Assembly (NCBI GenBank): GCA_948099385.1 | Contig: CANUEZ040000205.1 | Span: 2,728,001 to 2,792,000 of the forward strand | Length of the DNA stretch: 64,000 nt | Direction: 5' to 3' | Source: Fasciola hepatica | Lineage: Eukaryota; Platyhelminthes; Trematoda; Plagiorchiida; Fasciolidae | Part shown: one piece after another, positions 1 through 64,000 of the stretch | Layout: each line of letters opens with the position of its first letter | How positions within the stretch are numbered: the stretch's first letter is position 1 | The notes under the pieces: generated by a model | What the model saw: the letters and a program-made list of their open reading frames with translations, nothing else | What the model was told of the DNA's origin: nothing | Database searches by the model: none | Program-made: the position numbers and the translations under genes

Positions 1-28
1 ACTGAGCATTGAAATCCATGGAAGCACT

Positions 29-76
29 CACTGTACAGCTGTTTCATCCTTGTTCGGACTCGACTCATCAGCAGTG
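29..76 (-). ncRNA. Hammerhead ribozyme copy, first monomer
   Basis: All strict elements are present on the minus strand: CACUG, CUGAUGA, stem II ending GGAU, GAAA, UGUA and CAGUG. This monomer carries the CATCCACACTA variant downstream on the plus strand, which changes one key base of the A-box match, so this copy may not be an independent pol III unit even if the ribozyme folds. Confidence 0.72.
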
Positions 77-465
77 CACATCGACCGAGCAACCACGGGG
101 ACTCCAACAACCGGTGAACCATTGTGAATCGAACAACTCAACAACACAAGGCTATCCGGGATGGCTATCAACGCTTTGTTCAACATCCACACTACATCAT
201 ATATAGCACTCTTCCCTAACTGCCTTCAAATTGCAATGGTAACAACCAGCTTCGCGCACACCGATCGACTCCTATGATGGATGACTTCTCTGTAGGGGCC
301 TAAGTACAACCAACGCATTCCCAAATGAAAAACCTACACAGCTTCCTTACTATGCATGCAATTGATTAGTAGTAGGAGATTAGATTAGGTTAGATTAGAT
401 TTGTATAATATGATTGATCATGCAGCTTGAACGCTCAACTGAGCATCGAAATCCATGGAAGCACT

Positions 466-513
466 CACTGTACAGCTGTTTCATCCTTGTTCGGACTCGA
501 CTCATCAGCAGTG
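466..513 (-). ncRNA. Hammerhead ribozyme copy
   Basis: Strict motif on the minus strand with 5-bp stem I, intact core, GUA triplet and 2-bp stem III. It lies one monomer (437 bp) from the copy at 29-76, so a minus-strand transcript across both would release a 437-nt monomer if both cleave. Confidence 0.72.
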
Positions 514-3500
514 CACATCGACCGAGCAACCACGGGGACTCCAACAACCGGTGAACCATTGTGAATCGAACAACTCAACAACACAAGGCTATCCGGGATG
601 GCTATCAACGCTTTGTTCAACATCTACACTACATCATATATAGCACCCTTCCCAAACTGGCTTCAAATTGCAATGGTAAAAACCAGCTTCGCACACACCG
701 ATCGACTCCTATGATGGATGACTTCTCTGTAGGGGCCTTAGTACAACCAACGCATTCCCAAATGAAAAACCTACACAGCTTCCTTACTATGCATGCAATT
801 GATTAGTAATAGGAGATTAGATTAGATTAGATTAGATTAGATTAGATTTGTATAATATGATTGATCATGCAGCTTGAACGCTCAACTGAGCATTGAAATC
901 CATGGAAGCACTCACTGTACAGCTGTTTCATCCTTGTTCGGACTCGATTCATCAGCAGTGAACATCGACCGAGCAACCACGGGGACTCTAACAACCGGTG
1001 AATCATTGTGAATCGAACAACTCAACAACACAAGGCTATCCGGGATGGCTATCAACGCTTTGTTCAACATCTACACTACATCATTTATAGCACCTTTCCC
1101 AAACTGGCTTCAAATTTGAATGGTAACAACAAGCTTCGCACACACCGATCGACTCCTATGATGGATGACTTCTCTGTAGGGGCCTGAGTAAAACCAACGC
1201 ATTCCCAAATGAAAAACCTACACAGCTTCCCTACAATGCATGCAATTGATTAGTATTAGGAGATTAGATTAGATTAGATTAGATTTGTATAATATGATTG
1301 ATCATGCAGCTTGAACGCTCAACTGAGCATTGAAATCCATGGAAGCACTCACTGTACAGCTGTTTCATCCTTGTTCGGACTCGAGTCATCAGCAGTGCAC
1401 ATCGACCGAGCAACCACGGGGACTCCAACAACCGGTGAACCATTGTGAATCGAACAACTCAACAACACAAGGCTATCCGGGATGGCTATCAACGCTTTGT
1501 TCAACATCCACACTACATCATATATAGCACTCTTCCCTAACTGCCTTCAAATTGCAATGGTAACAACCAGCTTCGCGCACACCGATCGACTCCTATGATG
1601 GATGACTTCTCTGTAGGGGCCTAAGTACAACCAACGCATTCCCAAATGAAAAACCTACACAGCTTCCTTACTATGCATGCAATTGATTAGTATTAGGAGA
1701 TTAGATTAGATTAGATTAGATTTGTATAATATGATTGATCATGCAGCTTGAACGCTCAACTGAGCATTGAAATCCATGGAAGCACTCACTGTACAGCTGT
1801 TTCATCCTTGTACGGACTCGACCCGTCAGCAGTGCACATCGACCGAGCAACCACGGGCACTCCAACAACCGGTGAACCATTGTGAATCGAACAACTCAAC
1901 AACACAAGGCTATCCGGGATGGCTATCAACGCTTTGTTCAACATCTACACTACATCATATTTAGCACCCTTCCCAAACTGGATTCAAATTTCAATGGTAA
2001 CAACCAGCTTCGCACACACCGATCGACTCCTATGATGGATGACTTCTCTGTAAGGGCCTGAGTAAAACCAACGCATTCCCAAATGAAAAACCTACACAGC
2101 TTCCTTACTATGCATGCAATTGATTAGTAATAGGAGATTAGATTAGATTAGATTAGATTAGATTAGATTTGTATAATATGATTGATCATGCAGCTTGAAC
2201 GCTCAACTGAGCATTGAAATCCATGGAAGCACTCACTGTACAGCTGTTTCATCCTTGTTCGGACTCGACTCATCAGCAGTGACTATCGACCGAGCAACCA
2301 CGGGGACTCTAACAACCGGTGAATCATTGTGAATCGAACAACTCAACAACAGAAGGCTATCCGGGATGGCTATCAACGCTTTGTTCAACATCTACACTAC
2401 ATCATTTATAGCACCTTTCCCAAACTGGCTTCAAATTTGAATGGTAACAACCAGCTTCGCGCACACCGATCGACTCCTATGATGGATGACTTCTCTGTAG
2501 GGGCCTGAGTAAAACCAACGCATTCCCAAATGAAAAACCTACACAGCTTCCTTACTATGCCTGCAATTATTAGTATTAGGAGATTAGATTAGATTAGATT
2601 AGATTTGTATAATATGATTGATCATGCAGCTTGAACGCTCAACTGAGCATTGAAATCCATGGAAGCACTCACTGTACAGCTGTTTCATCCTTGTACGGAC
2701 TCGACCCGTCAGCAGTGCACATCGACCGAGCAACCACGGGGACTCCAACAACCGGTGAACCATTGTGAATCGAACAACTCAACAACACAAGGCTATCCGG
2801 GATGGCTATCAACGCTTTGTTCAACATCTACACTACATCATATATAGCACCCTTCCCAAACTGGCTTCAAATTTCAATGGTAACAACCAGCTTCGCACAC
2901 ACCGATCGACTCCTATGATGGATGACTTCTCTGTAGGGGCCTAAGTACAACCAACGCATTCCCAAATGAAAAACCGACACAGCTTCCTTACTATGCATGC
3001 AATTGATTAGTAGTAGGAGATTAGATTAGATTAGATTAGATTAGATTAGATTTGTACAATATGATTGATCATGAAGCTCGAACGCTCAACTGAGCATTGA
3101 AATCCATGGAAGCACTCACTGTACAGCTGTTTCATCCTTGTTCGGACTCGACTCTTCAGCACTGCACATCGACCGAGCAACCACGGGGACTCCAACAACC
3201 GGTGAACCATTGTGAATCGAACAACTCAACAACACAAGGCTATCCGGGATGGCTATCAACGCTTTGTTCAACATCTACACTACATCATATTTAGCACCCT
3301 TCCCAAACTGGATTCAAATTTCAATGGTAACAACCAGCTTCGCACACACCGATCGACTCCTATGATGGATGACTTCTCTGTAAGGGCCTGAGTACAACCA
3401 ACGCATTCCCAAATGAAAAACCTACACAGCTTCCTTACTATGCATGCAATTGTTGAGAAGTATTAGGAGATTAGATTAGATTAGATTAGATCTGTATAAT

Positions 3501-6500
3501 ATGATTGATCATGCAGCTTGAACGCTCAACTGAGCATTGAAATCCATGGAAGCACTCACTGTACAGCTGTTTCATCCTTGTACGGACTCGACCCGTCAGC
3601 AGTGCACATCGACCGAGCAACCACGGGGACTCCAACAACCGGTGAACCATTGTGAATCGAACAACTCAACAACACAAGGCTATCCGGGATGGCTATCAAC
3701 GCTTTGTTCAACATCTACACTACATCATATATAGCACCCTTCCCAAACTGGCTTCAAATTTCAATGGTAACAACCAGCTTCGCACACACCGATCGACTCC
3801 TATGATGGATGACTTCTCTGTAGGGGCCTAAGTACAACCAACGCATTCCCAAATGAAAAACCGACACAGCTTCCTTACTATGCATGCAATTGATTAGTAG
3901 TAGGAGATTAGATTAGATTAGATTAGATTAGATTAGATTTGTACAATATGATTGATCATGAAGCTTGAACGCTCAACTGAGCATTGAAATCCATGGAAGC
4001 ACTCACTGTACAGCTGTTTCATCCTTGTTCGGACTCGACTCATCAGCACTGCACATCGACCGAGCAACCACGGGGACTCCAACAACCGGTGAACCATTGT
4101 GAATCGAACAACTCAACAACACAAGGCTATCCGGGATGGCTATCAACGCTTTGTTCAACATCTACACTACATCATTTATAGCACCTTTCCCAAACTGGCT
4201 TCAAATTTGAATGGTAACAACAAGCTTCGCGCACACCGATCGACTCCTATGATGGATGACTTCTCTGTAGGGGCCTGAGTAAAACCAACGCATTCCCAAA
4301 TGAAAAACCTACACAGCTTCCTTACTATGCATGCAATTATTAGTATTAGGAGATTAGATTAGATTAGATTAGATTTGTATAATATGATTGATCATGCAGC
4401 TTGAACGCTCAACTGAGCATTGAAATCCATGGAAGCACTCACTGTACAGCTGTTTCATCCTTGTACGGACTCGACCCGTCAGCAGTGCACATCGACCGAG
4501 CAACCACGGGGACTCCAACAACCGGTGAACCATTGTGAATCGAACAACTCAACAACAGAAGGCTATCCGGGATGGCTATCAACGCTTTGTTCAACATCTA
4601 CACTACATCATATTTAGCAACCTTCCCAAACTGGATTCAAATTTCAATGGTAACAACCAGCTTCGCACACACCGATCGACTCTAATGATGGATGACTTCT
4701 CTGTAGGGGCCTAAGTACAACCAACGCATTCCCAAATGAAAAACCTACACAGCTTCCTTACTATGCATGCAATTGATTAGTAGTAGGAGATTAGATTAGA
4801 TTAGATTAGATTAGATTAGATTTGTACAATATGATTGATCATGAAGCTTGAACGCTCAACTGAGCATTGAAATCCATGGAAGCACTCACTGTACAGCTGT
4901 TTCATCCTTGTTCGGACTCGACTCATCAGCAGTGCACATCGACCGAGCAACCACGGGGACTCCAACAACCGGTGAACCATTGTGAATCGAACAACTCAAC
5001 AACACAAGGCTATCCGGGATGGCTATCAACGCTTTGTTCAACATCTACACTACATCATTTATAGCACCTTTCCCAAACTGGCTTCAAATTTGAATGGTAA
5101 CAACAAGCTTCGCGCACAACGATCGACTCCTATGATGGATGACTTCTCTGTAGGGGCCTGAGTAAAACCAACGCATTCCCAAATGAAAAACCTACACAGC
5201 TTCCTTACTATGCATGCAATTATTAGTATTAGGAGATTAGATTAGATTAGATTAGATTTGTATAATATGATTGATCATGCAGCTTGAACGCTCAACTGAG
5301 CATTGAAATCCATGGAAGCACTCACTGTACAGCTGTTTCATCCTTGTACGGACTCGACCCGTCAGCAGTGCACATCGACCGAGCAACCACGGGGACTCCA
5401 ACAACCGGTGAACCATTGTGAATCGAACAACTCAACAACACAAGGCTATCCGGGATGGCTATCAACGCTTTGTTCAACATCTACACTACATCATATTTAG
5501 CACCCTTCCCAAACTGGATTCAAATTTCAATGGTAACAACCAGCTTCGCACACACCGATCGACTCCTATGATGGATGACTTCTCTGTAGGGGCCTAAGTA
5601 CAACCAACGCATTCCCAAATGAAAAACCTACACAGCTTCCTTACTATGCATGCAATTGTTGAGAAGTATTAGGAGATTAGATTAGATTAGATAAGATTTG
5701 TATAATATGATTGATCATGCAGCTTGAACGCTCAACTGAGCATTGAAATCCATGGAAGCACTCACTTTACAGCTGTTTCATCCTTGTTCGGACTCGACTC
5801 ATCAGCAGTGCACATCGACCGAACAACCACTGGGACTCCAACAACCGGTGAACCATTGTGAATCGAACAACTCAACAACACGAGGCTATCCGGGATGGCT
5901 ATCAACGCTTTGTTCAACATCTACACTACATCATATATAGCACCCTTCCCAAACTGGCTTCAAATTTCAATGGTAACAACCAGCTTCGCACACACCGATC
6001 GACTCCTATGATGGATGACTTCTCTGTAGGGGCCTAAGTACAACCAACGCATTCCCAAATGAAAAACCTACACAGCTTCCTTACTATGCATGCAATTGAT
6101 TAGTAGTAGGAGATTAGATTAGATTAGATTAGATTAGATTAGATTTGTACAATATGATTGATCATGAAGCTTGAACGCTCAACTGAGCATTGAAATCCAT
6201 GGAAGCACTCACTGTACAGCTGTTTCATCCTTGTACGGACTCGACCCGTCAGCAGTGCACATCGACCGAGCAACCACGGGGACTCCAACAACCGGTGAAC
6301 CATTGTGAATCGAACAACTCAACAACACAAGGCTATCCGGGATGGCTATCAACGCTTTGTTCAACATCTACACTACATCATTTATAGCACCTTTCCCAAA
6401 CTGGCTTCAAATTTGAATGGTAACAACAAGCTTCGCGCACACCGATCGACTCCTATGATGGATGACTTCTCTGTAGGGGCCTGAGTAAAACCAACGCATT

Positions 6501-7512
6501 CCCAAATGAAAAACCTACACAGCTTCCCTACAATGCATGCAATTATTAGTATTAGGAGATTAGATTAGATTAGATTAGATTTGTATAATATGATTGATCA
6601 TGCAGCTTGAACGCTCAACTGAGCATTGAAATCCATGGAAGCACTCACTGTACAGCTGTTTCATCCTTGTACGGACTCGACCCGTCAGCAGTGCACATCG
6701 ACCGAGCAACCACGGGGACTCCAACAACCGGTGAACCATTGTGAATCGAACAACTCAACAACACAAGGCTATCCGGGATGGCTATCAACGCTATGTTCAA
6801 CATCTACACTACATCATATTTAGCACCCTTCCCAAACTGGATTCAAATTTCAATGGTAACAACCAGCTTCGCACACACCGATCGACTCCTATGATGGATG
6901 ACTTCTCTGTAAGGGCCTGAGTACAACCAACGCATTCCCAGATGAAAAACCTACACAGCTTCCTTACTATGCATGCAATTGTTGAGAAGTATTAGGAGAT
7001 TAGATTAGATTAGATTAGAGTTGTATAATATGATTGATCATGCAGCTTGAACGCTCAACTGAGCATTGAAATCCATGGAAGCACTCAATTTACAGCTGTT
7101 TCATCCTTGTTCGGACTCGACTCATCAGCAGTGCACATCGACCGAACAACCACTGGGACTCCAACAACCGGTGAACCATTGTGAATCGAACAACTCAACA
7201 ACAGAAGGCTATCCGGGATGGCTATCAACGCTTTGTTCAACATCTACACTACATCATATATAGCACCCTTCCCAAACTGGCTTCAAATTTCAATGGTAAC
7301 AACCAGCTTCGCACACACCGATCGACTCCTATGATGGATGACTTCTCTGTAGGGGCCTAAGTACAACCAACGCATTCCCAAATGAAAAACCTACACAGCT
7401 TCCTTACTATGCATGCAATTGATTAGTAGTAGGAGATTAGATTAGATTAGATTAGATTAGATTAGATTTGTACAATATGATTGATCATGAAGCTTGAACG
7501 CTCAACTGAGCA

Positions 7513-10164
7513 TTGAAATCCATGGAAGCACTCACTGTACAGCTGTTTCATCCTTGTTCGGACTCCACTCATCAGCAGTGCACATCGACGGAGCAACCAC
7601 GGGGACTCCAACAACCGGTGAACCATTGTGAATCGAACAACTCAACAACACAAGGCTATCCGGGATGGCTATCAACGCTTTGTTCAACATCTACACTACA
7701 TCATATTTAGCACCCTTCCCAAACTGGATTCAAATTTCAATGGTAACAACCAGCTTCGCGCACACCGATCGACTCCTATGATGGATGACTTCTCTGTAGG
7801 GGCCTAAGTACAACCAACGCATTCCCAAATTGAAAACCTACACAGCTTCCTTAGTATGCATGCAATTGATTAGTAGTAGAAGATTAGATTAGATTAGATT
7901 AGATTTTTATAATATGATTGATCATGCCGCTTGATCGCTCAACTGAGCATTGAAATCCATGGAAGCACTCACTGTACAGCTGTTTCATCCTTGTTCGGAC
8001 TCGACTCATCAAAAGTGCACATCGACCGAGCAACCACGGGGACTCCAACAACCGGTGAACCATTGTGAATCGAACAACTCAACAACACAAGGCTATCCGC
8101 GATGGCTATCAACGCTTTGTTCAACATCTACACTACATCATATATAGCACCCTTCCCAAACTGGATTCAAATTTCAATGGTAACAACCAGCTTCGCACAC
8201 ACCGATCGACTCCTATGATGGATGACTTCTCTGTAGGGGCCTAAGTACAACCAACGCATTCCCAAATTGAAAACCTACACAGCTTCCTTACTATGCATGC
8301 AATTGATTAGTAGTAGGAGATTAGATTAGATTAGATTAGATTAGATTATATTTGTACAATATGATTGATCATGAAGCTTGAACGCTCAACTGAGCATTGA
8401 AATCCATGGAAGCACTCACTGTACAGCTGTTTCATCCTTGTTCGTACTCGACCCGTCAGCAGTGCACATCGACCGAGCAACCACGGGGACTCCAACAACC
8501 GGTGAACCATTGTGAATCGAACAACTCAACAACACAAGGCTATCCGCAATGGCTATCAACGCTTTGTTCAACATCTACACTACATCATATTTAGCACCCT
8601 TCCCAAACTGGCTTCAAATTTCAATGGTAACAACCAGCTTCGCGCACACCGATCGACTCCTATGATGGATGACTTCTCTGTAGGGGCCTAAGTACAACCA
8701 ACGCATTCCCAAATGAAAAACCTACACAGCTTCCTTACTATGCATGCAATTGATTAGTAGTAGGAGATTAGATTAGATTAGATTAGATTAGATTATATTT
8801 GTACAATATGATTGATCATGAAGCTTGAACGCTCAACTGAGCATTGAAATCCATGGAAGCACTCACTGTACAGCTGTTTCATCCTTGTTCGGACTCGACT
8901 CATCAGCAGTGCACATCGACGGAGCAACCACGGGGACTCCAACAACCGGTGAACCATTCTGAATCGAACAACTCAACAACACAAGGCTATCCGGGATGGC
9001 TATCAACGCTTTGTTCAACATCTACACTACATCATATTTAGCACCCTTCCCAAACTGGATTCAAATTTCAGTGGTAAGAACCAGCTTCGCGCACACCGAT
9101 CGACTCCTATGATGGATGACTTCTCTGTAGGGGCCTAAGTACAACCAACGCATTCCCAAATTGAAAACCTACACAGCTTCCTTAGTATGCATGCAATTGA
9201 TTAGTAGTAGAAGATTAGATTAGATTAGATTAGATTTTTATAATATGATTGATCATGCCGCTTGATCGCTCAACTGAGCATTGAAATCCATGGAAGCACT
9301 CACTGTACAGCTGTTTCATCCTTGTTCGGACTCGACTCATCAAAAGTGCACATCGACCGAGCAACCACGGGGACTCCAACAACCGGTGAACCATTGTGAA
9401 TCGAACAACTCAACAACACAAGGCTATCCGCAATGGCTATCAACGCTTTGTTCAACATCTACACTACATCATATATAGCACCCTTCCCAAACTGGATTCA
9501 AATTTCAATGGTAACAACCAGCTTCGCACACACCGATCGACTCCTATGATGGATGACTTCTCTGTAGGGGCCTAAGTACAACCAACGCATTCCCAAATTG
9601 AAAACCTACACAGCTTCCTTAGTATGCATGCAATTGATTAGTAGTAGAAGATTAGATTAGATTAGATTAGATTTTTATAATATGATTGATCATGCCGCTT
9701 GATCGCTCAACTGAGCATTGAAATCCATGGAAGCACTCACTGTACAGCTGTTTCATCCTTGTTCGTACTCGACCCGTCAGCAGTGCACATCGACCGAGCA
9801 ACCACGGGGACTCCAACAACCGGTGAACCATTGTGAATCGAACAACTCAACAACACAAGGCTATCCGGGATGGCTATCAACGCTTTGTTCAACATCTACA
9901 CTACATCATATATAGCACCCTTCCCAAACTGGCTTCAAATTTCAATGGTAACAACCAGCTTCGCGCACACCGATCGACTCCTATGATGGATGACTTCTCT
10001 GTAGGGGCCTAAGTACAACCAACGCATTCCCAAATGAAAAACCTACACAGCTTCCTTACTATGCATGCAATTGATTAGTAATAGGAGATCAGATTAGATT
10101 AGATTAGATTAGATTAGATTTGTATAATATGATTGATCATGCTGCTTGAACGCTCAACTGAGCA
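7513..10164 (+). repeat. Array section 2: three-monomer higher-order unit, two copies
   Basis: Monomers 7513, 7950 and 8397 recur as 8844, 9281 and 9718 in the same order, 1321-1331 bp apart. Shared marks are a GACGGAGC change in the first, CATCAAAAG in the second and TTCGTACTCGACCCGTCAG in the third. The unit lengths differ by two ATTAG units. Confidence 0.85.
9738..9785 (-). pseudogene. Degenerate hammerhead motif (A9-to-G class)
   Basis: On the plus strand GACCCGTCAGCAG replaces GACTCATCAGCAG, so the core reads CUGACGG on the minus strand. Position 7 may vary, but A9 is required in known hammerheads. Stem I, GAAA and stem III are intact, so this is a decayed ribozyme. The same change, or GACCCATCAG with the same effect, occurs in many monomers, including 1767, 2650, 3537, 4420, 5303, 6190, 6626, 8397, 11933, 12370, 14138, 16344, 17228, 17665, 18549, 18986, 19870, 21625, 22948, 23385, 23822, 25138, 26013, 29584, 34520, 34967, 37194, 38535, 41645, 42516, 47865 and 48759. 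Confidence 0.65.
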
Positions 10165-13100
10165 TTGAAATCCATGGAAGCACTCACTGTACAGCTGTTT
10201 CATCCTTGTTCGGACTCGACTCATCAGCAGTGCACATCGACCGAGCAACCACGGGGACTCCAACAACCGGTGAACCATTGTGAATCGAACAACTCAACAA
10301 CACAAGGCTATCCGGGATGGCTATCAACGCTCCGTTCAACATCCACACTACATCATATATGGCACTCTTCCCTAACTGCCTTCAAATTGCAATGGTAACA
10401 ACCAGCTTCGCGCACACCGATCGACTCCTATGATGGATGACTTCTCTGTAGGGGCCTAAGTACAACCAACGCATTCCCAAATGAAAAACCTACACAGCTT
10501 CCTTACTATGCATGCAATTGATTAGTAATAGGAGATCAGATTAGATTAGATTAGATTAGATTAGATTTGTATAATATGATTGATCATGCTGCTTGAACGC
10601 TCAACTGAGCATTGAAATCCATGGAAGCACTCACTGTACAGCTGTTTCATCCTTGTTCGGACTCGACTCATCAGCAGTGCACATCGACCGAGCAACCACG
10701 GGGACTCCAACAACCGGTGAACCATTGTGAATCGAACAACTCAACAACACAAGGCTATCCGGGATGGCTATCAACGCTCCGTTCAACATCCACACTACAT
10801 CATATATGGCACTCTTCCCTAACTGCCTTCAAATTGCAATGGTAACAACCAGCTTCGCGCACACCGATCGACTCCTATGATGGATGACTTCTCTGTAGGG
10901 GCCTAAGTACAACCAACGCATTCCCAAATGAAAAACCTACACAGCTTCCTTACTATGCATGCAATTGATTAGTAGTAGGAGATTAGATTAGATTAGATTA
11001 GATTTGTATAATATGATTGATCATGCAGCTTGAACGCTCAACTGAGCATCGAAATCCATGGAAGCACTCACTGTACAGCTGTTTCATCCTTGTTCGGACT
11101 CGACTCATCAGCAGTGCACATCGACGGAGCAACCACGGGGACTCCAACAACCGGTGAACCATTCTGAATCGAACAACTCAACAACACAAGGCTATCCGGG
11201 ATGGCTATCAACGCTTTGTTCAACATCTACACTACATCATATATAGCACCCTTCCCAAACTGGCTTCAAATTTCAATGGTAACAACCAGCTTCGCACACA
11301 CCGATCGACTCCTATGATGGATGAATACTCTGTAGGGGTCTAAGTACAACCAACGCATTCCCAAATAAAAAACCTACACAGCTTCCTTACTATGCATGCA
11401 ATTGATTAGTAATAGGAGATTAGATTAGATTAGATTAGATTAGATTAGATTTGTATAATATGATTGATCATGCAGCTTGAACGCTCAACTGAGCATTGAA
11501 ATCCATGGAAGCACTCACTGTACAGCTGTTTCATCCTTGTTCGGACTCGACTCATCAGCAGTGAACATCGACCGAGCAACCACGGGGACTCTAACAACCG
11601 GTGAATCACTGTGAATCGAACAACTCAACAACACAAGGCTATCCGGGATGGCTATCAACGCTTTGTTCAACATCTACACTACATCATTTATAGCACCTTT
11701 CCCAAACTGGCTTCAAATTTGAATGGTAACAACAAGCTTCGCGCATACCGATCGACTCCTATGATGGATGACTTCTCTGTAGGGGCCTGAGTAAAACCAA
11801 CGCATTCCCAAATGAAAAACCTACACAGCTTCCCTACAATGCATGCAATTGATTAGTATTAGGAGATTAGATTAGATTAGATTAGATTTGTATAATATGA
11901 TTGATCATGCAGCTTGAACGCTCAACTGAGCATTGAAATCCATGGAAGCACTCACTGTACAGCTGTTTCATCCTTGTACGGACTCGACCCGTCAGCAGTG
12001 CACATCGACCGAGCAACCACGGGGACTCCAACAACTGGTGAACCATTGTGAATCGAACAACTCAACAACAGAAGGCTATCCGGGATGGCTATCAACGCTT
12101 TGTTCAACATCTACACTACATCATATTTAGCACCTTTCCCAAACTGGCTTCAAATTTCAATGGTAACAACCAGCTTCGCGCACACCGATCGACTCCTATG
12201 ATGGATGACTTCTCTGTAGGGGCCTAAGTACAACCAACGCATTCCCAAATGAAAAACCTACACAGCTTCCTTAGTATGCATGCAATTGATTAGTAGTAGA
12301 AGATTAGATTAGATTAGATTAGATTTGTATAATATGATTGATCATGCCGCTTGATCGCTCAACTGAGCATTGAAATCCATGGGAGCACTCACTGTACAGC
12401 TGTTTCATCCTTGTTCGTACTCGACCCGTCAGCAGTGCACATCGACCGAGCAACCACGGGGACTCCAACAACCGGTGAACCATTGTGAATCGAACAACTC
12501 AACAACACAAGGCTATCCGCAATGGCTATCAACGCTTTGTTCAACATCTACACTACATCATATTTAGCACCCTTCCCAAACTGGCTTCAAATTTCAATGG
12601 TAACAACCAGCTTCGCGCACACCGATCGACTCCTATGATGGATGACTTCTCTGTAGGGGCCTAAGTACAACCAACGCATTCCCAAATGAAAAACCTACAC
12701 AGCTTCCTTACTATGCATGCAATTGATTAGTAATAGGAGATCAGATTAGATTAGATTAGATTAGATTAGATTTGTATAATATGATTGATCATGCTGCTTG
12801 AACGCTCAACTGAGCATTGAAATCCATGGAAGCACTCACTGTACAGCTGTTTCATCCTTGTTCGGACTCGACTCATCAGCAGTGCACATCGACCGAGCAA
12901 CCACGGGGACTCCAACAACCGGTGAACCATTGTGAATCGAACAACTCAACAACACAAGGCTATCCGGGATGGCTATCAACGCTCCGTTCAACATCCACAC
13001 TACATCATATATGGCACTCTTCCCTAACTGCCTTCAAATTGCAATGGTAACAACCAGCTTCGCGCACACCGATCGACTCCTATGATGGATGACTTCTCTG

Positions 13101-14577
13101 TAGGGGCCTAAGTACAACCAACGCACTCCCAAATGGAAAACCTACACAGCTTCCTTACTATGCATGCAATTGATTAGTAGTAGGAGATTAGATTAGATTA
13201 GATTAGATTTGTATAATATGATTGATCATGCAGCTTGAACGCTCAACTGAGCATCGAAATCCATGGAAGCACTCACTGTACAGCTGTTTCATCCTTGTTC
13301 GGACTCGACTCATCAGCAGTGCACATCGACCGAGCAACCACGGGGACTCCAACAACCGGTGAACCATTGTGAATCGAACAACTCAACAACACAAGGCTAT
13401 CCGGGATGGCTATCAACGCTTTGTTCAACATCTACACTACATCATATATAGCACCCTTCCCAAACTGGCTTCAAATTTCAATGGTAAAAACCAGCTTCGC
13501 ACACACCGATCGACTCCTATGATGGATGACTTCTCTGTAGGGGTCTAAGTACAACCAACGCATTCCCAAATGAAAAACCTACACAGCTTCCTTACTATGC
13601 ATGCAATTGATTAGTAATAGGAGATTAGATTAGATTAGATTAGATTAGATTAGATTTGTATAATATGATTGATCATGCAGCTTGAACGCTGAACTGAGCG
13701 TTGAAATCCATGGAAGCACTCACTGTACAGCTGTTTCATCCTTGTTCGGACTCGACTCATCAGCAGTGAACATCGACCGAGCAACCACGGGGACTCTAAC
13801 AACCGGTGAATCACTGTGAATCGAACAACTCAACAACACAAGGCTATCCGGGATGGCTATCAACGCTTTGTTCAACATCTACACTACATCATTTATAGCA
13901 CCTTTCCCAAACTGGCTTCAAATTTGAATGGTAACAACAAGCTTCGCGCACACCGATCGACTCCTATGATGGATGACTTCTCTGTAGGGGCCTGAGTAAA
14001 ACCAACGCATTCCCAAATGAAAAACCTACACAGCTTCCCTACAATGCATGCAATTGATTAGTATTAGGAGATTAGATTAGATTAGATTAGATTTGTATAA
14101 TATGATTGATCATGCAGCTTGAACGCTCAACTGAGCATTGAAATCCATGGAAGCACTCACTGTACAGCTGTTTCATCCTTGTACGGACTCGACCCGTCAG
14201 CAGTGCACATCGACCGAGCAACCACGGGGACTCCAACAACTGGTGAACCATTGTGAATCGAACAACTCAACAACACAAGGCTATCCGGGATGGCTATCAA
14301 CGCTTTGTTCAACATCTACACTACATCATATTTAGCACCCTTCCCAAACTGGCTTCAAATTTGAATGGTAACAACAAGCTTCGCGCACACCGATCGACTC
14401 CTATGATGGATGACTTCTCTGTAGGGGCCTAAGTACAACCAACGCATTCCCGAATGAAAAACCTACACATCTTCATTAATATGCATGCAATAGTTGGGAA
14501 ATATTAGGAGATTAGATTAGATTAGATTAGATTTGTATAATATGATTGATCATGCAGCTTGAACGCTCAACTGAGCA
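10165..14577 (+). repeat. Array section 3: tandem monomer duplication and 2205-bp five-monomer unit
   Basis: Monomers 10165 and 10612 look identical, including CTCCGTTCAAC and ATATGGCACTC, so one 447-bp monomer has been duplicated. Monomers 10612, 11049, 11496 and 11933 recur 2205 bp later as 12817, 13254, 13701 and 14138. Similarity fades in the second half of the last one. Monomer 12370 matches 9718, which extends the unit to the left. Confidence 0.85.
10185..10232 (-). ncRNA. Hammerhead ribozyme copy, start of a run of intact copies
   Basis: Strict motif. The copies at 10185, 10632, 11069 and 11516 are consecutive monomers that all keep the strict motif, so this stretch could yield monomer-length RNAs of 437 or 447 nt rather than multimers. 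Confidence 0.72.
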
Positions 14578-17500
14578 TTGAAATCCATGGAAGCACTCAG
14601 TGTACAGCTGTTTCATCCTTGTTCGCACTCGACCCATCAGCAGTGCACATCGACCGAGCAACCACGGGGACTCCAACAACCGGTGAACCATTGTGAATCG
14701 AACAACTCAACAACACAAGGCTATCCGGGATGGCTATCAACGCTTTGTTCAACATCTACACTACATCATATATAGCACCCTTCCCAAACTGGCTTCACAT
14801 TTCAATGGTAACAACCAGCTTCGCGCACACCGATCGACTCCTATGATGGATGACTTCTCTGTAGGGGCCTAAGTACAACCAACGCATTCCCAAATGAAAA
14901 ACCTACACAGCTTCATTAATATGCATGCAATTGTTGGGAAGTATTAGGAGATTAGATTAGATTAGATTGGATTTGTATAATATGATTGATCATGCAGCTT
15001 GAACGCTCAACTGAGCATTGAAATCCATGGAAGCACTCACTGTACAGCTGTTTCATCCTTGTTCGGACTCGACTCATCAGCAGTGCACATCGACCGAGCA
15101 ACCACGGGGACTCCAACAACCGGTGAACCATTGTGAATCGAACAACTCAACAACACAAGGCTATCCGGGATGGCTATCAACGCTTTGTTCAACATCCACA
15201 CTACATCATATATAGCACTCTTCCCTAACTGCCTTCAAATTGCAATGGTAACAACCAGCTTCGCGCACACCGATCGACTCCTATGATGGATGACTTCTCT
15301 GTAGGGGCCTAAGTACAACCAACGCATTCCCAAATGAACAACCTACACAGCTTCCTTACTATGCATGCAATTGATTAGTAGTAGGAGATTAGATTAGATT
15401 AGATTAGATTAGATTTGTATAATATGATTGATCATGCAGCTTGAACGCTCAACTGAGCATCGAAATCCATGGAAGCACTCACTGTACAGCTGTTTCATCC
15501 TTGTTCGGACTCGACTCATCAGCAGTGCACATCGACCGAGCAACCACGGGGACTCCAACAACCGGTGAACCATTGTGAATCGAACAACTCAACAACACAA
15601 GGCTATCCGGGATGGCTATCAACGCTTTGTTCAACATCTACACTACATCATATATAGCACCCTTCCCAAACTGGCTTCAAATTGCAATGGTAAAAACCAG
15701 CTTCGCACACACCGATCGACTCCTATGATGGATGAATACTCTGTAGGGGTCTAAGTACAACCAACGCATTCCCAAATGAAAAACCTACACAGCTTCCTTA
15801 CTATGCATGCAATTGATTAGTAATAGGAGATTAGATTAGATTAGATTAGATTAGATTAGATTTGTATAATATGATTGATCATGCAGCTTGAACGCTCAAC
15901 TGAGCATTGAAATCCATGGAAGCACTCACTGTACAGCTGTTTCATCCTTGTTCGGACTCGACTCATCAGCAGTGAACATCGACCGAGCAACCACGGGGAC
16001 TCTAACAACCGGTGAATCATTGTGAATCGAACAACTCAACAACACAAGGCTATCCGGGATGGCTATCAACGCTTTGTTCAACATCTACACTACATCATTT
16101 ATAGCACCCTTCCCAAACTGGCTTCAAATTTGAATGGTAACAACAAGCTTCGCGCACACCGATCGACTCCTATGATGGATGACTTCTCTGTAGGGGCCTG
16201 AGTAAAACCAACGCATTCCCAAATGAAAAACCTACACAGCTTCCCTACAATGCATGCAATTGATTAGTATTAGGAGATTAGATTAGATTAGATTAGATTT
16301 GTATAATATGATTGATCATGCAGCTTGAACGCTCAACTGAGCATTGAAATCCATGGAAGCACTCACTGTACAGCTGTTTCATCCTTGTACGGACTCGACC
16401 CGTCAGCAGTGCACATCGACCGAGCAACCACGGGGACTCCAACAACCGGTGAACCATTGTGAATCGAACAACTCAACAACACAAGGCTATCCGGGATGGC
16501 TATCAACGCTTTGTTCAACATCTACACTACATCATTTATAGCACCTTTCCCAAACTTGCTTCAAATTTGAATGGTAACAACAAGCTTCGCGCACACCGAT
16601 CGACTCCTATGATGGATGACTTCTCTGTAGGTGTCTAAGTACAACCAACGCATTCCCAAATGAAAAACCTACACAGCTTCCTTACTATGCATGCAATTGA
16701 TTAGTAATAGGAGATTAGATTAGATTAGATTAGATTAGATTAGATTTGTATAATATGATTGATCATGCAGCTTGAACGCTCAACTGAGCATTGAAATCCA
16801 TGGAAGCACTCACTGTACAGCTGTTTCATCCTTGTTCGGACTCGACTCATCAGCAGTGAACATCGACCGAGCAACCACGGGGACTCCAACAACCGGTGAA
16901 CCATTGTGAATCGAACAACTCAACAACACAAGGCTATCCGGGATGGCTATCAACGCTTTGTTCAACATCTACACTACATCATTTATAGCACCTTTCCCAA
17001 ACTTGCTTCAAATTTGAATGGTAACAACAAGCTTCGCGCACACCGATCGACTCCTATGATGGATGACTTCTCTGTAGGGGCCTGAGTAAAACCAACGCAT
17101 TCCCAAATGAAAAACCTACACAGCTTCCCTACAATGCATGCAATTGATTAGTATTAGGAGATTAGATTAGATTAGATTAGATTTGTATAATATGATTGAT
17201 CATGCAGCTTGAACGCTCAACTGAGCATTGAAATCCATGGAAGCACTCACTGTACAGCTGTTTCATCCTTGTACGGACTCGACCCGTCAGCAGTGCACAT
17301 CGACCGAGCAACCACGGGGACTCCAACAACCGGTGAACCATTGTGAATCGAACAACTCAACAACACAAGGCTATCCGGGATGGCTATCAACGCTTTGTTC
17401 AACATCTACACTACATCATTTATAGCACCTTTCCCAAACTGGCTTCAAATTTGAATGGTAACAACAAGCTTCGCGCACACCGATCGACTCCTATGATGGA

Positions 17501-20500
17501 TGACTTCTCTGTAGGGGCCTGAGTAAAACCAACGCATTCCCAAATGAAAAACCTACACAGCTTCCCTACAATGCATGCAATTGATTAGTATTAGGAGATT
17601 AGATTAGATTAGATTAGATTTGTATAATATGATTGATCATGCAGCTTGAACGCTCAACTGAGCATTGAAATCCATGGAAGCACTCACTGTACAGCTGTTT
17701 CATCCTTGTACGGACTCGACCCGTCAGCAGTGCACATCGACGGAGCAACCACGGGGACTCCAACAACCGGTGAACCATTGTGAATCGAACAACTCAACAA
17801 CACAAGGCTATCCGGGATGGCTATCAACGCTTTGTTCAACATCTACACTACATCATTTATAGCACCTTTCCCAAACTTGCTTCAAATTTGAATGGTAACA
17901 ACAAGCTTCGCGCACACCGATCGACTCCTATGATGGATGACTTCTCTGTAGGTGTCTAAGTACAACCAACGCATTCCCAAATGAAAAACCTACACAGCTT
18001 CCTTACTATGCATGCAATTGATTAGTAATAGGAGATTAGATTAGATTAGATTAGATTAGATTAGATTTGTATAATATGATTGATCATGCAGCTTGAACGC
18101 TCAACTGAGCATTGAAATCCATGGAAGCACTCACTGTACAGCTGTTTCATCCTTGTTCGGACTCGACTCATCAGCAGTGAACATCGACCGAGCAACCACG
18201 GGGACTCCAACAACCGGTGAACCATTGTGAATCGAACAACTCAACAACACAAGGCTATCCGGGATGGCTATCAACGCTTTGTTCAACATCTACACTACAT
18301 CATTTATAGCACCTTTCCCAAACTGGCTTCAAATTTCAATGGTAACAACCAGCTTCGCGCACACCGATCGACTCCTATGATGGATGACTTCTCTGTAGGG
18401 GCCTGAGTAAAACCAACGCATTCCCAAATGAAAAACCTACACAGCTTCCCTACAATGCATGCAATTGATTAGTATTAGGAGATTAGATTAGATTAGATTA
18501 GATTTGTATAATATGATTGATCATGCAGCTTGAACGCTCAACTGAGCATTGAAATCCATGGAAGCACTCACTGTACAGCTGTTTCATCCTTGTACGGAAT
18601 CGACCCGTCAGCAGTGCACATCGACCGAGCAACCACGGGGACTCCAACAACCGGTGAACCATTGTGAATCGAACAACTCAACAACACAAGGCTATCCGGG
18701 ATGGCTATCAACGCTTTGTTCAACATCTACACTACATCATTTATAGCACCTTTCCCAAATATGCTTCAAATTTCAATGGTAACAACAAGCTTCGCGCACA
18801 CCGATCGACTCCTATGATGGATGACTTCTCTGTAGGGGCCTGAGTAAAACCAACGCATTCCCAAATGAAAAACCTACACAGCTTCCCTACAATGCATGCA
18901 ATTGATTAGTATTAGGAGATTAGATTAGATTAGATTAGATTTGTATAATATGATTGATCATGCAGCTTGAACGCTCAACTGAGCATTGAAATCCATGGAA
19001 GCACTCACTGTACAGCTGTTTCATCCTTGTACGGACTCGACCCGTCAGCAGTGCACATCGACCGAGCAACCACGGGGACTCCAACAACCGGTGAACCATT
19101 GTGAATCGAACAACTCAACAACACAAGGCTATCCGGGATGGCTATCAACGCTTTGTTCAACATCTACACTACATCATATTTAGCACCCTTCCCAAACTGG
19201 CTTCAAATTTCAATGGTAACAACCAGCTTCGCGCACACCGATCGACTCCTATGATGGATGACTTCTCTGTAGGGGCCTAAGTACAACCAACGCATTCCCA
19301 AATGAAAAATCTACACAGCTTCCTTACTATGCATGCAATTGATTAGTAATAGGAGATCAGATTAGATTAGATTAGATTAGATTAGATTTGTATAATATGA
19401 TTGATCATGCAGCTTGAACGCTCAACTGAGCATTGAAATCCATGGAAGCACTCACTGTACAGCTGTTTCATCCTTGTTCGGACTCGACTCATCAGCAGTG
19501 AACATCGACCGAGCAACCACGGGGACTCTAACAACCGGTGAATCATTGTGAATCGAACAACTCAACAACACAAGGCTATCCGGGATGGCTATCAACGCTT
19601 TGTTCAACATCTACACTACATCATTTATAGCACCTTTCCCAAACTTGCTTCAAATTTGAATGGTAACAACAAGCTTCGCGCACACCGATCGACTCCTATG
19701 ATGGATGACTTCTCTGTAGGGGCCTGAGTAAAACCAACGCATTCCCAAATTGAAAACCTACACAGCTTCCCTACAATGCATGCAATTGATTAGTAGTAGG
19801 AGATTAGATTAGATTAGATTAGATTTGTATAATATGATTGATCATGCAGCTTGAACGCTCAACTGAGCATTGAAATCCATGGAAGCACTCACTGTACAGC
19901 TGTTTCATCCTTGTACGGACTCGACCCGTCAGCAGTGCACATCGACCGAGCAACCACGGGGACTCCAACAACCGGTGAACCATTGTGAATCGAACAACTC
20001 AACAACACAAGGCTATCCGGGATGGCTATCAACGCTTTGTTCAACATCTACACTACATCATATTTAGCACCCTTCCCAAACTGGCTTCAAATTTCAATGG
20101 TAACAACCAGCTTCGCGCACACCGATCGACTCCTATGATGGATGACTTCTCTGTAGGGGCCTAAGTACAACCAACGCATTCCCAAATGAAAAACCTACAC
20201 AGCTTCATTAATATGCATGCAATTGTTGGGAAGTATTAGGAGATTAGATTAGATTAGATTAGATTTGTATAATATGATTGATCATGCAGCTTGAACGCTC
20301 AACTGAGCATTGAAATCCATGGAAGCACTCACTGTACAGCTGTTTCATCCTTGTTCGGACTCGACTCATCAGCAGTGCACATCGACCGAGCAACCACGGG
20401 GACTCCAACAACCGGTGAACCATTGTGAATCGAACAACTCAACAACACATGGCTATCCGGGATGGCTATCAACGCTTTGTTCAACATCCACACTACATCA

Positions 20501-21624
20501 TATATAGCACTCTTCCCTAACTGCCTTCAAATTGCAATGGTAACAACCAGCTTCGCGCACACCGATCGACTCCTATGATGGATGACTTCTCTGTAGGGGC
20601 CTAAGTACAACCAACGCATTCCCAAATGAAAAACCTACACAGCTTCCTTACTATGCATGCAATTGATTAGTAGTAGGAGATTAGATTAGATTAGATTAGA
20701 TTAGATTTGTATAATATGATTGATCATGCAGCTTGAACGCTCAACTGAGCATCGAAATCCATGGAAGCACTCACTGTACAGCTGTTTCATCCTTGTTCGG
20801 ACTCGACTCATCAGCAGTGCACATCGACCGAGCAACCACGGGCACTCCAACAACCGGTGAACCATTGTGAATCGAACAACTCAACAACACAAGGCTATCC
20901 GGGATGGCTATCAAAGATTTGCTCAACATCTACACTACATCATATATAGCACCCTTCCCAAACTGGCTTCAAATTGCAATGGTAAAAACCAGCTTCGCAC
21001 ACACCGATCGACTCCTATGATGGATGACTTCTCTGTAGGGGCCTAAGTACAACCAACGCATTCCCAAATGAAAAACCTACACAGCTTCCTTACTATGCAT
21101 GCAATTGATTAGTATTAGGAGATTAGATTAGATTAGATTAGATTTGTATAATATGATTGATCATGCAGCTTGAACGCTCAACTGAGCATTGAAATCCATG
21201 GAAGCACTCACTGTACAGCTGTTTCATCCTTGTTCGGACTCGACTCATCAGCAGTGAACATCGACCGAGCAACCACGGGGACTCTAACAACCGGTGAATC
21301 ATTGTGAATCGAACAACTCCACAACACAAGGCTATCCGGGATGGCTATCAACGCTTTGTTCAACATCTACACTACATCATATATAGCACCCTTCCCAAAC
21401 TGGCTTCAAATTTCAATGGTAACAACAAGCTTCGCGCACACCGATCGACTCCTATGATGGATGATTTCTCTGTAGGGGCCTGAGTAAAACCAACGCATTC
21501 CCAAATGAAAAACCTACACAGCTTCCTTACTATGCATGCAACTATTAGTATTAGGAGATTAGATTAGATTAGATTAGATTTTTATAATATGATTGATCAT
21601 GCAGCTTGAACGCTCAACTGAGCA
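14578..21624 (+). repeat. Array section 4: 1321-bp three-monomer higher-order unit
   Basis: The core is 15907-20309. A monomer with GTGAACATCG is followed by monomers with GTACGGACTCGACCCGTCAG, giving units that start at 15907 (two monomers), 16791 (three), 18112 (three) and 19433 (two). The distances 16791-18112 and 18112-19433 are both 1321 bp (447+437+437). The flanking monomers 15018, 15460 and 15907 recur as 20310, 20752 and 21189, about 5.29 kb away. Confidence 0.85.
15038..15085 (-). ncRNA. Hammerhead ribozyme copy
   Basis: Strict motif on the minus strand, followed by strict copies in the next two monomers (15480 and 15927). The preceding monomer at 14578 is degenerate: GACCCATCAG on the plus strand changes core base A9 to G, and its CAGTG in place of CACTG breaks stem I. 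Confidence 0.72.
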
Positions 21625-22382
21625 TTGAAATCCATGGAAGCACTCACTGTACAGCTGTTTCATCCTTGTTCGGACTCGACCCGTCAGCAGTGCACATCGA
21701 CCGAGCAACCACGGGGACTCCAACAACCGGTGAACCATTGTGAATCGAACAACTCAACAACACAAGGCTATCCGCAATGGCTATCAACGCTTTGTTCAAC
21801 ATCTACACTACATCATATTTAGCACCCTTCCCAAACTGGATTCAAATTTCAATGGTAACAACCAGCTTCGCACACACCGATCGACTCCTATGATGGATGA
21901 CATCTCTGTAAGGGCCTGAGTACACCCAACGCATTCCCAAATGAAAAACCTACACAGCTTCCTTACTATGCATGCAATTGTTGAGAAGTATTAGGAGATT
22001 AGATTAGATTAGATTAGAAATGTATAATATGATTGATCATGCAGCTTGAACGCTCAACTGAGCATTGAAATCCATGGAAGCACTCACTTTACAGCTGTTT
22101 CATCCTTGTTCGGACTCGACTCATCAGCAGTGCACATCGACCGAACAACAACTGGGACTCCAACAACCGGTGAACCATTGTGAATCGAACAACTCAACAA
22201 CACAAGGATATCCGCAATGGCATCAACGCTTTGTTCAACATCTACACTACATCATATATAGCACCCTTCCCAAACTGGCTTCAAATTTCAATGGTAACAA
22301 CCAGCTTCGCACACACCGATCGACTCCTATGATGGATGACTTCTCTGTAGGGGCCTAAGTACAACCAACGCATTCCCAAATG

Positions 22383-22387
22383 AAAAA
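22383..22387 (-). terminator. Candidate pol III terminator (T5)
   Basis: The plus-strand A5 reads TTTTT on the minus strand. A transcript started near 22705 at the A-box would run through the ribozyme at 22578-22531, cross the monomer boundary and the ATTAG run, and end here, about 320 nt long. Some monomers have only four T's (AAATTGAAAACC or AAATGGAAAACC forms). Confidence 0.25.
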
Positions 22388-22530
22388 CCTACACAGCTTC
22401 CTTACTATGCATGCAATTGATTAGTAGTAGGAGATTAGATTAGATTAGATTAGATTAGATTAGATTTGTACAATATGATTGATCATGAAGCTTGAACGCT
22501 CAACTGAGCATTGAAATCCATGGAAGCACT

Positions 22531-22578
22531 CACTGTACAGCTGTTTCATCCTTGTTCGGACTCGACTCATCAGCAGTG
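22531..22578 (-). ncRNA. Hammerhead self-cleaving ribozyme, type I with minimal stem III (reference copy)
   Basis: Read on the minus strand, the order is: CACUG (stem I, 5' side); CUGAUGA (core C3-A9); a 19-nt stem II region starting GUC and ending GGAU; GAAA (G12 to A15.1); then CAGCUGUA, in which U16.1 and A17 form the cleavage triplet GUA; then CAGUG (stem I, 3' side). CACUG and CAGUG are perfectly complementary over 5 bp and abut the core exactly. Stem III is A-U and C-G closed by an AGCU loop. Cleavage is predicted between plus positions 22536 and 22535. Such short stem III hammerheads are known in newt, schistosome and cave cricket satellites and in animal retrozymes, and often act as dimers. 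Weak points are the G-U pair at 10.1/11.1 and a GAGUC duplication in stem II. By hand count 59 strict copies exist, with left coordinates 29, 466, 2234, 4887, 8864, 10185, 10632, 11069, 11516, 12837, 13274, 13721, 15038, 15480, 15927, 16811, 18132, 19453, 20330, 20772, 21209, 22531, 24279, 26470, 27815, 28267, 28729, 30041, 30498, 31386, 31838, 32300, 32752, 33651, 35882, 36324, 37666, 39445, 39887, 40344, 42102, 44311, 45652, 46104, 46993, 47445, 48337, 51448, 51885, 54106, 54543, 55427, 56313, 56758, 60296, 61193, 62517, 62964, 63861; each is 48 nt. Confidence 0.75.
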
Positions 22579-22627
22579 CACATCGACCGAGCAACCACGG
22601 GGACTCCAACAACCGGTGAACCATTGT

Positions 22628-22636
22628 GAATCGAAC
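22628..22636 (-). promoter_or_regulatory. RNA polymerase III B-box-like match
   Basis: The minus strand reads GTTCGATTC, which fits the B-box core GTTCRANNC at every defined position; the flanking bases of the longer tRNA consensus do not match. It occurs at monomer positions 118-126 in most copies. It lies upstream of the hammerhead in the same direction and downstream of the A-box match. A chance match to so short a motif is possible, so this is a candidate only. Confidence 0.35.
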
Positions 22637-22685
22637 AACTCAACAACACAAGGCTATCCGGGATGGCTATCAACGCTTTGTTCAA

Positions 22686-22696
22686 CATCTACACTA
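22686..22696 (-). promoter_or_regulatory. RNA polymerase III A-box-like match
   Basis: The minus strand reads TAGTGTAGATG, which fits TRGYNNARNNG at every defined position. It begins 60 nt upstream of the B-box match, a wider gap than in tRNA genes but within what pol III promoters tolerate. A TATA-like CTATATATG lies just upstream in copies with the CATATATAG form. Copies with CATCCACACTA (for example the monomers at 9, 1330, 10165, 15018, 20310 and 39425) lose the key A. Confidence 0.3.
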
Positions 22697-22880
22697 CATC
22701 ATATATAGCACCCTTCCCAAACTGGCTTCAAATTTCAATGGTAACAACCAGCTTCGCGCACACCGATCGACTCCTATGATGGATGACTTCTCTGTAGGGG
22801 CCTAAGTACAACCAACGCATTCCCAAATTGAAAACCTACACAGCTTCCTTAGTATGCATGCAATTGATTAGTAGTAGAAG

Positions 22881-22900
22881 ATTAGATTAGATTAGATTAG
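22881..22900 (+). repeat. ATTAG (TTAGA) pentamer run, four units, reference copy
   Basis: Every monomer has such a run before the TTGTATAATATG stretch. Four units give a 437-bp monomer, five 442, six 447, seven 452, eight 457 and nine 462. The run is therefore a microsatellite nested in the satellite and the main source of length variation. Interruptions such as TTAGG, ATATT or GATGAG occur in some copies. Confidence 0.95.
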
Positions 22901-25900
22901 ATTTGTATAATATGATTGATCATGCCGCTTGAACGCTCAACTGAGCATTGAAATCCATGGAAGCACTCACTGTACAGCTGTTTCATCCTTGTTCGGACTC
23001 GACCCGTCAGCAGTGCACATCGACCGAGCAACCACGGGGACTCCAACAACCGGTGAACCATTGTGAATCGAACAACTCAACAACACAAGGCTATCCGCAA
23101 TGGCTATCAACGCTTTGTTCAACATCTACACTACATCATATATAGCACCCTTCCCAAACTGGCTTCAAATTTCAATGGTAACAACAAGCTTCGCGCACAC
23201 CGATCGACTCCTATGATGGATGACTTCTCTGTAGGGGCCTAAGTACAACCAACGCATTCCCAATTGGAAAACCTACACAGCTTCCTTAGTATGCATGCAA
23301 TTGATTAGTAGTAGGAGATTAGATTAGATTAGATTAGATTTGTATAATATGATTGATCATGCCGCTTGAACGCTCAACTGAGCATTGAAATCCATGGAAG
23401 CACTCACTGTACAGCTGTTTCATCCTTGTTCGGACTCGACCCATCAGCAGTGCACATCGACCGAGCAACCACGGGGACTCCAACAACCGGTGAACCATTG
23501 TGAATCGAACAACTCAACAACACAAGGCTATCCGGGATGGCTATCAACGCTTTGTTCAACATCTACACTACATCATATATAGCACCCTTCCCAAACTGGC
23601 TTCAAATTTCAATGGTAACAACCAGCTTCGCGCACACCGATCGACTCCTATGATGGATGACTTCTCTGTAGGGGCCTAAGTACAACCAACGCATTCCCAA
23701 ATTGAAAACCTACACAGCTTCCTTAGTATGCATGCAATTGATTAGTAGTAGAAGATTAGATTAGATTAGATTAGATTTGTATAATATGATTGATCATGCC
23801 GCTTGATCGCTCAACTGAGCATTGAAATCCATGGAAGCACTCACTGTACAGCTGTTTCATCCTTGTTCGGACTCGACCCGTCAGCAGTGCACATCGACCG
23901 AGCAACCACGGGGACTCCAACAACCGGTGAACCATTGTGAATCGAACAACTCAACAACACAAGGCTATCCGCAATGGCTATCAACGCTTTGTTCAACATC
24001 TACACTACATCATATATAGCACCCTTCCCAAACTGGCTTCAAATTTCAATGGTAACAACCAGCTTCGCGCACACCGATCGACTCCTATGATGGATGACTT
24101 CTCTGTAGGGGCCTAAGTACAACCAACGCATTCCCAAATGAAAAACCTACACAGCTTCCTTACTATGCATGCAATTGATTAGTAGTAGGAGATTAGGTTA
24201 GATTAGATTAGATTTGTATAATATGATTGATCATGCAGCTTGAACGCTCAACTGAGCATTGAAATCCATGGAAGCACTCACTGTACAGCTGTTTCATCCT
24301 TGTTCGGACTCGACTCATCAGCAGTGCACATCGACCGAGCAACCACGGGGACTCCAACAACCGGTGAACCATTGTGAATCGAACAACTCAACAACACAAG
24401 GCTATCCGGGATGGCTATCAACGCTTTGTTCAACATCTACACTACATCATATTTAGCACCCTTCCCAAACTGGCTTCAAATTTCAATGGTAACAACCAGC
24501 TTCGCGCACACCGATCGACTCCTATGATGGATGACTTCTCTGTAGGGGCCTAAGTACAACCAACGCATTCCCAAATGAAAAACCTACACAGCTTCCTTAC
24601 TATGCATGCAATTGATTAGTAGTAGGAGATTAGGTTAGATTAGATTAGATTTGTATAATATGATTGATCATGCAGCTTGAACGCTCAACTGAGCATTGAA
24701 ATCCATGGAAGCACTCAGTGTACAGCTGTTTCATCCTTGTTCGGACTCGACTCATCAGCAGTGCACATCGACCGAGCAACCACGGGGACTCCAACAACCG
24801 CTGAACCATTGTGAATCGAACAACTCAACAACACGAGGCTATCCGGGATGGCTATCAACGCTTTGTTCAACATCTACACTACATCATATATAGCACCCTT
24901 CCCAAACTGGCTTCAAATTTCAATGGTAACAACCAGCTTCGCGCACACCGATCGACTCCTATGATGGATGACTTCTCTGTAGGGGCCTAAGTACAACCAA
25001 CGCATTCCCAAATGAAAAATCTACACAGCTTCCTTACTATGCATGCAATTGATTAGTAGTAGGAGATTAGATTAGATTAGATTAGATTAGATTTGTATAA
25101 TATGATTGATCATGCAGCTTGAACGCTCAACTGAGCATTGAAATCCATGGAAGCACTCACTGTACAGCTGTTTCATCCTTGTTCGGACTCGACCCATCAG
25201 CAGTGCACATCGACGGAGCAACCACGGGGACTCCAACAACCGGTGAACCATTGTGAATCGAACAACTCAACAACAGAAGGCTATCCGGGATGACTATCAA
25301 CGCTTTGTTCAACATCTACACTACATCATATATAGCACCCTTCCCAAACTGGCTTCAAATTTCAATGGTAACAACCAGCTTCGCGCACACCGATCGACTC
25401 CTATGATGGATGACTTCTCTGTAGGGGCCTAAGTACAACCAACGCATTCCCAAATGAAAAATCTACACAGCTTCCTTACTATGCATGCAATTGATTAGTA
25501 GTAGGAGATTAGATTAGATTAGATTAGATTAGATTTGTATAATATGATTGATCATGCAGCTTGAACGCTCAACTGAGCATTGAAATCCATGGAAGCAATG
25601 TACAGCTATTTCCTCCTTTTCCGGACTCGACTCATCAACAGTGCACATCGACCCAGCAACCACGGGGACTCCAACAACCGGTGAACCATTGTGAATCGAA
25701 CAACTCAACAACACAAGGCTATCCGGGATGGCTATCAACGCTTTGTTCAACATCTACACTACATCATATATAGCACCCTTTCCAAACTGGCTTCAAATCT
25801 CAATGGTTACAACCAGCTTCGCGCACACCGATCGACTCCTATGATGGATGACTTCTCTGTAGGGGCCTAAGTACAACCAACGCATTCCCAAATGAAAAAT

Positions 25901-27031
25901 CTACACAGCTTCCTTACTATGCATGCAATTGATTAGTAGTAGGAGATTAGATTAGATTAGATTAGAAATGTATAATATGATTGATCATGCCGCTTGAACG
26001 CTCAACTGAGCATTGAAATCCATGGAAGCACTCACTGTACAGCTGTTTCATCCTTGTTCGGACTCGACCCATCAGCAGTGCACATCGACCGAGCAACCAC
26101 GGGGACTCCAACAACCGCTGAACCATTGTGAATCGAACAACTCAACAACACAAGGCTATCCGCAATGGCTATCAACGCTTTGTTCAACATCTACACTACA
26201 TCATATATAGCACCTTTCCTAAACTGGCTTCAAATTTCAATGGTAACAACCAGCTTCGCGCACACCGATCGACTCCTATGATGGATCACTTCTCTGTAGG
26301 GGCCTAAGTACAACCAACGCATTCCCAAATGAAAAACCTACACAGCTTCCTTACTATGCATGCAATTGATTAGTAGTAGGAGATTAGATTATATTAGATT
26401 AGATCTGTATAATATGATTGATCATGCAGCTTGAACGCTCAACTGAGCATTGAAATCCATGGAAGCACTCACTGTACAGCTGTTTCATCCTTGTTCGGAC
26501 TCGACTCATCAGCAGTGCACATCGACCGAGCAACCACGGGGACTCCAACAACCGGTGAACCATTGTGAATCGAACAACTCAACAACACAAGGCTATCCGG
26601 GATTGCTATCAACGCTCCGTTCAACATCTACACTACATCATATATAGCACCCTTCCCAAACTGGCTTCAAATTTCAATGGTAACAACCAGCTTCGCGCAC
26701 ACCGATCGACTCCTATGATGGATGACTTCTCTGTAGGGGCCTAAGTACAACCAACGCATTCCCAAATGAAAAACCTACACAGCTTCCTTACTATGCATGC
26801 AATTGATTAGTAGTAGGAGATTAGATTAGATTAGATTAGATTAGATTAGATTAGATTAGATTTGTATAATATGATTGATCATGCCGCTTGAACGCTCAAC
26901 TGAGGATTGAAATCCATGGAAGCTCTCGCTGTACAGCTGTTTCATCCTTGTTCGGACTCGACTCATCAGCAGTGCACATCGACCGAGCAACCACGGGGAC
27001 TCCAACAACCGGTGAACCATTGTGAATCGAA

Positions 27032-27050
27032 GAACTCCACTTTGTATGTC
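27032..27050 (+). repeat. Monomer variant with a replaced 19-bp patch
   Basis: Here ACTCCACTTTGTATGTC stands where most monomers have ACTCAACAACACAAGGC, with no change in length and unchanged sequence on both sides. The first changed base also alters the B-box match (minus strand CTTCGATTC). The same or a related patch (TTTATATG, TTTATAAG forms) occurs in the monomers at 30478, 32280, 36756, 37646, 44291, 44743, 46084, 47425, 50091 and 52749, and not in the first 26 kb. Confidence 0.85.
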
Positions 27051-28266
27051 TATCCGGGATGGCTATCAACGCTTTGTTCAACATCTACACTACATCATAT
27101 TTAGCACCCTTCCCAAACTGGCTTCAAATTTGAATGGTAACGACAAGCTTCGCGCACACCGATCGACTCCTATGATGGAGGACTTCTCTGTAGGGGCCTG
27201 AGTAAAACCAACGCATTCCCAAATGAAAAACCTACACAGCTTCCTTACTATGCATGCAATTGATTAGTAGTAGGAGATTAGATTAGATTAGATTAGATTA
27301 GATTAGATTTGTATAATATGATTGATCATGCAGCTTGAACGCTCAACTGAGCATTGAAATCCATGGAAGCACTCATGTACAGCTGTTTCATCCTTGTTCG
27401 GACTCGACTCATCAGCAGTGCACATCGACCGAGCAACCACGGGGACTCCAACAACCGGTGAACCATTGTGAATCGAACAACTCAACAACACAAGGCTATC
27501 CGGGATGGCTATCAACGATTTGTTCAACATCTACACTACATCATATATAGCACCTTTCCCAAACTGGCTCCAAATTTGAATGGTAACAACCAGCTTCGCG
27601 CACACCGATCGACTCCTATGATGGATGACCTCTCTGTAGGGGCCTAATTACAACCAACGCATTCCCAAATGAAAAACCTACACAGCTTCCTTACTATGCA
27701 TGCAATTGATTAGTAGTAGGAGATTAGGTTAGATTAGATTAGATTAGATTTGTATAATATGATTGATCATGCAGCTTGAACGCTCAACTGAGCATTGAAA
27801 TCCATGGAAGCACTCACTGTACAGCTGTTTCATCCTTGTTCGGACTCGACTCATCAGCAGTGCACATCGACCGAGCAACCACGGGGACTCCAACAACCGG
27901 TGAACCATTGTGAATCGAACAACTCAACAACACAAGGCTATCCGGGATGGCTATCAACGCTTTGTTCAACATCTACACTACATCATATATAGCACCCTTC
28001 CCAAACTGGCTTCAAATTTCAATGGTAACAACCAGCTTCGCGCACACCGATCGACTCCTATGATGGATGACTTCTCTGTAGGGGCCTGAGTACAACCAAC
28101 GCATTCCCAAATGAAAAACCTACACAGCTTCCTTACTATGCATGCAATTGATTAGTAGTAGGAGATTAGATTAGATTAGATTAGATTAGATTAGATTAGA
28201 TTTGTATAATATGATTGATCATGCAGCTTGAACGCTCAACTGAGCATTGAAATCCATGGAAGCACT

Positions 28267-28314
28267 CACTGTACAGCTGTTTCATCCTTGTTCGGACTCG
28301 ACTCATCAGCAGTG
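28267..28314 (-). ncRNA. Hammerhead ribozyme copy in the 462-bp monomer class
   Basis: Strict motif. The monomer carries the longest ATTAG run seen in the window (nine units). Its partner in the 8-monomer duplication, at 31838-31885, is also intact. Confidence 0.72.
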
Positions 28315-28616
28315 CACATCGACCGAGCAACCACGGGGACTCCAACAACCGGTGAACCATTGTGAATCGAACAACTCAACAACACAAGGCTATCCGGGAT
28401 TGCTATCAACGCTCCGTTCAACATCTACACTACATCATATATAGCACCCTTCCCAAACTGGCTTCAAATTTCAATGGTAACAACCAGCTTCGCGCACACC
28501 GATCGACTCCTATGATGGATGACTTCTCTGTAGGGGCCTAAGTACAACCAACGCATTCCCAAATGGAAAACCTACACAGCTTCCTTACTATGCATGCAAT
28601 TGATTAGTAATAGGAG

Positions 28617-28661
28617 ATTAGATTAGATTAGATTAGATTAGATTAGATTAGATTAGATTAG
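28617..28661 (+). repeat. Longest pentamer run, nine ATTAG units
   Basis: Nine uninterrupted ATTAG units, part of a 462-bp monomer. The same length occurs at 32188-32232, exactly 3571 bp away, as expected from the 8-monomer duplication. Confidence 0.95.
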
Positions 28662-28785
28662 ATTTGTATAATATGATTGATCATGCAGCTTGAACGCTCA
28701 ACTGAGGATTGAAATCCATGGAAGCTATCACTGTACAGCTGTTTCATCCTTGTTCGGACTCGACTCATCAGCAGTGCACATCGAC

Positions 28786-31700
28786 CGAGCAACCACGGGG
28801 ACTCCAACAACCGGTGAACCATTGTGAATCGAACAACTCAACAACAGAAGGCTATCCGGGATGACTATCAACGCTTTGTTCAACATCTACACTACATCAT
28901 ATATAGCACCCTTCCCAAACTGGCTTCAAATTTCAATGGTAACAACCAGCTTCGCGCACACCGATCGACTCCTATGATGGATGACTTCTCTGTAGGGGCC
29001 TAAGTACAACCAACGCATTCCCAAATGAAAAATCTACACAGCTTCCTTACTATGCATGCAATTGATTAGTAGTAGGAGATTAGATTAGATTAGATTAGAT
29101 TAGATTTGTATAATATGATTGATCATGCAGCTTGAACGCTCAACTGAGCATTGAAATCCATGGAAGCAATGTACAGCTATTTCCTCCTTTTCCGGACTCG
29201 ACTCATCAACAGTGCACATCGACCCAGCAACCACGGGGACTCCAACAACCGGTGAACCATTGTGAATCGAACAACTCAACAACACAAGGCTATCCGGGAT
29301 GGCTATCAACGCTTTGTTCAACATCTACACTACATCATATATAGCACCCTTCCCAAACTGGCTTCAAATCTCAATGGTTACAACCAGCTTCGCGCACACC
29401 GATCGACTCCTATGATGGATGACTTCTCTGTAGGGGCCTAAGTACAACCAACGCATTCCCAAATGAAAAATCTACACAGCTTCCTTACTATGCATGCAAT
29501 TGATTAGTAGTAGGAGATTAGATTAGATTAGATTAGATTTTTATAATTTGATTGATCATGCCGCTTGAACGCTCAACTGAGCATTGAAATCCATGGAAGC
29601 ACTCACTGTACAGCTGTTTCATCCTTGTTCGGACTCGACCCATCAGCAGTGCACATCGACCGAGCAACCACGGGGACTCCAACAACCGCTGAACCATTGT
29701 GAATCGAACAACTCAACAACACAAGGCTATCCGCAATGGCTATCAACGCTTTGTTCAACATCTACACTACATCATATATAGCACCTTTCCTAAACTGGCT
29801 TCAAATTTCAATGGTAACAACCAGCTTCGCGCACACCGATCGACTCCTATGATGGATGACTTCTCTGTAGGGGCCTAAGTACAACCAACGCATTCCCAAA
29901 TGAAAAACCTACACAGCTTCCTTACTATGCATGCAATTGATTAGTAGTAGGAGATTAGATTATATTAGATTAGATCTGTATAATATGATTGATCATGCAG
30001 CTTGAACGCTCAACTGAGCATTGAAATCCATGGAAGCACTCACTGTACAGCTGTTTCATCCTTGTTCGGACTCGACTCATCAGCAGTGCACATCGACCGA
30101 GCAACCACGGGGACTCCAACAACCGGTGAACCATTGTGAATCGAACAACTCAACAACACAAGGCTATCCGGGATTGCTATCAACGCTCCGTTCAACATCT
30201 ACACTACATCATATATAGCACCCTTCCCAAACTGGCTTCAAATTTCAATGGTAACAACCAGCTTCGCGCACACCGATCGACTCCTATGATGGATGACTTC
30301 TCTGTAGGGGCCTAAGTACAACCAACGCATTCCCAAATGAAAAACCTACACAGCTTCCTTACTATGCATGCAATTGATTAGTAGTAGGAGATTAGATTAG
30401 ATTAGATTAGATTAGATTAGATTAGATTAGATTTGTATAATATGATTGATCATGCCGCTTGAACGCTCAACTGAGGATTGAAATCCATGGAAGCTCTCAC
30501 TGTACAGCTGTTTCATCCTTGTTCGGACTCGACTCATCAGCAGTGCACATCGACCGAGCAACCACGGGGACTCCAACAACCGGTGAACCATTGTGAATCG
30601 AAGAACTCCACTTTGTATGTCTATCCGGGATGGCTATCAACGCTTTGTTCAACATCTACACTACATCATATTTAGCACCCTTCCCAAACTGGCTTCAAAT
30701 TTGAATGGTAACGACAAGCTTCGCGCACACCGATCGACTCCTATGATGGAGGACTTCTCTGTAGGGGCCTGAGTAAAACCAACGCATTCCCAAATGAAAA
30801 ACCTACACAGCTTCCTTACTATGCATGCAATTGATTAGTAGTAGGAGATTAGATTAGATTAGATTAGATTAGATTAGATTTGTATAATATGATTGATCAT
30901 GCAGCTTGAACGCTCAACTGAGCATTGAAATCCATGGAAGCACTCATGTACAGCTGTTTCATCCTTGTTCGGACTCGACTCATCAGCAGTGCACATCGAC
31001 CGAGCAACCACGGGGACTCCAACAACCGGTGAACCATTGTGAATCGAACAACTCAACAACACAAGGCTATCCGGGATGGCTATCAACGATTTGTTCAACA
31101 TCTACACTACATCATATATAGCACCTTTCCCAAACTGGCTCCAAATTTGAATGGTAACAACCAGCTTCGCGCACACCGATCGACTCCTATGATGGATGAC
31201 CTCTCTGTAGGGGCCTAATTACAACCAACGCATTCCCAAATGAAAAACCTACACAGCTTCCTTACTATGCATGCAATTGATTAGTAGTAGGAGATTAGGT
31301 TAGATTAGATTAGATTAGATTTGTATAATATGATTGATCATGCAGCTTGAACGCTCAACTGAGCATTGAAATCCATGGAAGCACTCACTGTACAGCTGTT
31401 TCATCCTTGTTCGGACTCGACTCATCAGCAGTGCACATCGACCGAGCAACCACGGGGACTCCAACAACCGGTGAACCATTGTGAATCGAACAACTCAACA
31501 ACACAAGGCTATCCGGGATGGCTATCAACGCTTTGTTCAACATCTACACTACATCATATATAGCACCCTTCCCAAACTGGCTTCAAATTTCAATGGTAAC
31601 AACCAGCTTCGCGCACACCGATCGACTCCTATGATGGATGACTTCTCTGTAGGGGCCTGAGTACAACCAACGCATTCCCAAATGAAAAACCTACACAGCT

Positions 31701-32356
31701 TCCTTACTATGCATGCAATTGATTAGTAGTAGGAGATTAGATTAGATTAGATTAGATTAGATTAGATTAGATTTGTATAATATGATTGATCATGCAGCTT
31801 GAACGCTCAACTGAGCATTGAAATCCATGGAAGCACTCACTGTACAGCTGTTTCATCCTTGTTCGGACTCGACTCATCAGCAGTGCACATCGACCGAGCA
31901 ACCACGGGGACTCCAACAACCGGTGAACCATTGTGAATCGAACAACTCAACAACACAAGGCTATCCGGGATTGCTATCAACGCTCCGTTCAACATCTACA
32001 CTACATCATATATAGCACCCTTCCCAAACTGGCTTCAAATTTCAATGGTAACAACCAGCTTCGCGCACACCGATCGACTCCTATGATGGATGACTTCTCT
32101 GTAGGGGCCTAAGTACAACCAACGCATTCCCAAATGGAAAACCTACACAGCTTCCTTACTATGCATGCAATTGATTAGTAATAGGAGATTAGATTAGATT
32201 AGATTAGATTAGATTAGATTAGATTAGATTAGATTTGTATAATATGATTGATCATGCAGCTTGAACGCTCAACTGAGGATTGAAATCCATGGAAGCTATC
32301 ACTGTACAGCTGTTTCATCCTTGTTCGGACTCGACTCATCAGCAGTGCACATCGAC
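28786..32356 (+). repeat. Eight-monomer block, 3571 bp, copy B
   Basis: Direct tandem copy of 25215-28785. Similarity continues to about 32404, where the next monomer switches to the 19-bp patch form. The exchange junction therefore lies within about 28786-28833, a region shared by both parents. Monomers 32280 and 32732 after the block resemble 30478 and 30925, so part of a third copy follows. Confidence 0.9.
32188..32232 (+). repeat. Nine-unit ATTAG run, duplicate of 28617-28661
   Basis: Same nine-unit run in the second copy of the 3571-bp block. The equal length of such an unstable tract argues that the block duplication is recent. Confidence 0.93.
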
Positions 32357-33650
32357 CGAGCAACCACGGGGACTCCAACAACCGGTGAACCATTGTGAAT
32401 CGAAGAACTCCACTTTGTATGTCTATCCGGGATGGCTATCAACGCTTTGTTCAACATCTACACTACATCATATTTAGCACCCTTCCCAAACTGGCTTCAA
32501 ATTTGAATGGTAACAACAAGCTTCGCGCACACCGATCGACTCCTATGATGGATGACTTCTCTGTAGGGGCCTAAGTACAACCAACGCATTCCCAAATGAA
32601 AAACCTACACAGCTTCCTTACTATGCATGCAATTGATTAGTAGTAGGAGATTAGATTAGATTAGATTAGATTATATTAGATTAGATTTGTATAATATGAT
32701 TGATCATGCAGCTTGAACGCTCAACTGAGCATTGAAATCCATGGAAGCACTCACTGTACAGCTGTTTCATCCTTGTTCGGACTCGACTCATCAGCAGTGC
32801 ACATCGACCGAGCAACCACGGGGACTCCAACAACCGGTGAACCATTGTGAATCGAACAACTTAACAACACAAGGCTATCCGGGATGGCTATCAACGATTT
32901 GTTCAACATCTACACTACATCATATATAGCACCTTTCCCAAACTGGCTCCAAATTTGAATGGTAACAACCAGCTTCGCGCACACCGATCGACTCCTATGA
33001 TGGATGACCTCTCTGTAGGGGCCTAATTACAACCAACGCATTCCCAAATGAAAAACCTACACAGCTTCCTTACTATGCATGCAATTGATTAAAAGTAGGA
33101 GATTAGGTTAGATTAGATTAGATTAGATTTGTATAATATGATTGATCATGCAGCTTGAACGCTCAACTGAGCATTGAAATCCATGGAAGCACTCAGTGTA
33201 CAGCTGTTTCATCCTTGTACGGACTCGACTCATCAGCAGTGAACATCGACCGAGCAACCACGGGGACTCCAACAACCGGTGAACCATTGTGAATCGAACA
33301 ACTCAACAACACAAGGCTATCCGGGATGGCTATCAACGCTTTGTTCAACATCTACACTACATCATATATAGCACCCTTCCCAAACTGGCTTCAAATTTCA
33401 ATGGTAACAACCAGCTTCGCGCACACCGATCGACTCCTATGATGGATGACTTCTCTGTAGGGGCCTAAGTACAACCAACGCATTCCCAAATGAAAAACCT
33501 ACACAGCTTCCTTACTATGCATGCAATTGATTAGTAGTAGGAGATAAGATTAGATTAGATTAGATTAGATTAGATTAGATTAGATTTGTATAATATGATT
33601 GATCATGCAGCTTGAACGCTCAACTGAGCATTGAAATCCATGGAAGCACT

Positions 33651-33698
33651 CACTGTACAGCTGTTTCATCCTTGTTCGGACTCGACTCATCAGCAGTG
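33651..33698 (-). ncRNA. Hammerhead ribozyme copy
   Basis: Strict motif. Both adjacent monomers (33174 and 34083) have CAGTG in place of CACTG at monomer positions 21-25, which breaks the central pair of stem I. This copy is therefore an intact ribozyme between two degenerate ones. Confidence 0.72.
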
Positions 33699-36600
33699 CA
33701 CATCGACCGAGCAACCACGGGGACTCCAACAACCGGTGAACCATTGTGAATCGAACAACTCAACAACACAAGGCTATCCGGGATGGCTATCAACGCTTTG
33801 TTCAACATCTACACTACATCATATATAGCACCTTTCCCAAACTGGCTCCAAATTTGAATGGTAACAACCAGCTTGGCGCACACCGATCGACTCCTATGAT
33901 GGATGACTTCTCTGTAGGGGCCTAAGTACAACCAACGCATTCCCAAATGAAAAACCTACACAGCTTCCTTACTATGCATGCAATTGATTAGTAGTAGGAG
34001 ATTAGGTTTGATTAGATTAGATTAGATTAGATTAGATTTGTATAATATGATTGATCATGCAGCTTGAACGCTTAACTGAGCATTGAAATCCATGGAAGCA
34101 CTCAGTGTACAGCTGTTTCATCCTTGTACGGACTCGACTCATCAGCAGTGCACATCGACCGAGCAACCACGGGGACTCCAACAACCGGTGAACCATTGTG
34201 AATCGAACAACTCAACAACACAAGGCTATCCGGGATGGCTGTCAACGCTTTGTTCAACATCTACACTACATCATATATAGCACCCTTCCCAAACTGGCTT
34301 CAAATTTCAATGGTAACAAACAGCTTCGCGCACACCGATCGACTCCTATGATGGATGACTTCTCTGTAGGGGCCTGAGTACAACCAACGCATTCCCAAAT
34401 GAAAAACCTACACAGCTTCCTTACTATGCATGCAATTGATTAGTAGTAGGAGATTAGATTAGATTAGATTAGATTTGTATAATATGATTGATCATGCAGC
34501 TTGAACGCTCAACTGAGCATTGAAATCCATGGAAGCACTCACTGTACAGCTGTTTCATCCTTGTACGGACTCGACCCGTCAGCAGTGCACATCGACCGAG
34601 CAACCACGGGGACTCCAACAACCGGTGAACCATTGTGAATCGAACAACTCAACAACACAAGGCTATCCGGGATGGCTATCAACGCTTTGTTCAACATCTA
34701 CACTACATCATATATAGCACCCTTCCCAAACTGGCTTCAAATTTGAATGGTAACAACAAGCATCGCGCACACCGATCGACTCCTATGATGGATGACTTCT
34801 CTGTAGGGGCCTAAGTACAACCAACGCATTCCCAAATGAAAAACCTACACAGCTTCCTTACTATGCATGCAATTGATTAGTAGTAGGAGATTAGATTAGA
34901 TTAGATTAGATTAGATTAGATTTGTATAATATGATTGATCATGCAGCTTGAACGCTCAACTGAGCATTGAAATCCATGGAAGCACTCACTGTACCAGCTG
35001 TTTCATCCTTGTTCGGACTCGACCCATCAGCAGTGCACATCGACGGAGCAACCACGGGGACTCCAACAACCGGTGAACCATTGTGAATCGAACAACTCAA
35101 CAACACAAGGCTATCCGGGATGGCTATCAACGCTTTGTTCAACATCTACACTACATCATATATAGCACCCTTCCCAAACTGGCTTCAAATTTGAATGGTA
35201 ACAACAAGCTTCGCGCACACCGATCGACTCCTATGATGGATGACTTCTCTGTAGGGGCCTAAGTACAACCAACGCATTCCCAAATGAAAAAACTACACAG
35301 CTTCCTTACTATGCATGCAATTGATTAGTAGTAGGAGATTAGATTAGATTAGATGAGTTTAGATTAGATTAGATTTGTATAATATGATTGATCATGCAGC
35401 TTGAACGCTCAACTGAGCATTGAAATCCATGGAAGCACTCACTGTACAGCTGTTTCATCCTTGGTCGGACTCGACTCATCAACAGTGCACATCGACCGAG
35501 CAACCACGGGGACTCCAACAACCGGTGAACCATTGTGAATCGAACAGCTCAACAACACAAGGCTATCCGGGATGGCTATCAACGCTCTGTTCAACATCTA
35601 CACTACATCATATATGGCAACTTTCCCAATCTGGCTTCAAATTTCAATGGTAACAACCAGCTTCGCGCACACCGATCGACTCCTATGATGGATGACTTCT
35701 CTGTAGGGGCCTAAGTACAACCAACGCATTCCCAAATGAAAAATCTACACAGCTTCCTTAGTATGCATGCAATTGATTAGTAGTAGGAGATTAGATTAGA
35801 TTAGATTAGATTAGATTTGTATAATATGATTGATCATGCAGCTTGAACGCTCAACTGAGCATTGAAATCCATGGAAGCACTCACTGTACAGCTGTTTCAT
35901 CCTTGTTCGGACTCGACTCATCAGCAGTGCACATCGACCGAGCAACCACGGGGACTCCAACAACCGGTGAACCATTGTGAATCGAACAACTCAACAACAC
36001 AAGGCTATCCGAGATGGCTATCAACGCTTTGTTCAACATCTACACTACATCATATATAGCACCCTTCCCAAACTGGCTTCAAATTTCAATGGTAACAAAC
36101 AGCTTCGCGCACACCGATCGACTCCTATGATGGATGACTTCTCTGTAGGGGCCTAAGTACAACCAACGCATTCCCAAATGAAAAACCTACACAGCTTCCT
36201 CACTATGCATGCAATTGATTAGCAGTAGGAGATTAGATTAAATTAGATTAGATTAGATCTGTATAATATGATTGATCATGCAGCTTGAACGCTCAACTGA
36301 GCATTGAAATCCATGGAAGCACTCACTGTACAGCTGTTTCATCCTTGTTCGGACTCGACTCATCAGCAGTGCACATCGACCGAGCAACCACGGGGACTCC
36401 AACAACCGGTGAACCATTGTGAATCGAACAACTCAACAACACAAGGCTATCCGGGATGGCTATCAACGCTCCGTTCAACATCTACACTACATCATATATA
36501 GCACCCTTCCGAAACTGGCTTCAAATCTCAATGGTAACAACCAGCTTCGCGCACACCGATCGACTCCTATGATGGATGACTTCTCTGTAGGGGCCTAAGT

Positions 36601-39444
36601 ACAACCAACGCATTCCCAAATGAAAAACCTACACAGCTTCCTTACTATGCATGCAATTGATTAGTAGTAGGAGATTAGATTAGATTAGATTAGATTAGAT
36701 TAGATTAGATTTGTATAATATGATTGATCATGCAGCTTGAACGCTCAACTGAGCATTGAAATCCATGGAAGCACTCACTGTACCAGCTGTTTCATCCTTG
36801 TTCGGACTCGACTCATCAGCAGTGCACATCGACCGAGCAACCACGGGGACTCCAACAACCGGTGAACCATTGTGAATCGAAAAACTCCACTTTATAAGTC
36901 TATCCGGGATGGCTATCAACGCTTTGTTCAACATCTACACTACATCATATATAGCACCCTTCCCAAACTGGCTTCAAATTTGAATGGTAACAACAAGCTT
37001 CGCGCACACCGATCGACTCCTATGATGGATGACTTCTCTGTAGGGGCCTAAGTACAACCAACGCATTCCCAAATGAAAAACCTACACAGCTTCCTTACTA
37101 TGCATGCAATTGATTAGTAGTAGGAGATTAGATTACATTAGATTAGATTTGTATAATATGATTGATCATGCAGCTTGGACGCTCAACTGAGCATTGAAAT
37201 CCATGGAAGCACTCACTGTACAGCTGTTTCATCCTTGTACGGACTCGACCCGTCAGCAGTGCACATCGACCGAGCAACCACGGGGACTCCAACAACCGGT
37301 GAACCATTGTGAATCGAACAACTCAACAACACAAGGCTATCCGGGATGGCTATCAACGCTTTGTTCAACATCTACACAACATCATATATAGCACCCTTCC
37401 GAAACTGGCTTCAAATCTCAATGGTAACAACCAGCTTCGCGCACACCGATCGACTCCTATGATGGATGACTTCTCTGTAGGGGCCTAAGTACAACCAACG
37501 CATTCCCAAATGAAAAACCTACACAGCTTCCTTACTATGCATGCAATTGATTAGTAGTAGGAGATTAGATTAGATTAGATTAGATTAGATTAGATTAGAT
37601 TTGTATAATATGATTGATCATGCAGCTTGAACGCTCAACTGAGCATTGAAATCCATGGAAGCACTCACTGTACAGCTGTTTCATCCTTGTTCGGACTCGA
37701 CTCATCAGCAGTGCACATCGACCGAGCAACCAAGGGGACTCCAACAACCGGTGAACCATTGTGAATCGAAAAACTCCACTTTATAAGTCTATCCGGGATG
37801 GCTATCAACGCTTTGTTCAACATCTACACTACATCATATATAGCACCCTTCCCAAACTGGCTTCAAATTTGAATGGTAACAACAAGCTTCGCGCACACCG
37901 ATCGACTCCTATGATGGATGACTTATCTGTAGGGGCCTAAGTACAACCAACGCATTCCCAAATGAAAAACCTACACAGCTTCCTTACTATGCATGCAATT
38001 GATTAGTAGTAGGAGATTAGATTAGATTAGATTAGATTAGATTTGTATAATATGATTGATCATGCAGCTTGAACGCTCAACTGAGCATTGAAATCCATGG
38101 AAGCACTCACTGTACAGCTGTTTCATCCTTGTACGGACTCGACTCATCAGCAGTGCACATCGACCGAGCAACCACGCGGACTCCAACAACCGGTGAACCA
38201 TTGTGAATCGAACAACTCAACAACACAAGGCTATCCGGGATGGCTATCAACGCTTTGTTCAACATCTACACTACATCATATATAGCACCCTTCCCAAACT
38301 GGCTTCAAATTTGAATGGTAACAACAAGCATCGCGCACACCGATCGACTCCTATGATGGATGACTTCTCTGTAGGGGCCTAAGTACAACCAACGCATTCC
38401 CAAATGAAAAACCTACACAGCTTCCTTACTATGCATGCAATTGATTAGTAGTAGGAGATTAGATTAGATTAGATTAGATTAGATTAGATTTGTATAATAT
38501 GATTGATCATGCAGCTTGAACGCTCAACTGAGCATTGAAATCCATGGAAGCACTCACTGTACCAGCTGTTTCATCCTTGTTCGGACTCGACCCATCAGCA
38601 GTGCACATCGACGGAGCAACCACGGGGACTCCAACAACCGGTGAACCATTGTGAATCGAACAACTCAACAACACAAGGCTATCCGGGATGGCTATCAACG
38701 CTTTGTTCAACATCTACACTACATCATATATAGCACCCTTCCCAAACTGGCTTCAAATTTCAATGGTAACAACAAGCTTCGCGCACACCGATCGACTCCT
38801 ATGATGGATGACTTCTCTGTAGGGGCCTAAGTACAACCAACGCATTCCCAAATGGAAAACCTACACAGCTTCCTTACTATGCATGCAATTGATTAGTAGT
38901 AGGAGATTAGATTAGATTAGATGAGATTAGATTAGATTTGTATAATATGATTGATCATGCAGCTTGAACGCTCAACTGAGCATTGAAATCCATGGAAGCA
39001 CTCACTGTACAGCTGTTTCATCCTTGTACGGACTCGACTCATCAACAGTGCACATCGACCGAGCAACCACGGGGACTCCAACAACCGGTGAACCATTCTG
39101 AATCGAACAACTCAACAACACAAGGCTATCCGGGATGGTTATCGACGCTTTGTTCAACATCTACACTACATCATATATAGCACCCTTCCCAAACTGGCTT
39201 CAAATTTCAATGGTAACAACCAGCTTCGCGCACACCGATCGACTCCTATGATGGATGACTTCTCTGTAGGGGCCTAAGTACAACCAACGCATTCCCAAAT
39301 GAAAAATCTACACAGCTTCCTTACTATGCATGCAATTGATTAGTAGTAGGAGATTAGATTAGATTAGATTAGATTAGATTTGTATAATATGATTGATCAT
39401 GCAGCTTGAACGCTCAACTGAGCATTGAAATCCATGGAAGCACT

Positions 39445-39492
39445 CACTGTACAGCTGTTTCATCCTTGTTCGGACTCGACTCATCAGCAGTG
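39445..39492 (-). ncRNA. Hammerhead ribozyme copy
   Basis: Strict motif on the minus strand. The following monomers at 39867 and 40324 are also strict, which gives another run of consecutive intact copies. Confidence 0.72.
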
Positions 39493-42400
39493 CACATCGA
39501 CCGAGCAACCACGGGGACTCCAACAACCGGTGAACCATTGTGAATCGAACAACTCAACAACACAAGGCTATCCGGGATGGCTATCAACGCTTTGTTCAAC
39601 ATCCACACTACATCATATATAGCACTCTTCCCTAACTGCCTTCAAATTGCAATGGTAACAACCAGCTTCGCGCACACCGATCGACTCCTATGATGGATGA
39701 CTTCTCTGTAGGGGCCTAAGTACAACCAACGCATTCCCAAATGAAAAACCTACACAGCTTCCTTACTATGCATGCAATTGATTAGTAGTAGGAGATTAGA
39801 TTAGATTAGATTAGATTAGATTTGTATAATATGATTGATCATGCAGCTTGAACGCTCAACTGAGCATTGAAATCCATGGAAGCACTCACTGTACAGCTGT
39901 TTCATCCTTGTTCGGACTCGACTCATCAGCAGTGAACATCGACCGAGCAACCACGGGGACTCCAACAACCGGAGAACCATTGTGAATCGAACAACTCAAC
40001 AACACAAGGCTATCCGGGATGGCTATCAACGCTTTGTTCAACATCTACACTACATCATATTTAGCACCCTTCCCAAATTGGCTTCAAATTTCAATTGTAA
40101 CAACCAGCTTCGCGCACACCGATCGACTCCTATGATGGATGACTTCTCTGTAGGGGCCTAAGTACAACCAACGCATTCCCAAATGAAAAACCTACACAGC
40201 TTCCTTACTATGCAAGCAATTGATTAGTAGTAGGAGATTAGATTAGATTAGATTAAATTAGATTAGATTAGATTAGATTTGTATAATATGATTGATCATG
40301 CAGCTTGAACGCTCAACTGAGCATTGAAATCCATGGAAGCACTCACTGTACAGCTGTTTCATCCTTGTTCGGACTCGACTCATCAGCAGTGCACATCGAC
40401 CGAGCAACCACGCGGACTCCAACAACCGGTGAACCATTGTGAATCGAACAACTTAACAACAGAAGGCTATCCGGGATGGCTATCAACGCTTTGTTCAACA
40501 TCAACAATACATCATATTTAGCACCCTTCCCAAACTGGCTTCAAATTTCAATGGTAACAACAAGCTTCGCGCACACCGATCGACTCCTATGATGGATGAC
40601 TTCTCTGTAGCGGCCTTAGTACAAACAACGCATTCCCAAATGAAAAACCTACACAGCTTCCTTAATATGCATGCAATTGATTAGTAGTAGGAGATTAGAT
40701 TAGATTAGATTAGATTTGTATAATATGATTGATCATGCAGCTTGAACGCTCAACTGAGCATTGAAATCCATAGGAGCATTCAGTGTACAGCTGTTTCATC
40801 CTTGTTCGGACTCGACTCATCAACAGTGCACATCGTCCGAGCTACCACGGGGACTCCAACAACCGGTGAACCATTGTGAATCGAACAACTCAACAACACA
40901 AGGCTATCCGGGATGGCTATCAACGCTTTGTTCAACATCTACAATACATCATATATAGCACCCTTCCCAAAATGGCTTCAAATTTGAATGGTAACAACCA
41001 GCTTCGCGCACACCGATCGACTCCTATGATGGATGACTTCTCTGTAGGGGCCTAAGTACAACCAACGCATTCCCAAATGAAAAACCTACACAGCTTCCTT
41101 ACTATGCATGCAATTGATTAGTAATAGGAGATTAGATTAGATTAGATTAGATTAGATTAGATTTGTACAATATGATTGATCATGCAGCTTGAACGCTCAA
41201 CTGAGCATTGAAATCCATGGAAGCACTCACCGTACAGCTGTTTCATCCTTGTTCGGACTCGACTCATCAGCAGTGCACATCGACCGAGCAACCACGGGGA
41301 CTCCAACAACCGGTGAACCATTGTGAATCGAACAACTCAACAACACAAGGCTATCCGGGATGGCTATCAACGCTTTGTTCAACATCTACACTACATCATA
41401 TATAGCACCCTTCCCAAACTGGCTTCAAATTTCAATGGTAACAACCAGCTTCGCGCACACCGATCGACTCCTATGATGGATGACTTCTCTGTAGGGGCCT
41501 AAGTACAACCAACGCATTCCCAAATTGAAAACCTACACAGCTTCCTTAGTATGCATGCAATTGATTAGTAGTAGAAGATTAGATTAGATTAGATTAGATT
41601 TTTATAATATGATGGATCATGCCGCTTGATCGCTCAACTGAGCATTGAAATCCATGGAAGCACTCACTGTACAGCTGTTTCATCCTTGTTCGGACTCGAC
41701 CCATCAGCAGTGCACATCGACGGAGCAACCACGGGGACTCCAACAACCGCTGAACCATTGTGAATCGAACAACTCAACAACACAAGGCTATCCGCGATGG
41801 CTATCAACGCTTTGTTCAACATCTACACTACATCATATATAGCACCCTTCCCAAACTGGCTTCAAATTTCAATGGTAACAACCAGCTTCGCGCACACCGA
41901 TCGACTCCTATGATGGATGACTTCTCTGTAGGGGCCTAAGTACAACCAACGCATTCCCAAATGAAAAATCTACACAGCTTCCTTACTATGCATGCAATTG
42001 ATTAGTAATAGGAGATTAGATTAGATTAGATTAGATTTGTATAATATGATTGATCATGCAGCTTGAACGCTCAACTGAGCATTGAAATCCATGGAAGCAC
42101 TCACTGTACAGCTGTTTCATCCTTGTTCGGACTCGACTCATCAGCAGTGCACATCGACCGAGCAACCACGGGGACTCCAACAACCGGTGAACCATTGTGA
42201 ATCGAACAACTCAACAACACAAGGCTATCCGGGATGGCTATCAACGCTTTGTTCAACTTCACTACATCATATTTAGCACCCTTCCCAAACTGGCTTCAAA
42301 TTTCAATGGTAACAACCAGCTTCGCGCACACCGATCGACTCCTATGATGGATGACTTCTCTGTAGCGGCCTAAGTACAACCAACGCATTCCCAAATGAAA

Positions 42401-43838
42401 AACCTACACAGCTTCCTAAGTATGCATGCAATTGATTAGTAGTAGGAGATTAGATTAGATTAGATTAGATTTTTATAATTTGATTGATCATGCCGCTTGA
42501 ACGCTCAACTGAGCATTGAAATCCATGGAAGCACTCACTGTACAGCTGTTTCATCCTTGTACGGACTCGACCCATCAGCAGTGCACATCGACCGAGCAAC
42601 CACGGGGACTCCAACAACCGGTGAACCATTGTGAATCGAACAACTCAACAACACAAGGCTATCCGGGATGGCTATCAACGCTTTGTTCAACATCTACACT
42701 ACATCATATTTAGCACCCTTCCCAAACTGGCTTCAAATTTCAATGGTAACAACCAGCTTCGCGCACACCGATCGACTCCTATGATGGATGACTTCTCTGT
42801 AGGGGCCTAAGTACAACCAACGCATTCCCAAATGAAAAATCTACACAGCTTCCTTACTATGCATGCAATTGATTAGTAGTAGGAGATTAGATTAGATTAG
42901 ATTAGATTAGATTTGTATAATATGATTGATCATGCAGCTTGAACGCTCAACTGAGCATTGAAGTCCATGGAAGCACTCACTGTACAGCTATTTCCTCCTT
43001 TTCCGGACTCGACTCATCAACAGTGCACATCGACCCAGCAACCACGGGGACTCCAACAACCGGTGAACCATTGTGAATCGAACAACTCAACAACACAAGG
43101 CTATCCGGGATGGCTATCAACGCTTTGTTCAACATCTACACTACATCATATTTAGCACCATTCCCAAACTGGCTTCAAATTTCAATGGTAACAACCAGCT
43201 TCGCGCACACCGATCGACTCCTATTATGGATGACTTCTCTGTAGCGGCCTAAGTACAACCAACGCATTCCCAAATGAAAAACCTACACAGCTTCCTTACT
43301 ATGCATGCAATTGATTAGTAGTAGGAGATTAGATTAGATTAGATTAGATTAGATTAGATTTGTATAATATGATTGATCATGCAGCTTGAACGCTCAACTG
43401 AGCATTGAAATCCATGGAAGCAATGTACAGCTATTTCCTCCTTTTTCGAACTCGACTCCTGCCGCAGTGCACATCGACCCAGCAACCACGGGGACTCCAA
43501 CAACCGGTGAACCATTGTGAATCAAACAACTCAACAACACAAGGCTATCCGGGATGGCTATCAACGCTTTGTTCAACATCTACACTACAATATATGTAGC
43601 ACCCTTCCCAAACTGGTCTCAAATTCGAATGGTAACAACCAGCTTGGCGCACACCGATCGACTCCTATGATGGATGACTTCTCTGTAGGGGCCTAAGTAC
43701 AACCAACGCATTCCCAAATAAAAAACCTACACAGCTTCCTTACTATGCATGCAATTGATTAGTAGTAGGAGATTAGATTAGATTAGATTAGATTTGTATA
43801 ATATGATTGATCATGCAGCTTGAACGCTCAACTGAGCA

Positions 43839-46800
43839 TTGAAATCCATGGAAGCAATCAGTGTACAGCTGTTTCATCCTTGTTCGGACTCGACTCATCA
43901 GCAGTGCACATCGACCGAGCAACCACGGGGACTCCAACAACCGGTGAACCATTGTGAATCGAACAACTCAACAACACAAGGCTATCCGGGATGGCTATCA
44001 ACGCTTTGTTCAACATCTACACTACATCATATATAGGACCTTTCCCAAACTGGCTCCAAATTTGAATGGTAACAACCAGCTTCGCGCACACCGATCGACT
44101 CCTATGATGGATGACTTCTCTGTAGGGGCCTAAGTACAACCAACGCATTCCCAAATGAAAAACCTACACAGCTTCCTTACTATGCATGCAATTGATTAGT
44201 AGTAGGAGATTGGATTAGATTAGATTAGATTAGATTAGATTAGATTTGTATAATATGATTGATCATGCAGCTTGAACGCTCAACTGAGCATTGAAATCCA
44301 TGGAAGCACTCACTGTACAGCTGTTTCATCCTTGTTCGGACTCGACTCATCAGCAGTGCACATCGACCGAGCAACCACGGGGACTCCAACAACCGGTGAA
44401 CCATTGTGAATCGAAAAACTCCACTTTATATGTCTATCCGGGATGGCTATCAACGCTCCGTTCAACATCTACACTACATCATATATAGCACCCTTCCCAA
44501 ACTGGCTTCAAATTTCAATGGTAACAACCAGCTTCGCGCACACCGATCGACTCCTATGATGGATGACTTCTCTGTAGGGGCCTAAGTACAACCAACGCAT
44601 TCCCAAATGAAAAACCTACACAGCTTCCTTACTATGCATGCAATTGATTAGTAGTAGGAGATTAGATTATATTAGATTTGATTAGATTAGATTAGATTTG
44701 TATAATATGATTGATCATGCAGCTTGAACGCTCAACTGAGCATTGAAATCCATGGAAGCACTCACTTTACAGCTGTTTCATACTTGTTCGGACTCGACTC
44801 ATCAGCAGTGCACATCGACCGAGCAACCACGGGGACTCCAACAACCGGTGAACCATTGTGAATCGAAAAACTCCACTTTATATGTCTATCCGGGATGGCT
44901 ATCAACGCTCCGTTCAACATCTACACTACATCATATATAGCACCCTTCCCAAACTGGCTTCAAATTTCAATGGTAACAACCAGCTTCGCGCACACCGATC
45001 GACTCCTATGATGGATGACTTCTCTGTAGGGGCCTAAGTACAACCAACGCATTCCCAAATGAAAAACCTACGCAGCTTCCTTACTATGCATGCAATTGAT
45101 TAGTAGTAGGAGATTAGATTATATTAGATTAGATTAGATTAGATTAGATTTGTATAATATGATTGATCATGCAGCTTGAACGCTCAACTGAGCATTGAAA
45201 TCCATGGAAGCACTCACTTTACAGCTGTTTCATACTTGTTCGGACTCGACTCATCAGCAGTGCACATCGACCGAGCAACCACGGGGACTCCAACAACCGG
45301 TGAACCATTGTGAATCGAACAACTCAACAACACAAGGCTATCCGGGATGGCTATCAACGCTTTGTTCAACATCTACACTACATCATATATAGCACCCTTT
45401 CCAAACTGGCTTCAAATCTCAATGGTAACAACCAGCTTCGCGCACACCGATCGACTCCTATGATGGATGACTTCTCTGTAGGGGCCTAAGTACAACCAAC
45501 GCATTCCCAAATGAAAAACCTACACAGCTTCCTTACTATGCATGCAATTGACCAGTAGTAGGAGATTAGATTAGATTAGATTAGATTTGTATAATATGAT
45601 TGATCATGCAGCTTGAACGTTCAACTGAGCATTGAAATCCATGGAAGCACTCACTGTACAGCTGTTTCATCCTTGTTCGGACTCGACTCATCAGCAGTGC
45701 ACATCGACCGAGCAACCACGGGGACTCCAACAACCGGTGAACCATTGTGAATCGAACAACTCAACAACACAAGGCTATCCGGGATGGCTATCAACGCTCC
45801 GTTCAACATCTACACTACATCATATTTAGCACCATTCCCAAACTGGCTTCAAATTTCAATGGTAACAACCAGCTTCGCGCACACCGATCGACTCCTATGA
45901 TGGATGACTTCTCTGTAGGGGCCTAAGTACAACCAACGCATTCCCAAATGGAAAACCTATACAGCTTCCTTACTATGCATGCAATTGATTAGTAGTAGGA
46001 GATTAGATTAGATTAGATTAGATGAGATTAGATTAGATTTGCATAATACGATTGATCATGCAGCTTGAACGCTCAACTGAGCATTGAAATCCATGGAAGC
46101 ACTCACTGTACAGCTGTTTCATCCTTGTTCGGACTCGACTCATCAGCAGTGCACATCGACCGAGCAACCACGGGGACTCCAACAACCGGTGAACCATTGT
46201 GAATCGAAAAACTCCACTTTATATGTCTATCCGGGATGGCTATCAACGCTTTGTTCAACATCTACACTACATCATATATAGCACCCTTCCCAAACTGGCT
46301 TCAAATTTCAATGGTAACAACAAGCTTCGCGCACACCGATCGACTCCTATGATGGATGACTTCTCTGTAGGGGCCTAAGTACAACCAACGCATTCCCAAA
46401 TGAAAAACCTACACAGCTTCCTTACTATGCATGCAATTGATTAGTAGTAGGAGATTAGATTAGATTAGATTAGATTAGATTAGATTAGATTTGTATAATA
46501 TGATTGATCATGCAGCTTGAACGCTCAACTGAGCATTGAAATCCATGGAAGCACTCAGTGTACAGCTGTTTCATCCTTGTTCGGACTCGACTCATCAGCA
46601 GTGCACATCGACCGAGCAACCACGGGGACTCCAACAACCGGTGAACCATTGTGAATCGAACAACTCAACAACACAAGGCTATCCGGGATGGCTATCAACG
46701 CTTTGTTCAACATCTACACTACATCATATATAGCACCCTTCCCAAACTGGCTTCAAATCTCAATGGTAACAACCAGCTTGGCGCACACCGATCGACTCCT

Positions 46801-49800
46801 ATGATGGATGACTTCTCTGTAGGGGCCTAAGTACAACCAACGCATTCCCAAATGAAAAACCTACACAGCTTCCTTACTATGCATGCAATTGATTAGTAGT
46901 AGGAGATTAGATTATATTAAATTAGATCTGTATAATATGATTGATCATGCAGCTTGAACGCTCAACTGAGCATTGAAATCCATGGAAGCACTCACTGTAC
47001 AGCTGTTTCATCCTTGTTCGGACTCGACTCATCAGCAGTGCACATCGACCGAGCAACCACGGGGACTCCAACAACCGGTGAACCATTGTGAATCGAACAA
47101 CTCAACAACACAAGGCTATCCGGGATTGCTATCAACGCTCCGTTCAACATCTTCACTACATCATATATAGCACCCTTCCCAAATTGGCTTCAAATTTCAA
47201 TGGTAACAACCAGCTTCGCGCACACCGATCGACTCCTATGATGGATGACTTCTCTGTAGGGGCCTAAGTACAACCAACGCATTCCCAAATGAAAAACCTA
47301 CACAGCTTCCTTACTATGCATGCAATTGATTAGTAGTAGGAGATTGGATTAGATTAGATTAGATTAGATTAGATTAGATTTGTATAATATGATTGATCAT
47401 GCAGCTTGAACGCTCAACTGAGCATTGAAATCCATGGAAGCACTCACTGTACAGCTGTTTCATCCTTGTTCGGACTCGACTCATCAGCAGTGCACATCGA
47501 CCGAGCAACCACGGGGACTCCAACAACCGGTGAACCATTGTGAATCGAAAAACTCCACTTTATATGTCTATCCGGGATGGCTATCAACGCTTTGTTCAAC
47601 ATCTACACTACATCATATTTAGCACCCTTCCCAAACTGGCTTCAAATCTCAATGGTAACAACCAGCTTCGCGCACACCGATCGACTCCTATGATGGATGA
47701 CTTCTCTGTAGGGGCCTAAGTACAACCAACGCATTCCCAAATGAAAAACCTACACAGCTTCCTTACTATGCATGCAATTGTTGAGAAGTTGTAGGAGATT
47801 AGATTAGATTAGATTAGATTTGTATAATATGATTGATCATGCAGCTTGAACGCTCAACTGAGCATTGAAATCCATGGAAGCACTCACTGTACAGCTGTTT
47901 CATCCTTGTTCGGACTCGACCCATCAGCAGTGCACATCGACCGAGCAACCACGGGGACTCCAACAACCGGTGAACCATTGTGAATCGAACAACTCAACAA
48001 CACAAGGCTATCCGGGATGGCTATCAACGCTCCGTTCAACATCTACACTACTTCATATATAGCACCTCTCCCAAACTGGCTTCAAATTTCAATGGTAACA
48101 ACCAGCTTCGCGCACACCGATCGACTCCTATGATGGATGACTTCTCTGTAGGGGCCTAAGTAAAACCAACGCATTCCCAAATGAAAAACCTACACAGCTT
48201 CCTTACTATGCATGCAATTGATTAGTAGTAGGAGATTGGATTAGATTAGATTAGATTAGATTAGATTAGATTTGTATAATATGATTGATCATGCAGCTTG
48301 AACGCTCAACTGAGCATTGAAATCCATGGAAGCACTCACTGTACAGCTGTTTCATCCTTGTTCAGACTCGACTCATCAGCAGTGCACATCGACCGAGCAA
48401 CCACGGGGACTCCAACAACCGGTGAACCATTGTGAATCGAACAACTCAACAACACAAGGCTATCCGGGATGGCTGTCAACGCTTTGTTCAACATCTACAC
48501 TACATCATATATAGCACCCTTCCCAAACTGGATTCAAATTTCAATGGTAACAACCAGCTTCGCGCACACCGATCGACTCCTATGATGGATGACTTCTCTG
48601 TAGGGGCCTAAGTACAACCAACGCATTCCCAAATGAAAAACCTACACAGCTTCCTTACTATGCATGCAATTGATTAGTAGTAGGAGATAAGATTAGATTA
48701 GATTAGATTAGATTTGTATCATATGATTGATCATGCAGCTTGAACGCTCAACTGAGCATTGAAATCCATGGAAGCACTCACTGTACAGCTGTTTCATCCT
48801 TGTTCGGACTCGACCCATCAGCAGTGCACATCGACGGAGCAACCACGGGGACTCCAACAACCGGTGAACCATTGTGAATCGAACAACTCAACAACGCAAG
48901 GCTATCCGGGATGGCTATCAACGCTTTGTTCAACATCTACACTACATCATATATAGCACCCTTCCCAAACTGGCTTCAAATTTCAATGGTAACAACCAGC
49001 TTCGCGCACACCGATCGACTCCTATGATGGATGACTTCTCTGTAGGGGCCTAAGTACAACCAACGCATTCCCAAATGAAAAATCTACACAGCTTCCTTAC
49101 TATGCATGCAATTGATTAGTAGTAGGAGATTAGATTAGATTACATTAGGTTAGATTTCTATAATATGATTGATCATGCAGCTTGAACGCTCAACTGAGCA
49201 TTGAACTCCATGGAAGCAATGTACAGCTATTTCCTCCTTTTTCGGACTCGACTCATCAGCAGTGCACATCGACCCAGCAACCACGGGGACTCCAACAACC
49301 GTTGAACCATTGTGAATCGAACAACTCAACAACACAAGGCTATCCGCGATGGCTATCAACGCTTTGTTCAACATCTACACTACATCATATATAGCACCCT
49401 TCCCAAACTGGCTTCAAATTTCAATGGTAACAACCAGCTTGGCGCACACCGATCGACTCCTATGATGGATGACTTCTCTGTAGGGGCCTAAGTACAACCA
49501 ACGCATTCCCAAATGAAAAACCTACACAGCTTCCTCACTATGCATGCAATTGATTAGTAGTAGGAGATTAGATTAGATTAGATTAGAATAGATTTGTATA
49601 ATATGATTGATCATGCAGCTTGAACGCTCAACTGAGCATTGAAATCCATGGAAGCACTCACTGTACAGCTGTTTCATCCTTGTTCGGACTCGACTCATCC
49701 GCAGTGCACATCGACCGAGCAACCACGGGGACTCCAACAACCGGTGAACCATTGTGAATCGAACAACTCAACAACACAAGGCTATCCGGGATGGCTATCA

Positions 49801-50066
49801 ACGCTCCGTTCAACATCTACACTACATCATATATAGCACCCTTCCCAAACTGGCTTCAAATCTCAATGGTAACAACCAGCTTCGCGCACACCGATCGACT
49901 CCTATGATGGATGACTTCTCTGTAGGGGCCTAAGTACAACCAACGCATTCCCAAATGAAAAACCTACACAGCTTCCTTACTATGCATGCAATTGATTAGT
50001 AGTAGGAGATTAGATTAGATTAGATTAGATTAGATTAGATTAGATTAGTATAATATGGTTGATCAC
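43839..50066 (+). repeat. Array section 8: 452-bp-rich monomers
   Basis: Many copies have seven pentamer units (452 bp). Monomers 44291 and 44743 share the TTTATATG patch and CTCCGTTCAAC, and 44743 and 45195 share CACTTTACAG and TTCATACTTG. This overlapping pattern of shared marks indicates stepwise single-monomer duplications. Monomer 49201 is a diverged form with a short deletion near its start. Confidence 0.8.
46104..46151 (-). ncRNA. Hammerhead ribozyme copy in a patch-variant monomer
   Basis: Strict ribozyme motif in a monomer that also carries the replaced 19-bp segment next to the B-box match. The ribozyme and that patch therefore vary independently. Confidence 0.72.
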
Positions 50067-52724
50067 GCAGCTTGAACGCTCAACTGAGCATTGAAATCCA
50101 TGGAAGCACTCACTGTACCAGCTGTTTCATCCTTGTTCGGACTCGACTCATCAGCAGTGCACATCGACCGAGCAACCACGGGGACTCCAACAACCGGTGA
50201 ACCATTGTGAATCGAAAATCTCCACTTTATAAGTCTATCCGGGATGGCTATCAACGCTTTGTTCAACATCTACACTACATCATATATAGCACCCTTCCCA
50301 AACTGGCTTCAAATTTGAATGGTAACAACAAGCTTCGCGCACACCGATCGACTCCTATGATGGATGACTTCTCTGTAGGGGCCTAAGTACAACCAACGCA
50401 TTCCCAAATGAAAAACCTACACAGCTTCCTTACTATGCATGCAATTGATTAGTAGTAGGAGATTAGATTAGATTAGATTAGATTAGATTAGATTTGTATA
50501 ATATGATTGATCATGCAGCTTGAACGCTCAACTGAGCATTGAAATCCATGGAAGCACTCACTGTACAGATGTTTCATCCTTGTTCGGACTCGACTCATCA
50601 GCAGTGCACATCGACCGAGCAACCACGGGGACTCCAACAACCGGTGAACCATTCTGAATCGAACAACTCAACAACACAAGGCTATCCGGGATGGTTATCG
50701 ACGCTTTGTTCAACATCTACACTACATCATATATAGCACCCTCCCCAAATTGGCTTCAAATTTCAATGGTAACAACCAGCTTCGCGCACACCGATCGACT
50801 CCTATGATGGATGACTTCTCTGTAGGGGCCTAAGTACAAACAACGCATTCCCAAATGGAAAACCTACACAGCTTCCTTACTATGCATGCAATTGATTAGT
50901 AGTAGGAGATTAGATTAGATTACATTAGGTTAGATTTCTATAATATGATTGATCATGCAGCTTGAACGCTCAACTGAGCATTGAAATCCATGGAAGCACT
51001 CAGTGTACAGCTGTTTCATCCTTGTTCGGACTCGACTCATCAGCAGTGCACATCGACCGAGCAACCACGGGGACTCCAACAACCGATGAACCATTGTGAA
51101 TCGAACAACTCAACAACGCAAGGCTATCCGGGATGGCTATCAACGCTTTGTTCAACATCTACACTACATCATATATAGCACCCTTCCCAAACTGGCTTCA
51201 AATTTCAATGGTAACAACCAGCTTGGCGCACACCGATCGACTCCTATGATGGATGACTTCTCTGTAGGGGCCTCAGTACAACCAACGCATTCCCAAATGA
51301 AAAACCTACACAGCTGCCTTACTATGCATGCAATTGATTAGTAGTAGGAGATTAGATTAGATTAGATTAGATTAGATTAGATTTGCATAATATGATTGAT
51401 CATGCAGCTTGAACGCTCAACTGAGCATTGAAATCCATGGAAGCACTCACTGTACAGCTGTTTCATCCTTGTTCGGACTCGACTCATCAGCAGTGCACAT
51501 CGACCGGGCAACCACGGGGACTACAGCAACCGGTGAACCATTGTGAATCGAACAACTCAACAACACAAGGCTATCCGAGATGGCTATCAACGCTTTGTTC
51601 AACATCTACACTACATCATATTTAGCACCCTTCCCAAACTGGCTTCAAATTTCAATGGTAACAACCAGCTTCGCGCACACCGATCGACTCCTATGATGGA
51701 TGACTTCTCTGTAGGGGCCTAAGTACAACCAACGCATTCCCAAATGAAAAACCTACGCAGCTTCCTTACTATGCATGCAATTGATTAGTAGTAGGAGATT
51801 AGATTAGATTAGATTAGATTTGTATAATATGATTGATCATGCAGCTTGTACGCTCAACTGAGCATTGAAAACCATGGAAGCACTCACTGTACAGCTGTTT
51901 CATCCTTGTTCGGACTCGACTCATCAGCAGTGCACATCGACCGAGCAACCACGGGGACTCCAACAACCGGTGAACCATTGTGAATCGAACAACTCAACAA
52001 CACAAGGCTACTCGGGATCGCTATCAAAGCTTTGTTCAACATCTACACTACATCATATATAGCACCCTTCCCAAACTGGATTCAAATTTCAATGGTAACA
52101 ACCAGCTTCGCGCACACCGATCGACTCCTATGATGGATGACTTCTCTGTAGGGGCCTAAGTACAACCAACGCATTCCCAAATGAAAAACCTTCACATCTT
52201 CCCTACTGTGAATGCAATTGATTAGTAGTAGGAGATTAGATTAGATTAGATTAGATTAGATTAGATTTGTATAATATGATTGATCATGCAGCTTGAACGC
52301 TCAACTGAGCATTGAAATCCATGGAAGCACTCAGTGTACAGCTGTTTCATCCTTGTTCGGACTGGACTCATCAGCAGTGCACATCGACCGGGCAACCACG
52401 GGGACTCCAACAACTGGTGGACCATTGTGAATCGAACAACTCAACAACACAAGACTATCCGGGATGGCTATCAACGCTTTGTTCAACATCTACACTACAT
52501 CATATATAGCACCCTTCCCAAACTGGCTTCAAATTTCTATGGTAACAACCAGCTTCGCGCACACCGATCGACTCCTATGATGGATGATTTCTCTGTAGGG
52601 GCCTGAGTACAACCAACGCATTCCCAAATGAAAAACCTACACAGCTTCCTTACTATGCATGCAATTGATTAGTAGTAGGAGATTAGATTAGATTAGATTA
52701 GATTTGTATAATATGATTGATCAT
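50067..52724 (+). repeat. Six-monomer block, 2658 bp, copy A
   Basis: Monomers 50091, 50539, 50981, 51428, 51865 and 52312 recur exactly 2658 bp later. Rare shared marks include GTACAGATG, GGTTATCGACG, CCTCCCCAAATTGG, GGGGACTACAGC, TACTCGGGATCGC and TTCACATCTTCCCTACTGTG. The left limit is the last mismatch, at 50066 (GATCACGC versus GATCATGC). Confidence 0.9.
50111..50159 (-). ncRNA. Hammerhead ribozyme copy with a 1-nt longer stem III loop
   Basis: An extra C on the plus strand (GTACCAGCTG) makes the stem III region one base longer. The A-U and C-G pairs remain and the loop becomes five nucleotides. Core and stem I are unchanged. The change leaves the fold intact and is shared with the monomers at 36756 and 52749. 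The 34967 and 38535 monomers share the insertion but have a broken core. Confidence 0.65.
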
Positions 52725-55382
52725 GCAGCTTGAACGCTCAACTGAGCATTGAAATCCATGGAAGCACTCACTGTACCAGCTGTTTCATCCTTGTTCGGAC
52801 TCGACTCATCAGCAGTGCACATCGACCGAGCAACCACGGGGACTCCAACAACCGGTGAACCATTGTGAATCGAAAATCTCCACTTTATAAGTCTATCCGG
52901 GATGGCTATCAACGCTTTGTTCAACATCTACACTACATCATATATAGCACCCTTCCCAAACTGGCTTCAAATTTGAATGGTAACAACAAGCTTCGCGCAC
53001 ACCGATCGACTCCTATGATGGATGACTTCTCTGTAGGGGCCTAAGTACAACCAACGCATTCCCAAATGAAAAACCTACACAGCTTCCTTACTATGCATGC
53101 AATTGATTAGTAGTAGGAGATTAGATTAGATTAGATTAGATTAGATTAGATTTGTATAATATGATTGATCATGCAGCTTGAACGCTCAACTGAGCATTGA
53201 AATCCATGGAAGCACTCACTGTACAGATGTTTCATCCTTGTTCGGACTCGACTCATCAGCAGTGCACATCGACCGAGCAACCACGGGGACTCCAACAACC
53301 GGTGAACCATTCTGAATCGAACAACTCAACAACACAAGGCTATCCGGGATGGTTATCGACGCTTTGTTCAACATCTACACTACATCATATATAGCACCCT
53401 CCCCAAATTGGCTTCAAATTTCAATGGTAACAACCAGCTTCGCGCACACCGATCGACTCCTATGATGGATGACTTCTCTGTAGGGGCCTAAGTACAAACA
53501 ACGCATTCCCAAATGGAAAACCTACACAGCTTCCTTACTATGCATGCAATTGATTAGTAGTAGGAGATTAGATTAGATTACATTAGGTTAGATTTCTATA
53601 ATATGATTGATCATGCAGCTTGAACGCTCAACTGAGCATTGAAATCCATGGAAGCACTCAGTGTACAGCTGTTTCATCCTTGTTCGGACTCGACTCATCA
53701 GCAGTGCACATCGACCGAGCAACCACGGGGACTCCAACAACCGGTGAACCATTGTGAATCGAACAACTCAACAACGCAAGGCTATCCGGGATGGCTATCA
53801 ACGCTTTGTTCAACATCTTCACTACATCATATATAGCACCCTTCCCAAACTGGCTTCAAATTTCAATGGTAACAACCAGCTTGGCGCACACCGATCGACT
53901 CCTATGATGGATGACTTCTCTGTAGGGGCCTCAGTACAACCAACGCATTCCCAAATGAAAAACCTACACAGCTGCCTTACTATGCATGCAATTGATTAGT
54001 AGTAGGAGATTAGATTAGATTAGATTAGATTAGATTTGACTTGCATAATATGATTGATCATGCAGCTTGAACGCTCAACTGAGCATTGAAATCCATGGAA
54101 GCACTCACTGTACAGCTGTTTCATCCTTGTTCGGACTCGACTCATCAGCAGTGCACATCGACCGGGCAACCACGGGGACTACAGCAACCGGTGAACCATT
54201 GTGAATCGAACAACTCAACAACACAAGGCTATCCGAGATGGCTATCAACGCTTTGTTCAACATCTACACTACATCATATTTAGCACCCTTCCCAAACTGG
54301 CTTCAAATTTCAATGGTAACAACCAGCTTCGCGCACACCGATCGACTCCTATGATGGATGACTTCTCTGTAGGGGCCTAAGTACAACCAACGCATTCCCA
54401 AATGAAAAACCTACGCAGCTTCCTTACTATGCATGCAATTGATTAGTAGTAGGAGATTAGATTAGATTAGATTAGATTTGTATAATATGATTGATCATGC
54501 AGCTTGTACGCTCAACTGAGCATTGAAAACCATGGAAGCACTCACTGTACAGCTGTTTCATCCTTGTTCGGACTCGACTCATCAGCAGTGCACATCGACC
54601 GAGCAACCACGGGGACTCCAACAACCGGTGAACCATTGTGAATCGAACAACTCAACAACACAAGGCTACTCGGGATCGCTATCAAAGCTTTGTTCAACAT
54701 CTACACTACATCATATATAGCACCCTTCCCAAACTGGATTCAAATTTCAATGGTAACAACCAGCTTCGCGCACACCGATCGACTCCTATGATGGATGACT
54801 TCTCTGTAGGGGCCTAAGTACAACCAACGCATTCCCAAATGAAAAACCTTCACATCTTCCCTACTGTGAATGCAATTGATTAGTAGTAGGAGATTAGATT
54901 AGATTAGATTAGATTAGATTAGATTTGTATAATATGATTGATCATGCAGCTTGAACGCTCAACTGAGCATTGAAATCCATGGAAGCACTCAGTGTACAGC
55001 TGTTTCATCCTTGTTCGGACTGGACTCATCAGCAGTGCACATCGACCGGGCAACCACGGGGACTCCAACAACTGGTGGACCATTGTGAATCGAACAACTC
55101 AACAACACAAGGCTATCCGGGATGGCTATCAACGCTTTGTTCAACATCTACACTACATCATATATAGCACCCTTCCCAAACTGGCTTCAAATTTCTATGG
55201 TAACAACCAGCTTCGCGCACACCGATCGACTCCTATGATGGATGATTTCTCTGTAGGGGCCTGAGTACAACCAACGCATTCCCAAATGAAAAACCTACAC
55301 AGCTTCCTTACTATGCATGCAATTGATTAGTAGTAGGAGATTAGATTAGATTAGATTAGATTTGTATAATATGATTGATCAT
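52725..55382 (+). repeat. Six-monomer block, 2658 bp, copy B
   Basis: Direct tandem copy of 50067-52724. I noticed only about four differences by eye: 51088 versus 53746, 51160 versus 53818, a small rearrangement of the pentamer run at 54038-54046, and 52443 versus 55101. This is therefore among the most recent events in the array. Confidence 0.9.
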
Positions 55383-55426
55383 GCAGCTTGAACGCTCAAC
55401 TGAGCATTGAAATCCATGGAAGCACT

Positions 55427-55474
55427 CACTGTACAGCTGTTTCATCCTTGTTCGGACTCGACTCATCAGCAGTG
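55427..55474 (-). ncRNA. Hammerhead ribozyme copy
   Basis: Strict motif, just outside the right edge of the 6-monomer duplication. Confidence 0.72.
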
Positions 55475-58400
55475 CACATCGACGGAGCAACCACGGGGAC
55501 TCCAACAACCGGTGAACCATTGTGAATCGAACAACTCAACAACACAAGGCTATCCGGGATGGCTATCAACGCTTTGTTCAACATCTACACTACATCATAT
55601 ATAGCACCCTTCCCAAACTGGCTTCAAATTTCAATGGTAACAACCAGCTTCGCGCACACCGATCGACTCCTATGATGGATGACTTCTCTGTAGGGGCCTA
55701 AGTACAACCAACGCATTCCCAAATGAAAAACCTACACAGCTTCCTTACTATGCATGCAATTGATTAGTAGTAGGAGATTAGATTAGATTAGATTAGATTA
55801 GATTAGTTAGATTTGTATAATATGGTTGATCATGCCGCTTGAACGCTCAACTGAGCATTGAAATCCATGGAAGCACTCACTGTACAGCTGTATCATCCTT
55901 GTTCGGACTCGACTCATCAACAGTGCACATCGACCGAGCAACCACGGGGACTCCAACAACCGGTGAACCATTGTGAATCGAACAACTCAACAACACAAGG
56001 CTATCCGGGATGGCTATCAACGCTTTGTTCAACATCTACACTACATCATATTTAGCACCCTTCCCAAACTGGCTTCAAATTTCAATGGTACTAACCAGCT
56101 TCGCGCACACCGATCGACTCCTATGATGGATGACTTCTCTGTAGGGGCCTAAGTACAACCAACGCATTCCCAAATGAAAAACCTACACAGCTTCATTAAT
56201 ATGCATGCAATTGTTGGGAAGTATTAGGAGATTAGATTAGATTAGATTTGTATAATATGATTGATCATGCAGCTTGAACGCTCAACTGAGCATTGAAATC
56301 CATGGAAGCACTCACTGTACAGCTGTTTCATCCTTGTTCGGACTCGACTCATCAGCAGTGCACATCGACCGAGCAACCACGGGGACTCCAACAACCGATG
56401 AACCATTGTGAATCGAACAACTCAACAACACAAGGCTATCCGGGATGGCTATCAACGCTTTGTTCAACATCTACACTACATCATATATAGCACCCTTCCC
56501 AAACTGGCTTCAAATTTCAATGGTAACAACCAGCTTCGCGCACACCGATCGACTCCTATGATGGATGACTTCTCTGTAGGGGCCTAAGTAAAACCAACGC
56601 ATTCCCAAATGAAAAACCTACACAGCTTCCTTACTATGCATGCAATTGTTGAGAAGTAGCAGGTGATTGGATTATATTAGATTAGATTAGATTTGTATAA
56701 TATGATTGACCATGCAGCTTGAACGCTCAACTGAGCATTGAAATCCATGGAAGCACTCACTGTACAGCTGTTTCATCCTTGTTCGGACTCGACTCATCAG
56801 CAGTGCACATCGACCGAGCAACCACGGGGACTCCAACAACCGGTGAACCATTCTGAATCGAACAACTCAACAACACAAGGCTATCCGGGATGGTTATCGG
56901 CGGATTGTTCAACATCTACACTACATCATATTTAGCACCCTTCCCAAATTGGCTTCAAATTTCAATGGTAACAACCAGCTTCGCGCACACCGATCGACTC
57001 CTATGATGGATGACTTTTCTGTAGGGGCCTAAGTACAACCAACGCATTCTCAAATGAAAAACATACACAGCGTCCTTACTATGCATGCAATTGTTGAAAA
57101 TTAGTAGGAGATTAGATTAGATTAGATTAGATTTGCATAATATGATTGATCATGCAGCTTGAACGCTCAACTGAGCATTGAAATCCATGGAAGCACTCAG
57201 TGTACAGCTGTTTCATCCTTGTTCGGACTGGACTCATCAGCAGTGCACATCGACCGAGCAACCACGGGGACTCCAACAACCGGTGAACCATTGTGAATCG
57301 AACAACTCAACAACACAAGGCTATCCGGGATGGCTATCAACGCTTTGTTCAACATCTACACTACATCATATATAGCACCCTTCCCAAACTGGCTTCAAAT
57401 TTCAATGGTACCAACCAGCTTCGCGCACACCGATCGACTCCTATGATGGATGACTTTTCTCTAGGGGCCTTAGTACAACCATCGCATTCCCAAATGAAAA
57501 ACCTACACAGCTTCCTTACTATGCATGCAATTGATTAGTAGTAGGAGAGTAGATTAGATTATATTACATTTGTATAATATGAGTGATCATGCAGCTTGAA
57601 CGCTCAACTGAGCATTGAAATCCATGGAAGCACTCACTGTACAGCTGTTTCATCCTTGTTCGGACTCGACTCATCAACAGTGCACATCGACCGAGCAACC
57701 ACGGGGACTCCAACAACCGGTGAACCATTGTGAATCGAACAACTCAACAACACAAGGCTATCCGGGATGGCTATCAACGCTTTGTTCAACATCCACACTA
57801 CATCATATATAGCACCCTTCCCAAACTGGCTTCAAATTTCAATGGTAACAACCAGCTTCGCGCACACCGATCGACTCCTATGATGGATGACTTCTCTGTA
57901 GGGGCCTGAGTAAAACCAACGCATTCCCAAATGAAAAATCTACACAGCTTCCCTACTGTGCATGCAATTGTTGAGAAGTAGTAGGAGATTAGATTAGATT
58001 AGATTAGATTAGATTAGATTTGTATAGTATGATTGATCATGCAGCTTGAACGCTCAACTGAGCATTGAAATCCATGGAAGCACTCACTGTACAGCTGTTT
58101 CATCCTTGTTCGGACTCGAGTCATCAGCAGTGCACATCGACCGAGCAACCACGGGGACTCCAACAACCGGTGAACCATTCTGAATCGAACAACTCAACAA
58201 CACAAGGCTATCCGGGATGGCTATCAACGCTTTGTTCAACATCTTCACTACATCATATATAGCACCCTTCCCAAACTGGCTTCAAATTTCAATGGTAACA
58301 ACCAGCTTCGCGCACACCGATCGACTCCTATGATGGATGACTTCTCTGTAGGGGCCTAAGTACAACCAACGCATTCCCAAATGAAAAACCTACACAGCTT

Positions 58401-61400
58401 CCTTACTATGCATGCAATTGTTGAGAAGTAGCAGGAGATTGGATTATATTAGATTAGATTAGATTTGTATAATATGATTGATCATGCAGCTTGAACGCTC
58501 AACTGAGCATTGAAATCCATGGAAGCACTCACTGTACAGATGTTTCATCCTTGTTCGGACTCGACTCATCAGCAGTGCACATCGACCGAGCAACCACGGG
58601 GACTCCAACAACCGGTGAACCATTCTGAATCGAACAACTCAACAACACAAGGCTATCCGGGATGGTTATCGGCGGTTTGTTCAACATCTACACTACATCA
58701 TATTTAGCACCCTTCCCAAATTGGCTTCAAATTTCAATGGTAACAACCAGCTTCGCGCACACCGATCGACTCCTATGATGGATGACTTCTCTGTAGGGGC
58801 CTAAGTACAACCAACGCATTCTCAAATGAAAAACCTACACAGCTTCCTTACTATGCATGCAATTGATTAGTAGTAGGATATTAGATTAGATTAGAATAGA
58901 TTTGTATAATATGATTGATCATGCAGCTTGAACGCTCAACTGAGCATTGAAATCCATGGAAGCACTCAGTGTACAGCTGTTTCATCCTTGTTCGGACTCG
59001 ACTCATCAGCAGTGCACATCGACCGAGCAACCACGGGGACTCCAACAACCGGTGAACCATTGTGAATCGAACAACTCAACAACACAAGGCTATCCGGGAT
59101 GGCTATCAACGCTTTGTTCAACATCTACACTACATCATATATAGCACCCTTCCCAAACTGGCTTCAAATTTCAATGGTACCAACCAGCTTCGCGCACACC
59201 GATCGACTCCTATGATGGATGACTTTTCTCTAGGGGCCTTAGTACAACCAACGCATTCCCAAATGAAAAACCTACACAGCTTCCTTACTATGCATGCAAT
59301 TGATTAGTAGTAGGAGAGTAGATTTTATTATAATACATTTGTATAATATGAGTGATCATGCAGCTTGAACGCTCAACTGAGCATTGAAATCCATGGAAGC
59401 ACTCACTGTACAGCTGTTTCATCCTTGTTCGGACTCGACTCATCAACAGTGCACATCGACCGAGCAACCACGGGGACTCCAACAACCGGTGAACCATTGT
59501 GAATCGAACAACTCAACAACACAAGGCTATCCGGGATGGCTATCAACGCTTTGTTCAACATCTACACTACATCATAGATAGCACCCTTCCCAAACTGGCT
59601 TCAAATTTCAATGGTAACAACCAGCTTCGCGCACACCGATCGACTCCTATGATGGATGACTTCTCTGTAGGGGCCTGAGTAAAACCAACGCATTCCCAAA
59701 TGAAAAACCTACACAGCTTCCTTACTATGCATGCAAGTGTTGACAAGTAGTAGGAGATTAGATTAGATTAGATTAGATTAGATTTGTATAATATGATTGA
59801 TCATGCAGCTTGAACGCTCAACTGAGCATTGAAATCCATGGAAGCACTCACTGTACAGCTGTTTCATCCTTGTTCGGACTCGACTCATCAACAGTGCACA
59901 TCGACCGAGCAACCACGGGGACTCCAACAACCGGTGAACCATTGTGAATCGAACAACTCAACAACACAAGGCTATCCGGGATGGCTATCAACGCTCCGTT
60001 CAACATCTACACTACTTCATATATAGCACCCTTCCCAAACCGGCTTCAATTTTCAATGGTACCAACCAGCTTCGCGCACACCGATCGACTCCTATGATGG
60101 ATGACTTCTCTGTAGGGGCCTAAGTACAACCAACGCATTCCCAAATGAAAAACCTACACAGCTTCCTTACTATGCATGCAATTGATTAGTAGTAGGAGAT
60201 TAGATTAGATTAGATTAGATTAGATTAGATTTGTATAATATGATTGATCATGCAGCTTGAACGCTCAACTGAGCATTGAAATCCATGGAAGCACTCACTG
60301 TACAGCTGTTTCATCCTTGTTCGGACTCGACTCATCAGCAGTGCACATCGACCGAGCAACCACGGGGACTCCAACAACCGGTGAACCATTGTGAATCGAA
60401 CAACTCAACAACACAAGGCTATCCGGGATGGCTATCAACGCTTTGTTCAACATCTACACTACATCATATATAGCACCCTTCCCAAACTGGCTTCAAATTT
60501 CAATTGTGACAACCAGCTTCGCGCACACCAATCGACTCCTATGATGGATGACTTCTCTGTACGGGCCTAAGTACAACCAACGCATTCTATAATGAAAAAC
60601 CTACACAGCTTCCTTACTATGCATGCAATTGTTGAGAAGTAGTAGGAGATTAGATTAGATTAGATTAGATTAGATTTGTATAATATGATTGATCAAGCAG
60701 CTTGAACGCTCAACTGAGCATTGAAATCCATGAGAGGACTCACTGTAGAGCTGTTTCATCCTTGTTCGGACTCGACTCATCAGCAGTGCACATCGACCGA
60801 GCAACCACGGGGACTCCAACAACCGGTGAACCATTGTGAATCGAACAACTCCACAACACAAGGCTATCCGGGATCGCTATCAACGCTTTGTTCAACATCT
60901 ACACTACATCATATATAGCACCCTTCCCAAACTGGCTTCAAATTTCAATGGTAACAACCAGCTTCGCGCACACCGATCGACTCCTATGATGGATGACTTC
61001 TCTGTAGGGGCCTAAGTACAAACAACGCATTCCCAAATGGAAATCCTACACAGCTTCCTTACTATGCATGCAATTGATTAGTAGTAGGAGATTAGATTAG
61101 AATAGCTTAGATTAGATTAGATTAGATTTGTATAATATGATTGATCATGCAGCTTGAACGCTCAACTGAGCATTGAAATCCATGGAAGCACTCACTGTAC
61201 AGCTGTTTCATCCTTGTTCGGACTCGACTCATCAGCAGTGCACATCGACCGAGCAACCACGTGGACTCCAACAACCGGTGAACCATTCTGAATCGAACAA
61301 CTCAACAACACAAGGCTATCCGGGATGGCTATCCACGCTTTGTTCAACATCTACACTACATCATATTTAGCACCCTTCCCAAATTGGCTTCAAATTTCAA

Positions 61401-63860
61401 TGGTAACAACCAGCTTCGCGCACACCGATCGACTCCTATGATGGATGACTTCTCTGTAGGGGCCTAAGTACAACCAACGCATTCTCAAATGAAAAACATA
61501 CACAGCGTCCTTACTATGCGTGCAATTGTTGACAAGTAGTAGGAGATTAGATTAGATTAGATTAGATTTGCATAATATGATTGATCATGCAGCTTGAACG
61601 CTCAACTGAGCATTGAAATCCATGGAAGCACTCAGTGTACAGCTGTTTCATCCTTGTTCGGACTCGACTCATCAGCAGTGCACATCGACCGAGCAACCAC
61701 GGGGACTCCAACAACCGGTGAACCATTGTGAATCGAACAACTCAACAACACAAGGCTATCCGGGATGGCTATCAACGCTTTGTTCAACATCTACACTACA
61801 TCATATATAGCACCCTTCCCAAACTGGCTTCAAATTTCAATGGTACCAACCAGCTTCGCGCACACCGATCGACTCCTATGATGGATGACTTCTCTGTAGG
61901 GGCCTTAGTACAACCAACGCATTCCCAAATGAAAAACCTACACAGCTTCCTTACTATGCATGCAATTGATTAGTAGTAGGAGAGTAGATTAGCTTATATT
62001 ACATTTGTATAATATGAGTGATCATGCAGCTTGAACGCTCAACTGAGCATTGAAATCCATGGAAGCACTCACTGTACAGCTGTTTCATCCTTGTTCGGGC
62101 TCGACTCATCAACAGTGCACATCGACCGAGCAACCACGAGGACTCCAACAACCGGTGAACCATTGTGAATCGAACAACTCAACAACACAAGGCTATCCGG
62201 GATGGCTATCAACGCTTTGTTCAACATCCAGACTACATCATATATAGCACCCTTCCCAAACTGGCTTCAAATTTCAATGGTAACAACCAGCTTCGCGCAC
62301 ACCGATCGACTCCTATGATGGATGACTTCTCTGTAGGGGCCTGAGTAAAACCAACGCATTCTATAATGAAAAACCTACACAGCTTCCTCACTATGCATGC
62401 AATTGATTTGTAGTAGGAGATTAGATTAGATTAGATTAGATTAGATTAGATTTGTATAATATGATTGATCATGCAGCTTGAACGCTCAACTGAGCATTGA
62501 AATCCATGGAAGCACTCACTGTACAGCTGTTTCATCCTTGTTCGGACTCGACTCATCAGCAGTGCACATCGACCGAGCAACCACGGGCACTCCAACAACC
62601 GGTGAACCATTCTGAATCGAACAACTCAACAACACAAGGCTATCCGGGATGGCTATCAACGCACCGTTCAACATCTACACTACTTCATATATAGCACCCT
62701 TCCCAAACCGGCTTCAATTTTCAATGGTACCAACCAGCTTCGCGCACACCGATCGACTCCTATGATGGATGACTTCTCTGTAGGGGCCTGAGTACAACCA
62801 ACGCATTCCCAAATGAAAAACCTACACAGATTCCTTACTATGCATGCAATTGATTAGTAGTAGGAGATTAGATTAGATTAGATGAGTTTAGATTAGATTT
62901 GTATAATATGATTGATCATGCAGCTTGAACGCTCAACGGAGCATTGAAATCCATGGAAGCACTCACTGTACAGCTGTTTCATCCTTGTTCGGACTCGACT
63001 CATCAGCAGTGCACATCGACCGAACAACCACTGGGACTCCAACAACCGGTGAACCATTGTGAATCGAACAACTCAACAACACAAGGCTATCCGGGATGGC
63101 TATCAACGCTTTGTTCAACATCTACACTACATCATATATAGCACCCTTTCCAAACTGGCCTCAAATTTCAATTGTGACAACCAGCTTCGCGCACACCGAT
63201 CGACTCCTATGATGGATGACTTCTCTGTAGGGGCCTAAGTACAACCAACGCATTCTATAATGAAAAACCTACACAGCTTCCTTACTATGCATGCAATTGT
63301 TGAGAAGTAGTAGGAGATTAGATTAGATTAGATTAGATTAGATTTGTATAATATGATTGATCAAGCAGTTTGAACGCTCAACTGAGCATTGAAATCCATG
63401 AGAGCACTCACTGTAGAGCTGTTTCATCCTTGTTCGGACTCGACTCATCAGCAGTGCACATCGACCGAGCCCACACGCGCACTCCAACAACCGGTGAACC
63501 ATTGTGAATCGAACAACTCAACAACACAAGGCTATCCGGGATGGCTATCAACGCTTTGTTCAACATCTACACTACATCATATATAGCACCCTTCCCAAAC
63601 TGGCTTCAAATTTCAATGGTACCAACCAGCTTCGCGCACACCGATCGACTCCTATGATGGATGACTTCTCTGTAGGGGCCTAAGTACAAACAACGCATTC
63701 CCAAATGAAAAACCTACACAGCTTCCTTACTATGCATGCAATTGATTAGTAGTAGGAGATTAGATTAGAATAGCTTAGATTAGATTAGATTAGATTTGTA
63801 TAATATGATTGATCATGCAGCTTGAACGCTCAACTGAGCATTGAAATCCATGGAAGCACT

Positions 63861-63908
63861 CACTGTACAGCTGTTTCATCCTTGTTCGGACTCGACTCAT
63901 CAGCAGTG
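63861..63908 (-). ncRNA. Hammerhead ribozyme copy in the last, partial monomer
   Basis: Strict motif on the minus strand. The monomer is cut by the window edge, but the ribozyme is complete. Confidence 0.72.
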
Positions 63909-64000
63909 CACATCGACCGAGCAACCACGGGGACTCCAACAACCGGTGAACCATTGTGAATCGAACAACTCAACAACACAAGGCTATCCGGGATGGCTAT

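Follow-up and report, generated by a model that had tools for sequence, protein, structure and literature searches.

We found that a tandem satellite of the fluke Fasciola hepatica carries, on its minus strand, a motif that is real and derived from a hammerhead ribozyme. The satellite shares common descent with a family of dispersed elements in the same genome; these relatives have the ribozyme in its canonical form and have been mobile in the past, and the satellite form is altered. Its likely ancestor is the type I hammerhead carried by a tRNA-headed retroelement that was short and non-autonomous, and the ribozyme in the satellite is now probably a relic or weak. The hammerhead origin is settled because the dispersed relatives carry the same flanks together with canonical type I hammerheads. 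The initial annotation had read the motif as a type I hammerhead encoded by every monomer. As to origin this reading stands, given relatives with the same flanks, many above the Rfam cut-off, and stems that covary. A working ribozyme per monomer is not supported: there is a 5-nt duplication, core and full stem I are intact together in fewer than half of the monomers, the satellite has no Rfam match at the cut-off and its tRNA-like head is decayed.

The window, meaning the whole 64,000-nucleotide stretch analysed (C205:2728001-2792000), is one satellite array with a period of 437 and 144.4 head-to-tail copies, from which 144 whole monomers were cut (most 437-452 bp, all 433-462). Along contig C205, matches to one monomer span 2576990 to 2876889 among the best candidates scored. 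With a GC content of 0.43-0.44 and a tandem unit of a few hundred bp, the satellite fits the retrozyme or Sm-alpha type of repeat, for which GC is below 50%. Higher-order repeat structure is slight, and a plasmid collection gave no match to the window sequence. At window positions 26818-32235, microsatellite lengths of 9, 7, 6, 8 and 10 units reappear 3571 bp further on, as if a block of about eight monomers had recently been duplicated within the array. The repeat unit at 22412..22858 runs, on the minus strand, from a 5' region through a tRNA relic and the hammerhead-derived motif to a tail with a TAATC microsatellite. The features of the window are the following:

1..64000, no strand: satellite array with 144 whole monomers
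22412..22858, minus strand: one complete repeat unit, with approximate limits taken from comparison with dispersed-element tails
22432..22466, plus strand: (AGATT)7 microsatellite, expanded within the element tail
22531..22578, minus strand: hammerhead-derived motif in type I arrangement
22574..22578, minus strand: stem I, 5' strand CACUG
22567..22573, minus strand: core CUGAUGA (C3-A9)
22559..22568, minus strand: tandem 5-nt duplication GAGUC GAGUC, between core and stem II
22544..22547, minus strand: core GAAA (G12 A13 A14 A15.1)
22537..22544, minus strand: self-complementary sequence ACAGCUGU
22535..22536, minus strand: expected cleavage site between A17 (22536) and C1.1 (22535), triplet GUA, placed by alignment with canonical relatives
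22531..22535, minus strand: stem I, 3' strand CAGUG
22590..22662, minus strand: decayed tRNA-like head of the satellite, placed by comparison with dispersed locus L047

On the minus strand, 22531-22578 reads CACTG CTGATGA GTCGAGTCCGAACAAGGAT GAAAC AGCT GTA CAGTG. The perfect stem I (CACTG/CAGTG) adjoining both the core and GUA, as first described, can be read directly from these letters. CUGAUGA and GAAA are both there as well, but not at the right spacing, since 19 nt separate them against 14 in the relatives. The strict motif, core plus stem I, occurs in 66/144 monomers, and over the whole window 67 times on the minus strand and never on the plus strand; the hand count in the initial annotation was 59. 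The exact 48-mer of 22531-22578 is present in 57 of the 144 monomers, and an intact core (CUGANGA / GAAA / UH), whatever the state of stem I, in 89. Core variants include G at A9 (34/144) and U at C3 (13/144). When 37 hammerheads from other parts of the genome were made into a covariance model, the window gave 145 matches to it, every one on the minus strand (E 5e-12 to 1e-5). A motif in every monomer holds as homology but not as an intact core. The palindrome region, GAAACAGCTGTA, was found in 128/144 monomers. Judged from its letters, ACAGCUGU could form a 2-bp stem III within a monomer and a longer stem III between two copies. At 22527-22535 and in other monomers, a 4-base insertion after CAGTG alters the outer stem I; here window-type satellite reads CAGTGAGTGC, as against CAGTGC in the dispersed copies and on C187.

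The main alteration lies between the core and stem II. A tandem duplication of GAGTC lengthens the CUGANGA-to-GAAA spacer to 19 nt, the value at each of the 94 satellite places counted, compared with 14 nt in 36/37 dispersed relatives and 16 in the remaining one. The duplication is absent from all 37 dispersed hammerheads of alignment A1. Its first copy overlaps G8 and A9 of the core. The stem II that has 4 bp in the relatives is shifted 5 nt away, leaving a stem of only 3 bp, one of them G-U, able to abut the core. The doubled GAGUC, GTCGAGTC, is found in 130/144 monomers and the full GAGTCGAGTC in 101/144. Genome-wide, a pattern search that allowed up to 3 mismatches gave 5,940 places with the duplication variant (2,405 and 3,535; control 0), and among the matches listed all but two lie in arrays on C191. 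If most of these 5,940 places are arrayed, satellite of the duplication type would amount to about 2.6 Mb. A second array type, on C187, also has the duplication, with stem I intact in the monomers of L071. All 16 rows from the satellite group together as a clade (support 0.945) in a tree built on 59 rows. On this tree 3 changes suffice for the duplication state, and none of 500 shuffles required fewer than 12. The duplication also occurs in dispersed form, in both arms of C182:11760391/11760718, which means that a carrier of the duplication still moved. In a tandem on C112, some units have the duplication and others do not. The C191 array at 8.53 Mb has, close to its edge, diverged duplication-free units (L049:55-109 and 478-532) beside duplicated ones.

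Canonical hammerheads occur elsewhere in the genome. In the 1.5-Gb genome, the pattern CTGATGAGTCC-N3-9-GGAYGAAAC has 91 exact matches, and the same pattern read backwards has none. COX1 of this assembly, translated with the flatworm code, shares 95% identity with Fasciola gigantica and 85% with Fasciolopsis, which places the host among the fasciolid flukes. The Rfam type I hammerhead model, RF00163 (gathering cut-off 34 bits), gave 37 matches above its cut-off among the 38 listed for this genome and no match in 14 control genomes; 74 of 288,504 first-look candidates were scored, which makes these counts lower bounds. Copies below the cut-off were L026 (26.0), L048 (24.9 and 21.2) and L047, whose duplication-free copy scores 28.8 bits and whose two duplication copies score 25.0 each. 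The satellite consensus is matched by 36/38 of the dispersed loci L009-L046 (E<=1e-6, 65-98% identity per stretch), the two without a match at this threshold being L012 and L040, and the likeness extends to the flanks of the hammerhead. L040 has a separate canonical hammerhead (1495-1549, 39.5 bits) with a GUC triplet and a stem I of CACCA/UGGUG, a two-pair compensated change. Hammerheads away from the pattern matches have an intact core in 8/20 cases, a set in which L018 is in fact a pattern match and three are cut by the arm junction. On C243, C251 and C306, canonical cores occur on alternating strands along the contig, with steps of about 20-38 and 50-69 kb on C243 and C306, suggesting a large tandem repeat with two embedded hammerhead copies.

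The helices of the wider family are supported by covariation on an alignment fitted to the structure. The model of 37 hammerheads gave 123 matches over 48 loci, reduced to 88 distinct rows (A2). In A2, 9 pairs showed change in both partners, where shuffles gave 3.7 (2 of 500). Such cells numbered 21, compared with 4.5 in shuffles (0 of 500), and the covariation score was 0.107 against 0.070 (0 of 500), with slid versions reaching 0.037; because A2 was fitted to the structure, the test leans towards the model structure. The 37 rows of A1 alone show weak covariation (3 pairs against 1.6; 82 of 500).

The dispersed loci also have a tRNA-like segment directly upstream of the hammerhead. The Rfam tRNA model (cut-off 29) was passed in 2/5 dispersed loci, L047 (34.3 and 31.7) and L031 (30.4); L026 scores 28.7, just under the cut-off, and no match is listed in L040 or L048. 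ARAGORN detected no intact tRNA gene in six loci, one of them satellite. In the satellite this segment is decayed: it is identical to the tRNA-like segment of L047 at 58/72 bases, and no match to the tRNA model is listed for 22000-24200 at E<=10. Because of this decay, the satellite has no evident promoter of its own.

The shared sequence in the dispersed loci is 118-669 bp long in the 26 loci whose ends were used, and L022 and L023 have 976 bp in common. Each locus takes in roughly 1.5 kb on either side; L016-L019 represent just two places, in pieces that overlap. Many consist of two inverted arms with their 3' ends outward. In a survey of 38 loci (L009-L048 without L017 and L019), all fetched by hammerhead query, 17 had exactly one arm end per strand. 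A tail of about 30 bases is present on exactly one arm in 14 of these 17 two-armed loci (random 45-mers, 0/2000); L014 has it on both arms, and L020 and L023 on neither. The arms point 3'-outward in 16/17, the exception being L036, whose second arm is doubtful. Direct repeats with a score >=10 were found at the insertion ends of 8/26 loci (26 of the 38 loci L009-L046 were used and 12 left out) against 2/300 mispaired controls. The repeat of L027 is the element's own tail, which leaves seven credible loci with repeats of 11-15 bp. Target-site duplications longer than 4 bp, as in retrozymes, are thus found in a minority of dispersed copies.

How these elements moved can be read in two ways. The first, to which we give a little under an even chance, is that a LINE moved them by target-primed reverse transcription with template switching, the two-armed form being a by-product like that of twin priming. 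The seven credible direct repeats are LINE-like in length, and the schistosome relatives are termed SINE-like in the accessible part of PMC2770079. A LINE is a poorer match to the tail, which is on a single arm in most two-armed loci, and to the outward 3' ends. The Penelope-like copies of this genome share the latter arrangement: among neighbours within 6 kb, all 10 inverted pairs are 3'-outward, none is inverted inward and seven are tandem. The accessible part of PMC11167929 likewise describes an anole Penelope-like protein that extends both strands in vitro from two start sites, the interval between them corresponding to the optional tail.

The second reading, which we put forward tentatively, is that the tRNA-headed hammerhead retroelement was moved by Penelope-type, two-ended reverse transcription. 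A single RNA would serve both broken DNA ends as template, with priming at the outer site for one end and about 30 nt further in for the other, and such two-site priming would leave 3'-outward arms with the tail on one side. By analogy, a two-site start like that of the anole protein could yield two-armed, one-tailed copies. As a carrier of the duplicated GAGUC was still mobile, the hammerhead would either tolerate five extra nucleotides beside A9 or be dispensable for mobility. The genome has 90 matches to GIY-YIG frames, many of them several hundred residues long, with 828 recurring and some in tandem at 2752 bp. Points in favour of a LINE come from direct comparison with these elements. Neither the satellite nor the arms are significantly matched by L063, the Penelope-like element that was read; the top match of L063 (E 0.004) falls in the flank of L031, outside the element. 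The 13 GIY-YIG loci have no sequence in common with the hammerhead family at E<=0.1, and the one inverted Penelope pair compared, L052, shows neither a tail difference nor a direct repeat of 8 bp or more. A ribozyme shared with the Penelope-like element of this genome was rejected, since in L063 CUGANGA is absent outside the reading frame and nothing matches the family significantly.

Before its reading frame, at about 825-870, L063 (C140:15578701-15582200) reads TTGAAAA AGGTTACC CGT GGTGACC GAAAC GTC GAC. We take this to resemble a Penelope hammerhead that lacks stem III, with a long stem II and with U3-A8 in place of C3-G8.

With regard to the satellite itself, we consider it unlikely that the motif cleaves at a useful rate, as an active ribozyme that tolerates the five extra bases and cuts tandem transcripts into units of about 440 nt. 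The extra bases would either loop out on the N7/A9 side, leaving stem II with 4 bp, or form a bulge in stem II, and activity might perhaps require pairing of two copies by way of the ACAGCUGU palindrome. This reading can draw on the formally complete core in 89 monomers, on the frequency of the palindrome, and on the covariance model, whose two displayed alignments (52.4 bits) accommodate the extra bases next to A9, within the core. The duplication variant was mobile, and according to the accessible text of PMC6155905 the active form of newt and viroid hammerheads is a dimer in which helix III is longer. The preservation of GTCGAGTC in 130 monomers, the movement of a carrier and the number of complete cores all speak against a relic.

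Several lines of evidence weigh against activity. The window has no Rfam hits at the gathering cut-off, and in a permissive scan of 22000-24200 Hammerhead_1 was the best of 4227 families with 19.1 bits (E 0.32), against the 34 required. The initial annotation had proposed the type I covariance model as a check and lack of a match above threshold as one of two refuting outcomes; such a match is lacking in the satellite and is found in the dispersed relatives. We looked for selection on the satellite ribozyme and found none: mean identity of the core is 0.971, compared with 0.977 for random sites (P 0.75), and the motif window ranks 249 of 399. A9 is replaced by G in almost a quarter of the monomers, and the decayed head offers no evident promoter. 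In addition, the modelled fold is worse than the canonical one. The canonical hammerhead fold has an energy of -10.4 kcal/mol and the satellite fold -2.3, 0.4 or -6.9 kcal/mol for three placements of the extra bases; outer stem I pairs are counted in the canonical energy only, which makes up part of the 3.5 kcal/mol gap. These energies leave out non-canonical core contacts, and the canonical form is itself not the minimum-energy fold. The insertion, the decayed head and the unconstrained mutation of the core together lead us to favour a relic or weak ribozyme.

That CUGAUGA and GAAA met in the satellite by accident, without hammerhead ancestry, we reject as extremely improbable: the score below the Rfam cut-off would suit it, but a generic type I descriptor matched only 9/20000 dinucleotide-shuffled monomers, in agreement with the first assessment that joint chance occurrence is very unlikely, and the 91 against 0 pattern matches, the relatives above the cut-off with the same flanks and the covarying stems all contradict it.

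Under the relic reading, the source family would be a fasciolid fluke retroelement akin to schistosome Sm-alpha and animal retrozymes, whose dispersed unit comprises a tRNA-like head, a canonical hammerhead and a tail; this unit is frequently present as a pair of arms that point their 3' ends outward. Transcription was perhaps by RNA polymerase III from the tRNA head. The ribozyme of the source element presumably cut the transcript between GUA and CAGUG, and this cleavage presumably separated tandem transcripts into single units. A sublineage that had gained a second GAGUC between the core and stem II would then have been amplified into a megabase-scale satellite, the arrays probably being maintained by ordinary tandem-repeat turnover and not by cleavage.

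The fluke family resembles several known systems. According to the accessible parts of PMC2770079 and PMC4918200, Sm-alpha of Schistosoma is SINE-like and combines a tRNA part with a hammerhead. Likened by description and not by sequence alignment, the fluke family shares with Sm-alpha and Sj-alpha a trematode host, a tRNA-related segment with a type I hammerhead, and a high copy number. It differs in its satellite unit of mostly 437-452 bp, the GAGUC duplication at stem II and the decayed tRNA head; its dispersed copies are often two-armed with a one-sided tail, a form that the accessible parts of the same two papers do not mention for Sm-alpha. The W-element satellites of Schistosoma mansoni comprise, in the accessible part of PMC8490949, four families with hammerhead-like sequences and an extremely short stem III, some with mutated cores, and functional evidence is reported. 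The fluke satellite is similar in carrying hammerhead-like sequences with partly mutated cores, but those are elements of the W chromosome.

Animal non-LTR retrozymes, as described in the accessible text of PMC7229834, consist of tandem repeat units 150-450 bp long that contain type I hammerheads, have a GC content below 50% and show target-site duplications longer than 4 bp. The fluke family has tandem repeats, type I hammerheads, low GC and target-site duplications in common with them; unlike them, it has an altered satellite ribozyme and is known here from DNA. Penelope-like elements have minimal hammerheads, tandem copies and an optional tail of 30-40 bp in the accessible parts of PMC11167929 and PMC6155905, all of which have counterparts in the fluke family, including its tail of about 30 bases. 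The difference is that the family has no significant sequence match to the 13 GIY-YIG loci; in these comparisons at the DNA level, neither a reverse transcriptase nor a GIY-YIG frame showed up as part of it. The word hammerhead does not occur in the main text of a paper on Fasciola hepatica transposons (PMC11270206), and no Fasciola satellite of hammerhead type appears by title among the matches listed on trematode and Fasciola hammerheads, a set that lies mostly outside subscription papers.

The satellite derives from a hammerhead-carrying retroelement, and canonical and altered forms stand side by side in one genome. The pair amounts to a natural experiment that asks if hammerheads in satellites are under selection or simply passed on, and it connects hammerhead elements that have a tRNA head with end structures of the Penelope-like kind. 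Activity of the duplicated form, if it exists, would make this a naturally occurring hammerhead that has an insertion where the core meets stem II.

A further observation concerns contigs C429, C468, C471 and other short contigs, where 31/33 COX1 matches are full length and, where tandem, are spaced 14.2-14.9 kb apart. These contigs are apparently mitochondrial concatemers left as separate contigs.
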